NCBI GenBank assembly: GCA_016178015.1
Contig: JACOUB010000006.1
Location: 1-64,000, forward strand
Direction: 5' to 3'
Source of the DNA: Methylocystis sp.
GTDB taxonomy: Bacteria; Pseudomonadota; Alphaproteobacteria; Rhizobiales; Beijerinckiaceae
DNA: 64,000 bases
Part shown: in pieces, positions 1 through 64,000 of the stretch
How the letters are laid out: every line of letters begins with the position of its first letter
Position numbering within the stretch: position 1 is the first letter of the stretch
Notes under the pieces: model-generated
The model's database searches: none
What the model was told of the DNA's origin: nothing
Seen by the model: the letters and a program-made list of their open reading frames with translations, nothing else
Position numbers and translations under genes: made by a program

Positions 1-129
1 GCCGAAAATGTCTCAAGCCCTCACAACCGCTTACGCCTGCGGCTGGAGCCTCGCCACCTCGCTCATGACCTGCGTCGTCGTCTTCCGCGCCGGCGACGAC
101 GATTTCGGCGTCATGACGACCGCCGAATA
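1..129. repeat. 129-bp direct repeat, left copy
   Basis: This stretch is identical, base for base, to 3111-3239; the two copies first differ at the next base (T at 130, C at 3240). It covers the upstream bases and the first 41 codons of a small gene. The copy begins at the window edge, so the true repeat may extend further left. The pair brackets a block of non-ICE genes. Confidence 0.95.
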
Positions 130-181
130 TGACGGCGATCCCGAGATTATCGTGCACGAATTCGATCCCTACCTGCCTTGA
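8..181 (+). CDS. Small hypothetical ICE protein (57 aa)
   Basis: An ATG opens a 57-codon frame ending in TGA, with an AAAATG start context. The product begins MSQALTTAYACGWSLATSL, has a short hydrophobic stretch (about residues 10-27) and an acidic C-terminal half rich in Asp and Glu. No domain is recognised. Its 5' part is duplicated at 3111-3239, where the frame is truncated, so this is the only complete copy in the window. Its coding nature is inferred from codon use and from being the part of the ICE backbone that was duplicated. A role in the element is unknown. Confidence 0.5.
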   Translation: MSQALTTAYACGWSLATSLMTCVVVFRAGDDDFGVMTTAEYDGDPEIIVHEFDPYLP

Positions 182-349
182 ACGGGCTTTGAACACGCCC
201 GCCCGGCGGCGGAAATCCCCACGGATTTTCGCGGCCGGGCATTCTGTTTGGCTGTCCTTCATGTCGCGCCGTTCTTTTGGAATGCGCGGTCCGCTCGCCT
301 CCGTCCCGCCAGCTCGCGCAGAGCCACTTAGAGCGCGTGATTGGGCCCT

Positions 350-946
350 TTAAGGCGACTTTTCAGAATTCGTCCTCGGTATCCAGGGATACAGGCGCGG
401 CACCATCAGCGTGAGGAGCGCCGCGAGCAACAGCGCAGCGACGACGCCGGCGATACAAAGCGTCCAATTATCCGGGCGTATGGCCCCGAGTGAGATGATG
501 ACCATGAGCAACGGGATGTCGAGGAAGTGGGTAAAAGCGGGAACCAATTCCGCCCGCGCACGCTCCAGCTCAGATGTAGCGTAGCCGCGCTTCAAGGCTT
601 CTTTGGTCAATCGCCGCATTCTCATGACGTAAAGACGCGTGACGGTGTTGCCCTCGATAAATTCGCAAGCGAAGAGCACAACCATTCCTGTAAGCCACGG
701 CTCTGCGAGGAAATTCCAGCCCCCGTAGAAGGAAACGATAAGCCACGTGCCGGAGATGAGAAGCAACAGCGCGCCCGGCACCACGACGCCATCGTAGAAA
801 ACGGCGATGTTACGCACCGCTTCTGCGAACAGGGGCAAGTCGGCCAGCTGGCGCGACCGCAGATCGGAAATGAATACACCAATCGCGCCGCCGGAGATCA
901 GCGCCAGACCGACGATATGCGCGAACTTCAGTAGCTCATAGGTCAT
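350..946 (-). CDS. DUF2269-like integral membrane protein
   Basis: The 198-aa product has about four or five hydrophobic segments (near residues 8-28, 50-72, 82-98, 140-156 and 163-182) and opens with the LLKFAHIVGLALISGG type of helix typical of DUF2269 proteins. The ATG overlaps the TGA of the upstream membrane-protein gene as ATGA, so the two are translationally coupled. It is the last gene of a three-gene operon (1882 down to 350) divergent from a MarR regulator. It would sit in the inner membrane. The function of the family is not established. No catalytic motif is visible. Confidence 0.7.
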   Translation of the reverse strand: MTYELLKFAHIVGLALISGGAIGVFISDLRSRQLADLPLFAEAVRNIAVFYDGVVVPGALLLLISGTWLIVSFYGGWNFLAEPWLTGMVVLFACEFIEGNTVTRLYVMRMRRLTKEALKRGYATSELERARAELVPAFTHFLDIPLLMVIISLGAIRPDNWTLCIAGVVAALLLAALLTLMVPRLYPWIPRTNSEKSP

Positions 947-1407
947 TGCGTAGGTTCTCCTGATAGCCGGGAACCGGCATGCGACGCTTTCAGCTTGAGG
1001 CCGTCGCGCATGTTGAGACCAAGCAGCGTCAGGTTCGTCGCGCCGGCTAGGAGTTCGAGCGCCTGCACGACATAGAACGTCGTATCGAGTTCGCCAGCGT
1101 GCGCCTTAGACGCGAGAAAGAGCGCGCAGGGAATGAGAATAAAAAGGCCGTTGGCGGCGATGAAGGGCATACGTTTGAGCTTCACGCCAATTACGCCGGC
1201 CCGACTTCCCTTCGACAGCACAAAACCGGAGCCGCCTGACGTCGCCAGCGCTGGAATAAGCCACAGGAGGCCCCACGGAATGGCCGTCTTGACGCTGACG
1301 ATGAGCGCCTCAGATGCAAAGAGCTCAGAAAAGACGGTCGAGAGCCAGAAACTCGCAATCGTCAAAAGCGCGATCGCTCCGGCTAAGGGATGGATGATTT
1401 TGGTCAC
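943..1407 (-). CDS. Conserved four-helix membrane protein, unknown function
   Basis: The GTG at 1407 is chosen as start because a GAGGAG-type ribosome site lies just upstream and the protein then begins TKIIHPLAGAIALLTIASFW; the open frame continues upstream but without plausible coding content. The 154-aa product has four predicted membrane helices and a conserved-looking KLKRMPFIAANGL loop. It is the middle gene of the three-gene membrane operon, 31 bp after the preceding gene and overlapping the next by 4 bp. I cannot assign a family. The linkage to DUF1772 and DUF2269 proteins and a MarR regulator suggests a small-molecule stress or detoxification role, as an inference only. Confidence 0.65.
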   Translation of the reverse strand: MTKIIHPLAGAIALLTIASFWLSTVFSELFASEALIVSVKTAIPWGLLWLIPALATSGGSGFVLSKGSRAGVIGVKLKRMPFIAANGLFILIPCALFLASKAHAGELDTTFYVVQALELLAGATNLTLLGLNMRDGLKLKASHAGSRLSGEPTQ

Positions 1408-1438
1408 AGTTCTTCTGCCTTTCTCCTCTAGGGCGCCT

Positions 1439-1882
1439 TCACCTGAGCGCGAGTACGCCGAGCGCGGACGCAATGCAGGCCAGCGCGATGCGGACATTGT
1501 GAATCAACAGCCAACTATCGAGCTTGGCGGGCACCTGATCGGGCGGGACTGACTTGGTGGCAAATTGAGCGTTGATCGGAACGTAGTATGCCGCCGTCAG
1601 GACGATGACTGCCGCGAAGCAGGCGAAGGAGAGCAGCCACAGCATTCGAGCTGTTCCGTCGCTCCAACCCAGCCAGAGAGAGCCAACCAGCCCGATCGCG
1701 GTAGGGATCACGACGAGCGGAATGGCTAACATTATGAATTTCTTGTTCTGACTGAACCAGTCAAGGAAGGCCTCCGGGGGCAGGCTCTTCCAGTAACTTC
1801 CCAGGATCACACCGATCGCCAGCATGACGCCGGCGAACATCCCCGAGCCGGATATGGCAAGAATGTTGAAGATCGCACGCAT
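1439..1882 (-). CDS. DUF1772 (anthrone oxygenase-like) membrane protein
   Basis: The start at 1882 gives a 147-aa protein beginning MRAIFNILAISGSGMFAGVM; a longer frame to 2071 adds an Arg/Ser-rich, unlikely N-terminus that would run into the regulatory region. An AAAAGG ribosome site precedes the ATG. Four membrane helices and a C-terminal motif ending in a final helix (IALACIASALGVL) fit the DUF1772 family, some of whose members are described as anthrone oxygenases. It is the first gene of the operon repressed, presumably, by the divergent MarR protein. Substrate is unknown. Confidence 0.7.
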   Translation of the reverse strand: MRAIFNILAISGSGMFAGVMLAIGVILGSYWKSLPPEAFLDWFSQNKKFIMLAIPLVVIPTAIGLVGSLWLGWSDGTARMLWLLSFACFAAVIVLTAAYYVPINAQFATKSVPPDQVPAKLDSWLLIHNVRIALACIASALGVLALR

Positions 1883-2075
1883 TTTTTGGGGCCTTTTCAC
1901 CGGAGATGGATCACCCTGGTCACGGTTTTTCTGCCTTTTCCACGAGGATCGCTTCGCCTGGGGAATGCGCCGCTGGTGGCTTGCTGAGCTGACGTTCGAT
2001 CTGGAAGGCAGAGTCCAGTAGGCGTAGTAGCGACATGGCACGCTCCGTTCAGTGTGGCTGCTTGATGCCAATATG

Positions 2076-2113
2076 GTATGATAGAGACATACTAACGTGA
2101 CATCATGATGTCA
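2076..2113. promoter_or_regulatory. Divergent promoter/operator region of MarR regulator
   Basis: Two symmetric sites lie side by side between the divergent genes: GTATG at 2076-2080 and CATAC at 2088-2092 (7-bp spacer), and a perfect 16-bp palindrome TGACATCATGATGTCA at 2098-2113. MarR dimers typically bind 16-20 bp inverted repeats in such positions, so these are likely operators for the regulator that starts 20 bp further on. Confidence 0.55.
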
Positions 2114-2133
2114 ATACTGCTCCATGGTGGTAG

Positions 2134-2622
2134 ATGCACAAAACCAAGGGAACGCCTGCCGGCGATGCCGTGACCAGCCTCATCCTCGACCTGTTCAGGC
2201 TCAACAACCAACTTTTGGCTGCGGGCGATCGGCTGGTGGCGCGGCTTGGGTTGACGAGCGCCCGCTGGCAGATCCTCGGGGCTATCGTCGTCGCCGATTA
2301 CCCGCAGCCGGTCGCGTGGCTTGCTCGAAACCTGGGCGCGAATCGTCAAAACGTGCAGCGGATCATCAACGATCTAGCGAAGGAGGGGCTGGTCGCATTC
2401 GAGGCCAACCCGCATCACCGGCGAGCGCAACTCGTCATTCTGACCGACAAGGGAAGGCAGACGTTCGACGCCGCTATGGGCTTGCAGACTCCCTGGATCT
2501 ACAGTCTCTCCGAGGGGCTTTTGGTGAAGGACATAGAAACAACTCACCGAGTCATCATGGCGCTACGCCAAAAACTGAGTGGCAAGGGTGAAGCTGAAAG
2601 GCGCCATGACGAGGGTGACTGA
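2134..2622 (+). CDS. MarR-family transcriptional regulator
   Basis: The 162-aa protein has the winged-helix layout of MarR: an N-terminal dimerisation helix (residues 12-36), the recognition region with TSARWQILGAIV followed by LARNLGANRQNVQRIINDL (about 40-85), a wing with HHRRAQLVILTDKG (about 95-110), and a C-terminal dimerisation helix. MarR proteins repress neighbouring genes until they bind a phenolic or oxidant ligand. It is divergent from the three-gene membrane operon ending at 350, with two palindromes in the 250-bp gap, so it probably controls that operon and itself. The ligand is unknown. Confidence 0.88.
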   Translation: MHKTKGTPAGDAVTSLILDLFRLNNQLLAAGDRLVARLGLTSARWQILGAIVVADYPQPVAWLARNLGANRQNVQRIINDLAKEGLVAFEANPHHRRAQLVILTDKGRQTFDAAMGLQTPWIYSLSEGLLVKDIETTHRVIMALRQKLSGKGEAERRHDEGD

Positions 2623-3110
2623 TGTGCGTATTCCAATATTAAATTGGTTCTGATGGCGCCCGCCCGGTTGCGCGGCGGTTGCGCGTTTTGGGATGATTCG
2701 CATAAGCCCAATATGGAACTTCGGGGCGTGCTCTCCGCCTGTCGCGCGCGGTTCAGCGTAGTGCGTTCCAAGGTCTGCAAATGTGGCGCATAGCGGCAAT
2801 TCGAGCTGCCCCACTTCGTGGAGCCGACCTTTGTCGCTTCCTTCAATAGGAGACGACCGAGCATAGCGTGCGTCGATTTCCACCCGATGCGACTCGGGGC
2901 GCGCGCGCCATTCATCACCTCCCGCCCAGCGTTCACCCCGCTCTCATTGGCGCAATCCTTGGTCCAGCCCATGGCCTGGCCATCAACCCACGAGGGGTCC
3001 GCTACGCGAGCGTGCGGCCTCTTCGGCTTCGCCTTCGAGGTGATTGCGGCCCTTAGCTGGACACATCGGGCGCCTGTCGCGCGGGGATGGTCCCCGCCTC
3101 AAAGACGGGA
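2623..3110. other. Gap without recognised gene
   Basis: Frames on both strands are low-complexity and look like GC-driven shadows. The last part is the leader of the duplicated small gene: a perfect 7-bp stem, GCGGGGA at 3081-3087 and TCCCCGC at 3091-3097, lies just before the start of the second repeat copy. I see no other structure. Confidence 0.5.
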
Positions 3111-3239
3111 GCCGAAAATGTCTCAAGCCCTCACAACCGCTTACGCCTGCGGCTGGAGCCTCGCCACCTCGCTCATGACCTGCGTCGTCGTCTTCCGCGC
3201 CGGCGACGACGATTTCGGCGTCATGACGACCGCCGAATA
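3111..3239 (+). pseudogene. Direct repeat right copy; truncated second copy of the 57-aa gene
   Basis: This is the second exact copy of bases 1-129. The ATG at 3118 and the first 41 codons are intact, but after codon 41 the sequence is unrelated to the first copy and the frame runs out of phase into the next gene, giving an Arg/His-rich tail to 3579 that looks like a shadow. It is best read as a 5' fragment left by the recombination that introduced the block 182-3110. Confidence 0.75.
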
Positions 3240-3244
3240 CCATC

Positions 3245-3721
3245 ATGCTCATGATCGGCATCGTTCTCGGCTTCATCGCCCTCGGATATTTCTGCTGGCT
3301 GTTGTTCGCGCTCGCGGTCTATGCGCTGCCGTTCTTCGCCGGCGTCACTGCCGGACTCGCCGCTTATCACAGCGGCTCGGGCCCAATCGGTGCGATCGCC
3401 GTCGGCCTCATCGCAGGGGTCGTTACGCTCGTCGTCGGGCAGATCGCCTTCGCAGCTGTCCGATCGCCGGTAATGCGCGCAACAATCGCTCCCCTCTTCG
3501 CCGCGCCAGCCGCTGTCGCCGGCTATCATGCGACTCTCGGCCTCGCCCACATCGGCGCGCCATCTCAGGACCGGTGTGAAATTCTTGCTGTGATCGGTGC
3601 CATCGTGGTGGGAGGGACGGCCTGGGCGCGCATGACGGTCTTGGCCCCGCCAAATGTTGGGCGGCGTGTCATGGCCGGTTCGACTCCACAGCCCTTTGCG
3701 TCGGCATCCAGAGACGGGTGA
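3245..3721 (+). CDS. Small ICE-associated membrane protein (158 aa)
   Basis: The product starts MLMIGIVLGFIALGYFCWLLF and has four or five membrane helices over residues 1-130, including a Gly-rich AGLAAYHSGSGPIGAI segment. In rhizobial ICEs a protein of this general kind is commonly found close to the DUF736 gene; that is from memory, not a search. The start is 6 bp after the truncated repeat, so its native promoter and ribosome site may have been displaced by the repeat; no good Shine-Dalgarno is visible. Function is unknown. Confidence 0.65.
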   Translation: MLMIGIVLGFIALGYFCWLLFALAVYALPFFAGVTAGLAAYHSGSGPIGAIAVGLIAGVVTLVVGQIAFAAVRSPVMRATIAPLFAAPAAVAGYHATLGLAHIGAPSQDRCEILAVIGAIVVGGTAWARMTVLAPPNVGRRVMAGSTPQPFASASRDG

Positions 3722-4276
3722 ACACTCGCGTCGTCATCTCTTGAAAGGCTCGAGCGAGTGTCTGGTCGTCGAGCGTGACCGCGAAGGAGCGATCAGTCAG
3801 AGCATTTCGAGCGAACAACGGCGACCTCTCTTGCAGTCCAAAACGCCGTGATCGGCGACGCGAGCACTGTCCTCCAAGGGCTCGGCGATGCGGGGATCGC
3901 CTTTCTGCACGCCAGCGTTTCTTTTCCTTCGCACGGAATGCCGGGGGTCTTGTGCGAGCTGCTCGATATCCACCAAGTCTCCTGTTCGGGAACGCTGTCC
4001 GGCCAAGCGCGACCACCGAGGCCTCTGTGATGGCTTGATCTGGCCGAAGGACGGCTGCGCCTCGATCGCCTGAGACGCAACGGCGACGCATCGACTTTCT
4101 TCCCCTGACGCTTGGCGCGCGTCATTCCTCGCGAGGCAAGAAACTCGCTGCTCCGCCGTCCTCCGCTTTGCTGCGGCCCGCAGGCGGGTGCGTCGCCGAT
4201 CGCCTTCGGCCTTGCGATCGCCATCGAGGCCGCGATGGGCGCGGGCTCGAAGACAGCAGATCACAGGAGAACTATC
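3722..4276. other. 555-bp gap upstream of the DUF736 gene
   Basis: No convincing gene. Several long frames on both strands are Arg/Ser/Pro-rich and mutually overlapping, as expected for shadows in GC-rich DNA. The last 20 bp carry the ribosome site AGGAGA for the following gene. The region may hold its promoter. Confidence 0.5.
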
Positions 4277-4600
4277 ATGGCGAACATCGGCTCCTTCAAA
4301 AAGTCCGGCAACGAGTTCCAGGGTGAGATCGTGACGCTCAGCGTCCAGGCCAAAGGCGTCCGCATCGTCCCTGAAGCCAACCGGACCAACGACAACGCTC
4401 CGAGCCACCGGGTCTACGTCGGCCGCGCCGAGATCGGCGCCGCCTGGTCGAAGCGCTCCAACGAGGGCCGCGACTATCTCTCGGTCAAGCTGGACGATCC
4501 GAGCTTCAACGCTCCGATCTACGCCAACCTCTTCGACGACGAGGACGGCGAAGGCTACACCCTCATCTGGTCCCGCAGCCGTAAGGCCAACGGCGACTGA
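4277..4600 (+). CDS. DUF736 family protein
   Basis: The 107-aa protein begins MANIGSFKKSGNEFQGEIVT and contains the family features: the N-terminal IGSFK-GNEFQGEI block, a central VYVGRAEIGAAW block (about 55-66) and the C-terminal DYLSVKLDDPSF-APIYANL block (about 74-95). The start at 4277 is chosen for its AGGAGA site 7 bp upstream; the upstream open frame is not protein-like. DUF736 genes are a hallmark of conjugative plasmids and ICEs in alphaproteobacteria, but their biochemical role is unknown. A strong terminator-like hairpin follows 18 bp after the stop. Confidence 0.92.
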   Translation: MANIGSFKKSGNEFQGEIVTLSVQAKGVRIVPEANRTNDNAPSHRVYVGRAEIGAAWSKRSNEGRDYLSVKLDDPSFNAPIYANLFDDEDGEGYTLIWSRSRKANGD

Positions 4601-4618
4601 TCCGGATCAGCCACAACG

Positions 4619-4646
4619 CCCCGCCCGGACGACCGGGCGGGGCTTT
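4619..4646 (+). terminator. Rho-independent terminator after DUF736 gene
   Basis: Perfect 10-bp stem CCCCGCCCGG (4619-4628), ACGA loop, CCGGGCGGGG (4633-4642), followed by CTTTCG. The U-tract is short but the stem is very stable, and it sits directly downstream of the DUF736 stop. Confidence 0.75.
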
Positions 4647-4769
4647 CGCTTGGCCGCCATGCAAGTCGGCGAAGCGTAAAGCCCACTCTGCGGATCGCCG
4701 CCAAAGCGCTTATTAGGCAGCACGACTTTACGGCGCGCCGAAGCTCGCACACTGCGCGCTATCCCCCTG

Positions 4770-5009
4770 TCAAGGCGCCTTCTTCAGGCTCGAAATGGCT
4801 CTTGCAGGATCGAAACCGAGCGCTTCCGCCAGCTCCAGGAATTCCACAACGTCAACACGACGCTCGCCGCTTTCGAGCCGGGCGACGAAGGACTGGTACT
4901 CGCCAAGCCGAGCGGCAAGATCAGCCTGCGTCATGCCCGCCGCCTCTCTCTTTTCGATGAGTAGATCGATCAAGGCCCTGTGGCGTTCCGATCCAAGCGT
5001 CTTTGCCAA
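4770..5009 (-). CDS. XRE-family helix-turn-helix regulator (79 aa)
   Basis: A single Cro/C1-type helix-turn-helix fills the protein: EKREAAGMTQADLAARLGEYQSFVARLESG... with the helix-turn-helix at about residues 25-46 and the ERRVDVVEFLELAEALGFDP helix after it. Proteins of this shape are common small repressors in rhizobial accessory DNA. Upstream (5044-5081) lie three related half-sites forming two inverted repeats, fitting autoregulation. It is convergent with the DUF736 gene. It could be an ICE controller or an orphan antitoxin-like regulator; no toxin partner is apparent next to it. Confidence 0.85.
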   Translation of the reverse strand: MAKTLGSERHRALIDLLIEKREAAGMTQADLAARLGEYQSFVARLESGERRVDVVEFLELAEALGFDPARAISSLKKAP

Positions 5010-5043
5010 CTACGTCCCGCCTCTGCCGATGCGGGGTCTTTAA

Positions 5044-5081
5044 ATAATCTGATTTCTGGATTATCTTAAAAGTAGATAATC
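5044..5081. promoter_or_regulatory. Operator-like half-site array upstream of XRE regulator
   Basis: ATAATC (5044-5049) pairs with GATTAT (5059-5064) over a 9-bp spacer, and GATTATCT (5059-5066) pairs perfectly with AGATAATC (5074-5081) over a 7-bp spacer. The middle half-site is shared. The region is markedly AT-rich in GC-rich surroundings and lies between the divergent XRE gene and the small genes from 5097, so it probably contains both promoters and the repressor sites. Confidence 0.55.
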
Positions 5082-5096
5082 ATCGGCGAGTCGGGA

Positions 5097-5285
5097 ATGG
5101 ACGCCCTGAAAGGGGCGCGCGTCTGGGCAGGCGTCGGCGTTGCGCCCGCGCCGGTGTGGGGAACGCTGCCGTGGCGCCCCGCCCGGCAGGAAGCCGACGA
5201 GGGCGAGAAGCTTCTCGCGACCGCCAAACGAATTGTTGAAGCGGCGCAACTTGCGGACGCATTTGGAAAGAACGAACATGCCTGA
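5097..5285 (+). CDS. Hypothetical protein (62 aa)
   Basis: A small frame from ATG at 5097 with a Gly/Ala/Trp-rich first half and an amphipathic Glu/Lys-rich second half (EADEGEKLLATAKRIVEAAQ). Its stop overlaps the start of the next gene by 8 bp, which suggests translational coupling. It lies directly downstream of the XRE operator array, divergent from the regulator. No family recognised and no strong ribosome site is visible, so the coding call is tentative. Confidence 0.4.
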   Translation: MDALKGARVWAGVGVAPAPVWGTLPWRPARQEADEGEKLLATAKRIVEAAQLADAFGKNEHA

Positions 5286-5580
5286 CAGACACATTACGTT
5301 CGCCGTGTCCCTGGCGAAGATATTGGTGAATACGCGGGACCAGTTCGCCGAAGCCATACGCCATGCAGCGATGGCGCGCATCGAGGCAAGCCCCTCGCAA
5401 AATATTTGCGCTGGCCAAGAGGCCATCCCTCGCGGGATCCTCGAATCACACGTCGATGATGCTCTCTACGCAATCTGCCGTGATGGGCTCGGTGGGCTCA
5501 AAGACAATGTTCGAATTACTGTGGATGAGATCGTGCGCGAGGCGCTGGACGCCGCGAGAAAAGAGGCGCCCCACGAATAG
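5278..5580 (+). CDS. Hypothetical protein (100 aa)
   Basis: The ATG at 5278 gives a soluble, mixed-charge protein beginning MPDRHITFAVSLAKILVNTR with helical segments such as QFAEAIRHAAMARIEAS and a C-terminal ITVDEIVREALDAARKEA helix. The upstream extension of the frame is Arg-rich and unlikely to be coding. It overlaps the 62-aa gene by 8 bp and is probably co-transcribed with it from the XRE-controlled region. No family recognised. Confidence 0.5.
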   Translation: MPDRHITFAVSLAKILVNTRDQFAEAIRHAAMARIEASPSQNICAGQEAIPRGILESHVDDALYAICRDGLGGLKDNVRITVDEIVREALDAARKEAPHE

Positions 5581-5717
5581 CGCTTCGCCTCTTACCTCAG
5601 CCGAAATCCATTGTTGGATTTTCGCACGGGGCTCGGCATGTTCCGAACTCGTAATGCTTCCGCTCCGCCTAGCGCTCGACGTGGACGCCGAGGTGAGCCG
5701 AGACTGCCAGGGAAAAC

Positions 5718-6026
5718 CTATACAAGCGCCCACGCATCCACGGGGAAATCGGCATTGCAGCTTTCATGTTTTGCGGCGCGCCGGTTTTGCGCTCTTGCGG
5801 ATCGGCGGCTTTGCGCTTTTCCGGTTATTTGCCGATGGAGACTTCGTCTCGGGCTTCCTGCGCTGCGCCTTTTCGGCAGCGCCTCGTCGTCGGGCGTCAC
5901 CAGCGCGACATGTTCGACGCCGAGCGCCTGTGACAGCTCGAAGAGGGTAACGACCATTGGATTGCGGCGGCCACGCTCGAGATCGCTCGGATATTGCTGC
6001 GTGAAGTCCGAGCGCTCGGCGCGGGA
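5718..6026 (-). pseudogene. Truncated XRE-family regulator (QseC-like position)
   Basis: Read on the minus strand from 6026, the frame encodes ERSDFTQQYPSDLERGRRNP followed by VVTLFELSQALGVEHVALVTP, i.e. the second half of a Cro/C1 helix-turn-helix. A TAA at 6027-6029 precedes it in frame, and the first half of the domain (the usual ...GLSQEELA) is absent. The only ATG (5957) lies inside the domain. It is divergent from a short DUF2285 gene, the arrangement of qseC-qseM in the Mesorhizobium symbiosis ICE, so it may be the remains of that controller. The C-terminal tail is Arg-rich and possibly frameshifted. Confidence 0.6.
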
Positions 6027-6080
6027 TTATCGGATACAATAGAAGCCGGAGCGGCGCGTTATTCGAGGAGCACGACATTC

Positions 6081-6350
6081 GTGAGCCCTTCTGACCCCGC
6101 GCCGGTCGCGGACGTTGCGCCCTCCGAGCCGCATCTGACCGATTACGATCACAAGCATGTCGCGATCTATTTGCGGCTGCTCGACGCGGCCGAGGAAGGC
6201 GCCGCGTGGGAAGAAGCCGCTCGCATCGTGCTCGGCATCGACGCGATTCGCGAGCCCGAACGCGCGAGACGCGCGCACGACACGCATCTTGCGCGCGCGC
6301 GCTGGCTTTCCTCCCATGGCTATCGTGATTTTCTTCGGGGCAGCCCCTGA
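6081..6350 (+). CDS. Short DUF2285 protein (QseM-like antiactivator candidate)
   Basis: Essentially the whole 89-aa protein is a DUF2285 domain: LTDYDHKHVAIYLRLLDAA, then AAWEEAARIVLGIDAIREPE, then RARRAHDTHLARARWLSSHG and YRDFLRG at the end. The GTG at 6081 is chosen because AGGAG lies about 11 bp upstream and the longer frame adds no conserved sequence. In the Mesorhizobium ICE a free-standing DUF2285 protein, QseM, blocks the activators TraR and FseA; DUF2285 is a winged helix-turn-helix variant. With an FseA-like gene 2.5 kb downstream, the same role is a reasonable inference. Confidence 0.72.
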   Translation: MSPSDPAPVADVAPSEPHLTDYDHKHVAIYLRLLDAAEEGAAWEEAARIVLGIDAIREPERARRAHDTHLARARWLSSHGYRDFLRGSP

Positions 6351-6960
6351 AGCAATGTCGTGAAATCCGCGAGCAGGTTTTCCCTACTGCCGTTGCGACG
6401 AGAAAGCTGATGCGGCGCGGCCGAAACTAGATAGGGCGTGCACTCATAAATCGGGCCGGTTAATTGCGGCCTGCTCAAGGTCCGCTTACCACCCGATAGC
6501 GAACGGATAGCAGACATTTCGACGAGTCCGAGTCGCGCCAATACCGGTCATTCCTTCTGCTCAGGGTGAACCGTCAGACCATCGATCCCGAAGCCAGCGA
6601 AATCTCGCCGACGTAGCCCTAAAATTTTTTCCGCCACCCCACTCAGGGCAATCGGGTGAAGGACTATGGTCCTCCTCGCCCTCATCCTGAGGCGCTCGCG
6701 AAGCGAGCCTCCAAGAACGAGGCGAGGAGGAAGGTGGCGCGGACGGGTTTCCTCGTCCTTCGAGGCCGGCTACGCCGGCGCCTCAGGATAAGGAAACCCT
6801 TCACCCGATTGCCCTGACCCCACTGGCCTGGAATTGTTCCACCGTTGAGAAGCTGTTAGGATACCAGACAGTCTTTTATGCTGGCGACGACCAGCTGCAG
6901 CGGTACGCGGCGGATACAAGGGACCTTAAAACCGTTCAACGGTATTTCAGGCAGCTATCC
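6351..6960. other. Intergenic region containing a MITE
   Basis: No gene is supported here. The region 6643-6817 is a miniature inverted-repeat element described separately. The remaining 290 bp on the left and 140 bp on the right have no recognised structure; the right part must contain the promoter of the secreted metallopeptidase that starts at 6961. Confidence 0.6.
6643..6817. mobile_element. MITE, 175 bp, 20-bp terminal inverted repeats
   Basis: Perfect 20-bp terminal inverted repeats: TCAGGGCAATCGGGTGAAGG at 6643-6662 and its complement at 6798-6817. Both ends are flanked by CCCCAC (6637-6642 and 6818-6823), a 6-bp target duplication. Inside are nested palindromes (CCTCCTCGCC with GGCGAGGAGG; GTTTCCT with AGGAAAC) of the CCTCATCCTGAGG type common in alphaproteobacterial intergenic DNA. 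There is no coding capacity, so it would have been moved by a transposase in trans. Confidence 0.85.
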
Positions 6961-7698
6961 ATGAGACTGCTGTTTGCACTGATTTGCATTACTTGGCCAG
7001 TGGTGCTCACCAAGAGCGTTACTGCGCAACGAACTTACACCTTTGAAGAAGCCTGTCGTATGGCAGGGCAGACCACGGGGCCGTGCGCGCCAAAATCGCA
7101 ACAGCCGCAATCGCCTTTGTGCGTGGAAATTGGCGGCAACGCCTTTCACGCCGAAAAGTCGCCGGCGCTTGGCAACTGCATCAACACAACACTATCGCCA
7201 TCGGCCGACGCCGAGATATTCGTCGAGTTGATCGGGCTTCCCAACATTCCGAAGGTGAACGAGCTCCAGCTTACGATCCGCAGAGCGAGCGGATTTGGGA
7301 ATGCCGTCGCTCTGTTTCACGAGGGCGCGCGTCTGATCGTTTACGATCCCGTGTGGGCGAAATCTGTCACGGCTGAGTCCTACCTAGTGCTCGCGCACGA
7401 GGCCGGGCATCACTTCTGCGGTCACACCATCCAAGGCTTTCGGAGCAGCCGTAAAGAGGCTGAGCTAGAAGCCGACCGCTTCTCCGGCGCATCAATTCGA
7501 CGTTTCGAGGCCTATCACGGCAGGGCGTTTCTCGATGCAGCGCTTGCAGCAGCGGAACGGCTTTATTCGGAGCAGGGATTGCGCTCGCATCCGCCGAGGA
7601 GCGCACGAATCGATGCCATCATGCGCGGTTACAATGACGGATCGCCATGCGGGGGGCTGGCGCCCGCAATTCGAGGCTACAGTCCCAACCCTCGCTAG
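6961..7698 (+). CDS. Secreted zinc metallopeptidase-like protein (HExxH)
   Basis: The 245-aa product begins with a hydrophobic signal sequence (about residues 1-22, ending VTAQ). Near residue 146 it carries LAHEAGHHFCGH, an HExxH zinc-binding motif, followed about 20 residues later by KEAELEADRFSG, whose Glu/Asp would supply the third ligand, as in M48-like gluzincins. Several Cys residues in the mature part suggest disulfides. It would act in the periplasm or outside. The next gene is also secreted, 67 bp downstream. The exact peptidase family is not certain, and activity is inferred only from the motif. Confidence 0.65.
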   Translation: MRLLFALICITWPVVLTKSVTAQRTYTFEEACRMAGQTTGPCAPKSQQPQSPLCVEIGGNAFHAEKSPALGNCINTTLSPSADAEIFVELIGLPNIPKVNELQLTIRRASGFGNAVALFHEGARLIVYDPVWAKSVTAESYLVLAHEAGHHFCGHTIQGFRSSRKEAELEADRFSGASIRRFEAYHGRAFLDAALAAAERLYSEQGLRSHPPRSARIDAIMRGYNDGSPCGGLAPAIRGYSPNPR

Positions 7699-7764
7699 AG
7701 TCACTGCCGATCGCGATCACGTGTCTCAAGGCCCGCGATCCATGGATTTTCCTTTCATCCTGAT

Positions 7765-8412
7765 GTGGGTCACATGCGAAACAGACTTCTTTCAACAGCG
7801 CGCGGTTGCCTTATCATCCTCGCAGTTTGGATGAACGGCGCACATGCCGAGAAACTCGGCCGGTTCGACGGCGAACTGATCCTCAAGGTGCTGCCAAATG
7901 GGCGCGACATGGAACTCGTTCGGCCCTTCAATTACTCCGACAGCCACGATATCGCATGGCCTGTACCCGCTGGCACACGCGTCGACGGCGCATCGATACC
8001 AAGCGTGTTCTGGAGCCTCATCGGCGCCCCATATACCGGCAAGTATCGAGAGGCATCCGTCATTCATGACTACTACTGCGAAACGAAGTCACGGCACTGG
8101 AAGGCCGTCCACAAGGTGTTTCTCGATGGCATGTTGGCGCGCGGTGTGGGCGCCATCCAAGCGAAAGTAATGTATCTGGCGGTCTATCGCTTCGGTCCGC
8201 GTTGGGACTTCGACGTGGACGCTTGCTTTTGCAAGGGTTGTCCAGTGTGCGCCAACCCTATGCTGAAGCGCATCCCGAAGTACCAGCCCTTGTACAATGC
8301 AGCGGATTTCGAGGAACTACGCGGCAAAGTAATGGAGGAAGGTCTTTCTATAGAGGAGCTAGAGGATACGGCCGACTATCAGCTCAATACCGAGATCCTG
8401 AAGTCTCGGTAA
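7765..8412 (+). CDS. DUF1353 protein with signal peptide
   Basis: The protein (215 aa from 7765; a second ATG at 7774 gives 212 aa) has an N-terminal signal sequence ending GAHA and then the DUF1353 core: a VPAGTRVDGASIPSVFWSLI block (about 68-87) followed by YTGKYREASVIHDYYC (about 90-105). DUF1353 is widespread in phages and accessory islands and has no settled function. The C-terminal part contains CFCKGCPVC, a Cys cluster that might bind metal. It follows the metallopeptidase gene closely and may be co-transcribed with it. Confidence 0.75.
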   Translation: MGHMRNRLLSTARGCLIILAVWMNGAHAEKLGRFDGELILKVLPNGRDMELVRPFNYSDSHDIAWPVPAGTRVDGASIPSVFWSLIGAPYTGKYREASVIHDYYCETKSRHWKAVHKVFLDGMLARGVGAIQAKVMYLAVYRFGPRWDFDVDACFCKGCPVCANPMLKRIPKYQPLYNAADFEELRGKVMEEGLSIEELEDTADYQLNTEILKSR

Positions 8413-8831
8413 ACGCTGCCGTCCCGGGGCGAGGGGCAGGGGGCGGTGCGGCGGCGTTCAGCAGAGGGCAAACCGGCCTCCGTCCTCCCGGCTGACTGAC
8501 TTTCCGATATGGGTCAGAACGGGTAAAGCTCAGAGCGAGCATATGTTTTCCGAGTTGCTCCGAGAGCAGACATTCGACGGCGGCCCTCGCGGCCAACTAC
8601 CTCGCCTTCTTCCAACTTGTGTCCACCCGGCTATGGCTGCGCGTTAATGAGACCGCGCCCTAGTGCAATCGTGGTTCCCCATAAATCCGCAAATCCGGCT
8701 TTGTGGCGATTCTGAGAAGCCGGAACCCGTTTTTCGGCATGACCCGAGCCGAATCATGCATTTGCCAATGCCCAATATCGACAAGATTCCTTGCAACCAT
8801 TGCGAGCAACTGCATTACTGCGAGAAAATCC
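8413..8831. other. Gap upstream of the FseA-like gene
   Basis: About 420 bp with no supported gene. Frames here (for example one ending at 8923) overlap the start of the FseA-like gene in another phase and are not protein-like. The region presumably carries the promoter at which a quorum-sensing activator would act; I cannot identify a tra-box. Confidence 0.4.
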
Positions 8832-9582
8832 ATGTCGATCAAAGATTGGCGCTCGCCGAGCGCGTACGATTATGCGCGAGATTTGAATTCGGTCGGCGTC
8901 GCCTGGGAATTCCTACGCCGTAATCCCGATTATCGCGCCGACTATGCGAACGCTCGAATTCGAGCCGCTCTCGAGACCGGCGCTGCCGGTCCCGAGCGGC
9001 GCTGGGGGTTGCGATTTCGCGGTCGATCCCACGCTCCGCGCAATCGACGCAGACGTCTTCTGGCTTCCCGATTTCCGGACGAGCGTTGTCATTCTCACGG
9101 CGACGCCAACTGAGACCGCCGCGCTGACATTCGCTCCGTCCGATTGGCCTAACCTGCGCGCCCGCCGCGCCGAGCATGACGGCGAACATCTGATCCTGAG
9201 AGCGGGCCACGAGGAACATCAGCTCTGGCTGCCCGACCCACCGCAGGAGGGAAGTTCACTCGCGGCTATCATTCCACTCGACGATGCGACGCCCCAACGC
9301 GCCGACGCCGCCATGTGTTTTTGGCGTCATACAACGGGCCAGCAACCGCGCGCCGGTCCTCTCGGACACCGGCGCAGATTGCACATCGGCAACGCACTAC
9401 GGGCGCTCGATGGCCATTTGAGCGGCGCGACCTATCGCGCCATCGCCGAGAGCCTGTTCAGCCCGGCTCGGATCGCCGCCGAGCCATGGAAGACCGCTTC
9501 GCTTCGCGACGCCACGATCCGGCTCGTCCGCAATGGCCTCGCTCTCATGCGCGGCGGATATCGCAGTTTCTTGCGCCGGTAG
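8832..9582 (+). CDS. fseA: FseA-like transfer/excision activator, split by a +1 frameshift
   Basis: Two overlapping frames make one protein. Frame one (8832-9113) begins MSIKDWRSPSAYDYARDL and holds a DUF6499-type block with WEFLRRNPDYRADY and RRWGLRF. Frame two (open from before 8944 to 9582) carries AVDPTLRAIDADVFWLPDF and a C-terminal DUF2285 domain ending LMRGGYRSFLRR. Conservation passes from frame one to frame two near TTT CGC at 9015-9020; skipping one base (C9018) gives a 249-aa fusion. In the Mesorhizobium ICE the equivalent genes msi172-msi171 are fused by programmed +1 frameshifting into FseA, which activates rdfS. Here too an RdfS-like gene follows. Confidence 0.78.
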
Positions 9583-9688
9583 TTCGCGGCTGAACTCGGC
9601 GACATATTCATCAGGGGGTGGCGAATTCGGCGCCCTCAACTTCACCATCCCCCCTCCCGGCATTTCTCCGCCACCGTGATCGATGACA

Positions 9689-9707
9689 GCCGCCGACATT
9701 CGGCGGC
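9689..9707. promoter_or_regulatory. Inverted repeat before the rdfS-like gene
   Basis: Perfect 8-bp arms GCCGCCGA (9689-9696) and TCGGCGGC (9700-9707) around CAT, 28 bp before the start codon of the rdfS-like gene. It could be a binding site for the activator or regulator of the excision operon, or an RNA hairpin in its leader. Confidence 0.4.
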
Positions 9708-9734
9708 CCTCCTCAGCATTACGGAGGCGCCTTC

Positions 9735-10019
9735 ATGTCCGCCGCAGCCACCCAGCTTCCGCCACGTAACCTGCGCACGCCCGAGGCGGCGCGCTTCTTG
9801 GGTCTTTCTGCCCGCACGCTCGAAAAGCACCGGACCTACGGCACGGGCCCACGTTATTCGAAACTCGGCGGCCGCGTCGTCTATCGACTCGAGGATTTGC
9901 AGGCATGGGTCGAACTCGGCGCCAAGGCATCGACCTCCGACCCCGGCGTCGGAAAAGTGCTGCCCGCCAAGCGTCACGCCGCCATCTCGCCGGCCTTCGC
10001 CGGCCAGCCGCGTCGCTGA
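9735..10019 (+). CDS. rdfS: RdfS-like recombination directionality factor
   Basis: The 94-aa protein contains a MerR/excisionase-type helix-turn-helix: LRTPEAARFLGLSARTLEKH (about 13-32) followed by a wing and RVVYRLEDLQAWVELG (about 47-62). An ACGGAGG ribosome site precedes the ATG. In ICEs of this type RdfS is the excisionase that turns the integrase toward excision and also promotes expression of downstream transfer genes; it lies after fseA and ahead of replication and relaxase genes, exactly the order seen here. A general AlpA-like regulator is the alternative. Confidence 0.75.
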   Translation: MSAAATQLPPRNLRTPEAARFLGLSARTLEKHRTYGTGPRYSKLGGRVVYRLEDLQAWVELGAKASTSDPGVGKVLPAKRHAAISPAFAGQPRR

Positions 10020-10037
10020 CGTTCTAAGGGCGCGGCC

Positions 10038-10937
10038 ATGATCGCGACGCACCGCCAATACCGCCAAAAAAGCGCGGAGCGAGAGCAGCTCGAACTCTTC
10101 CGGGCGCTCCCCGGCGACCTCGCGCCGCGCGACGCGCAGGACCTCATGGCCTATCCGTTTTTCAGCCTGGCGAAGTCGCGCCGCACCGCGCCGATCGATT
10201 TCAAGATGGGCGCAATAACCATCAAGGTCGAGGCGACGCCGGAGCACGGCATGGCGACCATCTGGGACGCCGACGTGCTGATCTGGGCCGCCTCGCAGAT
10301 CGTTCAAGCGCGCGACGCGGGGCTTCGCACCTCGCGGCTGATGGCGGCAACGCCGCACGAAATCCTCACCTTCATCGGGCGCAGCTCCAGCGTCCGCGAC
10401 TATCACCGGCTGAAGGCCGCGCTCGACCGACTGCAATCGACGAGCGTGGCGACCTCCATACGCCAGCCGATCGAGCGCCGTCGCCATCGCTTCTCCTGGA
10501 TCAACGAATGGAAAGAGACCGCCGACGCCAATGGACGGCCGCTCGGCGTCGAACTGATCCTGCCGGACTGGTTCTATGCCGGCGTCCTCGACGACGCCTT
10601 GGTGCTCACCATCGACCGCGCCTATTTCGCGCTGACAGGCGGTCTCGAGCGCTGGCTCTATCGACTGGTGCGCAAACACGGCGGCCAGCAGGACGGCGGC
10701 TGGAGCTTTGATTTCAAGCATCTCCACGCCAAATCCGGCACGCTCTCGCCGCTCAAACATTTCGCCTTCGACCTGCGCGACATCGTCCGCCGTCAGCCGC
10801 TGCCAAACTACCGGCTCACCATCGAACGCGGGCGCCTCGGCATCGAAGTTCTCGTCTTCGCGCCCATCGCAATCGATCCGCTGGAGCGCGCCGCGCGCTG
10901 TCTCGATCCCTTCCTCCAGCCTGTGGACAAGCTGTGA
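10038..10937 (+). CDS. RepA-type (RPA family) replication initiator
   Basis: The 299-aa product has the features of the 'replication initiator protein A' family: an early LMAYPFFSLAKSRRTAPIDF block (about 36-55), WDADVLIWAASQI (about 75-87), winged-helix segments with SSSVRDYHRLKAALDRLQST, and LERWLYRLVRKHGG (about 203-216). These proteins bind iterons and start replication of plasmids and of excised ICE circles. It begins 19 bp after the rdfS-like gene, and three direct repeats lie just past its stop, so an origin is likely there. It would keep the circular ICE copied after excision. Confidence 0.85.
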   Translation: MIATHRQYRQKSAEREQLELFRALPGDLAPRDAQDLMAYPFFSLAKSRRTAPIDFKMGAITIKVEATPEHGMATIWDADVLIWAASQIVQARDAGLRTSRLMAATPHEILTFIGRSSSVRDYHRLKAALDRLQSTSVATSIRQPIERRRHRFSWINEWKETADANGRPLGVELILPDWFYAGVLDDALVLTIDRAYFALTGGLERWLYRLVRKHGGQQDGGWSFDFKHLHAKSGTLSPLKHFAFDLRDIVRRQPLPNYRLTIERGRLGIEVLVFAPIAIDPLERAARCLDPFLQPVDKL

Positions 10938-10943
10938 AACCCT

Positions 10944-11008
10944 TCGTGCTATCGGGGACCGACACTATCGTGCCATCGGGGACCGGATCCTCGTGCTATC
11001 GGGGACCG
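10944..11008. repeat. Three iteron-like direct repeats (candidate oriV)
   Basis: An 18-bp unit, TCGTGCTATCGGGGACCG, occurs at 10944-10961, 10968-10985 (one T to C change) and 10991-11008, at 24- and 23-bp spacing, i.e. about two helical turns. The array starts 7 bp after the RepA-like stop codon. Spacing, number and location fit iterons bound by the initiator. Confidence 0.75.
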
Positions 11009-11067
11009 AAACCACTCGTAACCCATTGCATCACAAGGAAACACGGCTCTTCTAACTGTACTAACTT

Positions 11068-11090
11068 AGAATCCTTCGGATTCTTTCTAA
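11068..11090 (+). terminator. Hairpin between RepA-like and parA genes
   Basis: AGAATCC (11068-11074), loop TTC, GGATTCT (11078-11084), then TTCTAA, in an AT-rich patch downstream of the iterons. It may be a weak terminator or part of the origin region. Confidence 0.4.
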
Positions 11091-11148
11091 CGGATCGCGC
11101 CGAAATCCACTTTGTGGACAACCGGCAAGATCGCCGCCGGAGCGTGTC

Positions 11149-11784
11149 ATGATCGTCGCGCTCCTCAATCAAAAGGGCGGCGTCGGCAAGACCACTCTGG
11201 CGCTGCATCTCGCTGGCCGTTGGGCCGCCGAGGGCAAGCGGATCATCCTCATCGACGCGGACCCGCAAGGCTCGGCGCTCGATTGGTCTGAGCAACGGGC
11301 AAAGGAAGGGCTTCCAAGGCTCTTTGGCGTGATCGGCCTCTCACGCGACACTTTGCATCGAGAAGCCCCTGAAATCGCCCGCAACGCCGTTCATGTCGTC
11401 ATCGACGGGCCCCCGAGAATCGCGGCGCTCTTGCGCTCGGCGTTGCTCGCCGCCGATCTCGCGCTGGTCCCTGCTCAACCTTCGCCCTTCGATGGATGGG
11501 CATCGAGCGAGATGCTGAAGCTCATCGACGAAGCCCGCATATTCCGGCCCAATCTCATCGCCCGCTTCGTTCTCAATCGCTGTCCGGCGCGCACCATTAT
11601 CGCTCGCGAAACCGCGCAGGCGCTCGCGTCCCATGAGCCGCCGGTGCTTACGTCGCGCATCGGCCAGCGCGTCGTCTTCGCGGACGCCGCGCGCACAGGA
11701 CGGCTGGTCGGAGAAACCCCTAATGGCGCTATCGCGGCTCGTGAGATCGCCTCTCTCACCTCCGAGCTCGAGAAGCTCGCATGA
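11149..11784 (+). CDS. parA: ParA-family partition ATPase
   Basis: The 211-aa protein starts MIVALLNQKGGVGKTTLALHL with the deviant Walker A motif KGGVGKTT at residues 9-16, the Walker A' block IILIDADPQGSALDWSEQRA (about 36-55) and VVIDGPPR (about 84-91). It belongs to the short ParA class. Such ATPases position plasmids and ICE circles so that both daughters inherit a copy. It lies directly after the RepA/iteron unit and overlaps the next gene, an RHH protein that could be its DNA-binding partner, as ATGATGA. Confidence 0.92.
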   Translation: MIVALLNQKGGVGKTTLALHLAGRWAAEGKRIILIDADPQGSALDWSEQRAKEGLPRLFGVIGLSRDTLHREAPEIARNAVHVVIDGPPRIAALLRSALLAADLALVPAQPSPFDGWASSEMLKLIDEARIFRPNLIARFVLNRCPARTIIARETAQALASHEPPVLTSRIGQRVVFADAARTGRLVGETPNGAIAAREIASLTSELEKLA

Positions 11785-12041
11785 TGACAGGGGGCAAATC
11801 TCGACACGGCTTCGCCGCTCGTCCGAGCGATCCGGACGCCTGGGTCAAGACATCCGACAAGAACGAACTTGGCGTCGCCGCCAGGGGCGATCAATTCACC
11901 GCGCGCCTGACCATCGACGTCACGCCCAACCTGCGCGGCCGCATCAAGGTCATTGCGTTCCGGCGCGGCGTCACGGTCGCCGACATGCTGCGCGACCTGC
12001 TCGCACGCGAATTCCCCGATGACGATGGAGGCAAGCTATGA
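11781..12041 (+). CDS. Ribbon-helix-helix-like partition partner (86 aa)
   Basis: The start overlaps the parA stop (ATGATGA), implying coupled translation. The C-terminal half, FTARLTIDVTPNLRGRIKVI followed by AFRRGVTVADMLRDLLAREF, has the beta-strand plus two-helix pattern of a ribbon-helix-helix DNA-binding domain. RHH proteins paired with small ParA ATPases act as centromere-binding proteins, so that is the likely role. The N-terminal 30 residues are polar and may contact ParA. Confidence 0.7.
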   Translation: MMTGGKSRHGFAARPSDPDAWVKTSDKNELGVAARGDQFTARLTIDVTPNLRGRIKVIAFRRGVTVADMLRDLLAREFPDDDGGKL

Positions 12042-12547
12042 ACTCCAACACACCGGTTTCCAAACCGACGATCCAACGTGCTGCTGCATCCCTGACGTAT
12101 GTCGAACTGACCTTCGTTCCAAAACGCATCGAGTATTGGATCAGGTTCGGCCGCATCGCCGAAGAGAGAATCCTCGACCGCCGCCGCCGCATCGTCAGTT
12201 TTGCATCAGGCACCGTCTTCGCCTTCGTGCGCTGGGCCTCAAACGAACATGGCACGATCATTTCGCGCATCGACATCCTGCGCGCGATATCGCCGGGCGA
12301 AGCCTTCTCGACGGTGCCGTTCGTCCGTCCGGGCGGCGACATTCTGCTGCGCATCACCGGATGGGCCAAGGTCGAACGTGTGCTTCGTGCGATCGATGCG
12401 GTCGAAGCGATCGGCGTCGATCCAATCGAGGTGGCGCCCGATCATTGGCGCCACGTCCATAACCGCCTGACCGCCGGCGTGGAACCGCGACCCTATACGC
12501 TGCAACGACACAATGCCTGGTTGCGGCGGCGCAGGATAGAGCCATGA
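12038..12547 (+). CDS. DUF2840 family protein
   Basis: The 169-aa protein contains the DUF2840 pattern: LTYVELTFVPKRIEYWIRFG (about 19-38), a central Arg-rich ILDRRRRIVSFASGTVFAF, and the C-terminal VDPIEVAPDHWRHVHNRLTAG. The family occurs in ICE transfer operons of alphaproteobacteria between parA and traF, as here; function is unknown. It overlaps its neighbours on both sides by 4 bp, marking a tight operon. Confidence 0.88.
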   Translation: MNSNTPVSKPTIQRAAASLTYVELTFVPKRIEYWIRFGRIAEERILDRRRRIVSFASGTVFAFVRWASNEHGTIISRIDILRAISPGEAFSTVPFVRPGGDILLRITGWAKVERVLRAIDAVEAIGVDPIEVAPDHWRHVHNRLTAGVEPRPYTLQRHNAWLRRRRIEP

Positions 12548-13059
12548 CCGGCCGCGCCGCCACGCTCGCTGCCATGTGCCTCGGCATCTCCGCCGCCGCG
12601 CTTCCGCAGCAAAACCACGGGGTGCGGTGGTTGATCTGGAACGTCAGCGCCAGCGCACCGGTTGGTCTCTACTCCGTGGCGCCGGCGGGCAAACTCCATG
12701 TCACGGATTTGATGGTCATCCGACCGCCAGACCCGATCGCGAGTTTCCTTGCCGATCGCGGTTATCTGCCGCGCGGCGTGCCGCTTCTGAAGCGCATTCT
12801 GACGCTCCCTGGACAGACTGTCTGCCGGCAGAACTTCCTCATCACCGTCGACGGCGTCGAGGTGGGCACGGCGCGCGAACACGATCATCTCGGTCGCGCG
12901 CTGCCCGTCTGGCAGGGCTGCCGGATTATAGCCGAGGATGCAGTCTTCCTCATGAATTGGCAGTCGGAGGACTCGCTCGACGGACGCTATTTCGGGCCGC
13001 TTCCCAGCGCTTCGATCATCGGTCGCGTCATTCCCCTCTGGACCTTCGAGGACAATTGA
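12544..13059 (+). CDS. traF: TraF, S26-type conjugation signal peptidase
   Basis: The 171-aa protein has an N-terminal membrane segment, then SASAPVGLY (about 35-43) with the catalytic Ser context of S26 peptidases, and GVPLLKRILTLPGQTVC (about 79-95) with the general-base Lys, followed by the C-terminal DGRYFGPLP motif. TraF proteins process the TrbC pilin by cutting and cyclising it in the periplasm; trbC is in this window at 32873. It overlaps DUF2840 by 4 bp and is followed 2 bp later by the lytic transglycosylase. Confidence 0.9.
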   Translation: MTGRAATLAAMCLGISAAALPQQNHGVRWLIWNVSASAPVGLYSVAPAGKLHVTDLMVIRPPDPIASFLADRGYLPRGVPLLKRILTLPGQTVCRQNFLITVDGVEVGTAREHDHLGRALPVWQGCRIIAEDAVFLMNWQSEDSLDGRYFGPLPSASIIGRVIPLWTFEDN

Positions 13060-13061
13060 CG

Positions 13062-13997
13062 ATGCAAGAATTCGTGTCTTTCCATGCCATCCGGTTGTTC
13101 GATCGAAAGCCGATCCATCCCGTCGTCCCGATCACGGAAGGCGCCGTCGCGCGCAGCAACGGTCGAGGAAGGCCAGCGGGCCAGCGCGCAAGCGCCTTGC
13201 CTTGGACAGGGGCGAGAGCGGCGGCAAAATGCTTTCGTTTCAGACCATCGGTTCGTCTCATGGCAGTCGCCGTGCTAGTTTTCGTCGCCATGAACGATCT
13301 TTCCTTCGCAGGCGAAATGCGCTCTTCGAGCGAGCGAGCGACGGTCGATGTGGGATTGAACGGATATGACGCCTTCATCACGGAAGCCTCACGCCGCTTC
13401 GATATCCCGCCGCTCTGGATTCGCGCGATCATGCGCGCCGAGAGCACCGGCGATGTTCGCGCCGTCTCCGACAAAGGCGCGCTCGGCCTCATGCAGGTCA
13501 TGCCCGAAACTTACGCCGAATTGCGCGCCCGTCATCATCTTGGCGCCGACATGTTCGATCCGCGCGACAACATTCTCGCCGGTACCGCCTACATGCGCGA
13601 GATGCGCGACCGCTTCGGCGCGCCAGGGTTTCTCGCCGCCTACCATGCCGGTCCCGCGCGTTATGACGACTATCTGACGAACGGCCGACCATTGCCAGAA
13701 GAGACGCGCCGCTACGTCGCCGATCTCACGCCGCGCATTGGCGCGCCTGAGCCGGAATTCGCATCGGTCGCGGAGTCGGAACCGCCATCCTGGGCGAACG
13801 CGCCGCTCTTCGTTCGGCGCGACGGCGACCAGACATCAGCAGATCGAACTTCCGTCGTTTTGCTTACGAGCGACCGCTCGGCGAAAACACGAACGTCATC
13901 CGAACTGCAGTCATATCGCAGGCCAACGACATCGAAATCGCCAGTCCACGCGCGCTCGAACGGTCTCTTCGTGACCCGGTCCAACCCCGGAACGTGA
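13062..13997 (+). CDS. Lytic transglycosylase (conjugation-associated)
   Basis: The SLT core lies at about residues 103-215 of the 311-aa product: IPPLWIRAIMRAESTGD with the catalytic Glu, then GALGLMQVMP, and FLAAYHAGPARYDDY. Such enzymes open peptidoglycan for the mating channel. The ATG at 13062 follows traF by 2 bp; an internal ATG at 13260 would give a clean signal peptide (MAVAVLVFVAMNDLSFA), and the 66 residues before it are basic and unconserved-looking, so the true start is uncertain. The C-terminal 90 residues are polar and probably disordered. Confidence 0.88.
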   Translation: MQEFVSFHAIRLFDRKPIHPVVPITEGAVARSNGRGRPAGQRASALPWTGARAAAKCFRFRPSVRLMAVAVLVFVAMNDLSFAGEMRSSSERATVDVGLNGYDAFITEASRRFDIPPLWIRAIMRAESTGDVRAVSDKGALGLMQVMPETYAELRARHHLGADMFDPRDNILAGTAYMREMRDRFGAPGFLAAYHAGPARYDDYLTNGRPLPEETRRYVADLTPRIGAPEPEFASVAESEPPSWANAPLFVRRDGDQTSADRTSVVLLTSDRSAKTRTSSELQSYRRPTTSKSPVHARSNGLFVTRSNPGT

Positions 13998-14038
13998 TGA
14001 TGCGAGGCGTCATCAAAAATCGCATCACTTCGCATCAT
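13997..14038. other. Inverted repeats upstream of relaxase (oriT candidate)
   Basis: ATGATGCGA (13997-14005) and TCGCATCAT (14030-14038) form perfect 9-bp arms, with a further TCGCATC at 14020-14026 in between. A second imperfect hairpin lies at about 14122-14151. Position before the relaxase gene fits an origin of transfer or a relaxase operator, but no nick site can be recognised. Confidence 0.3.
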
Positions 14039-14241
14039 GTCGCAGGGCCGGCATGGAGAAAGGTCAAGAGCGACCAACCGACCGTTGGAGGGCGAGATAA
14101 AACGCGCGGCCCTGCTGCTGCGCGAAGCCTTTGCTCACGCAAGGCTTTCGCATGTGCCGGTCGGATGGGCGGCGTGCCGCAAGCATGAAAATTACTCGCA
14201 AGTTCAGTTGCATTTCCGGCACCGCGCGAGAGGAACGCCTC

Positions 14242-15996
14242 ATGAGCAATGGCGACGATGATCTGCGAATCCGTCCTGGCCGGGTCCGCCACGATCGTCA
14301 GGGAAAGGCACCCAAGAGCTTTACCGCGCAGGTCCTGAAGGCGGCGCACAAGGCGGGACATGTCGGCGCACGCGGGCGAGTTGGACAGGGCCGGCGCTCG
14401 ACCTTCGGCCGGGGGCGCGGCCGAGCAATCGCCGCGGAGCGGAGCCTGCTTTCGACCGCCCGGCGCGTTGTCGTCAAGGCGCGCGTCGTCCGCCACAAAG
14501 GCCGCGCCTTTCGATCGGCGCCGCTCGCGACGCACCTTGTCTATCTCAAGCGCGAAGGGGTGACACGCGACGGAGACGGCGCCCGCATGTTCGATGCGCG
14601 CTCTGACAACATTGACGCGGGCGCGTTCGCCGCGCGCTGCGAGGCGGACCGGCATCATTTCCGCTTCATCGTCAGCCCGGAAGACGCCAGCGAAATGGAA
14701 GACCTTCGCGCCTTCACGCGCGACCTCATGCGCGAGGCCGAGCGCGACCTCGGGACGACGCTCGAATGGATCGGCGTAGACCATTGGAACACCGACAATC
14801 CTCACATCCATGTGCTTATTCGCGGTAGGGCCGACGATGGCGGCGACCTCGTCATTTCGCGAGATTATATTTCGAACGGGCTTCGCTCCCGCGCCGAACA
14901 TCTCGTCAGCCTCGAGCTCGGTCCGAAGCCCGAACACCGCATCCGCGACGATCTCGCCCGCGAGGTCGAAGCCGAACGCTGGACGCGGCTCGATAGGGCG
15001 ATCGGCGCCCATGCAGACGAAACAGGGTTCGTCGATCTGCGGCCCATCGGCGCGAGCGAAGCCGATCCACATATCCGCCGGCTCATGATCGGCCGTCTGC
15101 AGAAGCTGGAGCGCATGGGCCTCGCCACTCCCGCCGGTCCGGCGCAATGGGGCGTAGGGCTCGAAGCGGAAAGCACGTTGCGCGATCTCGGCATGCGCGG
15201 GGACATCATCAAGACCATGCATCGCGCCCTCACCGAGGCGCGGCTGGAGAGAAGTCTCGCCGACTTCACGATCCACTTCGAGACCGAAGCCCCGCGGGTC
15301 ATCGGCCGGTTTGTCGCACGCGGTCTCCACGACGAATTGACCGGCGCGGCTTACGCGATCGTCGATGGCGCCGACGGCCGCGCCCATCATCTGCGCTTTC
15401 CCGACATCGAGGCGACGAGCGACGCAGCGGCCGGCGGCATCGTCGAATTGCGCCACTACATCGATGCGAAGGGAGCGGAACGCATCGGCCTCGCCGTCCG
15501 ATCGGACTTGTCGCTCGATGAGCAGATCAAAGCGGAAGGGGCGACCTGGCTGGACCGGCGACTCGTCGAGCGCGTGGAGACGCCGCTCGCCCATGGCGGT
15601 TTCGGACAGGAGGTGCGCGAGGCGCTGATTGCCCGGACCGAACATCTCGCCGTCGGGGGACTCGTTCGCCGGCAAGGCCAGCGCGTCATCTTCGCCCGCG
15701 ATCTTCTCGCGACTCTGAGGCGCCGCGAACTCGACGCCATCGGCGCGAAGCTCGCGGGAGAAACGGGGCGGCCTTACCGCCCCACCGCCGAAGGCGAGGC
15801 CGTTGCCGGTCTCTACCGTCAGCGATTGAGCCTCGCCTCCGGGCGTTTCGCCATGATCGACGACGGCCTCGGCTTCCAGCTCGTCCCCTGGAAGCCCTCG
15901 CTGGACATGCAGATCGGCAAATACGTCGCCGGCGTCATGTCGCCGGGCGGCGGGGTGGAGTGGAGCTTCGGGCGGAGGCAGGGGATCGGGATATAG
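14242..15996 (+). CDS. rlxS: RlxS-like relaxase (VirD2-type, DUF3363)
   Basis: From the ATG at 14242, which has AGAGGA upstream, the product is 584 aa. After a basic N-terminus, the relaxase core shows THLVYLKREGV (about 96-106), HHFRFIVSPED (about 136-146) and the metal-binding motif IGVDHWNTDNPHIHVLIRG (about 177-195) with its histidine triad. The C-terminal half fits DUF3363. It nicks oriT and leads the strand into the recipient. An upstream in-frame ATG at 14131 lacks a good ribosome site. It ends the rdfS-to-relaxase operon and is convergent with the beta-lactamase-like gene. Confidence 0.88.
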   Translation: MSNGDDDLRIRPGRVRHDRQGKAPKSFTAQVLKAAHKAGHVGARGRVGQGRRSTFGRGRGRAIAAERSLLSTARRVVVKARVVRHKGRAFRSAPLATHLVYLKREGVTRDGDGARMFDARSDNIDAGAFAARCEADRHHFRFIVSPEDASEMEDLRAFTRDLMREAERDLGTTLEWIGVDHWNTDNPHIHVLIRGRADDGGDLVISRDYISNGLRSRAEHLVSLELGPKPEHRIRDDLAREVEAERWTRLDRAIGAHADETGFVDLRPIGASEADPHIRRLMIGRLQKLERMGLATPAGPAQWGVGLEAESTLRDLGMRGDIIKTMHRALTEARLERSLADFTIHFETEAPRVIGRFVARGLHDELTGAAYAIVDGADGRAHHLRFPDIEATSDAAAGGIVELRHYIDAKGAERIGLAVRSDLSLDEQIKAEGATWLDRRLVERVETPLAHGGFGQEVREALIARTEHLAVGGLVRRQGQRVIFARDLLATLRRRELDAIGAKLAGETGRPYRPTAEGEAVAGLYRQRLSLASGRFAMIDDGLGFQLVPWKPSLDMQIGKYVAGVMSPGGGVEWSFGRRQGIGI

Positions 15997-16035
15997 GTCG
16001 GTTTTGACCTCTCTCCGGAAATCACCGCGAGTTCG

Positions 16036-17397
16036 TCAGGAACGCTCATCGATCCTTGTCGCGGGCGTGTCCCGGCCGTTGTGATGCAGGATCAATCCGG
16101 TCGCCTGGCCGCTGCCGTCGGTTTGAAACGTGATCTGGGCATCCACCACCTTTAGAAAATAATCCTTTTCGCTCTCCGCAAAAATTTCGAGTTTCGGCTC
16201 CCCTGTGGGTTGCACAAATAAGCGATTGTCCTCTCGCGTCACCGTCAAATTGATATTCGGACCCCACTGGTAGCGGCCGACGTATCCGTCGAACAGCTTA
16301 GGATCAATTGCAATCTCCTTGCGTTCCTGCGGCGGCGCGAGGGGAAGTCTTGGATCGAGGAGGTGTCGTCCGATGTCGTGGACGCTGACCGAGGTTGCCG
16401 TGTTGGACAGAGCAACGACGCCAACCCGCTTTTTCGGCACGAATCCGACGAACGAGCGATACCCACCCGTACCACCACCATGCCACACAACGTCCGCGCC
16501 GTCTTTGTCGATCATCCAACCGAGGGCGATTTCCGAGTAGGGAACACTGCTCGGCCGCCGGACATTCAGCATGGCTTGGAACGCGCGAGCAAGCGGCGAT
16601 TCCGTAAAGCCAAGCGCAGCCTCCACGAAAGTCTGAAGGTCGTGTGCAGTAGATCGTAGGGCGCCCGCTCCGGCCAGGGCCGGCAAATCCCAGTTCGGAA
16701 CGGCTTCCGACGTTGCGCTGTGTCCCACCGCCAGCCTGTTCTGGAGTTCGGGGGACAATGTGATGCCCGTGCTGCTCATGCCAAGCGGGCCAGCGACGCG
16801 GGTTTGAACCAGGGTTTCGTAATCGACGCCGATACGACGCGAGAGGGCGTGGCCCAGGAGGCCGCCGCCGAGGTTCGAGTATTCGAATTGCACGCCGATG
16901 TCCCGCGTCAGCTCATAGTGCGAGAGGAACTGGTAGAGTTGCTCGACCGAATAGTCGGCATACGGATTGTTAGGATCCTTCGGAGCAAAGTTGCTCGGCA
17001 TCCGCGGCAATCCCGAAGTGTGGGTCGCCAAATCCTCCAACGTAATCGAGCGACCGTTCCTTTCCGGCACGCTGAGCTCTTTTGGCAGGTATTTCGCGAC
17101 TGGATCAATCAGCGCGACCTCGCCCCGTTGCGCCATGTCGGCCAGCAGCAGCGCCGTAAAAACCTTGGTGACCGAGCCGATCTCGAACACCGTCTCGCCA
17201 TTCAGGGGACGCGGGTCGCCATGATCGAGATGGCCATGAGCAATAACGCGACGGCCCTGTGGCTCGACAACCCCGACCACGATCCCGACGCTTTGCCGCC
17301 GCCCGTCGATCCGCTCGGTGAGGATCTTGCGAATTTCGGAGTCGGGCAGGACCGGGGATTCTGACTGCGATTCAGCAACCACAGCGTTGACGGTCAT
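16036..17397 (-). CDS. Serine beta-lactamase-like hydrolase (class C/CubicO type)
   Basis: The 453-aa protein has the S-x-x-K motif in FEIGSVTKVFTALLLADMAQ (about 90-109), the YSN motif in VQFEYSNLGGGLLGHAL, and WHGGGTGGYRS as the third active-site element, the set found in class C beta-lactamases, esterases and D-aminopeptidases. A C-terminal lipocalin-like extension (GYVGRYQWGPNINLTV...) is typical of the CubicO group. The ATG at 17397 has GAGGAA upstream; further-upstream ATGs lead only an unlikely Cys/Arg-rich stretch. It stands alone on the minus strand between relaxase and traG, a cargo position. Substrate cannot be told; drug resistance should not be assumed. Confidence 0.85.
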   Translation of the reverse strand: MTVNAVVAESQSESPVLPDSEIRKILTERIDGRRQSVGIVVGVVEPQGRRVIAHGHLDHGDPRPLNGETVFEIGSVTKVFTALLLADMAQRGEVALIDPVAKYLPKELSVPERNGRSITLEDLATHTSGLPRMPSNFAPKDPNNPYADYSVEQLYQFLSHYELTRDIGVQFEYSNLGGGLLGHALSRRIGVDYETLVQTRVAGPLGMSSTGITLSPELQNRLAVGHSATSEAVPNWDLPALAGAGALRSTAHDLQTFVEAALGFTESPLARAFQAMLNVRRPSSVPYSEIALGWMIDKDGADVVWHGGGTGGYRSFVGFVPKKRVGVVALSNTATSVSVHDIGRHLLDPRLPLAPPQERKEIAIDPKLFDGYVGRYQWGPNINLTVTREDNRLFVQPTGEPKLEIFAESEKDYFLKVVDAQITFQTDGSGQATGLILHHNGRDTPATRIDERS

Positions 17398-17627
17398 CAA
17401 GAATGTTCCTCGGGCAAAGACGTTGCGTGTCGCGAAACAAACGAGACTAACGGATGGTCTGTTATGGAGCCAGCGCGCCTCATTTCCAAGCATTCTGCAA
17501 TCGACCAGCATTCTGTAATCGACCACTATTGGCGCATCCCGGTCTTTGCACGCCATAGTGCGATAGCCTTCGACCAGAAATAAGGACCCCTTGCAACCAT
17601 CTCGCAAACACACTGAAGGTGGCGCCC

Positions 17628-19625
17628 ATGCCTGCCACCCGCATCCTCTGGGGTCAGATCGTCATCGTCCTTTCGATCGTCCTCGTCGCGATCTGGGCCG
17701 CGACGCAATGGACCGCCTGGCGATTGGGGTTCCAGCCGCAGCTCGGCCCACCCTGGTTCGCCTTGCCGCCCAATTTTCCCATCTATCCGCCGCCGGCCTT
17801 TTTCTGGTGGTGGTACCATTTCGACGCCTATGCGCCGCGCGTGTTCATGGAAGGCGCCGGCATCGCCTCTTCCGGGGCCTTTCTCTCGATCGCGGTCGCG
17901 ATCGGCCTCTCTGTCCAAAGGGCGCGCGAGGCGCAATTCGTGACCACCTACGGCTCAGCGCGCTGGGCGAGCGAAACCGAGATCAGAAAAGCCGGCCTGC
18001 TCGATCCCGACGGCGTTGTGCTCGGCATGTTCGGTGAAAACTATCTGCGGCACGACGGTCCCGAACATGTGCTCTGCTTCGCACCGACAAGATCCGGCAA
18101 GGGCGTCGGCCTCGTCGTGCCGACCTTGCTCACCTGGCCCGGTTCCGCCATCGTCCACGACATCAAGGGCGAGAACTGGTCCTTGACCGCCGGCTGGCGC
18201 GCGCGCTTCGGCCGCGTTCTGCTGTTCGATCCGACCAACCCTTTGAGCGCCGCCTATAATCCGCTGCTCGAAGTCAGGCGCGGCGACGCCGAGGTGCGCG
18301 ACGTGCAAAATGTCGCCGATATTCTGGTCGATCCAGAAGGCGCGCTCGAGCGCCGCAACCATTGGGAAAAGACCAGCCATTCGCTGCTCGTCGGCGCAAT
18401 CCTGCATGTGCTCTATGCGGAAGAAGACAAGACGCTGGCCGGCGTCGCCAATTTCCTCTCCGATCCCAAACGTCCGATCGAGACGACGCTCCGCGTCATG
18501 CTGACGATGATGCATTTGGACGAAAGACCGCATCCCGTCGTGGCGTCCGCCGCGCGCGAGCTCTTGAACAAGAGCGAGAACGAGCGCTCCGGCGTGCTCT
18601 CCACCGCCATGTCCTTTCTCGGCCTCTATCGCGATCCCGTCGTCGCGAAAGTCACGGCGCGGTGCGATTGGCGGATCGACGATCTCGTCTCTAGCGAAAG
18701 TCCGACCACCCTCTATCTCGTCGTGCCGCCCTCCGACATCAGCCGCACCAAGCCGCTCGTGCGCCTCATCCTCAATCAGATCGGGCGGCGGCTGACGGAA
18801 GAACTCGAGACGAAAGCCAAGAGGCGTCGCTTGCTCTTGATGCTCGACGAATTCCCGGCGCTGGGACGCCTCGACTTCTTCGAATCGGCGCTGGCCTTCA
18901 TGGCCGGCTACGGCCTGAAGAGCTTTCTCATCGCCCAGTCGCTCAACCAGATCGAAAAGGCCTATGGCGCGAACAACGCCATTCTAGACAATTGCCATGT
19001 GCGCGTCGCCTTTGCCACCAATGACGAGAGGACCGCAAAGCGTGTCTCCGACGCGCTCGGCACCGCGACCGAAATGCGCGCGATGAAGAATTACGCAGGG
19101 CATCGTCTTTCGCCCTGGCTCGGCCATCTCATGGTCTCGCGCCAGGAGACCGCGCGCCCGCTGCTCACGCCGGGCGAGATCATGCAATTGCCACAGGGCG
19201 AAGAACTCGTTCTCGTCTCCGGCTCTCCGCCGATCCGCGCCCGCAAGGCGCGCTACTATGAAGACCGGCGCTTGAAGGCGCGCATTCTGCCGCCGCCGAA
19301 ACCGATGCGTGACTTCGAACACGAAGACGCCCATGGCGACGACAGTTGGGCTTCGTTGCCGGCACCGGATCTGGCCCGCTCTTTCGAACCGCTCGCCGGC
19401 GCCTCCCTCAACGAGACGGACGCCGAGAGCGGCGGCATCCGCCGCGAACCCATGCTTCCCGAGCACGAGGCGATCGCGCCGGAAGCTCCCGAACCCCGAA
19501 GTGAATTCGCAGTCTTCGACGACGAGCCGGACGATGAAGCGATCAAAGCAAAAGCGCTCGGCAATCGCATGCGCTCCATGGCGCGCCAGGCCGCGCTCGA
19601 CCGCGATGACGATTTACAAATGTGA
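17628..19625 (+). CDS. traG: TraG/VirD4 coupling protein
   Basis: The 665-aa protein begins with two membrane helices (about 5-25 and 75-95), then APTRSGKGVGLVVPTLL (about 151-167) with the Walker A loop, LLLMLDEFPALGRLDFF (about 401-417) with Walker B, and SLNQIEKAYG. These are the TraG/VirD4 ATPase landmarks. It links the relaxase-DNA complex to the Trb channel. The ATG at 17628 is preferred over GTG 17619 because GAAGG lies 9-13 bp upstream. The C-terminal 120 residues are acidic. It is followed 9 bp later by the CopG gene, as is usual in this ICE family. Confidence 0.95.
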   Translation: MPATRILWGQIVIVLSIVLVAIWAATQWTAWRLGFQPQLGPPWFALPPNFPIYPPPAFFWWWYHFDAYAPRVFMEGAGIASSGAFLSIAVAIGLSVQRAREAQFVTTYGSARWASETEIRKAGLLDPDGVVLGMFGENYLRHDGPEHVLCFAPTRSGKGVGLVVPTLLTWPGSAIVHDIKGENWSLTAGWRARFGRVLLFDPTNPLSAAYNPLLEVRRGDAEVRDVQNVADILVDPEGALERRNHWEKTSHSLLVGAILHVLYAEEDKTLAGVANFLSDPKRPIETTLRVMLTMMHLDERPHPVVASAARELLNKSENERSGVLSTAMSFLGLYRDPVVAKVTARCDWRIDDLVSSESPTTLYLVVPPSDISRTKPLVRLILNQIGRRLTEELETKAKRRRLLLMLDEFPALGRLDFFESALAFMAGYGLKSFLIAQSLNQIEKAYGANNAILDNCHVRVAFATNDERTAKRVSDALGTATEMRAMKNYAGHRLSPWLGHLMVSRQETARPLLTPGEIMQLPQGEELVLVSGSPPIRARKARYYEDRRLKARILPPPKPMRDFEHEDAHGDDSWASLPAPDLARSFEPLAGASLNETDAESGGIRREPMLPEHEAIAPEAPEPRSEFAVFDDEPDDEAIKAKALGNRMRSMARQAALDRDDDLQM

Positions 19626-19634
19626 GGACACGAC

Positions 19635-20069
19635 ATGAAAGCAAGACTCAACTGCTATTTCGACGCCGGGCTCATAAAGCGCCTCGACGAACTCGCGGCG
19701 CGCAAGGGCCTGTCGAAATCGACCGTCGTCGAGGCAGCCGTCGCCTCGTTCCTCTCGCCCGACGCCGCCGACCAACGCGAGGCCGCGATCACACGACGTC
19801 TCGACAAGATCACGCGCTCGATCGAACGGCTCGAACGCGATGTCTCGATCGGCAATGAAGCGCTCGCGCTCTTCGTTCGCTTCTGGCTGACCGTCACGCC
19901 GCCGCTCCCCGACAGCGCGCAAGCGGCGGCGCAGGCGAAGGGACGCGAGCGTTACGAGGGTTTCGTCGAGGCGCTCGGGAAGCGACTCGCCAAGGGGCAG
20001 AATTTCGTGCGCGAGGTGTCGGAGGAGCTGCCCGCGTCGGTCCAGCGGGTAAATGCGAGTGCGCCATAA
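19635..20069 (+). CDS. CopG/ribbon-helix-helix protein of the tra-trb region
   Basis: The 144-aa protein opens with a ribbon-helix-helix domain, KARLNCYFDAGLIKRLDELA followed by ARKGLSKSTVVEAAVASFL (residues 2-40), then a coiled-coil-prone segment (TRRLDKITRSIERLERDV, about 54-71) and VSIGNEALALFVRFWL. In alphaproteobacterial ICEs this gene normally sits between traG and trbB and is annotated as a CopG-family conjugal protein. Here trbB is nearly 12 kb away, so this gene marks the left edge of a cargo insertion. Confidence 0.85.
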   Translation: MKARLNCYFDAGLIKRLDELAARKGLSKSTVVEAAVASFLSPDAADQREAAITRRLDKITRSIERLERDVSIGNEALALFVRFWLTVTPPLPDSAQAAAQAKGRERYEGFVEALGKRLAKGQNFVREVSEELPASVQRVNASAP

Positions 20070-20126
20070 CCCGACATTTGGCCTGGTCCTGCATACGGAC
20101 GTTCGATCTACTTAAGCAAGAGCGGT

Positions 20127-20402
20127 ATGGCGACCGACAGTCGCCGCACCGACGGCTTGCTGTTTCAAATGTCCGTCTGCTCGGAGAGTGCCAACGCATC
20201 GTCGTCGAATCTCATCGAGCAGATCAATCAGACCTTCCCCTACCGCGTCGCCCTTCTCGCCACCGCTTGGCTCCTCGACCGTCGTCCCGATGCTGGCCGC
20301 TTTCGCTTGGCGCCGGGCGCGAATGCGGCCCTTCCGCTCGACGTTACGAGCATGGAGCCTGATCTCGTGGGCGTAGCCAACTTTGGTCATTGTGGAGGAT
20401 AA
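20127..20402 (+). CDS. Hypothetical protein (91 aa), doubtful
   Basis: The frame reads MATDSRRTDGLLFQMSVCSE and contains a plausible helical stretch (NLIEQINQTFPYRVALLATAWLL). No family recognised, and a frame of equal length exists on the other strand. It lies in the joint between the conjugation genes and the large cargo block, so it may be a remnant. Confidence 0.3.
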   Translation: MATDSRRTDGLLFQMSVCSESANASSSNLIEQINQTFPYRVALLATAWLLDRRPDAGRFRLAPGANAALPLDVTSMEPDLVGVANFGHCGG

Positions 20403-20639
20403 GGGTCAGAGGTCAAGGCCCGGCAAGCGCCGAACGTGACAATGCCCTCTCGTAGGCGATCAGCTCAATTTGTCCCGCAGGCACTGACGGGGGACAGTCT
20501 GTTACATCGACAACCTGTCGGGTCAGGACGACGAGGGGTGTTATGAAATTTTTCCCGCTTTGGGTTGACGTTGCGGGCGCCTTGAACCCAATCTCGTGGC
20601 GCCTGGGCGTCTTCAGCCGAGGGTGAAGCGAGAGGTAGC
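20403..20639. other. Joint between CopG region and ABC-transporter cargo
   Basis: No gene longer than 30 codons is supported. A 27-codon frame at 20543-20626, with GAGGGG before its ATG, starts MKFFPLWVDVAG and ends 13 bp before the ABC transporter start; it could be a leader peptide or a gene fragment. The promoter of the cargo operon probably lies here. Confidence 0.35.
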
Positions 20640-21374
20640 GTGCATCACGAGAGCTTGAACCTCATCATCCAGCCCGGGACGAAGGCTCCGCCGGCATGCA
20701 CCGCTCTATCGCCTTTGCTGCGCGTCGTCGGTTTGAAAAAGACGTATGCGACGCCACAGGGGCCGCTCGCGGTTCTCAAAGGCGTCGACTTGTCGCTGAA
20801 TGCGGGCTCGAGCCTGGCGCTGATGGGGGAGTCCGGCAGCGGAAAGAGTACGCTCCTGCATCTCATTGCTGGACTCGATGAGGCCGATGACGGCGAGATC
20901 TGGCTGAATGGCGTCTTGGTGACGGCGCTTTCGGATTTTGAGCGGGCCGCGCTCAGGCGCGAAACTTTAGGCGTCGTGTTCCAGCAGTTCAACCTCATCC
21001 CGAGTCTGACGACTGGCGATAACATCGCATTTCAAGCGCGTATCGCAGGTCGTTTCGATCCAGCGTGGCAGGACGAGTTGATCTGCCGACTGGGGCTGAA
21101 AAATCTGACGGACCGCTATCCCGAGCAGCTTTCCGTCGGGCAACAGCAACGCGTCGCGATCGGGCGGGCGTTTGCAACGCGGCCGCGTCTTCTGCTTGCC
21201 GATGAGCCCACGGGCAATCTCGACGAAGCCTCGGGAGACGACGTCTTGCAACTCGCGCTCGAACTCGTCGCTGCGACGGGTTGCGCTTTTCTGATGGTCA
21301 CGCACAGCGCGCGCCTTGCGGCCAAACTCGAACAGCAGGTCCACCTCAGCTCGGGAGTACTGGCGAAACCTTGA
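20640..21374 (+). CDS. ABC transporter ATP-binding protein (LolD/MacB/AttE-like)
   Basis: The 244-aa protein carries Walker A GESGSGKST (63-71), the Q-loop FQQFNLIPSL, the signature LSVGQQQR and Walker B LLLADEPTGNLDE, followed by VTHSARLA with the H-loop. It belongs to the MacB/LolD group that pairs with FtsX-like permeases and usually exports lipids, peptides or lipoproteins rather than importing. The GTG at 20640 is the furthest start; an internal start nearer LLRVVGLKKTY is possible. Its stop overlaps the permease start as TTGA. Confidence 0.9.
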   Translation: MHHESLNLIIQPGTKAPPACTALSPLLRVVGLKKTYATPQGPLAVLKGVDLSLNAGSSLALMGESGSGKSTLLHLIAGLDEADDGEIWLNGVLVTALSDFERAALRRETLGVVFQQFNLIPSLTTGDNIAFQARIAGRFDPAWQDELICRLGLKNLTDRYPEQLSVGQQQRVAIGRAFATRPRLLLADEPTGNLDEASGDDVLQLALELVAATGCAFLMVTHSARLAAKLEQQVHLSSGVLAKP

Positions 21375-23833
21375 GGCAAGCGCTCTGGACCCTCGCAACG
21401 CTCGTGAGCCATTGGCGCCGTCATCCGGCGAACTTGGCTACGCTGCTCATCGGGCTTGCAATCGCGACGGCGCTGTGGAGCGGAGTCCAGGCCCTCAACG
21501 AACAGGCGCGCAAAAGCTATGATCGCGCCGCCGCCGTGTTCGGAACCGGGGGCGCGCGAAGCCTGGTCTCGACGCGCGGCGGACTGTTCCCGCAAGACCT
21601 CTACGTCAGGCTGCGGCTGGCGGGCTGGAAGGTGTCGCCGGTGCTGGAAGGCACGGTTCGGATCGGCGCCAATTCCTTCCGTCTGATCGGGGTCGAGCCT
21701 CTGACGCTGCCGCATGAGACGCAACTTGCGCGCATTCGGGACGACAGCGGCATCGACAGCTTTCTCAAATCGCCATGGCGGACGATCGTTTCGCCGGAGA
21801 CGCTCCTCGATTTGGGAGAGGCGGACGGCGCCACGCCCGTCACCGCCAGCGGGCAAAGGCTGCCGCCGCTCAAGGCTCTCGCCAATGCGCCGCCGGGGCT
21901 TCTGATTGTCGACATTGGTGTTGCGCAAGTCTTGCTCGAGCGGCCGGAGCGGCTTTCTCGCCTGATCATGAATGAGCGCCTGGGGGCCGCCGCGCCGCCG
22001 CTCGCGGTCACGGGCGACGCGCTGCGCCTCGCTGAGCCGGAGGAGGAGCAGGACCTCGCGCGGCTGACCGACAGCTTCCATCTCAATCTCACGGCGTTCG
22101 GCCTGCTCGCCTACCTCGTCGGGCTTTTCATCGTGCATGCGTCGTTCGGGCTGGCGTTCGAGCAGCGGCTGCCGATGGTGCGGAACATGAGGGCGGTTGG
22201 CGTTTCGGCTCGCACCCTCATCGCGGCCATGTTTTGCGAACTGTCGATGCTCGCGCTGATCGCCGGAAGCGCCGGCATGGCATGCGGCTATCTGATCGCC
22301 GCCGCTCTGTTGCCGGATGTGGCGGCGAGTCTCGAAGGGCTTTATGGGGCGCAGGTGGCAGGAAGGCTGGCGCTCGATGCGACGTGGTGGATAGCGGGGC
22401 TCGGCATGGCCGCGCTCGGGGCGCTGGCCGCGGCGGCGGGCGGCTTGTTCAAAGCCTTTCATCTGCCGGTTCTTTCGGTTGCGCAGCCTTTCGCGTGGCG
22501 CGAGGCGCAACAGAAACATATGCGGCGTCAGGCCGTTTTTGCCGGTTTTGGATTTGCGGCATCTCTCGCTGCGCTTCTTTACGGCAAAAGCCTCTATGCA
22601 GGGTTCATCTTGATCGCAGGCGTGCTGCTCGGCGCCGCGCCCCTGCTGCCGCTCGCGCTCGCCGGCGCCTTATGGCTGGGCGAGAAGAGCGCGACCGGGA
22701 CGGTTACGCGGTGGTTCTGGGCCGACAGCCGGCAGCAGCTTCCCGGTCTATCGCTCGCGCTTATGGCTCTCTTGCTGGCGCTAGCGACCAACGTCGGGGT
22801 CGGCACGATGGTCGAGGGATTCCGCAAGACATTCACGCAATGGCTCGACCAGCGACTGGCCGCGGAAGTTTATTTCGAGGCGGCGAGCGATCCTGACGCG
22901 CGGCGCATCGAGGCCTGGCTCGAGAAGCGGCCGGAAGTCGAAGCGATCCTGCCGGTGTGGAAAGCAAAAATTCGGCTTGAGGGCAGGCCGGTGGACGTTA
23001 TCGGATTGCGGCCGCACGAGACCTACCGGGCGCATTTCCCGATGCTTTCGGCGGCCGAGGCGGCATGGGACAGCGTCCGGCGGGGCGGCGCCGTGCTCGT
23101 CAGCGAGCAGCTTGCGCAACGCTTGCACCTCGAACTCGGGGCCATGGTGGACATTCCGACTTCCGGCGACCATTGGCGCGCCGAGGTCGTCGGCGTCTAT
23201 CCCGACTACGGCAATCCGAAAGGGCAGCTGCGAGTCGACCTCGATTCGCTGGTTCAGCATTGGCCCGATGTGCAGCGCACGAGCTATAGCTTAAGAGTGG
23301 CGCCGAACGCTGTTTCCGGGTTGATCGGGGCCCTCCAGGCGGAGTTCGGACCAAAGATCGCCCGCATCATCGACCAGGCCGCCCTCAAGAAGCTGTCGAC
23401 GAGCATATTCGAGCGCACGTTTGCGGTGACGGCGGCGCTCAACACGCTCACCCTTCTCGTCTCGGCCATCGCGTTGCTTGCGAGTCTGCTGACGCTCAGC
23501 AATCTTCGTCTCGCGCAGCTTGCGCCCGTGTGGGCGGTCGGCGTCACACGGCGGCGTTTGTCCGAGCTCGAACTCCTGAGAATCCTGTTCTTCGCCGCCG
23601 CGACGGCGGCGCTCGCGCTGCCGCTCGGGCTCGTCCTGGCGTGGTGTCTCGTGGCGGTCGTCAATGTGCAGGCCTTCGGCTGGCGGCTTCCGTTCTACGT
23701 GTTTCCGGGTCAGTGGGCGCAAATCTTCGCGCTTGCCCTCCTCACCGCCCTTGTCGCCTCGATCGCGCCGATCGTTCGTCTGGCGCGGACGGCCCCGGCG
23801 GACCTGCTCAAGGTCTTCGCCAATGAGCGCTAG
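21371..23833 (+). CDS. FtsX-family ABC permease (double-length, AttFG-like)
   Basis: TTG at 21371, overlapping the ATPase stop, is the likely start: the protein then begins with LRQALWTLATLVSHWRRHPA and the first membrane helix, whereas the longer frame copies the ATPase C-terminus in another phase. The 820-aa product has a periplasmic domain after helix 1, a cluster of helices near residues 240-400, a second half beginning near 470 and a closing FtsX block with three helices (about 690-810). Two FtsX units in one chain fit transporters that expel or release lipophilic molecules. It overlaps the next gene by 11 bp. Confidence 0.88.
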   Translation: MRQALWTLATLVSHWRRHPANLATLLIGLAIATALWSGVQALNEQARKSYDRAAAVFGTGGARSLVSTRGGLFPQDLYVRLRLAGWKVSPVLEGTVRIGANSFRLIGVEPLTLPHETQLARIRDDSGIDSFLKSPWRTIVSPETLLDLGEADGATPVTASGQRLPPLKALANAPPGLLIVDIGVAQVLLERPERLSRLIMNERLGAAAPPLAVTGDALRLAEPEEEQDLARLTDSFHLNLTAFGLLAYLVGLFIVHASFGLAFEQRLPMVRNMRAVGVSARTLIAAMFCELSMLALIAGSAGMACGYLIAAALLPDVAASLEGLYGAQVAGRLALDATWWIAGLGMAALGALAAAAGGLFKAFHLPVLSVAQPFAWREAQQKHMRRQAVFAGFGFAASLAALLYGKSLYAGFILIAGVLLGAAPLLPLALAGALWLGEKSATGTVTRWFWADSRQQLPGLSLALMALLLALATNVGVGTMVEGFRKTFTQWLDQRLAAEVYFEAASDPDARRIEAWLEKRPEVEAILPVWKAKIRLEGRPVDVIGLRPHETYRAHFPMLSAAEAAWDSVRRGGAVLVSEQLAQRLHLELGAMVDIPTSGDHWRAEVVGVYPDYGNPKGQLRVDLDSLVQHWPDVQRTSYSLRVAPNAVSGLIGALQAEFGPKIARIIDQAALKKLSTSIFERTFAVTAALNTLTLLVSAIALLASLLTLSNLRLAQLAPVWAVGVTRRRLSELELLRILFFAAATAALALPLGLVLAWCLVAVVNVQAFGWRLPFYVFPGQWAQIFALALLTALVASIAPIVRLARTAPADLLKVFANER

Positions 23834-24896
23834 GCGTCTCCTGTTCATAACCGCTGTCCTTGCGCTTTGCACGCACACGATGGCGTTCGCGGATGGGTTT
23901 GCCGGGCTCGGCGGCGACGCCCGCGGCTTTGCCGAGGTCGCGCCGGAAAAGCGCCTCGTGTTTCCCGAGGATTTCGGCGCCCATCCCAGCTTTCGCATCG
24001 AGTGGTGGTATCTGACGGCCAATCTCAAGGATGCCTCGGGAGTCTCATACGGCGTGCAGTGGACGCTCTTCAGACAGGCGAGGGAGCCGGGGCCCGAGCG
24101 CAAGGGCTGGACGAACCAGAACGTTTGGATGGGGCACGCCGCTGTGACGAGCGCCAACGAACATCTCTTCTCGGAGACGCTCGCGCGCGGCGGCGTCGGG
24201 CAGGCCGGTGTGAGTGCCGAGCCGTTTCGGGCGTGGATCGACGACTGGCGTTTCGCCGCCCTCGACGACTCGCCCAGCGCGGGACTGTCACGACTGAGGG
24301 TCTCGGCCAATGGTTCGAACTTCCGCTACACGCTCGACCTCACGACCGACAAGCCGCTTGTCCTGCATGGGAAGGACGGCTTCAGCCGCAAGTCGGACCG
24401 TGGACAGGCCTCCTATTACTACAGCCAACCCTTCTTCACGGCGGAAGGTGTCCTCGTCATTGGCGGCCGGGAGGTAAAGGTCTCGGGGCAGGCATGGATG
24501 GACCGAGAGTGGAGCAGTCAGCCGCTGGCGCCCGACCAGAAGGGGTGGGACTGGTTCTCGCTTCACCTTTCGAGCGGCGAGAAAGTGATGCTCTTTCGGC
24601 TGAGGAGCGAGACGGCCCGCGGTTTTTGCGCCGGGACCTGGATCGCCGCCGACGGAGCGCCGCAGCCGCTCGAGGGCAACGACATCGCGCTCACGACGCT
24701 CTCAGAAACCAACCTGGCCGGCCGAACGCTTCCGACAACCTGGAAGGTGCAAGTAAAAAGCCGTGGTCTCGAGATCGAGACGGCGCCGCTCAACGCCAAC
24801 AGCTGGATGGCGACGCGCTTCCCGTACTGGGAAGGCCCCGTCAGCTTCAGTGGATCTCATCAGGGCGAAGGCTACCTGGAGATGACGGGATACTGA
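23823..24896 (+). CDS. Secreted CrtC/AttH-like lipocalin-domain protein
   Basis: The 357-aa product has a signal peptide (about residues 1-23, ending MAFA) and the CrtC/AttH hallmarks: FRIEWWYLTANLKD (about 58-71), SYYYSQPFFTAEGVL, GQAWMDREWSSQPL and a C-terminal YWEGPVSFSG. Related proteins include carotenoid hydratase CrtC and AttH of AttEFGH transporters, so the ATPase, permease and this protein together resemble one Att-type export operon. Its start lies inside the permease gene. The ligand or reaction is not known. It would act in the periplasm. Confidence 0.82.
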   Translation: MSARRLLFITAVLALCTHTMAFADGFAGLGGDARGFAEVAPEKRLVFPEDFGAHPSFRIEWWYLTANLKDASGVSYGVQWTLFRQAREPGPERKGWTNQNVWMGHAAVTSANEHLFSETLARGGVGQAGVSAEPFRAWIDDWRFAALDDSPSAGLSRLRVSANGSNFRYTLDLTTDKPLVLHGKDGFSRKSDRGQASYYYSQPFFTAEGVLVIGGREVKVSGQAWMDREWSSQPLAPDQKGWDWFSLHLSSGEKVMLFRLRSETARGFCAGTWIAADGAPQPLEGNDIALTTLSETNLAGRTLPTTWKVQVKSRGLEIETAPLNANSWMATRFPYWEGPVSFSGSHQGEGYLEMTGY

Positions 24897-25064
24897 TGCG
24901 TAAAACTCTGGGCATCGACTTGCGGATGCGATCGGCGGCCGGCCGGCCGTCGACGCCGCGCGTGATCGAATAAAAATATGCGCCAGCTTTGCCGAACTGC
25001 GCCTGTAGGAAAGAGAGAGTCTGCGCTCGAAGGTCGCATGACTCGAGCAGATAGAGAGCCGCGC

Positions 25065-26738
25065 ATGAGATTGCTGCTGTCTTGCGTCCTCTGGTTATAC
25101 GCCTTCGACGCCGCGGCCGAAACGGCGGTGACGGCTCAGCATGGCATGGTCGTTACCGAACATCGGCTCGCCAGCGATGTCGGCGTCGCCATATTGAAAG
25201 CCGGCGGCAACGCCGTCGATGCAGCGGTCGCAGTCGGTTATGCTCTCGCTGTCGTTCATCCCTGTTGTGGCAATCTCGGCGGGGGAGGATTTTTTCTTCT
25301 CCATCAAGCGGGCGGCGGAGAGCGTTTCATCAACTTTCGCGAGACCGCGCCCGCTGCGGCTCATGCAAAAATGTTTCTCGACGCAAAGGGCGAGATTCTC
25401 GAGAACGCGAGTCGGATCGGTTACAGGGCTGTGGGGGTTCCTGGGACAGTGCTGGGGCTCGAGACCGCGCACAAGAAATACGGGCGGCTGTCACGCGCCG
25501 ACGTGATCGCGCCTGCGATCAGACTTGCGGCGGAAGGCTTTGTCCTCGACGAGGCGGATGTGCGGCCGCTCAAAGCCGCGTCAAAACTTATGGACAGTCC
25601 TGCCGCGGCACGAATCTTCCTGCGTGAAAATGGCGCGCCTCTCCAATCCGGCGACCGTCTCATTCAGAGAGATCTCGCGCGCCTCCTGGCGGAAATCGCC
25701 AGAGACGGGCCGAGCGCTTTTTATGAGGGACGCATTCCGCGCGCCGTCGAGCAAGCGGCCAAAGCCGAGAACGGCGCGATCACGGCGGAAGATTTCGCTC
25801 GTTACCATGTCGAAGAGAGCGAGCCGGTGCATTGCGTCTATCGCGGCTACGATATCTACTCGGCGGCGCCGCCGAGTTCGGGCGGCGTGGCGTTATGCGA
25901 GATTCTCAACATTCTCGAAGGCTATGACCTCAAGAGCCTTGGTTTCCACACGCCGCAGGCGCTGCATATCATTATCGAGGCGGAGCGACATGCCTTCATG
26001 GATCGCAACAGCTATCTCGGCGATCCCGCCTTTGTGCGCAATCCGATCGCCAGGCTCACGTCGAAGGCCTATGCCGCCGAAATCCGGAAAAAGATTTTGC
26101 CGGATCGAGCGACGCCCTCGATCGAGGTCGAACCGGGCAATCCTCCGCACGAGACCCTCGAGACGACGCATTATTCCATCCTCGATGGCGAAGGCGCCGC
26201 CGTTTCCGTGACCTACACGATCAACGGCTATTTCGGCGCACAGGTCATGGCGCCAGATACGGGGTTCGTCCTGAACAACGAGATGGACGACTTTTCCTCG
26301 CGGCCTGGTTCCCCCAATGCATGGGGACTGGTCCAAGGGGACGCCAATGCGATAGCTCCTGGCAAGCGTCCGCTTTCGTCCATGACGCCCACGATCGTGA
26401 CGAAGGATGGCAGGGTCGTTCTCGTTCTCGGGAGCCCGAATGGTCCACGCATCATTTCCGTGACGCTTCAGACGGCGCTGAATGTCATAGATTATGGCCT
26501 GCCGCTGCAGGACGCCGTCGAGGCGCCGCGCATTCACCACCAGTGGCTGCCGGATGTCGTGTTGGCCGAGCCCGGCGCACTTTCTCCGCAGGCGCAGCGG
26601 CAACTCGAGGCTCTGGGTCATATTTTCAAGGAGCTCAAAAGTTTTGGGGCTTCTGAGGCGATCGGCGTAAGCGGCGACGGCGTGATTGCCGGCGCACATG
26701 ATCCGCGTTCTCCCGCCGGCGCGGCGCGCGGCTATTGA
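25065..26738 (+). CDS. ggt: Gamma-glutamyltransferase
   Basis: From the ATG at 25065 the 557-aa protein starts MRLLLSCVLWLYAFDAAAET, a signal peptide, followed by VTAQHGMVVTEHRLASDVG and GGNAVDAAVAVGYALAVVHP (about 40-70). The autoprocessing Thr nucleophile lies in LETTHYSILDGEG (near residue 367), and the small subunit has PNGPRIISV and NNEMDDFSS. GGT cleaves glutathione and transfers the gamma-glutamyl group in the periplasm. It follows the Att-like operon by 168 bp. A start at 25038 adds nine residues. In this cargo setting it may serve sulfur or thiol metabolism; that link is inference. Confidence 0.92.
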   Translation: MRLLLSCVLWLYAFDAAAETAVTAQHGMVVTEHRLASDVGVAILKAGGNAVDAAVAVGYALAVVHPCCGNLGGGGFFLLHQAGGGERFINFRETAPAAAHAKMFLDAKGEILENASRIGYRAVGVPGTVLGLETAHKKYGRLSRADVIAPAIRLAAEGFVLDEADVRPLKAASKLMDSPAAARIFLRENGAPLQSGDRLIQRDLARLLAEIARDGPSAFYEGRIPRAVEQAAKAENGAITAEDFARYHVEESEPVHCVYRGYDIYSAAPPSSGGVALCEILNILEGYDLKSLGFHTPQALHIIIEAERHAFMDRNSYLGDPAFVRNPIARLTSKAYAAEIRKKILPDRATPSIEVEPGNPPHETLETTHYSILDGEGAAVSVTYTINGYFGAQVMAPDTGFVLNNEMDDFSSRPGSPNAWGLVQGDANAIAPGKRPLSSMTPTIVTKDGRVVLVLGSPNGPRIISVTLQTALNVIDYGLPLQDAVEAPRIHHQWLPDVVLAEPGALSPQAQRQLEALGHIFKELKSFGASEAIGVSGDGVIAGAHDPRSPAGAARGY

Positions 26739-26841
26739 GACGATCCCATGCGCCCACACGATCCGTCAAGGCAAGGATAGCCGTCGATCCGAACACCACG
26801 AACTGCGAGTCCGCTCTCATGAATCTCAGCGCGGCGCTCGA

Positions 26842-27705
26842 TCAGGAATTGCGCACGGTCAACGTGCCGTCGCGATAGTCGGCCAGAGCCTGCTCGATCT
26901 CTTCGCGCGTGTTCATCACGAAAGGGCCGTGTTGCACGATCGGTTCGCGCAGGGGCTTGCCGGCAAGCAGCAGGAAGTGGGCCTCTTGCGATCCGGCCCC
27001 CACGCGAACCACATCGCCGTCTGCGAGAAGCCCGGCGGCGCGATGGGGCAAGGATTGGCCCTCGTCGCCAACCGTCGCCTTGCCGTCGTAAACATAAAGG
27101 AACGCATGATGGCCAGTCGTGACGGGAGCCGCGAAGCTGGCGCGGGCCGGAAGGCGCACATCGAGATAAAGCGGCTCCGTGCTCAGGCCCTGGATCGGAC
27201 CGGATGTACAGCGCTCGCCCTGAACGAACGCACCCGCAATCACACGTACCTCGCCACCGTTTTCCAGCGACACGGTGGGTATCTCACGCGCGGGGATGTC
27301 GCGGTAAGCGGCGGGCTTCATCTTTTCCTTGGCTGGGAGGTTGATCCAGAGCTGGAAACCGCGCATGCGGCCTTCGGTCTGCTGCGGCATCTCAGAATGG
27401 ATGATGCCGCGCCCAGCGGTCATCCATTGCGCGTCGCCGGGACCAAGATCGCCGCGATGACCAATGCTGTCCTCATGGCGCATATGGCCGTCGAGCATAT
27501 AGGTGACGGTCTCAAAGCCGCGGTGCGGATGAGAGGGGAACCCGCGGATGTAATCGTCCGGATTGTCGGAGAAGAATTCATCCAGCATCAGGAAGGGATC
27601 ATGCCGCAGCGTCTGCGCGCTTCCAAGGCTGCGCCGCAGCTTGACGCCGGCGCCGTCGGAGGCGGCGATGGATGGAATGACGGTCTGGAGTTTGCGTGTG
27701 GTCAT
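26842..27705 (-). CDS. Pirin family protein
   Basis: The 287-aa protein, from the ATG at 27705, has the cupin fold of pirins. The metal ligands sit in SHPHRGFETVTYMLDG and MRHEDSIG (about 57-82) and GIIHSEMPQ (about 100-108); the LGPGDAQWMTAGRG block lies between. The C-terminal pirin_C domain ends with GKPLREPIVQHGPFVMNT. Bacterial pirins include quercetin dioxygenases and redox-sensing regulators; the role here is unknown. It follows doxX by 20 bp on the same strand and is convergent with ggt. DoxX-pirin pairs under a divergent LysR regulator are common. Confidence 0.9.
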   Translation of the reverse strand: MTTRKLQTVIPSIAASDGAGVKLRRSLGSAQTLRHDPFLMLDEFFSDNPDDYIRGFPSHPHRGFETVTYMLDGHMRHEDSIGHRGDLGPGDAQWMTAGRGIIHSEMPQQTEGRMRGFQLWINLPAKEKMKPAAYRDIPAREIPTVSLENGGEVRVIAGAFVQGERCTSGPIQGLSTEPLYLDVRLPARASFAAPVTTGHHAFLYVYDGKATVGDEGQSLPHRAAGLLADGDVVRVGAGSQEAHFLLLAGKPLREPIVQHGPFVMNTREEIEQALADYRDGTLTVRNS

Positions 27706-27725
27706 GGCGGTAATCCGGTCCTTTG

Positions 27726-28124
27726 TCAGGCGTTCGATTGTGCGGCGCGGCGGGCGTCCAAGCTCCATGCGCCGGCGCCGTTGGCGAACAGCAACAAGAA
27801 TCCGCCGGCAATCCCGATGTTCTTCAGAAACATGATCATCGTGATCTGATCTTGAAAATTGGCATGGAACAGGATGGCGGCAATCAGGCTGAAGCCTGCC
27901 AACGCCAGCGCGATGAGCCGCGTCTGCCAACCGACGACGATGACCAGCGCACCGGCCACTTCGAGCGCAATGACGAGGGGCAGCAATTGGCCGGGCACAC
28001 CGGCGGAATCCATGTAGGCCTGCGTCCCGGCGTACTGGCCGATTTTGCCGAGGCCGGACAGCAGAAAGATCGCCGCAAGGAAGCTGCGGCCAGTGAATTC
28101 AGCGAGTTTGTCGAGGGCGGTCAT
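27726..28124 (-). CDS. DoxX family membrane protein
   Basis: The start at 28124 follows an AGGAGA ribosome site; the 132-aa product begins MTALDKLAEFTGRSFLAAIF and has four membrane helices with the family's LSGLGKIGQYAGTQAYM and PLVIALEVAGALVIVVGWQT segments. DoxX proteins occur in redox and thiol-stress operons. It lies first in a doxX-pirin operon, divergent from the LysR gene with a 109-bp AT-rich gap that should contain the regulator's site. Confidence 0.88.
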   Translation of the reverse strand: MTALDKLAEFTGRSFLAAIFLLSGLGKIGQYAGTQAYMDSAGVPGQLLPLVIALEVAGALVIVVGWQTRLIALALAGFSLIAAILFHANFQDQITMIMFLKNIGIAGGFLLLFANGAGAWSLDARRAAQSNA

Positions 28125-28233
28125 CAGGATCTCCTGGTAGAGTGACGGGTGATCAGGCGACGCCATTTAACGATTGATAAGATCGATAAAAAATCAGAAT
28201 ATTTCGGCCATACCAATCGAATAAATAGATCAA

Positions 28234-29163
28234 ATGGCTACGCTCCCGAAAATCACGCTAGAGCAATGGCGGACGCTCGTGTCCGTGGTGGAAGCGGGCG
28301 GCTACGCGCAGGCCGCGGACCAGCTCCACAAGAGCCAGTCTACGCTGACCTATGCGGTGCAAAAGCTGGAACGCCTGCTGGACATCAAAGTGTTCGAAAT
28401 CCACGGCCGCAAGGCTGTGCTGACATCCGCTGGCCAGGTGCTCTACCGGCGTGGGAAGACGCTGATCCAGGAGGCTGTGCGCCTGGAGCGCGCGGCGGCC
28501 AGTCTGGCGGCCGGCTGGGAACCGGAACTGCGGCTGGCGGTGGACAGTATCTTTCCCACCTGGCTGCTGCTGGAGTGCTTCGCGCGCTTCGCCGATGAAC
28601 GCCCGGAAACGCGCATCGAACTGATCGAATCGGTACTCGGAGGCACGGATGAATCCTTGCTCGAGGGTCGTGTTGAGCTAGCCATTGGCTCGTCGGCGCC
28701 GCCGGGATTTGTCGGCGACCCGATCATGCACGTGCGCTTCATTGCCGCAGCCCATCCGGACCACCCGCTGCACCGACTCGGCCGGCCGCTCACGCTGGAA
28801 GATCTACGTCTGCATCGGCACCTGGTAATCCGCGACACGGGCCGGCAGCGCGCACGCCCGCCGGGCTGGCTCAATGAGCAACGCTGGACCGTGAGCCACA
28901 AGGCCACGTCCATCCGCGCCGCGTGCATGGGTCTTGGCTATGCGTGGTACGCCGAGGACATCATTCGCAGGGAACTCGACACCGGCGAACTCAAACCGCT
29001 GCCGCTCCGCGAAGGGGCGGAGCGCTGGGCCGCTCTTTATCTGATCTTTGCGGACCGCGACGCCGCCGGCCCCGCTGCGTTGCGGATCGCGGAAATCATC
29101 CGCGCCGGCATTGCGCAGCATTGTCCACAGGCAGGCGCGGCGGACGCCTCACCGGCCTCGTGA
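28234..29163 (+). CDS. LysR-family transcriptional regulator
   Basis: The 309-aa protein shows the LysR winged helix at the N-terminus (TLEQWRTLVSVVEAGGYAQA, then KSQSTLTYAVQKLERLLDIK, about 8-55) and a type-2 periplasmic-binding-like effector domain (ELRLAVDSIFPTWLLLECFA..., from about 95). It is divergent from doxX-pirin, and the 109-bp AT-rich gap holds several ATCGAT/ATTGAT-like motifs, the usual place for LysR control. The inducer is unknown; it might also affect mtoX, which starts 115 bp downstream on the same strand. Confidence 0.92.
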   Translation: MATLPKITLEQWRTLVSVVEAGGYAQAADQLHKSQSTLTYAVQKLERLLDIKVFEIHGRKAVLTSAGQVLYRRGKTLIQEAVRLERAAASLAAGWEPELRLAVDSIFPTWLLLECFARFADERPETRIELIESVLGGTDESLLEGRVELAIGSSAPPGFVGDPIMHVRFIAAAHPDHPLHRLGRPLTLEDLRLHRHLVIRDTGRQRARPPGWLNEQRWTVSHKATSIRAACMGLGYAWYAEDIIRRELDTGELKPLPLREGAERWAALYLIFADRDAAGPAALRIAEIIRAGIAQHCPQAGAADASPAS

Positions 29164-29278
29164 GCCGGTTGACGCGGCCGTGCGAACACATAACCTATCG
29201 ACAGGAGACGGGCGTCACCGAAATTTTGCTCGACATCACGACGCGATCTCACCAACGCTGAAGCATGGAGCGAATGAC

Positions 29279-30571
29279 ATGTCGTATTCGCGCAGAAAAG
29301 CTTTCTTCTTGACTGTTTTCGCCATGATCGCTCCGCTCGGCTTCGGCGGCGCGGCCTCGGCCGACGAGACGTGCCTTTCGCCTTACACCGCAGCGCTGAT
29401 CAAAGGCCAGGAGAGTTATCTTCACGTATGGTCGCTCGGCGAAAAAAGCCTGGGCGACGAGAGCGACAAGCTCGTCACCGTCGATGTCGACCCTTCCTCG
29501 GCCTCCTATGGGAAAGTCGTCGACAAACTGTCGGTCGGCGGACGCGGCGAGGCGCATCACATGGGCTTTACCGACGACCGCAAGTATCTTTGGGCCGGGG
29601 GCTTGGACGACAGCAGAATTTTTATCTTCGATGTCGGGAGCGACCCATCGAGACCCAAGCTCGTGCGGACCATTTCCGATTTCGCTCAGAAGACCGGCTT
29701 CGTCGGCCCGCACACCTTCTATGCTTTGCCCGGCCGCATGTTGATCGGCGCCTTGTCCAATTCGAAGACGCGTGACGGCGTCACCGGACTCGCCGTCTAC
29801 AACAATGACGGCGAATTCCTTTCGGCGCATCCGATTCCGCTCGCCGACGGAGGCGACGGCTATGGCTATGACGTCGCGATCAATCCGCAGAAGAATGCCC
29901 TTCTCACGTCGAGCTTCACCGGCTGGAACAATTACATGAGGGATTTCGGCCAGCTGGTCCAGGATGCGGAAGCGATGAAGCGCTTCGGCAATACGATGGT
30001 GCTGTGGAACCTGAAGGCGTTGCAGCCCGATACGATCTTCAACGTGCCTGGAGCGCCGCTCGAGATCCGCTGGTCGCTCAACGAAGGCGACGACTGGGCG
30101 ATCACGGCGACTGCTCTCACGTCTAAACTTTGGCTGATCAACCGCGATGCGCAGGGGCGATGGCAAGGAAAGGAGGTCGGCGTCATCGGCGATCCCGCCA
30201 AGACGCCGCTGCCGGTCGACATCTCGATTTCGGCCGACGCCAAGACCCTTTGGGTCAACACCTTCATGGACGGCAAGACCCGGCTCTTCGACATTTCCAA
30301 CCCCGAGAAGCCGGTGCAGGTTTACGAAAAGGTCACCGGGCGTCAGGTCAATATGATCTCTCAGAGCTGGGACGGGCGACGCGTCTACATCACCTCTTCG
30401 CTTCTTAGCAACTGGGACAAGAAGGGCGCCGACAACGAGCAGGTCTTGCGCGGCTATGAATGGGACGGCAAGGAACTCAAGCAGAAATTCGAAGTCGATT
30501 TCTTCAAGGAGCAGCTCGGCCGCCCCCATCATATGAAATTCTCCGCGCGCTCGTTTGCCGAACGCCGATGA
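29279..30571 (+). CDS. mtoX: Methanethiol oxidase / selenium-binding protein (SBP56 family)
   Basis: The 430-aa product has a signal peptide (about 1-28, ending ASADET) and the SBP56 beta-propeller signatures: DETCLSPYTAALIKGQESYL (about 29-48), RGEAHHMGFTDDRKYLWAGG, GFVGPHTFYALPGRML, GYGYDVAINPQKN and the closing FKEQLGRPHHMKFS. In Hyphomicrobium the periplasmic family member MtoX is a copper-dependent methanethiol oxidase that yields formaldehyde, hydrogen sulfide and hydrogen peroxide, and mtoX is accompanied by an SCO-type copper chaperone gene. The same pairing occurs here (next gene, 22 bp on), which supports the enzyme assignment. Confidence 0.85.
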   Translation: MSYSRRKAFFLTVFAMIAPLGFGGAASADETCLSPYTAALIKGQESYLHVWSLGEKSLGDESDKLVTVDVDPSSASYGKVVDKLSVGGRGEAHHMGFTDDRKYLWAGGLDDSRIFIFDVGSDPSRPKLVRTISDFAQKTGFVGPHTFYALPGRMLIGALSNSKTRDGVTGLAVYNNDGEFLSAHPIPLADGGDGYGYDVAINPQKNALLTSSFTGWNNYMRDFGQLVQDAEAMKRFGNTMVLWNLKALQPDTIFNVPGAPLEIRWSLNEGDDWAITATALTSKLWLINRDAQGRWQGKEVGVIGDPAKTPLPVDISISADAKTLWVNTFMDGKTRLFDISNPEKPVQVYEKVTGRQVNMISQSWDGRRVYITSSLLSNWDKKGADNEQVLRGYEWDGKELKQKFEVDFFKEQLGRPHHMKFSARSFAERR

Positions 30572-30593
30572 GCGGAGCCACGGTAGCGCTGCG

Positions 30594-31253
30594 ATGGTGT
30601 TTTTTCGATGCTTGCTCGCGACGGCCATATCCGTCGCAGCCCCTGTTTTCTCGTTCGCCGCAGAGGGCGGGCTGCCGCTGCCGGCTCCGGGAACGTATAC
30701 GCTGAACCGAATTCAGCGCGCGCCTTTCGCGATCGTCCGAGAAGGAACGGACGCGCCGCGCCCGCTCGCCGATTACACGACGGGAGCGGTGACGCTCATG
30801 ACCTTTTTCTACGGCCATTGCGCAAACCCACGAGGCTGCCCGCTCGCATGGCGGGTTTTCGAGTCGGTGCGTGTGCAGATCAGGAACGACGCCAGTCTGC
30901 AACGGCGCGTGCGGTTGGTTTTCTTCAGCTTCGACCCGGCGCATGACACGCCAAATATCTTGAGCGAATTCGCGCGCAGCTATCAATCCGACAACGCGAT
31001 TGCGCCTTGGCGCTTCATCACGGCCTGGCCTGAGTTCACGCTTGCGCCGATCCTACGCAGTTTCGGTCAGGACATCGCCGTGGAGCCCAATTCGGCGACC
31101 GAAGAGCCGACCGTGATCAACCATCTCCTCAAGGTGTTTCTGATCGATCGCGACGGCTGGATTCGGGAAATTTATACGTTCGCCTATCTCGATCCGCCGG
31201 TCTTGCTGAATGACATCCGGACGCTGTTGGAGGAAACAAACGCCGGAGAGTAA
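30594..31253 (+). CDS. SCO1/SenC-like copper chaperone
   Basis: From the ATG at 30594 the 219-aa protein starts with a signal sequence (MVFFRCLLATAISVAAPVFS) and has a thioredoxin-like fold: VTLMTFFYGHCANPRGCPLA (about 67-86), VFFSFDPAHDTP, and INHLLKVFLIDRDG with the likely third copper ligand His. The two cysteines are separated by five residues (CANPRGC), not three as in classic SCO. It follows mtoX by 22 bp and would load copper into it in the periplasm. A TTG start at 30555 is possible but would overlap mtoX. Confidence 0.82.
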   Translation: MVFFRCLLATAISVAAPVFSFAAEGGLPLPAPGTYTLNRIQRAPFAIVREGTDAPRPLADYTTGAVTLMTFFYGHCANPRGCPLAWRVFESVRVQIRNDASLQRRVRLVFFSFDPAHDTPNILSEFARSYQSDNAIAPWRFITAWPEFTLAPILRSFGQDIAVEPNSATEEPTVINHLLKVFLIDRDGWIREIYTFAYLDPPVLLNDIRTLLEETNAGE

Positions 31254-31853
31254 AGGCGGCAAGACAGGCGCAGGTCTTTGGCCTACCCGCTTGAACGGCT
31301 GCCTTGACGCAGCCTTTGGATGCCTCAGTGAACTGCAGCACGATCTGCGACGCACCGGCGCGCGCGTCGACGGCGCCGTGCGCCAGTCCGTCGTCGCCAA
31401 TGTGGGCCGCACCGACGAACCCCCTCCTGCGCGTTCACTTCGCTGCTCGCCTCGGTAGCCAAACTCACCGATCAAGTGCTCCTCAGCAATGCGCTCAACG
31501 AAGACGCCTGTCACGTTGCACGTGTGTAAATCGGCTCGGAGGTCTGACCTCCAATCGGCGTGGAGGGCACCAAAGAAAATGATCAATATCAATTGCCTAA
31601 CCGCTTGACCCCGCGCCGATAGGGGATCACATGGCGAGGCCTATTCACACCCATCATGTTGGCTGCCCCTCGAAAGACCGCTCCCGAAAACGGAATCACG
31701 AGCCAGCGCCGATATCAAGCCGACTTTTTCAACAAAATCGGTCAGACCCGCCGTTCCTTACTTGGAACACTCCCGCCCTTCACCTGTCTTTCCACGCGAG
31801 AGCCCGACGCCAGCTCGACGGTTGTTGCGTTGCCGCGCTGAAGCCTCTTCTTA
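31254..31853. other. 600-bp gap between cargo and trb operon
   Basis: No gene is supported. Frames in this stretch lack protein-like composition; a short reading around 31430-31527 (…SLLASVAKLTDQVLLSNALN…) looks like a possible gene fragment but no family is recognised. This is the right joint of the cargo insertion and must hold the trb promoter. Confidence 0.45.
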
Positions 31854-32876
31854 ATGAACCCCGATCCGGATCGTGTGCGAAGCGATCCCAAAGAAAACGG
31901 GGCGCAGATGGGGCAGCGACCAATTACTAGCGAAGCGCACGCGCGCGGCGCGCGCATGTTGCGCACGGCGCTTGGGCCGGCGATCGCCGAATGGCTCGAT
32001 GATCCTTCCGTCATCGAAGTGATGCTCAATCCCGACGGCCGACTGTGGATCGACCGTCTGAAGGAAGGCTTGCAAGACACGGGGTCTTCGCTATCGGCCG
32101 CCGATGGCGAGCGGATCGTGCGCCTCGTCGCTCATCATGTCGGCGCCGAGGTCCATGCTGGGAGTCCCCGCGTCTCGGCCGAATTGCCGGAGACGGGGGA
32201 GCGCTTCGAGGGATTGATTCCGCCGGTCGTCGCGGCGCCGGCCTTCGCCATTCGCAAACCCGCTGTCGCCGTCTTCACGCTCGACGATTACGCCGCCGCA
32301 GGCGTCATGACGCGGACGCAAGCCGATATCTTGCGCATCGCCGTAGCGGAACGCGCCAATATTCTCGTCGCCGGCGGCACGTCGAGCGGCAAAACCACGC
32401 TCGTCAACGCGCTCCTCGCCGAGGTCGCCAAGACCAACGAACGCGTGGTCCTGATCGAGGACACGCGCGAACTGCAATGCGCCGCGCCCAATCTCGTCGC
32501 CTTGCGCACCAAGGACGGCGTCGCGTCGCTATCGGACCTCGTGCGCTCATCGCTGCGTCTGCGTCCGGACCGCATTCCGATCGGCGAGGTGCGCGGGCCA
32601 GAAGCTCTCGATCTGTTGAAGGCCTGGGGCACCGGCCATCCGGGCGGCGTCGGCACCATCCACGCCGGCTCGGCGCTCGGCGCGCTACGCCGCCTCGAGC
32701 AGTTGATCCAGGAAGCCGTCGTCACCGTGCCGCGCGCGCTCATCGCCGAAACCATCGATATCGTCGCCGTCCTGTCAGGGCGCGGCGAGCAGCGTCAGCT
32801 CGCGGAACTCGCGCAAGTCCACGGCCTCGACGCCAACAACGATTACCTCCTCAACCTCATCGGAGTTTTGCCATGA
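31854..32876 (+). CDS. trbB: TrbB, conjugal transfer ATPase (VirB11-like)
   Basis: The product (340 aa from 31854; 322 aa from a second ATG at 31908) has [20 protein letters not shown] at its conserved beginning, Walker [29 protein letters not shown] (Asp box), [15 protein letters not shown] (Walker B) and [14 protein letters not shown] (His box). It powers pilus assembly and substrate passage in the type IV secretion channel. It overlaps trbC by ATGA and heads the trb operon. Neither start has a strong ribosome site. Confidence 0.95.
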
Positions 32877-33202
32877 GCCTTCGGTTCTTTCTTCCGCGCC
32901 ACGCTTCCTTGCGCGCGCTTTCTAGCCTCGCGGTCGCGATGGCGAGCGCGCCGGCGTTCGCCGCCGGCTCGAGCATGCCTTGGGAACAGCCGCTGCAGCA
33001 GATTCTGCAATCGATCGAGGGGCCGGTCGCCAAGATCATCGCGGTGATCATCATCATCGTCACGGGACTGTCGCTCGCTTTCGGCGACACGTCGGGCGGC
33101 TTCCGCCGCCTGATCCAGATCGTCTTCGGTCTCTCCATCGCCTTCGCCGCCTCGAGCTTCTTTTTGTCCTTCTTCTCCTTCGGCGGCGGAGCGCTGGTCT
33201 GA
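32873..33202 (+). CDS. trbC: TrbC pilin (VirB2-like)
   Basis: The 109-aa prepilin has a signal peptide ending APAFA (about residue 30), then the mature region SSMPWEQPLQQILQSIEGPV and two membrane helices (KIIAVIIIIVTGLSLAFG and a second near 78-100). It is the substrate of TraF, encoded at 12544. It overlaps trbB by 4 bp and trbD by 1 bp. Confidence 0.93.
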   Translation: MSLRFFLPRHASLRALSSLAVAMASAPAFAAGSSMPWEQPLQQILQSIEGPVAKIIAVIIIIVTGLSLAFGDTSGGFRRLIQIVFGLSIAFAASSFFLSFFSFGGGALV

Positions 33203-33471
33203 TGGCCGATCCGCAATTGATCGCTGGCTTCGAGGCCCCGGTTCATCGCGCCTTGACCGAGCCAATCCTGCTCGCTGGCGCGCCACGCGCGGTGGCGATC
33301 CTCAATGGAACGCTCGCCGCGGCGCTCGGCCTCGGCTTGCGCCTCTGGCTCCCCGGACTTCTTCTCTGGCTCGTAGGCCATGCGGCGGCAGTCTGGGCGG
33401 CCAAGCGCGACGCGCAATTTGTCGACGTCGTGCGCGCGCATCTGCGCATCCCCAGCTTCCTCGGCGTGTGA
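33202..33471 (+). CDS. trbD: TrbD (VirB3-like)
   Basis: The 89-aa protein shows the VirB3/TrbD pattern: a short N-terminal region with GFEAPVHRALTEPILLAGAPR, one or two adjacent membrane helices (AALGLGLRLWLPGLLLWLVG) and a short cytoplasmic tail ending with RAHLRIPSFLGV. It is an inner-membrane component that works with the VirB4 ATPase. Its start overlaps the trbC stop (TGATG) and trbE follows after 7 bp. Confidence 0.92.
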   Translation: MADPQLIAGFEAPVHRALTEPILLAGAPRAVAILNGTLAAALGLGLRLWLPGLLLWLVGHAAAVWAAKRDAQFVDVVRAHLRIPSFLGV

Positions 33472-33478
33472 GGCTTTC

Positions 33479-35965
33479 ATGTTCAATCTCGCCGAATATC
33501 GAAAGCGCCCGTCTCAACTCGCCGACTTTCTCCCATGGGCGGCGCTCGTTGCTCCCGGCGTCGTCTTGAACAAAGATGGCAGTCTGCAACGGAGCGCGCG
33601 GTTTCGCGGGCCAGATCTCGAATCCGCGACGCCTGCCGAACTCGTCGCGGTGAGCGGCCGGCTCAACAACGCCTTGCGGCGACTGGGTTCGGGCTGGGCG
33701 ATCTTCGTCGAAGCGCAGCGTAACGCCGCGAGCTTCTATCCCGAAAGCCTCTTTCCCGATGCCGTCTCCAGCCTCGTCGACGCGGAGCGGCGCGCGCAGT
33801 TCGAGGAGGAAGGAGCGCATTTCGAATCGAGCTATTTCCTCACCTTCCTCTATCTGCCGCCGGCCGAGGATGCGGCGCGCGCCGAGCGGCTCCTCTATGA
33901 AGGCGGCGTGCGCACTGAGGCCGCCGACGCACATGAAATTCTGCGCGGCTTCGTCGATCGCACTGATCGCATCCTGCAGCTTTTCGAAGGCTTCGTGCCG
34001 GAAGCCCAATGGCTCTCGGACGCCGAGACGCTGACCTATCTTCATTCCAGCGTCTCGACGCGGCGTCAGCGCGTGCGCGTCCCCGAGACGCCGGTTCATC
34101 TCGACGCGATCCTCGCGGATGAACCGCTCGTTGGCGGCTTAGAGCCGCGGCTCGGGAATTCGCATTTGCGCATTCTCACGGTGATGGGCTTTCCGTCCGC
34201 GACCTATCCAGGCGTTCTCGACGACCTCAACTCGCTCGCCTTCGTCTATCGCTGGTCGACGCGGGCAATCTGTCTCGACAAGAACGACGCGACCAAACTC
34301 CTCACCAAAATCCGCCGGCAATGGTTCGCCAAGCGCAAGTCGGTCGCCGCGATCCTCAAGGAGGTGATGACCAACGAAGCGTCGACGCTGCTCGATACCG
34401 ACGCCGCCAACAAGGCGCTCGACGCCGACGCGGCGCTGCAAGAGCTTGGCGCCGACGAGATCGGCGAAGCGCTCGTCACCGCGACGATCTGCGTATGGGA
34501 CGAGAACGCGCGGGCGGCGGACGAAAAACTTCGTTTTGTCGAAAAAGTCGTCCAGGGCCGCGATTTCACTTGCATCCCCGAGACCGTCAACGCCATCGAA
34601 GCCTGGCTCGGCTCACTGCCGGGCCATCCCTACGCCAATGTCCGGCAGCCGCCGCTCTCGACGTTAAATCTCGCCCATATGATCCCGCTGTCGGCAGTAT
34701 GGGCGGGACCCGAGCGCGATGAGCATTTTTCCGCGCCGCCGCTGTTCTTCGCCAAGACCGAAGGCTCGACGCCGTTCCGCTTCTCGCTCCATGTCGGCGA
34801 CGTCGGCCATACCCTGGTGGTCGGGCCCACCGGCGCGGGCAAGAGCGTGCTGCTAGCGCTGATGGCGCTGCAGTTTCGCCGTTACGAAAACGCGCAGATT
34901 TTCGCCTTCGATTTCGGCGGCTCGATCCGCGCCGCCGCCCTCGCTATGGGCGGCGACTGGCATGATCTCGGCGGCGCGCTGAGCGAAGACATGTCGAACC
35001 CCGTCGCGCTGCAGCCGCTCGCGCGGATCGATCAGGCGGGCGAACGCGCCTTCGCGGCGCAATGGATTGCTTCCCTGCTCGCGCGCGAACAGGTCTCCGT
35101 CACGCCGGAGGTCAAGGACCATATTTGGTCGGCGCTCAACTCGCTCGCCTCGGCGCCGATCGAGGAACGCACCCTCACCGGCCTCTCGGTTCTATTGCAG
35201 TTGCAGATGCTAAAACGGGCCTTGCAGCCCTATTGCATCGGCGGGGCCTGGGGACGTCTTCTCGACGCCGAGAGTGAACGACTGGGCGACGCGCGCGTCC
35301 AGGCCTTCGAGACGGAGGGCCTCATTGGTTCGGGCGCGGCGGCGAGCGTTCTCGCCTATCTCTTTCATCGCATCGAGGATCGTCTCGACGGCTCGCCAAC
35401 CCTGCTCATCGTCGACGAGGGCTGGCTCGCGCTCGACGATGCGGATTTCGGCGCGCAATTGCGCGAATGGCTGAAAACGCTGCGCAAGAAAAACGCGAGC
35501 GTGATTTTCGCCACGCAATCCTTGGCCGATATCGAAGGCAGCGCCATCGCGCCGGCGATCATCGAGAGCTGTCCGACGCGCCTGTTTCTGCCGAACGACC
35601 GCGCCATCGAACCGCAGATCACCGCGATGTATCGGCGCTTCGGTCTGAACGACCGGCAGATCGAGATCATCTCCCGAGCGACGCCGAAGCGCGATTATTA
35701 TTGCCAGTCGCGGCGCGGCAATCGCCTCTTCGAACTCGGCCTTGGCCCAGTAGCGCTCGCCTTTTGCGCCGCCTCGTCGAAATCCGATCAGAAGCTGATC
35801 GCGGAAGTTTTCGCCGAACACGGCCACGCCGGCTTCGCCGGCGCCTGGCTGCGCACGCGCGGCCTCGATTGGGCAGCCGATCTCCTCGATCCCGAAACGC
35901 CGTGGGATCGCCCGGGCGAATTCGCGTCGCCCACGAACCCCGAACAAACGGAGAAGCGGACATGA
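33479..35965 (+). CDS. trbE: TrbE (VirB4-like ATPase)
   Basis: The 828-aa protein begins MFNLAEYRKRPSQLADFLPW, has a CagE/TrbE N-terminal domain, then Walker A VVGPTGAGKSVLLALMALQF (about 444-463), Walker B LLIVDEGWLALDD (about 640-652) and the VIFATQSLADIEGSAIAP motif. It is the large ATPase that energises assembly of the mating channel at the inner membrane. It overlaps trbJ by 4 bp and shows no interruption. Confidence 0.95.
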   Translation: MFNLAEYRKRPSQLADFLPWAALVAPGVVLNKDGSLQRSARFRGPDLESATPAELVAVSGRLNNALRRLGSGWAIFVEAQRNAASFYPESLFPDAVSSLVDAERRAQFEEEGAHFESSYFLTFLYLPPAEDAARAERLLYEGGVRTEAADAHEILRGFVDRTDRILQLFEGFVPEAQWLSDAETLTYLHSSVSTRRQRVRVPETPVHLDAILADEPLVGGLEPRLGNSHLRILTVMGFPSATYPGVLDDLNSLAFVYRWSTRAICLDKNDATKLLTKIRRQWFAKRKSVAAILKEVMTNEASTLLDTDAANKALDADAALQELGADEIGEALVTATICVWDENARAADEKLRFVEKVVQGRDFTCIPETVNAIEAWLGSLPGHPYANVRQPPLSTLNLAHMIPLSAVWAGPERDEHFSAPPLFFAKTEGSTPFRFSLHVGDVGHTLVVGPTGAGKSVLLALMALQFRRYENAQIFAFDFGGSIRAAALAMGGDWHDLGGALSEDMSNPVALQPLARIDQAGERAFAAQWIASLLAREQVSVTPEVKDHIWSALNSLASAPIEERTLTGLSVLLQLQMLKRALQPYCIGGAWGRLLDAESERLGDARVQAFETEGLIGSGAAASVLAYLFHRIEDRLDGSPTLLIVDEGWLALDDADFGAQLREWLKTLRKKNASVIFATQSLADIEGSAIAPAIIESCPTRLFLPNDRAIEPQITAMYRRFGLNDRQIEIISRATPKRDYYCQSRRGNRLFELGLGPVALAFCAASSKSDQKLIAEVFAEHGHAGFAGAWLRTRGLDWAADLLDPETPWDRPGEFASPTNPEQTEKRT

Positions 35966-36705
35966 ATGTTTCTCGCTTTCGCGCCATCTGTCTCGCTGGC
36001 GTCGTCGCGATGGCGCCCACTCTCGCGCCCACGCCGGCGTTCGCGCAGTGGGTCGTGTTCGATCCGTCAAATTATGCGCAAAATCTCCTCACCGCCGCCC
36101 GGTCGCTGCAGCAGATCAGTAACCAGATCACCATGCTGCAAAACCAAGCGCAAATGTTGATCAATCAGGCGCGCAATCTCGAAAGCTTGCCGTTTTCCTC
36201 GCTGCAGTCGATCGAACAATCGTTCGAGCGGACGCAGCAGCTCCTCAAGCAGGCGCAGCGCATCGCTTACGACGTCAACGCGATCAACACGACTTTTCAG
36301 CGCCTCTATCCGCAAGGCTACACGGGCTCGACGTCGTCGCAACAACTGATCTTCGACGCGCAGGATCGCTGGAGGAACGCGCTCGCCGGGCACCAGGACG
36401 CGCTCAAGACCCAAGCCGGCGTCGTCGGCAATCTCGATGCGACGCGCTCCTCGATCGACGCGCTCGTCTCATCGAGCCAAGGGGCGACGGGCGCGCTGCA
36501 AGCGATGCAGGCCGGCAATCAGCTGATGGGCTTGCAATTGAGGCAACTCGCCGACCTCACCGCGCTCCTCGCCGCACAGGGGCGCGCCTCAAGTCTCGAT
36601 GGCGCGCGCGTTGCTGCCAATCAGGATCAGGCGCGCGAGCAGCTCGGCCGCTTCTTGACGAGCAATCAACCTTACCAGCCCCAAAACGTTCAGATGTTCC
36701 ACTGA
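35962..36705 (+). CDS. trbJ: TrbJ (VirB5-like)
   Basis: The 247-aa product has a signal peptide ending TPAFAQW (about residue 30) and a helical, Gln-rich body: NYAQNLLTAARSLQQISNQI, then MLQNQAQMLINQARNLESLP, features of TrbJ/VirB5 minor pilus proteins. It starts inside the trbE stop (ATGA). The next gene is an 18-bp step away. Confidence 0.92.
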   Translation: MNVSRFRAICLAGVVAMAPTLAPTPAFAQWVVFDPSNYAQNLLTAARSLQQISNQITMLQNQAQMLINQARNLESLPFSSLQSIEQSFERTQQLLKQAQRIAYDVNAINTTFQRLYPQGYTGSTSSQQLIFDAQDRWRNALAGHQDALKTQAGVVGNLDATRSSIDALVSSSQGATGALQAMQAGNQLMGLQLRQLADLTALLAAQGRASSLDGARVAANQDQAREQLGRFLTSNQPYQPQNVQMFH

Positions 36706-36722
36706 CGAGGAGACGCGTCATC

Positions 36723-36884
36723 ATGAACGATCGACTCTCTCGAATGCCGCCCTTTGCGATCTTCGTAGGATCCGTCCTGATCATTCTGACGATCAGCATC
36801 GCCTGGGACAATGAAGCGCGGCCGGCGGCGCCAAAGCCCGAATACGAGAGGTCTCCCTTCTTCCTTCCGCTCGGAGCCTATTGA
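36723..36884 (+). CDS. Small membrane protein at the trbK position (53 aa)
   Basis: ATG at 36723, with GAGGAGA about 12 bp upstream, opens a 53-codon frame: a basic start (MNDRLSRMPP), one membrane helix (FAIFVGSVLIILTISIAW) and a Pro-rich tail ending LPLGAY. It lies between trbJ and trbL, the place of the TrbK entry-exclusion protein, and its stop abuts trbL (TGAACATG). TrbK identity is by position and topology only; it lacks a lipoprotein Cys. Confidence 0.7.
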   Translation: MNDRLSRMPPFAIFVGSVLIILTISIAWDNEARPAAPKPEYERSPFFLPLGAY

Positions 36885-36886
36885 AC

Positions 36887-38056
36887 ATGGGCGGCGCCGG
36901 CGTCATCGATCGCTTCCTCGAGACCTTCACCCGCTACATCGATTCAGGCTTCGGCCTCGTCAATGGCGACGTGGCCTTCCTGTCCTCGACGCTGATCGCA
37001 ATCGACATCACGCTCGCCGGCCTGTTCTGGGCGCTCGCCGCGGAAGAGGACGTGATCGCCCGGCTCGTCAAGAAGACGCTCTATGTTGGATTCTTCGCTT
37101 TCCTCATCGGCAATTTCAACACGCTCGCCCGCGTCGTGTTCGAGAGTTTCGCCGGGCTCGGACTGAAAGCCGGCGGATCAGCGTTCTCGCAAAGTCAGTT
37201 GCTGCAACCAGGGCGTCTCGCTCAAGTCGGCATCGACGCCGGCAAACCGATCCTCACCGCAGTCGGTCAGCTCATGGGCTATGTCTCCTTCTTCGAGAAT
37301 TTCGTCCAGATTTTCGTCCTGCTTTTCGCGTGGCTCGTCGTCGTCGTCGCTTTCTTCATTCTCGCCGTGCAGCTCTTCGTCACTTTGATCGAGTTCAAGC
37401 TGACGACGCTCGCCGGATTCGTGCTCGTTCCCTTCGGCCTCTTCAACAAGACCGCGTTCCTTGCGGAAAAAGTGCTGGGCAATATCGTCGCCTCCGGCGT
37501 CAAGGTGCTCGTGCTCGCGGTCATCGTCGGCATTGGCTCGACGCTGTTTTCGCAATTCACGTTAAGCGCTCCCAATCCGCCGACGATCGATGACGCGCTC
37601 TCTCTCGTTCTCGCATCAGTGGCGCTCTTGGGATTGAGCATTTTCGGACCCGGGATCGCCGCTGGCCTCGGCTCAGGCGCGCCGTAGCTCGGCGCCGGCG
37701 CGGCCGTTGGAACCGCGCTCACTGTTGGCGGCCTTGGCGTCGCCGGCGCGCTCAGCGCGCGAACGGGCGTCGCCGCTGTGGCCGGAACCGCGCGGGGAAC
37801 GACGCAGGCCGTTCGCGGCGGCCTGTCTCGCCTTGGATTTTCGGTCGCATCGCGAGCCGAATCCGCCGCCGTCACGGAAGGCAGCGCTGTCTGGTCCAGC
37901 GGGGCTGGATCCGTCAACGCGCCGCCGGAATGGGCGCGCGCCCTGCGCCGCAATCAAGCGATCAGCCATGGCGTAACCACCGCCGCCCATTCCGTGCGCT
38001 CCGGCGATCATGGCGGAGGATCGACCAGCGTCCCGCTTCCGAAGGAGAAATCATGA
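36887..38056 (+). pseudogene. trbL: trbL (VirB6-like) interrupted by an amber codon
   Basis: The first 266 codons encode a normal TrbL with MGGAGVIDRFLETFTRYIDS and about six membrane helices (to 37684). A TAG at 37685-37687 then stops the frame in ...GSGAP-stop-LGAGAAVG; the same frame stays open for another 122 codons to 38056 and encodes the Ala/Gly-rich TrbL tail ending PLPKEKS. A CAG (Gln) to TAG change explains it. TrbL is the polytopic channel protein. The truncated form keeps the membrane part, so function may be impaired rather than absent; the 3' frame still overlaps trbF by ATGA. Confidence 0.85.
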
Positions 38057-38739
38057 ACCCCTTCCGCCGACCTTCCGTGCGCTATCAGCGCACGGGCGAA
38101 CTCGAAACCCCCTATCAGCGCGCCAGCCAGGTCTGGGACGATCGCATTGGCTCGGCCCGCGTCCAGGCCAAGAATTGGCGGCTCGGTTTCTTCGGCATGA
38201 TGGGCGTTCTCGCCATTGTCTCCTTCGACAATGCGAGACTGCGCTTTGGCCACACCGTCGTTCCCTGGGTCGTCGAGATCGACAAATTGGGCCAAGCGCA
38301 AGCCGTCTCTCCGGCTCTCGCCGATTATGTCCCGACCGATCCACAGATCGCCTGGCATCTCGCGCGCTTCATCGAGGACGTGCGCTCCATCGCCGCCGAT
38401 CCGATCATCGTCCGCCAGAACTGGCTACGGGCTTACGAGTTCGTCAGCGACAAGGGCGCGCTCGCCTTGAACGATTACGCCCGTATGAGCGACCCCTTCG
38501 CCCAGATCGGCAAGACACAGGTCGCGATCGAGGTTTCGAGCGTCATCCGCGCCTCCCCTGAAAGCTTCCGCGTCGCCTGGACGCAACGCCGTTACGAGAA
38601 CGGCAGTCTCGCATCATCAGAACGCTGGACGGCGATCCTCACGGTCGCGCTGCGCATGCCCAACGACGCCGAACGCCTGCGCAAAAACCCCCTCGGGGTT
38701 TTCGTCACATCCATCAACTGGTCAAAGGAGCTCGGCTGA
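38053..38739 (+). CDS. trbF: TrbF (VirB8-like)
   Basis: The 228-aa protein has a short cytoplasmic N-terminus (PYQRASQVWDDRIGSARVQA), one membrane helix (FFGMMGVLAIVSFDNA, about 50-65) and a periplasmic VirB8 fold with VVPWVVEIDKLGQ. GAAGGAGA lies 4 bp before the ATG. VirB8-like proteins nucleate assembly of the secretion channel. It overlaps the end of trbL (ATGA) and the start of trbG (TGATG). Confidence 0.95.
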   Translation: MNPFRRPSVRYQRTGELETPYQRASQVWDDRIGSARVQAKNWRLGFFGMMGVLAIVSFDNARLRFGHTVVPWVVEIDKLGQAQAVSPALADYVPTDPQIAWHLARFIEDVRSIAADPIIVRQNWLRAYEFVSDKGALALNDYARMSDPFAQIGKTQVAIEVSSVIRASPESFRVAWTQRRYENGSLASSERWTAILTVALRMPNDAERLRKNPLGVFVTSINWSKELG

Positions 38740-39713
38740 TGCAGCGCTCGATTTTTCTTATCCCTCTCTGTTCCGTCGCTCTCGCCGGATGCCTGACCAA
38801 ACCGCCGCAGATATCCTATGACGACGCGGAGCCCGCGCTGCTCGCGTCCGATCCCCCAATGCCGGTCCGGATCGTCGAGCTGCCGAAGCCCTTGCCCTTG
38901 CCCGGTCAGCTGAAGCCGCTCCCCGGCAAAGCCGGTCAGGCCGAGATCAAAGATCCGCGCGCCCGCATCGAACACGCCAACGCCGCCGCCCGTATCGAGC
39001 CGACGCGCGCCGGCTACATCAACGCCGTCCAAGTCTATCCCTATTCCTCGGGAGCGCTCTATCAGGTCTATTCCGCGCCGGGCCAGATAACCGACATCGC
39101 GCTGCAGGACGGCGAGCAGCTCGTCGGCTCGGGGCCCGTGGCGGCCGGCGACACAGTGCGCTGGATCATCGGCGACACGGAAAGCGGCTCGGGCGCAACT
39201 AAGCGTGTTCACATCATGGTCAAGCCGACGCGATCCGATCTCGTCACCAATCTCATCATCAACACCGACCGGCGCACCTATCTCCTCGAGCTGCGCGCAG
39301 CGGAAAAGACCTATATGGCGTCGGTCTCCTGGATCTATCCGCAGGACCAGCTCATTGCGCTGCGTCGTCAGAACGCATCCGCCGAGGCGGCGACGCCGAT
39401 CGAAACCGGCGTCGATATTTCCAAACTGCGCTTTCGTTACGCGATCACGGGCGACGCTGCGCCCTGGCGGCCGCTCTCGGCCTTCGACGACGGCCAGAAA
39501 GTCTATATCGAAATGCCGCGCGGAATAGCTCAGGGCGAAATGCCGCCGCTGTTCGTCGTCGGTCCGGAAGGCGACGGCCAGCTCGTCAATTATCGCGTGC
39601 GTCAAAACTATTACGTGGTCGACCGGCTGTTCGCGGCCGCCGAACTGCGGCTCGGCGACGCAGACCAGCAAAAGGTGCGGATCGAACGCACCGACGGGAG
39701 GGCGTCGTTGTGA
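38739..39713 (+). CDS. trbG: TrbG (VirB9-like)
   Basis: The 324-aa product begins with a lipoprotein signal (LCSVALAGC, lipidated Cys near residue 18), then a Pro-rich linker and the VirB9/CagX domain: INAVQVYPYSSGALYQVYS, then a C-terminal FVVGPEGDGQLVNYRVRQNY (about 270-290) and VDRLFAAAELRLG. It forms the outer-membrane core ring with TrbI. It overlaps trbI by 4 bp (GTGA). Confidence 0.95.
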   Translation: MQRSIFLIPLCSVALAGCLTKPPQISYDDAEPALLASDPPMPVRIVELPKPLPLPGQLKPLPGKAGQAEIKDPRARIEHANAAARIEPTRAGYINAVQVYPYSSGALYQVYSAPGQITDIALQDGEQLVGSGPVAAGDTVRWIIGDTESGSGATKRVHIMVKPTRSDLVTNLIINTDRRTYLLELRAAEKTYMASVSWIYPQDQLIALRRQNASAEAATPIETGVDISKLRFRYAITGDAAPWRPLSAFDDGQKVYIEMPRGIAQGEMPPLFVVGPEGDGQLVNYRVRQNYYVVDRLFAAAELRLGDADQQKVRIERTDGRASL

Positions 39714-40903
39714 GCGAGAAAGACGCCCATCCGGCAGATCGCGACATAGGCGAGGAATTGCGGCTGCGACCCGAGCGGCCGAAGGTCAAGCGACTGTCGC
39801 GCCAGGTGTTGATCGGCCTCGGCGCCGTTTCTTCCGCCGCGCTCCTCGCCGCGCTTTTTTTCGCGCTCGAAAGCGGCCGGAACAGAAGCGGCGCGACGAC
39901 AGAACTTCTCGAAACCGAGCACAAGACCTTGGCCGACGGGCTCGCGGGTCTACCGCACGATTATGGCGGCTTGCCGAAGCCCCTTGCGCCCGACGTTCCG
40001 AAACTCGGGCCGCCCTTGCCGGGCGATCTCGGCCGGCCGATCCTCGCCGCGCAAGGCGTGCCAGGGATCGACGCTGCTGAGCAAAAAATCGCGCAAGAAA
40101 GCGAGGCCGCGCGAACCAGCAAGCTCTTTATTGGCGCCGGCGTTCGCGCACAGCCATCGGCAGTGACGCAACCGGCTGCGTTCGAAAGCATTGGATCGTC
40201 ATCTCCTGGCGCTGCGATAACGCCCGAACGCGCGCCGACGGAGAGCGAAGCGCACAACGCCCAGGACCGCAAGCTCGCCTTCCTCAACGCGCCCGTCGAT
40301 AAGCGCACGACGAGTCTGGATCGTCTGGAGCGGCCGGCGTCCTCTTATGTGGTGCAAGCCGGCACGATCATTCCTGGCGCGCTCATTACCGGCATCCGCT
40401 CGGACCTTCCCGGCCAAATCACCGCGCAGGTCACCCAACATGTCTACGATTCTCCCACCGGCCGGTTTCTTCTGATCCCGCAGGGCTCGAAACTCGTGGG
40501 CGTCTACGACAGCCAGGTGACCTTCGGCCAACAGCGCACGCTTCTCGTCTGGACCCGCCTCATCTTGCCGAACGGCAAATCGATCGTGCTCGAACGCCAG
40601 CCGGGCGCGGATGCGCAAGGCTATTCCGGGCTCGAGGACGAGGTCGATAACCATTGGGGCTCGCTCGTCAAAGCGGCGCTGCTCACGACGATCTTGGGCG
40701 TCGGCAGCGATCTCGGCTCCAACGCCAACGAGAGCGACATCGTCCGCGCCCTGCGGCGCGGCGCCCAGGATTCCACGAGTCAGACCGGCCAGCAGATCGT
40801 GCGCCGCAGCCTCGATATCCAACCGACGCTCACCATCAGGCCGGGCTTTCCGGTCAATGTCATCGTCACCCGCGATCTCGTGCTCGCGCCCTACGCCGGA
40901 TGA
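39710..40903 (+). CDS. trbI: TrbI (VirB10-like)
   Basis: The 397-aa protein starts at a GTG overlapping the trbG stop. It has a cytoplasmic head (EELRLRPERPKVKRLSRQVL), one membrane helix (about 30-50), a Pro-rich periplasmic linker and the VirB10 C-terminal domain (SSYVVQAGTIIPGALITGIR, then FLLIPQGSKLVGVYDSQV and PGADAQGYSGLEDEVDNHWG). It spans the envelope and transmits energy to the outer-membrane pore. Confidence 0.95.
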   Translation: MSEKDAHPADRDIGEELRLRPERPKVKRLSRQVLIGLGAVSSAALLAALFFALESGRNRSGATTELLETEHKTLADGLAGLPHDYGGLPKPLAPDVPKLGPPLPGDLGRPILAAQGVPGIDAAEQKIAQESEAARTSKLFIGAGVRAQPSAVTQPAAFESIGSSSPGAAITPERAPTESEAHNAQDRKLAFLNAPVDKRTTSLDRLERPASSYVVQAGTIIPGALITGIRSDLPGQITAQVTQHVYDSPTGRFLLIPQGSKLVGVYDSQVTFGQQRTLLVWTRLILPNGKSIVLERQPGADAQGYSGLEDEVDNHWGSLVKAALLTTILGVGSDLGSNANESDIVRALRRGAQDSTSQTGQQIVRRSLDIQPTLTIRPGFPVNVIVTRDLVLAPYAG

Positions 40904-40909
40904 AAATGA

Positions 40910-41185
40910 ATGACCAGACTGAAGCTCGGACCGATAGCGAACGACAAGCCGGTCAAACTCAACGTGGAACTGCCGGCGTCCGTCCATCGCGATCTCGTCG
41001 CCTACGCCGAGGCTTTGGGTCGCGAAACCGGACAGCCCATCAGCGAGCCGGCCAAGCTGATCGCACCCATGTTGGCGCGCTTCATCGCCGGCGACCGAGC
41101 CTTCGCCAAGGCGCGGAATGTCAAGAAGCCAGCTCAGCCGCCTGCGGGGGCGGCCAGCCCGACGACATCGACCGAGCCAGGCTGA
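40910..41185 (+). CDS. DUF2274 family protein
   Basis: The 91-aa product, MTRLKLGPIANDKPVKLNVE onwards, has an RHH-like pattern (VKLNVELPASVHRDLVAYAE, then QPISEPAKLIAPMLARFIAG) and matches DUF2274, which routinely ends trb operons in alphaproteobacterial ICEs. It begins 6 bp after the trbI stop. Function is unknown; DNA binding is possible. Confidence 0.9.
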   Translation: MTRLKLGPIANDKPVKLNVELPASVHRDLVAYAEALGRETGQPISEPAKLIAPMLARFIAGDRAFAKARNVKKPAQPPAGAASPTTSTEPG

Positions 41186-41254
41186 GGAAGCGCCGGAGCG
41201 CCGGATTGTCATTACCCGGCGACCAGACGGCGCTGTACGGCAACTTATCTTCTG

Positions 41255-41280
41255 CGGCCACGAGTGGCCGGAATGTTTTT
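41255..41280 (+). terminator. Terminator between trb operon and convergent res gene
   Basis: CGGCCA (41255-41260), loop CGAG, TGGCCG (41265-41270), then GAATGTTTTT. It lies 70 bp after the last trb-operon gene, in the 165-bp gap between convergent operons. Confidence 0.6.
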
Positions 41281-41349
41281 ACATAAATCTCAACAATAAT
41301 TTACCATTCTTGATGAGAGCTCCGGAAGCGAAACGCGCAGGCTGCCAAA

Positions 41350-44300
41350 TCAACAGTGTTCCATCAGATCGTCGATTTTCGTCGCCTTAATATATCGGGC
41401 GGGGTTCTTCCCAACCGCCAGCGCTTTGAAGTGCGCCTCGCCGCAAGCGACCTTCGCGGCCTCGTTGTCGCGAAGATCGTCGACGAACAAGCTGCCTTTG
41501 GTCTCAACGACGAAATAGAGTCGCTCCTCGCCACTGATTTCGACAAGCACGGCCCAATCGGGATTGTAAGTGCCAAGCGGCGTGGGCACTTTGAACCAAG
41601 CCGGGAGCTTGGCGTAGATTTTCACGGATTCGTTCTTCTCAAGCTGTTCGGCAAACGTCCGCTCGACACCGCCGGAATCATAGACAACATGCTCGAAGAC
41701 CGACTTCGTCGTGTCCTTCAGCATGTTTCTCAGATAGCCCATCAACTCTTCCTGCTCGAAAAGTTCTTGGGCATAATAGTTCTCGTCACCGATCTTCTGG
41801 TATTTGATCCCGTCGACCAGCGCCAAGCGCTTTGTCCGGTTGATGACCTCGCCGGCAATCTCAATGAAGGCCTGTGGATTGCGCTTGAAGTCCTTCAGGC
41901 GTTCGCACTCGCTGAGGATGCGAACGAGGCTTTTGCGCGTGAGCTGGGTGCGGTCCTGCAAATCGGTCAGCACGTCGGGCAGCGCGATGTCGCCTTCTTC
42001 GATCGTGACAATGATTCCGCTATTCTTGTCGCGCTCTTTGGCCTCGACGCCGCCTTGTCCAATCGAAAGATCGGCCTTTCTGATCCGAACGCGAGCCTTC
42101 GACACCGGCGGCCCATTCGCGATCGCCTTGGCGCAGTCTGTGATCAGCTTCTCGTTGTCGAAGTGAACGCGATAGGTCGTCTTGTGCTTGATACGATCCC
42201 AGAGCGCATGGAACTCGGCGCTATCCAGGACGGCTTGCCGTGTTTTCACGATGACACGTTCATCGGCGTTTTTGATATCGAGCTTTCCCGCCACCTTCTT
42301 CAGCACGTCCCGGACCGACGCCAGATACGCTTCGAGCGCCTTCGGCAAGGCGAACGTCCCGTCTTTGAGCGCGGCGCGCAGCGTGTCCTGCACCTTGCCC
42401 TTGGCATCGACGAAGCCTTGCGTCTTCAAATGCTCGAAGATGGCGGCGGATTCCTCGAAGCCGAGCATTCCGGTCGATCCGTCGGCCTTCGCCACCGGGA
42501 TGGCGGCAAACTGGTGCTTCTCCACGATCCCGAACTTGATGCCGGTATCCTTCTCGATCTCCTTCTGCAGGTTCTTGGCGAACTCCTCATAGCTCTCGGT
42601 GGCGATCACGGTCAGGGTGTTGATCTCGAAGCCGCGCAGGCGCTCGCCCTTCTGGTTGACGCACAGCCGCAGCCCGCGGCCGATGGTCTGCCGCCGCTCC
42701 CGCTCGGTTCCCATCTCGCGCAAAGCGCAAATCTGGAAGACGTTCGGATTGTCCCACCCCTCCTTGAGGGCGGAATGAGAAAAGATGAACTTGAGCTTCG
42801 TCTCGAAGCTCAGCAGCTTCTCCTTGTCCTTCATGATTAGGCTGTAGGCGCGCTCCGCGTTGTCCCGGCCCGCCTGATTATTATCGGCGGTATCGGTCCA
42901 GCGGCGCGCCTTGTCGATGGAGAAGTAGCCGTCGTGAACCTCCTCGGCCTCTGAGGCCACGTCGACTTCCTTGAACAGGCTGACGAACTCGGGGAGCTTC
43001 GCCGCGCGGCGGTATTCCTCTTCGAAGATGCGCGCGTATTTGCCCTTCGACGGATTGCCGTCTTCGTCATAGGACCGGTAGTGCTCCACGGCGTCGATGA
43101 AGAACAGGCTCAGCACCTTGATCCCCAAGGGCGCGAGGCGCTTTTCCTTTTCCAGATGCTCGTGAATCGTGCGGCGGATCATCAGCCGCTTCAGCGCGTC
43201 GGCGTCCACATCGCCAACGGCCTGGCCCCGCTGAAGAAACGTCTCGCTGCCCGGCAGCTTCACTTCCAGAAACTGGTTGTCCTTCGCTGCGCGAATCTCG
43301 CCGATCCGGCAATCGGCATACACGGCGCGCTTTGTGAGTTCCTGAAGATCGTCGCCGTCCTGGACGACCACTTCCTTGCGGAGCACCTGCTTGCCATCGA
43401 GCACGTCGATTTCGATGTGCGCCGTGACCGGTCCCTTGCCGTTGCTGGCCGAAATGAAGCGGACATAGGCCTTGTTGTGGCCGCCTTCGACTTGCAGGGA
43501 GGCGACCTCAATCTGCTTCACAAGCTTCCGCTCATAAGCGTCCACCGCGTCCAGACGGAACACCATGTGATGCTTGTCGGCATGGGTTGCCGAGTAGCGA
43601 AGCGTGCAAAGCGCGTTCATCTCACCGAGCGCGCTTTTACCAGCGCCAGACAGGCCGCCGTCCACACTCTGTGGTTCGTCGACGATCAAGATCGGCCGTG
43701 TCGCGCGGATCAAGTCGATCGGCCGTTCACCGCCGGTTTTTTCGCTGTCTTTGTATAGGTTGTTCACGTCCTTCTTGTTGATGGCGCCGACCGTCACCAC
43801 CATAATCTGGATGTTCGGGCTGGTCGCGAAGTTGCGCACCTGCCCGAGCTTGGCGGAGTCGTAGAGGAAATAGTCAAAGGGCTGGCCGGAATAGAGGCCC
43901 TTGAAGTGCTCCTCGGTGATCTGAAGCGTCTTGTAGACGCCTTCCTTGATCGCGACAGACGGCACGACGATCACAAATTTGGTGAAGCCGTAGCGCTTGT
44001 TCAGTTCGAAGATGGTACGAAGATAGACATAGGTCTTGCCGGTGCCTGTCTCCATTTCGACCGTGAAGTCACCCGAGGTGAGCGCCGTCGATGGCGCGAG
44101 GCCATTGCGAAGCTGAATGTTCTTCAGATTGCCGATGATTTCGTCGTCGAGCAGCGTCAGCCAATTGCCGATGCCGAGCGCACTCTCCACGAGTCCTAAT
44201 TCCCCCTGCGCGGCGAGAAAGGCACCAAGATCGAGGCTGGCCTGCCCGGCCCGGTCCGCCAGGGGCCGGCGGGTGACAGTGAACTCGGTGCGGTTGATCT

Positions 44301-44379
44301 CCTGGCCGCGAAACAGGTCCGCGACCGATTCAATCGCGGCTTTCTGATAGTCGAGGTCGGGTTCGAAATGCAGCTTCAT
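41350..44379 (-). CDS. res: Type III restriction enzyme Res subunit
   Basis: The 1009-aa protein has the SF2 helicase motifs of type III Res: VEMETGTGKTYVYLRT (motif I, near 108-123), LIVDEPQS (motif II), FKEGWDNPNVFQICALREMG-type motif V and TIGRGLRLCV (motif VI). The C-terminus has NPDWAVLVEISG followed by LYFVVETKGS, the PD-(D/E)xK nuclease core. With Mod it translocates along DNA from unmethylated sites and cuts. It follows mod by 10 bp and is convergent with the trb operon. All motifs look intact. Confidence 0.92.
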   Translation of the reverse strand: MKLHFEPDLDYQKAAIESVADLFRGQEINRTEFTVTRRPLADRAGQASLDLGAFLAAQGELGLVESALGIGNWLTLLDDEIIGNLKNIQLRNGLAPSTALTSGDFTVEMETGTGKTYVYLRTIFELNKRYGFTKFVIVVPSVAIKEGVYKTLQITEEHFKGLYSGQPFDYFLYDSAKLGQVRNFATSPNIQIMVVTVGAINKKDVNNLYKDSEKTGGERPIDLIRATRPILIVDEPQSVDGGLSGAGKSALGEMNALCTLRYSATHADKHHMVFRLDAVDAYERKLVKQIEVASLQVEGGHNKAYVRFISASNGKGPVTAHIEIDVLDGKQVLRKEVVVQDGDDLQELTKRAVYADCRIGEIRAAKDNQFLEVKLPGSETFLQRGQAVGDVDADALKRLMIRRTIHEHLEKEKRLAPLGIKVLSLFFIDAVEHYRSYDEDGNPSKGKYARIFEEEYRRAAKLPEFVSLFKEVDVASEAEEVHDGYFSIDKARRWTDTADNNQAGRDNAERAYSLIMKDKEKLLSFETKLKFIFSHSALKEGWDNPNVFQICALREMGTERERRQTIGRGLRLCVNQKGERLRGFEINTLTVIATESYEEFAKNLQKEIEKDTGIKFGIVEKHQFAAIPVAKADGSTGMLGFEESAAIFEHLKTQGFVDAKGKVQDTLRAALKDGTFALPKALEAYLASVRDVLKKVAGKLDIKNADERVIVKTRQAVLDSAEFHALWDRIKHKTTYRVHFDNEKLITDCAKAIANGPPVSKARVRIRKADLSIGQGGVEAKERDKNSGIIVTIEEGDIALPDVLTDLQDRTQLTRKSLVRILSECERLKDFKRNPQAFIEIAGEVINRTKRLALVDGIKYQKIGDENYYAQELFEQEELMGYLRNMLKDTTKSVFEHVVYDSGGVERTFAEQLEKNESVKIYAKLPAWFKVPTPLGTYNPDWAVLVEISGEERLYFVVETKGSLFVDDLRDNEAAKVACGEAHFKALAVGKNPARYIKATKIDDLMEHC

Positions 44380-44389
44380 CGAACCCTCG

Positions 44390-46384
44390 TCACAGGCTGC
44401 GGACGTCGGAAATGCCGTTCTGGTTCAGAATCGCCGCCATGTTCGTCTTGGCGATGTCGTCGGCGAAGCCGGAATCCTTGAAGACGACGCGAGTGTCAAC
44501 GGCGGGCGCCAGTTCTTCGCGCCACGCGACGATTCCGGCGCTAAGCGGCTCGATCAAGTCACGCGTCAGGCCATCGGCGAGGCAAACGATCAAAGCGCCG
44601 CCGCCGATGGAATGGACGGCCTTGCCCGCGACGGTCTTTGTCTCAATAGGCACGCAAAGATCGAGCCCTAGCTTGAGTAGCAGTTCGAAGAGCACGTCCT
44701 GATCGCTGCGGCCCTGTACCAGATGCTCGGCATTCTTCAGCAAGCTATTTTCGAGGTCGGCGGTGTTTGGCTCCCAGGCGCGAATATTCGAGGAGGCGAG
44801 TTTGAAAACGCGGAAGCCGATGTCGCCGGCCAAGAGTGGGTGGGCATCCTTGATTCTGCGACCAGCTCGCCGCAAACGTTCCTTTGTTAATTCCGCAAGA
44901 TTCTTTGCCTTGCCAATCCTCTCGCAGAATTCTGCGGCCGCCTTCTGTTGCTTGTCCGATGATTCAAGCACCTCAGGGAGTTGTACTAGAATATATTGCC
45001 TGCGTACTCCATCGACGTTCATTGTGTAGACAGCTCTTCCCGTCGCGCCCGATCCTGCGAAAAAATCCAATATGATTTCGCCATCGCTTTTTAGAATAAA
45101 CGGAAAGAACGAGGAGAGCAGACGAACAGGCTTAGGGTTCGTAAAAACCTTTACCTCCTCTGGAAAATCTTCTCGCAGGTCATATGCGCCGAGCCGGCCA
45201 TCAAGCTCCAAAAGGCTCGAAAGTTTTTCTTGAAATTCAGACGCATAGACTTTCAATTCTACTAATTTTGTTTCGTCATCGCCAAATAATATTCGCCCCT
45301 CGGCGAGTAGAGTATCCATCGTCTCTTTTGGAAATCGATAGCCCATCAGCGGTTGCTTGCATGGCTTTCTCGTCTTTGGGTGCAATACGTCATATCGATA
45401 CCCTTCTTTGCCAGGATTGTGAACGCTTTGACTCCCTGTATAAATCCCACCCTCATCAATGTATTTGTATCTATCCAAGGGCCACAGCTCGTTCTTATGG
45501 TCGCGATACCACTTTTCGTACGCCTGAATAAGTTGATCGCCCTTGAAATCTTCATTTAATTTATTGCCAACTCTAATAAGCAATTCTTTCACGTCAGAGG
45601 ATTTTGACTTCCATTCTTTCTCGATCTGCTCCTTCGATCGGGCAATAAAGAGCAGATATTCGTGCTCCGTAGCGACATTTGTTGGATTATTGTCTGTCGC
45701 ATTTTTCCAAATCACAACACCGATGATATTCTCTTCGCCAAAAATCTCGCAGCATATTGAACGCAAATTTGCGAGTTCGCGATCATCGATAGAAATTACC
45801 AGAACACCATCATTTCGTAAAAGCGCTCGGGCCAATTTTAGGCGTGGATACATCATACTGAGCCAGTCTGTATGAAACCGCCCTGATGCATCAGTGTTCG
45901 AACTTACCTTACGCCCACTTTCGACCTGACCCGTCAAATCCAGATAATTCTTTATGCTGTCCCTAAAATCATCCGGGTAAACGAAATCCTTACCGGTGTT
46001 ATAGGGCGGATCGATATAGATCAGCTTGACTTTGCCAGCGTAACTCTTCTGCAAAAGTTTCAGCACTTCGAGGTTATCGCCCTCGATCATCAAGTTCTGT
46101 GTCGTGTCCCAATCGACGCTTTCCCGCGGGTACGGCAGTAGCGTGGCGGTTGAAGGCGTGAGCGCAATCTGCCGCGCTCGACGCTTGCCGTGCCAGTTCA
46201 GGCCGTATTTCTCATCCCGCTCGTCTACCGCCGCGCCCAGTAGACTCTTCAGCACCTCGAAGTCGATCCGTCCCTCAGTGAACGCCTCCGGGAACAGCGC
46301 CTTCAGCGCCTCGATATTGTTGACGACGATATCGGCGCTCTTGGTATCGGCGTCATTCAAGGTGAGTTTTTGCATGCCAGTCAT
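44390..46384 (-). CDS. mod: Type III modification methyltransferase Mod
   Basis: From the ATG at 46384 the 664-aa protein places the catalytic motif IV, YIDPPYNTGKDF, at about residues 123-134 and the AdoMet motif LDFFAGSGATG near 440, the order of beta-class N6-adenine methyltransferases such as type III Mod. Between them, roughly 45085-45930, lies the target recognition domain, which is visibly more AT-rich than the rest of the gene. It methylates the recognition site and guides Res. It starts 19 bp after the DUF4391 gene in the same operon. Confidence 0.92.
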   Translation of the reverse strand: MTGMQKLTLNDADTKSADIVVNNIEALKALFPEAFTEGRIDFEVLKSLLGAAVDERDEKYGLNWHGKRRARQIALTPSTATLLPYPRESVDWDTTQNLMIEGDNLEVLKLLQKSYAGKVKLIYIDPPYNTGKDFVYPDDFRDSIKNYLDLTGQVESGRKVSSNTDASGRFHTDWLSMMYPRLKLARALLRNDGVLVISIDDRELANLRSICCEIFGEENIIGVVIWKNATDNNPTNVATEHEYLLFIARSKEQIEKEWKSKSSDVKELLIRVGNKLNEDFKGDQLIQAYEKWYRDHKNELWPLDRYKYIDEGGIYTGSQSVHNPGKEGYRYDVLHPKTRKPCKQPLMGYRFPKETMDTLLAEGRILFGDDETKLVELKVYASEFQEKLSSLLELDGRLGAYDLREDFPEEVKVFTNPKPVRLLSSFFPFILKSDGEIILDFFAGSGATGRAVYTMNVDGVRRQYILVQLPEVLESSDKQQKAAAEFCERIGKAKNLAELTKERLRRAGRRIKDAHPLLAGDIGFRVFKLASSNIRAWEPNTADLENSLLKNAEHLVQGRSDQDVLFELLLKLGLDLCVPIETKTVAGKAVHSIGGGALIVCLADGLTRDLIEPLSAGIVAWREELAPAVDTRVVFKDSGFADDIAKTNMAAILNQNGISDVRSL

Positions 46385-46403
46385 TTTCAGGCGTCTTCCA
46401 CTT

Positions 46404-47177
46404 TCAAAGGTTTTTCCGATACGTCGCAATTTCGTCTTCGAGGCGTCGAATCTCTAAATTGATATCCACGCGCCGGTTCAGCTGCTTCTCGCGGTTGGCC
46501 TTGGCGCGAAGACCGGCAATCTCGCGCGCCAGCCGGGAATGAGCTTCGAGGGCGGCGCGGCGCCGTTCGATCGCATCCATGCAATCGACGGAAACGTATG
46601 ATCCTGCAATGCGCGCCGCGTTCAGCGCTTCGATTCGGGCGAGCCACCCCTCGTATAGGCTGAATAGGTCGCGACGGGGCTGCTGCGCAAGCGCCAAGCT
46701 GGCTATGAACGCCCGCTCCTGTTCGCTCAAATGATCGGTTTTCAGCCCGCCAGCCGAAATCACGCGCTCGATCACCACCTTGCCGGCTTCGTTCTGAGCA
46801 TGACGCTTGTGGGTGGCCGACAACGCCACGCCGTCCGCGTCCGACGTGAGTAGAACAACCGGATAGGGAATCGCCCGATGAATCAACTCGATCAGGCGGC
46901 CAGCCTTGGCGCCAGACCGGAAGGCGCAGGCGACCAATGCGATTTCAAGATATTCCCGAATATCATCGGCGAATGTCGGCACGCCGATCGTTGTGGGCTT
47001 GCAGGCCGCTAGCCATTGCAACTCGTCAATCCCGTCTTGAATGGCCCGCTTGTCGGCCGAGGTCGGCGCACCCTGTTCGACCAACAGCTTCTTCGGCACC
47101 CGCGCGTCAACGCGGGCTTCAGGCGGCAGCCCAAGCGCGTCGACGATTGCGAGGATGCCTGCTTCCGCTGCTGTCAA
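46404..47177 (-). CDS. DUF4391 domain protein of the defence operon
   Basis: The 257-aa product contains the DUF4391 pattern: DGIDELQWLAACKPTTIGVP (about 48-67), YLEIALVACAFRSGAKAGRL and VVLLTSDADGVALSATHKRH, followed by a coiled-coil C-terminus (LEAHSRLAREIAGLRAKANR, about 211-230). DUF4391 genes are typically found between a SNF2-type helicase and a type III Mod gene. The biochemical role is unknown; the coiled coil suggests it bridges partners. It overlaps the helicase stop by 4 bp (ATGA). Confidence 0.82.
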   Translation of the reverse strand: MTAAEAGILAIVDALGLPPEARVDARVPKKLLVEQGAPTSADKRAIQDGIDELQWLAACKPTTIGVPTFADDIREYLEIALVACAFRSGAKAGRLIELIHRAIPYPVVLLTSDADGVALSATHKRHAQNEAGKVVIERVISAGGLKTDHLSEQERAFIASLALAQQPRRDLFSLYEGWLARIEALNAARIAGSYVSVDCMDAIERRRAALEAHSRLAREIAGLRAKANREKQLNRRVDINLEIRRLEDEIATYRKNL

Positions 47178-50100
47178 GCCACCACGCCCCCCGCTTCAGG
47201 GAGAACGACCAGAAAGGCCACGACCTCGAAGTCGTTGATCCCGGCGAATTCGCCTTTCATGGCGTGTGTGCCGCCCGGCGAAAACAGGCTGCCGACAGCG
47301 CGCTCTTCCTTCTTGCCGACGACTGAAGCGACGGCACGTGCTAACAATTTCTGGTAAGGCTCCATGTCCCGGCCGAAGGCCGTCGCCTTGTCGAACCGCG
47401 CGCAAGCCTCCGCGTCGGGGAGATCGCGGCCTATCGAGAGCTTCTTGAGGCGATCCAGCACCTGCTTCGCCTGGGTGTAGGGAAGCTGCACCTCGCCATC
47501 GTCACCCACATGCACGACGTAGTGCGGACACAGCGGATAGCCCGGCTCCGGCGATTTCAAAGCCGCATCGTCAACCGCGCGCAAGCAGAAGATCACGCCG
47601 GGTTGAACGCCACTGTCGCCGTTCGTCCCGCTGTTTCGCGGGGCGGAGGTGACTGCATAGGTGCCAAGTGGCAGCGCTTCGAGGCGCTCCTTGTGCTCGC
47701 GAAGATAGCCGGACAGGTCGATCCGGAAATCGTTGAGCGTAAGATCGGCGATCGAGACGCCGCTCGACAGGTCTTCCAGATCAATGACGGCGTCTTGCAG
47801 CTTTTGAAGCTGGGCGCGGCGGTATTCCAGATCGTTCATCTGGTTGCCGGCCTGGAACTCAATGACATTCTCTTCGCCGGTCGCGGACACATCCAACAGC
47901 ACCATGCGCCCGCTGACGCGGGATTCGAGATCGAGATACTCGTCGAGCTCCATGTTCGGCCAGAAGTTCACGAGCTGAATCTGGGCGTTCGGAGAACCGA
48001 TCCGGTCGATGCGCCCGAACCGTTGGATGATCCGCACCGGATTCCAATGGATATCGTAGTTGATCAGGAAGTCGCAATCCTGAAGGTTCTGGCCTTCGGA
48101 GATGCAGTCAGTCGCGATCAGCAGGTCAATCTCGCCCTCGGTCGCAAGCTCCGCCGGACGTTCCTTCGACCGCGGCGAGAACGCGCTGAGGATCGTGCTC
48201 ATGTCGCTGCGCAATCCCGGCAAGGTGGTCTTGTTCGCACCCGTTCCGGTGACCACGGCGGCATTCAGCCCGAGGGTCTTTTTCGCCCAGGAGGCCAGCT
48301 CCTGGTAAAGATAGTCAGCCGTATCGGCGAAGGCGGTGAATAGAAGAACTTTCCGATTGCCGTCGTTGATCGGGGTGTGCGCCTTCTTTGCGATCATCTC
48401 CTTCAAGGCTTCCAGCTTTGCATCGCGATCCGCCGTAACCGAGCGTGCGGCAAACAATAGTGTCGCAAGGCGGTTCCGGTCCTCGACGAGATCCTGACGC
48501 CAGCGCACGCGGTCAACGTCCTGAAGCAGGACTTTCACCTTTCGGCCGACGAGCAATGCCTCGAAGGCCGGATCATCGACGTCGATGTCGTCGATCGTGG
48601 TCTCTTCCACCGCTTCGTCGTGTGCGTCGATCTTTGCGAGAAGCGCCTCCACGTCGGCAAGCTGCCGCTTGATGGTCAAGGCGAACGAGGCGACTGAGCT
48701 CTCCATCCGTTTCAGGATATTGACCCGAAGCAGGTGGATGAGGCTTTCCTCGCGATCGACCTGCCGGAAGAAGCTTTGGCCGCCCCGGATTTTGGTGCTG
48801 TATTTCTCGTCGTAAGCAGCCTGCTTGTGCGGAAGCACGTAGCGCAAGGGCGCATAGGCGCCGAGGGTCAAGCGCCGAATCTCGTTGTTAATCTCGCGGA
48901 TGGGGCGGAACTCGCCCGCAAGGTCGACATCTGCCTTGATATTGAACGGCCGGAGCCGATCAGGGAATTGCCCTGTTTCGGCCGTGCCGTAGTAGCGCTG
49001 CACATGCTTGCGCGAGCGCGCGATGGTCAGCATGTCGAGAAGCTTGAAGTAGTCGAAGCCCAGCATGTCCATAAGCCGCGCCGGTCGGCGATCGGCTTCC
49101 GACAGATCAAGCCATCGATTAAATTGCGCCTGGGCCTTCCTGATCGTCGCCTCAATGCTTGGAATGCCGTGGCTGATGAGCGCCAGATCGCTCCCCTCGG
49201 TCATGAAGGCGATCTGGTTTTTCAGGTCCGCGAGCCTGTTGTTGACCGGCGTCGCGGACAGCATGAGCACCTTGGTCTTCACGCCAGCCTTGATGATCCG
49301 TTTCATCAAATGGTCGTAACGGGTGTCGCGCTCCTTGTGCGCCGCCTTGTTTCGGAAGTTGTGGGACTCATCGATGACGACGAGATCGTAATTCCCCCAG
49401 TTTACATGGGAGAGGTCGATGTCACCGGACAGGCCGCCGTCTCTGGACAGGTCGGTATGATTGAGAACGTCGTAGTTGAGACGGTCCCCGGCGAGGATGT
49501 TGCGCCGATCATTGGCCTTGTAGAGCGTCCAGTTATCACGGAGGCGTTTGGGGCACAGCACCAGCACGCGGTCATTGCGCAGCTCGTAATATTTGATGAC
49601 CGCCAGCGCCTCGAACGTCTTACCGAGCCCTACGCTGTCGGAGATGATGCACCCGCCGATCCGCTCAAGCTTGTCGATTGCCCCGACTACGCCGTCGCGC
49701 TGAAAGCGGAATAACTTCTTCCAGACGATCGTGTCCCGAATGCCGGTCGCCGACTTGATGATCCGCTCTTCATCAAGCTCATCGCCTAAGTCCTTGAAAA
49801 GTTGGAACAGGATCTGAAAATAGAGAAGCGAAGGAGCGCGCTGGGCCGCCGCATCTGCAAGCACGTCCAGGATATGGGACTTCGCGCCGGCGTCGGCCTT
49901 TACGTCTTCCCAGTTCGCGCGAAACCACTCAGCAAAATCGGCGACCTCGGCGTCGGAATCTGTTGCCTGGACCAGGCCCAATGGTCCTCCCGGCGTTATC
50001 CCCAGGCCCTCGGTCGTGAACGAACAGGTTCCCAGCATGGCCCGGCAGGGAGCGGTTTTGCCGTCGACAAAAATCAACGATTGAGGCGGCGATCTCAGAG

Positions 50101-50398
50101 CATGGCGGACTTCGGCTCGCGTGCAGATCCACTCGGTAGCAAGGCGGGCAAGCCACCGCCCTTGTAGTCGGCCCCTGAAGACGATGTCAGCGTCGCCTCC
50201 GAACAGGGCTGGCGCAATTGTGTCCGGTTCGCCGAGTAACAGCCGGCACCCGTCAACCCGTTCCAAAACATCCTTGAGTTCGGCAAACGCGAACAGTGAG
50301 AACGATGGCGACACTAGGTCGACATGCGACCCCTGCGTCAGCCATTCCCGTAGACGATCAAGTCCCCGATCCGCCCCACTGTTTCGCAGAATTTTCAT
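47174..50398 (-). CDS. SNF2-family helicase with PLD-like N-terminal domain
   Basis: The 1074-aa protein starts at 50398 (TGATG overlap with the upstream RHH gene). Residues 1-200 resemble a phospholipase-D-like domain (LREWLTQGSHVDLVSPSFSL and LGTCSFTTEGLG). The helicase core follows: IISDSVGLGKTFEALAVIKY (motif I, near 249), VVIDESHNFRNK (II), VLMLSATPVNNR (III), ATDCISEGQNLQDCDFLINY (V) and IIQRFGRIDRIGS (VI). Such proteins occur in phage-defence and restriction-associated islands. It heads the operon that continues with DUF4391, mod and res. Confidence 0.88.
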   Translation of the reverse strand: MKILRNSGADRGLDRLREWLTQGSHVDLVSPSFSLFAFAELKDVLERVDGCRLLLGEPDTIAPALFGGDADIVFRGRLQGRWLARLATEWICTRAEVRHALRSPPQSLIFVDGKTAPCRAMLGTCSFTTEGLGITPGGPLGLVQATDSDAEVADFAEWFRANWEDVKADAGAKSHILDVLADAAAQRAPSLLYFQILFQLFKDLGDELDEERIIKSATGIRDTIVWKKLFRFQRDGVVGAIDKLERIGGCIISDSVGLGKTFEALAVIKYYELRNDRVLVLCPKRLRDNWTLYKANDRRNILAGDRLNYDVLNHTDLSRDGGLSGDIDLSHVNWGNYDLVVIDESHNFRNKAAHKERDTRYDHLMKRIIKAGVKTKVLMLSATPVNNRLADLKNQIAFMTEGSDLALISHGIPSIEATIRKAQAQFNRWLDLSEADRRPARLMDMLGFDYFKLLDMLTIARSRKHVQRYYGTAETGQFPDRLRPFNIKADVDLAGEFRPIREINNEIRRLTLGAYAPLRYVLPHKQAAYDEKYSTKIRGGQSFFRQVDREESLIHLLRVNILKRMESSVASFALTIKRQLADVEALLAKIDAHDEAVEETTIDDIDVDDPAFEALLVGRKVKVLLQDVDRVRWRQDLVEDRNRLATLLFAARSVTADRDAKLEALKEMIAKKAHTPINDGNRKVLLFTAFADTADYLYQELASWAKKTLGLNAAVVTGTGANKTTLPGLRSDMSTILSAFSPRSKERPAELATEGEIDLLIATDCISEGQNLQDCDFLINYDIHWNPVRIIQRFGRIDRIGSPNAQIQLVNFWPNMELDEYLDLESRVSGRMVLLDVSATGEENVIEFQAGNQMNDLEYRRAQLQKLQDAVIDLEDLSSGVSIADLTLNDFRIDLSGYLREHKERLEALPLGTYAVTSAPRNSGTNGDSGVQPGVIFCLRAVDDAALKSPEPGYPLCPHYVVHVGDDGEVQLPYTQAKQVLDRLKKLSIGRDLPDAEACARFDKATAFGRDMEPYQKLLARAVASVVGKKEERAVGSLFSPGGTHAMKGEFAGINDFEVVAFLVVLPEAGGVVA

Positions 50399-50601
50399 CA
50401 GTTGCGGCCCGCCTGGTCGCCATCTGGCGCTTCCTGTTTGTCTTGAGGCTTGGCCGTGCTTTCGATGAATTGCCGGATGGCCTGCCGGATCACCCATGAG
50501 ATGGAAGCGTCCCGCGCAACCGCAATCTCATTCAACAACCGATAGTCCTGTTATTCCAAGCTCACTGTGAGCCGCGTTGCCTTGCGAGGACGCTCGGTCA
50601 C
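50398..50601 (-). pseudogene. Ribbon-helix-helix gene broken by an in-frame stop
   Basis: From a GTG at 50601 the frame reads TERPRKATRLTVSLE, then TAA (50551-50553), then QDYRLLNEIAVARDASISWV and IRQAIRQFIESTAK, ending at TGA overlapping the helicase ATG. Joined, this is a normal CopG/Arc-type repressor of about 67 residues; a GAA to TAA change in the RHH strand would explain the break. It stands first in the defence operon, where a small RHH repressor would control expression. Downstream restart at a TTG is possible but would lose the DNA-binding strand. Confidence 0.75.
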
Positions 50602-50855
50602 GTCACCCCCTAATTCCAAGGAGACGATACCGACTGCCCCATCACACTGCAACAGACTGATGCAACTTTCACCGCTTGGGTTCGAGTCGGGTGTCGGACA
50701 GCTTGCCGATAGTCAAAGACGCATATCGATAGATCCGTGAGCCGTCCGATTTGCACTCCAGGGTATCCGGCTTCCCTACGACCTCAGTTGTTCTATTCCT
50801 TTGCCATGCCTCACCGGTTCATTGTCTGAAAGAGACTGGACAAAGGAGCGACGGC

Positions 50856-51236
50856 ATGGCCCCGAGATTGTCACGCGGAATCGAAAATTTCTCTTCGAAG
50901 GCCGACAAGCCGAGCACGATGCCGACAATCCCGGAACGCGAAAATACCAGGATGCTGCATCCCATGATGACCCGGGTCGCTCTACCCTTCAGGCAGACCA
51001 TACGGCGCTCTCAACTTCGCCAAATCGTACCGGTGGCCGACACGACGATCTACGAGATGGAGCAGCGCGGTGAATTCCCGCGGCGGTTCTATCTCACGCC
51101 GCGCTGCGTGGTCTGGGACCTTGCTGAAGTCGAAGCTTGGATCGAAGAGCGCCGCATCGCATCGGACGCGGCTGTGATCAAACGTGCGCCAGCCCCGGAC
51201 GTGCGACAACGCAAGACCCGCCCCGTTAGACAGTAG
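50856..51236 (+). CDS. AlpA-type DNA-binding protein (excisionase-like)
   Basis: The ATG at 50856 has a clear AAGGAG site 8 bp upstream, giving 126 aa; an upstream in-frame ATG at 50751 has none. The C-terminal half has the AlpA/excisionase helix-turn-helix: IRRSQLRQIVPVADTTIYEM, then EQRGEFPRRFYLTPRCVVWD and LAEVEAWIEERR (about 49-100). AlpA proteins act as regulators or directionality factors of P4-type integrases. It overlaps the end of the integrase gene tail to tail by 11 bp, supporting a functional pairing. Confidence 0.8.
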   Translation: MAPRLSRGIENFSSKADKPSTMPTIPERENTRMLHPMMTRVALPFRQTIRRSQLRQIVPVADTTIYEMEQRGEFPRRFYLTPRCVVWDLAEVEAWIEERRIASDAAVIKRAPAPDVRQRKTRPVRQ

Positions 51237-52482
51237 CCTCCGGCGCCATCAATTGCATCGATGGCGGATAGAGCGTTGGCGTGTGCTTACGGCCGTCGAC
51301 CCAGGCGTCCACCATATCAGCCCACTCCTGCATCATGTGGCGGCGCTGATGCTCATATTCGGCCTTGTTGTAGATGCCCCGTGACGAACGCCCGTCCTCG
51401 TGAGCCAAGCACTTTTCGATCCAGTCGCTGTTGAAACCCAGCTCGTTTAGGAGCGTGGAACCGGTGCGCCGGAGATCGTGAACGGTGTAGGGCTCCAGGG
51501 GCAGGCCCTCCTTCTTGGCCCGCTCGACCACGGCGTAGGTGATACGGTTGAATGTGGCGCGAGACATCGGCGCGTCGGCGTCGTAGCGGGACGGCAACAG
51601 ATACCGCGAGTTCCCGGCGCAGGTCTTCAGCGCGATCATGATGTCCAGCGCCTGCTGTGCCAGGTAGACGTTGTGGGGCTTGGAGCGCTTCATCCGCTCC
51701 TTGGGGATCGACCAGACTGCGTTCTCGAAGTCGACCTCATCCCAGGTCGCATCCTGCAGCTCACTTTTGCGGACCATCGTTAGCAGGAAGAGTTTCATAC
51801 CGAGCCGGATCGTCGGCAGGGTCGGTACATGCTCAAGCTGTTTGAGCATGACGCGGATCTCAGCCGGCGAAAGTGACCGATCTTTCGGGACAAAGGTCGC
51901 GATCGAAGCAGGCCCGACCTCCTCTGCCGGGTTAGCCACTTTTTCCCCGTGCAGGATCGCGAAGCCATAGACGAGCTTGATGATGTCGCGCACATGGACC
52001 GCCGTCGCCGGCGCGCCACGGTCCTTCACCTTCGCACACACCACCCTCACGTCGCCCGAGGTGATCTCGGTGAGAAGCCGATTCCGGAAGGCCGGCAGGA
52101 CGTCACGTTCGAAGATTGCTCGGCGCATCGCGCGGGTGCTGTCGGCCATCCTGGCCTCCTGAAGCCACCGTTCGCCGAACTCGCCGAAGCTCTTTGCTTC
52201 CTTCAGGCGTCGTTTCTCACGCTGCTTGCCGTGAGCGGGTGAACTGCCCTCGGCGACCTCCCGCTTGGCGTCGAGACACTTCTCCCTGGCGCGCGCTAGA
52301 GAGAGGCCCGAACCACCGTACCGTCCGATCGTGAGCGTCTCGCGTCGGCCGTTGAGGCGGTAGTCGTAACGGAAGGTGATCAACCCGGTTGGAGCGACGG
52401 TGACGTACATACTGTCACGGTCGGCCACCTTGTATGTTTTGTCTTTTGGTTTCAGTTGCTTAAGAGCGATATCGGTCAACAT
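51226..52482 (-). CDS. P4-type tyrosine integrase of the ICE (guaA-targeting)
   Basis: The 418-aa protein begins MLTDIALKQLKPKDKTYKVA, the DUF4102 arm-binding domain of P4-like integrases, followed by a core-binding domain and a catalytic domain with LTMVRKSEL (Arg I), TVHDLRRTGSTLL (His-x-x-Arg), LAHEDGRSSRGIYNKAEYEH (His and Tyr nucleophile near 385). It inserts and excises the element at the neighbouring guaA 3' end. In tripartite Mesorhizobium ICEs the integrase called IntG uses guaA; this may be its relative. The 317 bp upstream carry repeated octamers suited to arm-type sites. Confidence 0.92.
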   Translation of the reverse strand: MLTDIALKQLKPKDKTYKVADRDSMYVTVAPTGLITFRYDYRLNGRRETLTIGRYGGSGLSLARAREKCLDAKREVAEGSSPAHGKQREKRRLKEAKSFGEFGERWLQEARMADSTRAMRRAIFERDVLPAFRNRLLTEITSGDVRVVCAKVKDRGAPATAVHVRDIIKLVYGFAILHGEKVANPAEEVGPASIATFVPKDRSLSPAEIRVMLKQLEHVPTLPTIRLGMKLFLLTMVRKSELQDATWDEVDFENAVWSIPKERMKRSKPHNVYLAQQALDIMIALKTCAGNSRYLLPSRYDADAPMSRATFNRITYAVVERAKKEGLPLEPYTVHDLRRTGSTLLNELGFNSDWIEKCLAHEDGRSSRGIYNKAEYEHQRRHMMQEWADMVDAWVDGRKHTPTLYPPSMQLMAPEATV

Positions 52483-52799
52483 GGATCGGCCATTTTCGGG
52501 CGAAATTTCAGTGTCTGACGGCTATTTTTACCGTCAACCCTTTTTTATGGCAAGTAGATCATATTTACTGTTTAATTTCAATATTTTAGAAAAATTATTT
52601 TACCGTCACGGCCCAAAATTAGCTGACGGTAAAGCGAAAATCGACCCGGAAGCCACTCACGCCATACCGTCAGATTTACCGTCAGATTGATCCGCTGAGC
52701 AGCGATAGGACGCGATAGCTAGAGAGGCTATTATCTCCATAAATCAGTATGTTCATGTCAAATTCCGATAGTCCGCGAAACGTCGCGAAACACACCGTT
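52483..52799. other. AT-rich ICE terminus
   Basis: No gene. This 317-bp stretch separates the integrase from guaA and contains the octamer array described separately and the integrase promoter. The junction of the element with the chromosome should lie at or just inside the guaA stop codon near 52800. Confidence 0.6.
52516..52684. repeat. Repeated octamer TACCGTCA (candidate integrase arm sites)
   Basis: TACCGTCA occurs at 52529-52536, 52601-52608, 52665-52672 and 52677-52684 on the plus strand and at 52624-52631 on the minus strand; a partial copy (TGACGG) is at 52516-52521. All are within 170 bp of AT-rich DNA between the integrase start and the guaA 3' end, the place where arm-type sites of the attachment region are expected. 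Confidence 0.6.
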
Positions 52800-54398
52800 T
52801 CATTCCCACTCGATCGTCCCCGGCGGCTTGCTGGTCACGTCGTAGACGACGCGATTGACGCCCCTTACTTCGTTGATGATGCGCGTCGCCACACGCCCCA
52901 GGAAATTCATGTCGAAACCATAGTAGTCCGCCGTCATGCCGTCGGTGCTGGTGACGGCGCGCAGCGCCAAGACATGATCGTAGGTGCGGCCGTCGCCCAT
53001 GACGCCGACCGTGCGCACCGGCAGCAGCACCGCGAAGGCCTGCCAAATGTCGTCGTAAAGCCCCGCCTTGCGGATTTCGTCGAGAAGAAGGGCGTCGGCC
53101 TTGCGCAAGATCGCGAGTTTCTCCCGCGAAATCGCGCCGGGGCAGCGAATGGCGAGGCCTGGCCCGGGGAAGGGATGGCGGCCGACGAAAGCCTCGGGGA
53201 GCCCGAGTTCGCGCCCGAGCGCGCGCACCTCGTCCTTGAACAATTCGCGCAAAGGTTCGACGAGCTTCATGTTCATGCGCTCGGGCAGGCCGCCGACGTT
53301 GTGATGCGACTTGATCGTCACCGACGGACCGCCGGCAAAAGACACGCTCTCGATGACGTCGGGATAGAGCGTGCCCTGCGCCAAAAATTGCGGCGCGCCT
53401 TTGCCGTCATGGGCGATCTTCTTGGCTTCTTCCTCGAACGTCTCGATGAACAGGCGGCCGATCGTCTTGCGCTTGCCCTCGGGGTCTTCGACGCCCGCCA
53501 AGGCCTCGAGAAACAGCTCCTGCGCTCTAACGTGGACGAGCGGAATATTGTAATGGTTGCGAAAGAGACGCACCACCTCCTCCGCTTCGCTCTCACGCAG
53601 CAGACCGTGATCGACGAACACGCAGGTGAGCGCATCGCCGATGGCTTCGTGAACGAGCACGGCCGCGACCGCCGAGTCCACCCCACCGGATAGGCCGCAC
53701 AGCACGCGGCCCCTCCCCACCTGATGGCGAATGGCGGAAACGGCCTCTTGCCGAAAAGCGGCCATCGTCCAATCGGACTTCAGCCCGGCGACCTTGTGGA
53801 CGAAATTGGCGAGGAGCTTGGCGCCGTCCGGCGTATGCACGACCTCGAGATGGAATTGCACGCCATAATAGCGCCGCGCTTCGTCGGCGATCGCCGCCAT
53901 GGGCGCATTGGGCGAGGCCGCGATGACGCGAAAACCCGGCGGCAGGCGCGTCACCCGATCGCCGTGGCTCATCCAGACCGGATAGGTCCCGCCCTTCTCC
54001 CATACGCCGGCAAATAATGGGCTGTCGGCGAGCACGTCGATCGCCGCGCGGCCGAATTCGCGATGGTGTCCCCCCTCGACCGCGCCGCCCAACTGCGCCG
54101 CCAGAAGCTGCTCGCCATAGCAGATGGCCAGCACCGGAACGCCGGACGAGAATATGCTTTCCGGCGCGCGCGGCGAGCCCTCCTCGGTGACGGAACAGGG
54201 GCTCCCAGACAGGATGACCGCCTTGGGACGGATGTCGGCGAACGCGGCCTCGGCGTTCTGGAACGGCGCGATTTCGCAATAGACGCCGGCCTCGCGCACG
54301 CGCCGCGCGATGAGCTGCGTCACCTGCGAGCCGAAATCGACGATCAGCGCCTTGTCGTGGCGCTCGGCGATCTCGTGGTGGAAGTCGGCGGCGTGCAT
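52800..54398 (-). CDS. guaA: GMP synthase (glutamine-hydrolysing)
   Basis: From the ATG at 54398 the 532-aa protein has the glutamine amidotransferase domain ([20 protein letters not shown] at about 17-36, the nucleophile Cys in [17 protein letters not shown]) and the ATP-pyrophosphatase domain ([20 protein letters not shown], near 230-249), ending with the conserved [10 protein letters not shown]. It converts XMP to GMP. The longer upstream frame only reads through a REP hairpin. The ICE integrase gene lies 317 bp past its 3' end, so this conserved C-terminal sequence is the probable attachment site, kept intact by the insertion. Confidence 0.97.
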
Positions 54399-54430
54399 CG
54401 TGTTCTCTTTCACGAGGGCCCCCTCCCCAA

Positions 54431-54512
54431 CCCTCCCCCGCGTTCCGCGGGAGAGGGAGCGCGCGAAACGCCGATCGTTAGGGTCCCCTCTCCCGCGGAA
54501 CGCGGGGGAGGG
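54431..54512. repeat. Large REP-type inverted repeat
   Basis: Perfect 27-bp arms at 54431-54457 and 54486-54512, with 28 bp between, each arm itself containing a small palindrome (CCGCG-TTC-CGCGG type). It lies between the start of guaA and the end of the upstream methyltransferase gene and could form a cruciform or act as a terminator in both directions. Confidence 0.8.
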
Positions 54513-54566
54513 ACAGGGAGGGGGCATCTCCTTTTTGCCTTAAGAGACGACGCCCAACCGCGCAAC

Positions 54567-55859
54567 TCATCCCCGCCGCAACACAGCGATAAAAAACCCG
54601 TCCGTCCCGCTCACGCGCGGCGAAAGGCGAATGGCCGGCCCGAACGGCGAGGCGAACCGCGCGAGCTCGGGCAAGCCCGCTTGCGCCGCCGCCTCCGCTG
54701 CGGGCACAGCGGAAAACGCTGGGTGGTCCGCCAGAAACGCGGCGGTCTGATCCTCGTTTTCGTCGCGCAGCAGCGAACAGGTGACATAAACCAGCCGTCC
54801 GCCCGCGCCAACGAAGCGCGCAGCCTTGGTCAGCGCCTCTTTTTGCTCGCGCAACCGCTGCTCGAGGGCGCCGGGCGCGAGGCGCCATTTGGCGTCGGGA
54901 TGACGCCGCCACGTTCCCGTTCCCGTGCAAGGGGCGTCGATCAACACGAGGTCGCAGCGCCGTTCGAGATCGCCCAACACGTCGGCGCCGCCGCGCGGGG
55001 CGCGCACCTGGATGTTGCGCGCCCCGGCGCGCTCGAGGCGGGCGTAGATTTGCGTCAGCCGGCGCCCGTCGTCGTCGAAGGCGTAGATTTGCCCGCGGTT
55101 GTGCATCTCTCCGGCGAGCGCGAGGGCTTTGCCGCCGCCGCCCGCGCAAAAATCCAACGCCTGTTCGCCTGGCTGCGCGGCGCACAGCAGAGCCGCGAGC
55201 TGCGAGCCTTCGTCCTGCGTCTCGATGAGGCCCTTGACGTAAGCGGGCTCCGCCGCAAGCGCCGGGCCGCGGCCATGGCCGGCGGGCGCAATGCGCAACC
55301 CCAGCGGCGATAAGGGCGTCGGGACGGGATGCAAATGCGCGAGGCGCTGCAAAAGGTCGTCGCGCGACGCCTTCAAAATATTGACGCGCAGATCGACGGG
55401 CGCCCGTGTCGCCAACGCCTTGCCCTCCTCCGCCGCGCCCTCGCCGAACGCCGCCGCAAAGCGTTCGGCCAGCCATTGCGGATAATCGCCGCGCACATGA
55501 TCGGGCGCCTCTTCGAGCGCGCCGTGCTCGAGACGCTCGCGTTCTTCTGCCGACAAGGGCGCCGGCGCATGGCCCTCGCCGGAGCAAAGAGCGGCGATGG
55601 CTAAACGCTCGAGGCCGCGCGCTTCGCGAAGAGCGCCGAGCATGATGGCGCGGGGCGTTTCCTCCGCCATGACGAAGGCGGCGGAGGCGCGCTTGCGCAG
55701 CGCGTCAAACGCCAGGCCCGCGATCGCGGCGCGATCCTGCGAGCCGGCGAAACGATGCGACAGGCCCCAATCCTTGATGGCGTCCGCCGCCGGCCGGCGA
55801 CGCGACGCGAGCTCGGCAAGGATTTCGATGGCGGCGGCGACGTGAGCGGCGGGGGTCAT
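54567..55859 (-). CDS. RsmB/NOP-family RNA (cytosine-5) methyltransferase
   Basis: The 430-aa protein has an N-terminal NusB-like helical region (FAGSQDRAAIAGLAFDALRK), then the methyltransferase domain: ALDFCAGGGGKALALAGEM (AdoMet loop, about 238-256), VLIDAPCTGTGTWRRHPDAK (motif IV with Cys) and LVYVTCSLLRDENEDQ (motif VI with the catalytic Cys). It modifies cytosine in 16S rRNA or another RNA. The start at 55859 reads MTPAAHVAAAIEILAEL. Exact target cannot be assigned. Confidence 0.9.
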   Translation of the reverse strand: MTPAAHVAAAIEILAELASRRRPAADAIKDWGLSHRFAGSQDRAAIAGLAFDALRKRASAAFVMAEETPRAIMLGALREARGLERLAIAALCSGEGHAPAPLSAEERERLEHGALEEAPDHVRGDYPQWLAERFAAAFGEGAAEEGKALATRAPVDLRVNILKASRDDLLQRLAHLHPVPTPLSPLGLRIAPAGHGRGPALAAEPAYVKGLIETQDEGSQLAALLCAAQPGEQALDFCAGGGGKALALAGEMHNRGQIYAFDDDGRRLTQIYARLERAGARNIQVRAPRGGADVLGDLERRCDLVLIDAPCTGTGTWRRHPDAKWRLAPGALEQRLREQKEALTKAARFVGAGGRLVYVTCSLLRDENEDQTAAFLADHPAFSAVPAAEAAAQAGLPELARFASPFGPAIRLSPRVSGTDGFFIAVLRRG

Positions 55860-55986
55860 GACAGGAATAATATTGGACCGCGCGCGTTCAGGCGCGCAAT
55901 CCTTTGGCGTTCCAAGGAGCGAGCCTGAAGGCTCGCGGTCCGCGCAAAGCTTTTATGCAAGGCTTACACACGATCCGCCCTCATCC

Positions 55987-56028
55987 GGCCGGCTCCGCCG
56001 GCCACCTTCTCCCGCAAGCGGGAGAAGG
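55987..56028. repeat. REP hairpin pair downstream of glpX
   Basis: GGCCGGC (55987-55993) pairs with GCCGGCC (55997-56003), and CCTTCTCCCG (56005-56014) pairs with CGGGAGAAGG (56019-56028) over CAAG. The second hairpin recurs exactly at 62047-62070. This is a rhizobial REP-type element. Confidence 0.75.
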
Positions 56029-56040
56029 AACACGAGACGC

Positions 56041-57036
56041 TCACAAAAAATCGAATGTCGCCAACCCGCGGTGCGCGGCCCTTATTCTCCGCACGGTGCC
56101 GGTCGCCGAACGATAAACGAGCGTTTCGGTTTCGATCACTCCCTTGTCGAAGGTCACGCCGGCGAGCAGCGGCCCGTCGGTGACGCCGGTCGCGCAGACG
56201 ATGACGTCGCCCGAGGCGAGTTCGCTCATGTCGTATTTCTTTCTCGGATCGGCGACGCCCATGCAGGCGGCGCGCGCGATCTTGGGCTTGCTGTCGAGAA
56301 CGAGACGGCCCTGCATCTGGCCGCCGACGCAGCGCAACGCGCCGGCGGCGAGCACGCCCTCCGGCGCGCCGCCCGAGCCCAGATAAAGATCGACGCCGGT
56401 CTCGGCGGGCTGCGCGGTAAAGATGACGCCGGCGACGTCGCCGTCGCTGATGAGCCGCACGCGGGCCCCGGCCCTGCGGCATTTGGCGATAAGTTCGGCA
56501 TGGCGCGGACGGTCGAGAATGCACACCGTGATCTCGCTCGAAGCGACCCCCTTGGCCTTGGCCAGCGCCTCGATATTGGCGCCGGGCTCATTGTCGAGAT
56601 CGATGGTGCCAGCCGGATAGCCGGGGCCGACGGCGATCTTGTCCATATAGACGTCGGGCGCGTAAAGGAGCGAGCCGGACGCCGCCATGGCGACGATCGA
56701 AATCGCGCCGGGCATGTCCTTGGCGCACAAAGTGGATCCCTCGAGCGGAGCGACGGCGAGATCGAGCTTGGGGCCGATCTTGGCGCCGACCTCCTCGCCG
56801 ATGAACAGCATCGGAACGGCGTCGCGCTCGCCCTCGCCGATAACCACTCTGCCGCGCATCGGCAGGCGATTGAGTTCGCCGCGCATGGCGTCGACCGCCG
56901 CCTGATCGGCCGCCATCTCGTCGCCGCGGCCGCGCCAACGCGCCGCCGCCACCCCGGCGCGCTCGGTAACGCGCACGAGCTCAAGCACCAGGGAACGATC
57001 GATGAATTGTCCTTCGACAATGGGAAACTCCGCCAC
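56041..57036 (-). CDS. glpX: Class II fructose-1,6-bisphosphatase
   Basis: GTG at 57036, preceded by GAGAGGA, gives a 331-aa protein beginning VAEFPIVEGQFIDRSLVLEL; upstream ATG adds an unconserved basic stretch. GlpX hallmarks follow: MRGRVVIGEGERDAVPMLFI, LAVAPLEGSTLCA (metal-binding Asp/Glu area), GPGYPAGTIDLDN and VDLYLGSGGAPEGVLAAGAL. It hydrolyses fructose-1,6-bisphosphate in gluconeogenesis. It follows hom by 28 bp; the hom-glpX pair is common in Rhizobiales. Confidence 0.95.
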   Translation of the reverse strand: MAEFPIVEGQFIDRSLVLELVRVTERAGVAAARWRGRGDEMAADQAAVDAMRGELNRLPMRGRVVIGEGERDAVPMLFIGEEVGAKIGPKLDLAVAPLEGSTLCAKDMPGAISIVAMAASGSLLYAPDVYMDKIAVGPGYPAGTIDLDNEPGANIEALAKAKGVASSEITVCILDRPRHAELIAKCRRAGARVRLISDGDVAGVIFTAQPAETGVDLYLGSGGAPEGVLAAGALRCVGGQMQGRLVLDSKPKIARAACMGVADPRKKYDMSELASGDVIVCATGVTDGPLLAGVTFDKGVIETETLVYRSATGTVRRIRAAHRGLATFDFL

Positions 57037-57064
57037 GTCGTTCCTCTCCCGCAAATTTTGCTCT

Positions 57065-58381
57065 TCACTCGCGTTCGATGCGGATGACTTGCGCTTTCCC
57101 GACGATCGTGCCGTCGGCGTCAATCGCCTCGAGCGCCTCGCGCACCAGATGTTCGCTGGTTGCGTGCGTGATGAGGATCACGCTGACGCTCCTTGGCGCC
57201 GAACTCTGGTCGCCGGCGCGCTGAAAGCGGCCGCGTTGAACGATGCTTTCGAGCGAAATGCGGCGCTCAGCCATGCGTCCCGCGATCTTGGCGAAGGCCC
57301 CAGCCACGTCGCGAACCGTGAGACGGATGTAATAGCCGCCCTCGTGGCGACGCATCGGCATGCGCCGCAATTCGCGCAAGGCGGCGCTCGGAATGCCGAA
57401 CGGCGCCGAACGAACGCCCTTGGCTATGTCGGCAATGTCGGCGACGACGGCGGAAGCCGTCGCTTCGCCGCCGGCGCCGGGTCCGACCAGCGTCAGTTCG
57501 TGCACGGCGTCGGCGTCGATGGTGACGGCGTTGGTGACGCCCATCACTTGCGCAATGGCCGTGGTCTTCTTGACCATCGTGGGATGCACGCGCTGCTCGA
57601 TTCCCTGCGCCGTTCGCTGCGCCACTCCTAAGAGCTTGATGCGGAAGCCGAGTTCCGCCGCGGCCTCGATGTCGGCGAGGGTGACGCGTTCGATGCCTTC
57701 GACATCGATGGCGCGCGGCGCGATGCGCGTGCCGAAGGCGAGCGAGGTGAGGATCGAGAGCTTATGCGCAGTGTCGTAGCCGCCGATGTCGAAGGTCGGA
57801 TCGGCCTCGGCGTAGCCCAGCTGTTGCGCCTCGGCAAGACACTGCGCGAACGAGAGCTCTTCGAGCTCCATGCGCGACAGGATGTAATTGCAGGTGCCGT
57901 TGAGGATGCCATAGACGCGGTCGATCGAATTGCCGGCGAGCCCCTCGCGCAGCGTCTTGACGATCGGAATGCCGCCGGCGACCGAGGCCTCGAAGGCCAA
58001 CGCCACGTGCTTTTCCTCGGCCAGCGCCGCAAGACGCAGACCGTGTTCGGCGAGCAGCGCCTTGTTGGCGGTGACGACCGACTTGCCGTTGGCGAGCGCC
58101 GTCTCGACGCTGGCGCGCGCCGGCCCTTCGGCGCCGCCGATCAGCTCGACGAACAGATCGACGCGCGGCGAGGCGGCGAGCTGCGCCGCATCGGAAAAGA
58201 ACGCCGCGTGCGTCAGATCGACGCCGCGCTCCTTGTCCGGCTCGCGCGCCGAAACGCCGGCGACGACGATCTCGCGCCCGGTGCGCGCTCGAAGCGCCTC
58301 CGCTTGCCGTTGCAAGAGCCGCGCCACCGCCGCGCCGACGGTGCCGAGGCCGGCGATGCCGACGCGCAAGGGTTCCGCCAT
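57065..58381 (-). CDS. hom: Homoserine dehydrogenase
   Basis: The 438-aa protein from ATG 58381 (six more residues if 58399 is used) begins MAEPLRVGIAGLGTVGAAVA with the NAD(P)-binding GxGxxG loop. The catalytic domain shows YGILNGTCNYILSRMELEEL and FGTRIAPRAIDVEGIERVTL; the C-terminal ACT domain contains GGYYIRLTVRDVAGAFAKIA. It reduces aspartate semialdehyde to homoserine for threonine and methionine synthesis, and the ACT domain allows feedback control by threonine. Confidence 0.96.
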   Translation of the reverse strand: MAEPLRVGIAGLGTVGAAVARLLQRQAEALRARTGREIVVAGVSAREPDKERGVDLTHAAFFSDAAQLAASPRVDLFVELIGGAEGPARASVETALANGKSVVTANKALLAEHGLRLAALAEEKHVALAFEASVAGGIPIVKTLREGLAGNSIDRVYGILNGTCNYILSRMELEELSFAQCLAEAQQLGYAEADPTFDIGGYDTAHKLSILTSLAFGTRIAPRAIDVEGIERVTLADIEAAAELGFRIKLLGVAQRTAQGIEQRVHPTMVKKTTAIAQVMGVTNAVTIDADAVHELTLVGPGAGGEATASAVVADIADIAKGVRSAPFGIPSAALRELRRMPMRRHEGGYYIRLTVRDVAGAFAKIAGRMAERRISLESIVQRGRFQRAGDQSSAPRSVSVILITHATSEHLVREALEAIDADGTIVGKAQVIRIERE

Positions 58382-58807
58382 GTTAAGATGCGCCCGCAAT
58401 GAATGCGCCCAGGGAAACGCCGGAACGGAGCCGCGCGATTTCCCGACGAAACGGCCTTGTGCCCGATTCCGCGAGGCGGATCAAGGAAAGGGAGCGGCCG
58501 GTGGCGGCTCTGCCGCAATGCGCCACAAGTGGTCATTCAGGAACCTCATCGCACTCAAGATCATGTGCAGCGGGATCGAAATATCGAAATCAGGCATTTT
58601 GCAGTCCAATGCCTGGATCGACGTGTCGGCGAGCGTGACCGCGCCCCCACTCACGCATAGAGCTAAACAAGACCCTGCGAGCCCCATCGAAACGCCAGCG
58701 GTTGTAAAGCATCACCTCGGTCTCGACGGTGCGCGCTTCATTGTTGCTAGTGGAACGCAACCAATTCCTCTGGCCGGGACTTCCCTGTCGTGGAAAGGAC
58801 GTTAGCC
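58382..58807. other. 426-bp intergenic gap between hom and the CitE-like gene
   Basis: No gene supported; small frames on both strands overlap and are not protein-like. The divergent genes hom and the CitE-like gene must have their promoters here. GC falls toward the right end. Confidence 0.5.
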
Positions 58808-59755
58808 ATGAGCGACAATTTTCCCATCCTTCGTAGCGTTATGTATGTGCCGGGCACCGATCCCGAGAAAATCGTGAAAGCGCTTACGAGTCAGGCAGAT
58901 GGCATTATTCTTGATCTCGAAGATTCGACTGCGCCCAACAGCAAGGTAGTGGCCCGCGGTCATATTGTGGAAGCCGTTGAAAGAGGTAATTTTGGACACC
59001 GCACCGTTATCGTTCGCTGTAATGCTTTAAGCACGGAGTGGGGTCCAGAAGATTTGAGACAAGTGGCGGCCGTCGGCCCACACGCAATTCTGGCGCCGAA
59101 GGTCAATTCGGAGAGGGATGTTCGCGCTTATCTCGCCGCTATGAAAGCCGCCCCTCCACAGACCGAGCTTTGGGTCATGGCAGAAACCGTAACTTGCTTT
59201 AATGGAAACCTCCCCAGAATTGCCGCCATCGGAAGCGAGCCGTCGTCACGTCTGACTACCTTGGTCATGGGCACTAACGACATCAAAAAGGAAATGAGGG
59301 CCCTTGACGCACCGGGACGTGAGCCACTTCAATTTGCTCTTGCTCAGGTGGTAATAGCCGCGCGGGATAATAAGTTGCTGGTCATTGATGGTGTCTACAA
59401 TAAGTTTGTCCGTAAAGACAAAAGTGAAGATGAAAATAAAGCTATTGCCGCAGGGTTCGAGGCAGAGTGTAAACAAGGCCATTATTTCGGTTTTGATGGC
59501 AAAACTCTAATCCATCCGAGTCAGATCGGTATCGCCAACAACACCTTTCGGCCATCCGCCGCCGAAGTGGCGCGTGACCAGAAGATAATTGACATCTTTG
59601 ACCTGCCAGAAAATATAGGCAAAGGCGTAGTCGCCGCTCCATGGGGCGGGATGCTCGAAGCGGCAATACACTTGGCTCAAGCGGAAAGGACGGTCGCAAT
59701 CAATGGCAGGATTCAAGAAATCGAGGCCCTATTCGCTAAGAATACAAACGGATAA
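58808..59755 (+). CDS. HpcH/HpaI aldolase (CitE-like CoA-ester lyase)
   Basis: The ATG at 58808 follows GGAAAGGA and gives a 315-aa protein beginning MSDNFPILRSVMYVPGTDPE. The CitE-like TIM barrel shows DGIILDLEDSTAPNSKVVAR (metal and acid residues), AILAPKVNSERDV, ELWVMAETVTCFNG (catalytic Glu), FGFDGKTLIHPSQIGIANNT. Family members cleave or form malyl-, citramalyl- or related CoA esters. It differs from the MclA malyl-CoA lyase of serine-cycle methylotrophs in its N-terminal and substrate loops as I recall them. Its codons are clearly more AT-rich than those of its neighbours, suggesting transfer. Substrate unknown. Confidence 0.85.
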   Translation: MSDNFPILRSVMYVPGTDPEKIVKALTSQADGIILDLEDSTAPNSKVVARGHIVEAVERGNFGHRTVIVRCNALSTEWGPEDLRQVAAVGPHAILAPKVNSERDVRAYLAAMKAAPPQTELWVMAETVTCFNGNLPRIAAIGSEPSSRLTTLVMGTNDIKKEMRALDAPGREPLQFALAQVVIAARDNKLLVIDGVYNKFVRKDKSEDENKAIAAGFEAECKQGHYFGFDGKTLIHPSQIGIANNTFRPSAAEVARDQKIIDIFDLPENIGKGVVAAPWGGMLEAAIHLAQAERTVAINGRIQEIEALFAKNTNG

Positions 59756-60101
59756 GCAATCTGTCGGCAGGCAGGAGAAAACTTCCACGCTCTCCAGGCC
59801 ACGCCTCTTATGACAAGCGGCAAAGGCTTTTGCGCGAGGCGGCTTTGACGCCTTCGTCGAGGCGCCCTACTAGGCGGCAAAGATCGGCTGATAGCACGCT
59901 GCTTCGTGGGATTTCGCCCTACCACTCTCAGATTTATGAGTAGCCTAACCAGCGCGCATAGGACGCGACGAGGCGTCGAGCGTCTCATTTGGGTCACAAG
60001 CAGAAATTCAACCTGACCCGCTCCGCTTTTCTCGCCAGCGCAGCGCGCGAGAAGATCGAGGCGCATCGCTGACCGCATGCCGCAAGGGAGCAAAGCCAAC
60101 G
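59756..60101. other. 346-bp gap before ygfZ
   Basis: No gene supported and no clear hairpin terminator. GGAG about 15 bp before the ygfZ ATG may be its ribosome site. Confidence 0.45.
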
Positions 60102-60941
60102 ATGACGGGCGTCGTTCTGGCCGACAGGGGCGTCGTCGAGGTTGCCGGCGCCGACGCCGCGCAATTCCTGCATGGCCTCGTCACCAATGACGTTTTGTCC
60201 TTGGGCGAAGGCGAGGCGCGTTTCGCCGCGCTGCTCTCGCCGCAAGGCAAAATCCTTTGCGACTTTCTCGTCTTCGCGAACGACGCAGGCGGAGAGCGTG
60301 TCTTCCTGCTCGATTGTCCGGGCGCGCTCGCTTCCGATCTCGTTCGGCGGTTGACCATTTACAAGCTGCGCGCGCCGGTAACGATCGCCGATCGCAGCGC
60401 GCAATTGGCGAGCCTCGCCTTCCCGAACTCTGTGGAAAAGCCGAAGGTGACCGCGCTTGCCCTCGCCCCCGACCCGCGTGCGCCAAAACTCGGCTGGCGG
60501 GCGCTGGCCGCCAGGGGAGAACCCGCTCCCGCCGGCGCCGAGGCGCGAGAATCGTACGAGATGCTGCGGATCGCCGCCGGCGTGCCCGACGGCGGCGTCG
60601 ATTTCGTCTATGGCGACGCCTTTCCGCACGAAGCGAACATGGACCGGCTCAAGGGGATTGATTTCGAGAAGGGGTGCTTCGTCGGCCAAGAGGTGGTCGC
60701 GCGCATGCAACATCGCGGCGCGGCGCGAAAGCGCGTCATCGCATTTCGGGCGCGCGGCCTGGCGCCCGCGCCTGGAACGCCGGTATGCGCCGGCGCCATC
60801 GAGCTCGGCGTCGCCGGTTCGCGCGTGGGCGAACACGGCCTCGCCCTGATCCGCCTCGACCGGCTCAACGACGCCAAGGCCAAAGGCCTGACGCCACGCG
60901 CCGGCGGAGTTGAGCTGGATTTCGTGACGGCGGACGGGTGA
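60102..60941 (+). CDS. ygfZ: YgfZ/GcvT-like folate-binding protein
   Basis: The 279-aa protein begins VVLADRGVVEVAGADAAQFL, has the N-terminal LHGLVTNDVLSL block and the diagnostic YgfZ motif DFEKGCFVGQEVVARMQHRG (about 186-205) with the reactive Cys. YgfZ supports repair or assembly of certain iron-sulfur enzymes using tetrahydrofolate. It is monocistronic in appearance, followed 126 bp later by the exodeoxyribonuclease gene. Confidence 0.93.
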   Translation: MTGVVLADRGVVEVAGADAAQFLHGLVTNDVLSLGEGEARFAALLSPQGKILCDFLVFANDAGGERVFLLDCPGALASDLVRRLTIYKLRAPVTIADRSAQLASLAFPNSVEKPKVTALALAPDPRAPKLGWRALAARGEPAPAGAEARESYEMLRIAAGVPDGGVDFVYGDAFPHEANMDRLKGIDFEKGCFVGQEVVARMQHRGAARKRVIAFRARGLAPAPGTPVCAGAIELGVAGSRVGEHGLALIRLDRLNDAKAKGLTPRAGGVELDFVTADG

Positions 60942-61067
60942 GCGAAGCGGAAAGCGCCGCCGCGACCGGCGTGTTGACCGGCATACTCGCGAAGGAATAC
61001 GGATAAAGTCTCGCTTCGGTTAGATAGCAACGCTCGCGAATGCGATCGATCAACAAGGAAGCATCGG

Positions 61068-61844
61068 GTGCGCATCGCCAGTTGGAACGTCAATTCCGTG
61101 CGCCAGAGGATCGAACAGCTTCTCGCCTATCTGCGCGCCGTCTCGCCCGACGTGCTCTGCCTGCAAGAGATCAAATGCGAGGACGCCGCCTTTCCGCGCG
61201 CCGAGGTCGAGGACGCGGGCTACAACGTCGCGACCCACGGCCAGAAGACCTTCAACGGCGTCGCCATTTTATCCAAACGCCCGATCGAGGTCGTGCGCGG
61301 CTTGCCGAAGTTCGAGCATGATCCGCAGGCCCGCTATATCGAGGCGGTTGCGCCAGACGACGCCGGCGTCGTCCGCATCGCCAGCATCTATCTTCCCAAC
61401 GGCAATCCGCCTTCGAGCGAGAAGTACGCTTACAAGCTCGCCTTCATGGACTGTCTTGCCGCCCATGCCGCCAGCTTGCTACGCCAAGAGGAGGCGGTCG
61501 TGCTGGCCGGCGATTACAATGTGATCCCGGCGGCTGGCGATGTTTACGATCCACAAGCCTGGGCGGGCGACGCGCTGTTTTTGCCCGAAACGCGCGCGCG
61601 GTTCCAGACGCTGCTCAATCTCGGCTACGCCGACGCTTTGCGCGCAGTCAGCGACGCGCCGGGGCTTTATACGTTTTGGGACTACCAGGCAGGCGCCTGG
61701 CCGAAGAACCACGGCCTGCGCATCGATCATCTGCTGGTGTCGCCGCAAGCGGCGGACCGCCTGAAGAGCGTTGCCATCGACAAAGAACTGCGCGCGGCAG
61801 GAAGGGCTTCCGACCACGCGCCGATCCGCCTTGACCTCGCATGA
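61068..61844 (+). CDS. xth: Exodeoxyribonuclease III
   Basis: GTG at 61068 with AAGGAA upstream. The 258-aa protein begins MRIASWNVNSVRQRIEQLLA and has the AP-endonuclease motifs VLCLQEIKCED (catalytic Glu, about 25-35), VVLAGDYNVIP (Asp and Asn), YTFWDYQAGAWPKNHGLRID and SDHAPIRLDL (catalytic His). It repairs abasic sites and trims 3' ends. Confidence 0.96.
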   Translation: MRIASWNVNSVRQRIEQLLAYLRAVSPDVLCLQEIKCEDAAFPRAEVEDAGYNVATHGQKTFNGVAILSKRPIEVVRGLPKFEHDPQARYIEAVAPDDAGVVRIASIYLPNGNPPSSEKYAYKLAFMDCLAAHAASLLRQEEAVVLAGDYNVIPAAGDVYDPQAWAGDALFLPETRARFQTLLNLGYADALRAVSDAPGLYTFWDYQAGAWPKNHGLRIDHLLVSPQAADRLKSVAIDKELRAAGRASDHAPIRLDLA

Positions 61845-62120
61845 CAGGCGCGGGCGATCGGAAGTCCGATCGCTGGCGTCATACAAAATCCGGACAATCA
61901 GTTCGGCTTAAGCGCAAACCCTTCTCCCGTGAAACGGGAGAAGGCAGCCCTCGCGTCAGCGAGGGTCGGATGAGGGAAGTTGCCGCTCTCCGACCCCAGC
62001 GAATTTGGCGCGACGCCGCCCTCATCCGTCGCGCATTCGCGCGCTGCCTTCTCCCGCAAGCGGGAGAAGGAAGTGAGTTGTGCAGACCGGATAGCAACGC
62101 GCAGCTCAGCCCGGGCATCT
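61845..62120. other. Intergenic region filled by a REP cluster
   Basis: No gene. Almost all of the 276 bp is a compound repeat, listed separately, between the convergent xth and cutA genes. Confidence 0.6.
61920..62070. repeat. Compound REP element (BIME-like)
   Basis: Three hairpins: CCTTCTCCCG/CGGGAGAAGG at 61920-61929 and 61935-61944; CCCTCGC/GCGAGGG at 61948-61954 and 61959-61965; and CCTTCTCCCG/CGGGAGAAGG again at 62047-62056 and 62061-62070. The two outer hairpins are in opposite context around CTCATCC/GGATGAG, as in paired REPs. It probably also terminates transcription between convergent genes. Confidence 0.8.
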
Positions 62121-62459
62121 TCACGACCCCTCGACGGCGGGGCGCTCCGTCGCCTGGGCGATCCAATCGAGATAGGCTTTGTCGCCATCGGCGATATCGA
62201 GGCGCAGGATTTCCGGAACCTCATAACTGTGAACTCTGCGGATCACTGCGGCGAGCGCCTGATAATCGGCAGTCCTTGCCTTCAGCTGGACAAGAAACTC
62301 CGCCTCTTCGCGCAGTTCGCCCTTCCAGACATAATGACTGCGAATGGGAAAAACCTGCACGCAGGCCGCGAGCTTTGCCGCGAGCGCCGCCGCGACAATC
62401 TTGCGGGCGCCGTCGTCGCTGTCGATCGTCGTCATGACGACGCTGAAATCGGCGCCCAT
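62121..62459 (-). CDS. cutA: CutA1 divalent-cation tolerance protein
   Basis: The 112-aa protein fits CutA1 in length and motifs: MTTIDSDDGARKIVAAALAA (about 9-28), KLAACVQVFPIRSHYVWKGE (about 29-48, with the conserved Cys), EAEFLVQLKARTADYQAL and HSYEVPEILRLDI. CutA forms a trimer and is linked to copper tolerance and signalling. It is convergent with xth. Confidence 0.93.
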   Translation of the reverse strand: MGADFSVVMTTIDSDDGARKIVAAALAAKLAACVQVFPIRSHYVWKGELREEAEFLVQLKARTADYQALAAVIRRVHSYEVPEILRLDIADGDKAYLDWIAQATERPAVEGS

Positions 62460-62674
62460 CTATTCGAACCCCGCTTCGAAAGAACCTTGCCGCGTTCGCA
62501 CTCCTCCTCATATTATCTCACGAGGGCGGCGAAAGCGCGCATCCAGTGCGCCGCCGCCGCGGCGGCTCCAACTTCCGAGCGCCGCCGAAGGGATGTTTCG
62601 TTCGCCGAATGACTTGCTCAACCAGCAAATTACGACAGATAGGCGTGACACATGTATGAATTGCGGGATTTGCT

Positions 62675-63442
62675 ATGGAACAGTTCCTATCGAATGGCGT
62701 GACGATAGCCTATGTCGATTTTCCCCCGCTGACCGACGATCGGCACGAGCCGATCGTTCTCGTCCATGGCTTCGCTTCCACCCATGCCGTCAACTGGTTG
62801 TTTCCGCAATGGGTCAAGACGCTCACGGGGGACGGACGCCGGGTGATCGTGTTCGACAACCGCGGCCATGGCCGTTCAGAAAAACTCTATGATCCCAAGG
62901 CTTACAACCTGACGCAGATGGCGGGAGACATCGCGCGCCTGCTCGACCATCTCGGCGTCGAGCGCGCCGACGCGATGGGTTATTCCATGGGCGCCCGCAT
63001 CGCGACGGTTTTCGCGATCGACAACCCGCATCGCCTGCGCTCGCTCATTCTCGGCGGCATCGGCCTCAATCTCATCGATCTTCGTGGCCTGCCGCCAGGA
63101 CTTGCGGAAGCGATGGAGGCGGAGCGCATCGAGGACATCGACGACTCGCTGGCGAAAATATTCCGCGGGTTCGCCGAGGCCACGCGCGGCGATCTGGCGG
63201 CGCTGGCCGCCTGCGCGCGCGGTTCGCGTCAGGCGATCGATCCGAGCGCGCTTGGTCAGATCAGCGCTCCCACCCTCGTTTGCGTCGGCGGGCGCGATGA
63301 GGTGGCGGGCGACCCGCATCCGCTCGCGCCGCTGTTCCGGGACGCGCACATCGTGGACATTCCGGGGCGCGACCACAATCGCGCGGTCGGGGACAAGGTC
63401 TTCAAGCAGGCCGTGCTCGATTTTCTCGCCCAGCGGCCGTAA
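62675..63442 (+). CDS. Alpha/beta hydrolase
   Basis: The 255-aa protein has the alpha/beta-hydrolase triad: oxyanion loop VLVHGFASTHAVNW (about 29-42), nucleophile elbow AMGYSMGARIA (Ser near 103), acid in VGGRDEVAGDPH (about 208-219) and base in PGRDHNRAVGD (His near 233). The VFDNRGHGRSEK motif is typical. Substrate unknown. No operon partner: cutA is divergent and cysE follows 111 bp later. Confidence 0.9.
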   Translation: MEQFLSNGVTIAYVDFPPLTDDRHEPIVLVHGFASTHAVNWLFPQWVKTLTGDGRRVIVFDNRGHGRSEKLYDPKAYNLTQMAGDIARLLDHLGVERADAMGYSMGARIATVFAIDNPHRLRSLILGGIGLNLIDLRGLPPGLAEAMEAERIEDIDDSLAKIFRGFAEATRGDLAALAACARGSRQAIDPSALGQISAPTLVCVGGRDEVAGDPHPLAPLFRDAHIVDIPGRDHNRAVGDKVFKQAVLDFLAQRP

Positions 63443-63553
63443 AAGGCGTCTCCGCAAGCGCGGCCGGGCGGACGCAGCCCACGATGCGAACCGCTGTCCA
63501 CTTCGCCCGAACATGCTCTAGAATGGTCCTTTTGGGAAAGAGAGAAACACGCG

Positions 63554-64000
63554 ATGGCTCAGGCGACGCCCAATACGACCGCGGCCGAGATCGTCCATTT
63601 TACCAGCGGCGATCGCATCTTCGCTCGTATCTTGGACGAGGCGGCGGACATCGTGCGCCGCGAACCGGAGATGAAGGCTTTCATTCATGGCGCCGTGCTC
63701 GCCCATGACTCGCTTGAGAGTTTCATCATTCATCGTCTCGCCCAGCGGCTGGACCGTCCCGAAGCTCCCGCTGCGGCGATTCGCGACGCCTATCTCGATC
63801 ATGTCGGCCGCGATCCGACGTTCGCTGAGGCGTTCCGGGCTGATCTGTTGGCGGTGTTCGACCGCGATCCGGCCTGCACGCGCCTCATCGAGCCGGCGCT
63901 CTATTTCAAGGGGTTCCAGGCGATCCAAACGCACCGGCTGGCGCATGCGCTGTGGCAAAGCGGCCGCAGCGACTTCGCCCTCTGCCTGCAGAGCATATCG
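63554..64000 (+). CDS. cysE: Serine O-acetyltransferase, 5' part
   Basis: The first 149 codons are present before the window ends. They encode the SATase N-terminal helical domain: ILDEAADIVRREPEMKAFIH (about 27-46), FIIHRLAQRL, AYLDHVGRDPTFAEAFRADL and YFKGFQAIQTHRLAHALWQS (about 119-138), which precedes the hexapeptide-repeat catalytic domain outside the window. The enzyme acetylates serine for cysteine synthesis. Confidence 0.93.
   Translation, partial: MAQATPNTTAAEIVHFTSGDRIFARILDEAADIVRREPEMKAFIHGAVLAHDSLESFIIHRLAQRLDRPEAPAAAIRDAYLDHVGRDPTFAEAFRADLLAVFDRDPACTRLIEPALYFKGFQAIQTHRLAHALWQSGRSDFALCLQSIS

Follow-up and report, generated by a model that had tools for sequence, protein, structure and literature searches.

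The window, i.e. the whole stretch of 64,000 nucleotides analysed, contains at 8832–9582 a pair of overlapping open reading frames with a +1 change of frame at UUU_C, directly after the codons for WG and one further pair of residues. The following features surround it.

4770–5009, minus strand: gene of an XRE-type HTH protein, divergent, in a position comparable to qseC (PF01381, E 1.3e-11)
5994–6350, plus strand: qseM-like gene, a lone DUF2285 without DUF6499 (PF10074, E 4.3e-6; 63% identity over 87 aa to the neighbour of M. parvus fseA)
8832–9017, plus strand: 5' half of fseA (msi172-like), DUF6499/PF20109, containing AWEFLRRN (PF20109, E 4e-21)
9003–9018, plus strand: putative shift cassette TGG GGG TTG CGA TTT C with an SD-like UGGGGGU, CGA before the slip codon and UUU_C (codon-choice tests, 16-mer matches, anti-SD pairing)
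9015–9018, plus strand: predicted +1 slip site UUU_C, at which UUU 9015–9017 would re-pair as UUC 9016–9018
9018–9113, plus strand: 31-codon tail of the unshifted frame-0 product, without conservation (its length varies among homologues)
9019–9582, plus strand: 3' half of fseA (msi171-like), middle domain and DUF2285/PF10074 DNA-binding domain (PF10074, E 1.2e-28; wobble positions follow the +1 frame)
9614–9654, plus strand: candidate FseA box GGGGGT-GGCGAA-15-TTCACC-ATCCCCCC, hexamers at 9620–9625 and 9641–9646, conserved upstream of rdfS-like genes
9735–10019, plus strand: rdfS-like gene of an excisionase/recombination directionality factor, HTH_17 (PF12728, E 3.6e-9)

The frame-0 ORF extends from the ATG at 8832 to the stop codon at 9111–9113 and encodes 93 residues. 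The match to DUF6499 covers residues 5–63, and the motif AWEFLRRN, by which this domain is recognised (PMC10359603, excerpt), is present letter for letter. The ORF in the +1 frame (8944–9582, beginning with the ATG at 8944) matches DUF2285 and additionally PF22792 (E 2.4e-6). If TTTC at 9015–9018 is taken as one step, 8832–9017 in frame 0 and 9019–9582 in the +1 frame are joined to a single protein of 249 residues with three domains in order; in this translation TTTC is read in frame just once. The joined product would be one FseA-type activator, with a weak sequence match to RovC (6xz5, E 0.0011). The assignment to FseA made in an earlier, sequence-only reading is supported, and its coordinates for the two frames and the junction are correct.

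The change of frame is shared by most homologues. From 152 collected loci, 145 domain pairs and finally 141 distinct genes were obtained, which are distinct by DNA and not independent by descent. Twelve of them are encoded in a single frame and 129 in two frames, 128 of the latter with a +1 offset and one (L070) with a second half that is split further. UUU followed by C or U is found at the junction of 127 of the 129, a pattern not due to chance. For 119 genes the junction was resolved automatically; UUU is present in every one, with C as the next base in 114 and U in 5. This set is limited to genes with a profile match extending to the Phe column, and genes with other residues there drop out. 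Inspection of the remaining ten two-frame homologues revealed UUU_C/U in eight, whereas L009 has ATT_C and L044 has TGT_C. These two sites (L009, 2060–2040 on the minus strand; L044, about 1683) are natural variants or belong to decaying copies. In L055 one additional codon precedes the UUU.

Both halves were compared at 35 loci, including duplicates (the window appears as both L001 and L007). At 33 of these, the frame changes by +1 at the same point, with a single base skipped after a WGLRF-like sequence, in agreement with the direction proposed before. The other two, L012 and L029, stay in one frame. They keep WGLRF with TTT (CGA TTT CCG in L029), which could allow natural switching between the shifted and the fused form to be followed. 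Since 12 of the 141 distinct homologues are single-frame, the shift is not needed for the function of the family.

The closest relative, from a Methylocystis MAG (L003), has the same junction and is 93% identical in the best segment; for the 5' half of fseA the identity to a Methylocystis MAG is 96.8% over 62 residues. In L003, frame 0 ends two codons past the UUU, with TGA as the third codon after it. Among the 119 homologues the frame-0 tail is between 2 and 211 codons long within the limits of the fetched stretches, and the tail is therefore unlikely to have a conserved function. Conservation of frame one up to 9113, which would have refuted the sequence-only reading, is accordingly not observed, and the change of frame lies on the slippery codon itself.

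Substitutions between the window and its relatives switch their periodicity at the junction. Before 9018, the frame-0 codon positions 1, 2 and 3 carry 1, 0 and 5 substitutions in the comparison with L003, 13, 12 and 19 with L008, and 13, 8 and 27 with L010. After 9018, the corresponding numbers are 22, 8 and 3 (L003), 81, 44 and 35 (L008), and 94, 59 and 42 (L010). In all three comparisons, the position richest in substitutions after the junction is the wobble position of the +1 frame.

Frameshifts in genes of mobile elements often reflect decay, and a decayed gene or an indel from sequencing or assembly was considered as an alternative. In 127 of 129 distinct homologues, however, including the 93% identical MAG, the frame changes at the same codon, purifying selection is seen in both frames, and the tested surrounding transfer genes match their families in open frames. 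Because a relative has the same junction, the wobble position switches there and UUU_C/U is so widely kept, we regard neither sequencing error nor gene decay as likely and give this explanation practically no weight. The recurrence of the layout in independent genomes likewise makes the indel error that had been named as a possible objection unlikely.

Two separate proteins, one with DUF6499 that ends at 9113 and one with DUF2285 initiated at ATG 8944, would also account for the two ORFs. Each ORF has a start codon, that of the second being located 25 codons before the slip, and plasmid annotation gives the halves separately or the second half alone. A homologous pair in Azorhizobium is treated as genes with their own start and stop codons in a part of PMC9601964. 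On the other hand, 58 of the 119 homologues lack ATG, GTG and TTG in the +1 frame before the slip (the other 61 have one), and 53 of the 119 also lack ATG and GTG in the first 12 codons after it. Furthermore, the substitution pattern of the +1 frame starts at the slip and not at 8944, and all 77 representatives (see below) have UUU as slip codon, though these genes usually encode Phe by UUC. As a general account, separate initiation of the 3' half fares poorly, and for the window we consider two independent proteins highly improbable.

The nucleotides upstream of the slip are conserved beyond the encoded residues. Codon choice was analysed in 77 cluster representatives of the 119 genes (70% protein identity, single linkage), with the usage in the same genes as background. 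At position -1, CGA accounts for 47 of 55 Arg codons (background 9.7%), at position -2 UUG or UUA for 45 of 70 Leu codons (11.9%) and at position -3 GGG for 56 of 72 Gly codons (14.2%); the background of the invariant UUU is 24.5%. At conserved control positions of the same genes, CGA is present in 10 of 116 cases (the two Arg of LRRN), UUR in 8 of 58 (the Leu of LRRN) and GGG in 6 of 130 (C-terminal GG(Y/S)). The bias is kept in 34 clusters at 50% identity (CGA 19/23, UUR 20/30, GGG 26/30). The single-frame homologues, several of them closely related, serve as a further, weak control: nine of the 12 contain the WG(L/V)(R/C) motif, and one of these nine has CGA. Thus, the 5' context UGG-GGG-UUR-CGA-UUU-C is constrained at the nucleotide level.

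In line with this, the exact 16-mer of the window (TGGGGGTTGCGATTTC) was matched 15 times in a set of 99 genomes of the family, in 11 of them and always at an fseA gene, and the reversed control pattern is absent from all 99. In 91 of 112 genes, pairing of the UGGGGG stretch with an assumed anti-SD sequence is among the top 5% of all windows of the gene. The cassette is not universal. A codon other than CGA is found at position -1 in 30 of the 77 representatives (another Arg codon in eight), and Mesorhizobium sp. 131-2-5 has TGG GGT TTG CAG TTT CGC. No RNA structure was seen 3' of the slip, neither in the window (9003–9080, z +0.50) nor in 112 homologues, from which 7 near-duplicates of the 119 were omitted (mean z -0.15; 7 of 112 below -2), and Rfam gave nothing at gathering score in 8500–9800.

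Parts of this context have been remarked on before. Excerpts of PMC10359603 mention the RBS-like UGGGGG and suggest stalling. Passages of the review PMC5009743 describe UUU_Ynn as a sequence at which bacterial ribosomes readily slip by +1 where no stop codon is present, and mention a suggested influence of the encoded WG on the shift. For the same site they report that the Gly codon is conserved in its first two bases only, which differs from the predominance of GGG found here. Weaker E-site duplexes accompany more +1 slipping in RF2 (PMC3498833). Based on the codon bias and on this literature, a role of GGG and UUR in extending the SD pairing is plausible, as is one of CGA as a codon held weakly in the E site. 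A more specific proposal regards the shift site of FseA as an RNA cassette of several parts, in which CGA, read by an inosine tRNA-Arg via a weak I:A wobble, lowers the barrier to the +1 slip when in the E site. The wobble part has precedents, as I:A pairing was linked to frameshifting earlier (Ty3 and IS1222; PMC5009743, excerpt). We hold this proposal tentatively and lean slightly against it. If it is true, replacing CGA by another Arg codon, or GGG UUG by GGC CUG, should lower the output of FseA with the protein unchanged. The codon bias of the site thereby provides a concrete prediction on how bacterial ribosomes slip by +1 without a stop codon. This codon-level cassette may be the sole new point relative to the literature compared, which does not include Ramsay et al. 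2015.

Downstream of fseA, the arms of the candidate FseA box (GGCGAA and TTCACC) are complementary in five of six positions and 15 bp apart. Published FseA-box hexamers are 15–16 bp apart, and the logo places the hexamer at 62–67 before rdfS, compared with 88 bases between the candidate box and the rdfS start here (PMC10359603, excerpt). At 61 loci fseA is located just upstream of an rdfS-like gene. A clear repeat (score of at least 13/18) is present at 38 of these, and 23 score lower. This score is based on the flanks and was chosen after seeing the alignment; at least 13/18 is reached in 0.3% of 3050 shuffles. A first score used a hexamer template from the window's own group, so that the 11/12 of the window is partly circular; in shuffles, 11 was reached in 0.1%, 10 in 3.1% and 9 in 22%. 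Several loci have perfect repeat arms 15 or 16 bp apart, and the box regions of L013 and L011 align poorly. Among 229 genomes of another class, nine had a match; these loci were scanned for boxes and left out of the shift-site counts. A second conserved stretch like CTCCGCCACCGTGAT (9666–9685 and its relatives) follows the FseA box by about 15–20 bases at many rdfS-like genes and is possibly a promoter or DNA bound by RdfS.

The box bears on another interpretation of the slip site, namely that it is conserved as a DNA-level half-site for FseA, in autoregulation, and not as a translation signal. The box upstream of rdfS resembles the cassette in 13 of 16 positions (AGGGGGTGGCGAATTC against TGGGGGTTGCGATTTC). 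The window has two matches with three mismatches besides the cassette, one of them within the candidate box, and shuffles give a mean of 0.68 such matches, with 4 of 100 reaching three. Similarity between the slip and the upstream region of the same element amounts to 9.85/16, compared with 9.63 for re-paired elements (0.8% of 500 permutations reach the former value) and 8.36 for shuffled upstream regions. This own-element excess is small, however, and uncontrolled for the relatedness of the elements. The slip does not covary with the box. Thirteen of the 61 loci have a central GG in place of CG in their best repeat, and their slip sites have CGA in 11 cases, TGC in two and GGA in none; for clear boxes only, CGA is kept in 10 of 12 and TGC is found in 2 of 12. 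The half-site was rejected for lack of covariation, with the slight own-element excess tentatively put down to relatedness, and is regarded as very unlikely.

The following genes are assigned to conjugative transfer and integration.

12544–13059, plus strand: TraF-like S26 peptidase (PF10502, E 8.3e-25)
14131–15996, plus strand: RlxS-like relaxase (NF041267, E 4e-172, below its curated cut-off; PF11843)
17619–19625, plus strand: TraG-type coupling protein (PF02534, E 2e-107)
31854–40903, plus strand: region of mating-pair genes, family matches at five ORFs
31854–32876, plus strand: TrbB-like ATPase (PF00437, E 4e-37; named from family and order)
33380–35965, plus strand: TrbE-like ATPase (PF19044, E 8e-11; named from family and order)
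37930–38739, plus strand: VirB8 family (PF04335)
38739–39713, plus strand: CagX family (PF03524)
39710–40903, plus strand: TrbI (PF03743)
51226–52482, minus strand: tyrosine integrase adjoining the 3' end of guaA (PF00589, E 1.3e-22)
52800–54527: guaA (NF000848)

The rdfS-like gene is followed by repA, parA, DUF2840, the S26 peptidase, a transglycosylase, the RlxS-like relaxase and the TraG coupling protein. This order is in keeping with rdfS, traF, msi107 and rlxS, which are named together as genes turned on by FseA from PrdfS (PMC11963761, excerpt). The element is predicted to be mobile. Its far end was not located: no exact shared word of at least 14 bases exists between 52651–52950 and the rest of the window, and a genome-wide search gave no convincing second att copy (best other match 24 bases, E 0.185). 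The genome contains two pmoA-family genes, and the closest named FseA relatives of the window are from Methylocystis; on these grounds the host is assumed to be a Methylocystis-like methanotroph. The location outside a symbiosis island, as proposed in the sequence-only reading, holds.

Several further genes were observed in this region. A gene for MtoX (methanethiol oxidase) is located within the element of this methanotroph (29048–30571; NCBIfam equivalog above cut-off, E 6.6e-218) and is adjoined by an SCO1/SenC-family ORF (30555–31253; PF02630, E 2.8e-10). The stretch 41350–50497 contains type III restriction-modification genes, with res (PF19778, PF04851) and an N6/N4 methylase (PF01555), and a helicase ORF (47174–50497) with Helicase_C and SNF2-related domains. 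Between the relaxase and coupling-protein genes, an AmpH-like serine hydrolase is encoded on the minus strand (16036–17613), which is below the cut-off of each family among the best 25 of 45 matched, class C beta-lactamases included.

Taken together, 8832–9582 is very probably one fseA gene in a predicted ICE of a Methylocystis-like methanotroph, joined by a +1 slip that would gate the activation of the rdfS-like and transfer genes by FseA. The sequence itself shows the two domains, the junction and its conservation, the frame-specific selection, the box and the neighbours. A frameshift-gated transfer switch would thereby be extended to an ICE in a methanotroph.

In the proposed mechanism, ribosomes would start at 8832, and most of them, as in the studied relative, would keep to frame 0 and release a short DUF6499 product at 9113. 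Occasionally the tRNA-Phe in the P site would slip from UUU (9015–9017) to UUC (9016–9018), and translation in the +1 frame would then yield the 249-aa activator. FseA would bind the inverted repeat at 9620–9646 and turn on the rdfS-like gene at 9735 together with the downstream transfer genes. FseA would be restrained by the QseM-like protein (5994–6350). In the latter protein PF10074 was found and PF20109 was not; its true start is probably located further in, as homology begins at residue 30. The net charge over the DUF2285 domain is -2 in the QseM-like protein compared with +10 in FseA. The gene at 4770–5009 may have the role of qseC. By homology, the shift would act as a brake on transfer in this element. 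In a more speculative reading, the common unshifted DUF6499 product may soak up QseM as a decoy. We infer the slip efficiency, the DNA binding, the antiactivation and what the SD-like stretch and the CGA codon contribute.

The closest studied system is FseA of ICEMlSymR7A (msi172-msi171) from Mesorhizobium japonicum R7A. Its tRNA-Phe slip from UUU to UUC was reportedly shown by mass spectrometry by Ramsay et al. in 2015 (PNAS). Both systems have DUF6499 and DUF2285 in two ORFs with a +1 shift, the AWEFLRRN motif, WG codons before the site, an rdfS-like neighbour, a QseM-like lone DUF2285 gene and the order rdfS, traF, transglycosylase, rlxS. In contrast to R7A, where fseA belongs to a traI2-msi172-msi171 operon under TraR (PMC5882170, excerpt), fseA is located directly upstream of rdfS here, the host is a methanotroph and the integrase lies beside guaA. 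The quorum-sensing input of the R7A model (traR/traI driving fseA) is not seen on the 73.7-kb contig C33, on which neither LuxI (PF00765) nor LuxR (PF03472) has a match, the far end of the element being possibly out of view; the only matches to both families in the genome are on contig C55.

Frameshifted FseA outside symbiosis islands is already known, and the mechanism here is that of FseA. Genes of this type that have the conserved +1 site are known from gamma-, beta- and alpha-proteobacteria, and about 61% of 4709 FseA homologues use or need it (PMC10359603, excerpt). On plasmid pMpar-1 of Methylocystis parvus (NZ_CP092969.1), the cassette letters TGG GGG TTG CGA TTT CGC are identical to those of the window, at 59.6% protein identity of FseA. 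The gene order is also the same (DUF736, QseM-like, fseA, HTH, RepA, DUF2840, S26, transglycosylase), but the QseM-like gene is about 170 bases upstream of fseA on pMpar-1 and about 2.5 kb in the window, with two other ORFs between. The annotation of pMpar-1 lists no gene for the 5' half of fseA, and gene tables can thus miss half of fseA.

The +1 frameshift of RF2 (prfB) likewise combines an internal SD-like stretch with a downstream slip of the P-site tRNA. The SD spacing is shorter in prfB, the SD-like stretch of fseA being one codon further away. Unlike prfB, which slips at CUU_U with UGA next (PMC5009743, excerpt), the site described here contains no stop codon. PA-X of influenza A (UCC_UUU_CGU; PMC3498833) is translated by eukaryotic ribosomes without an SD and has UCC rather than CGA in the E site, but it shares with fseA the UUU_C slip, CGN in the A site and a non-random E-site codon.
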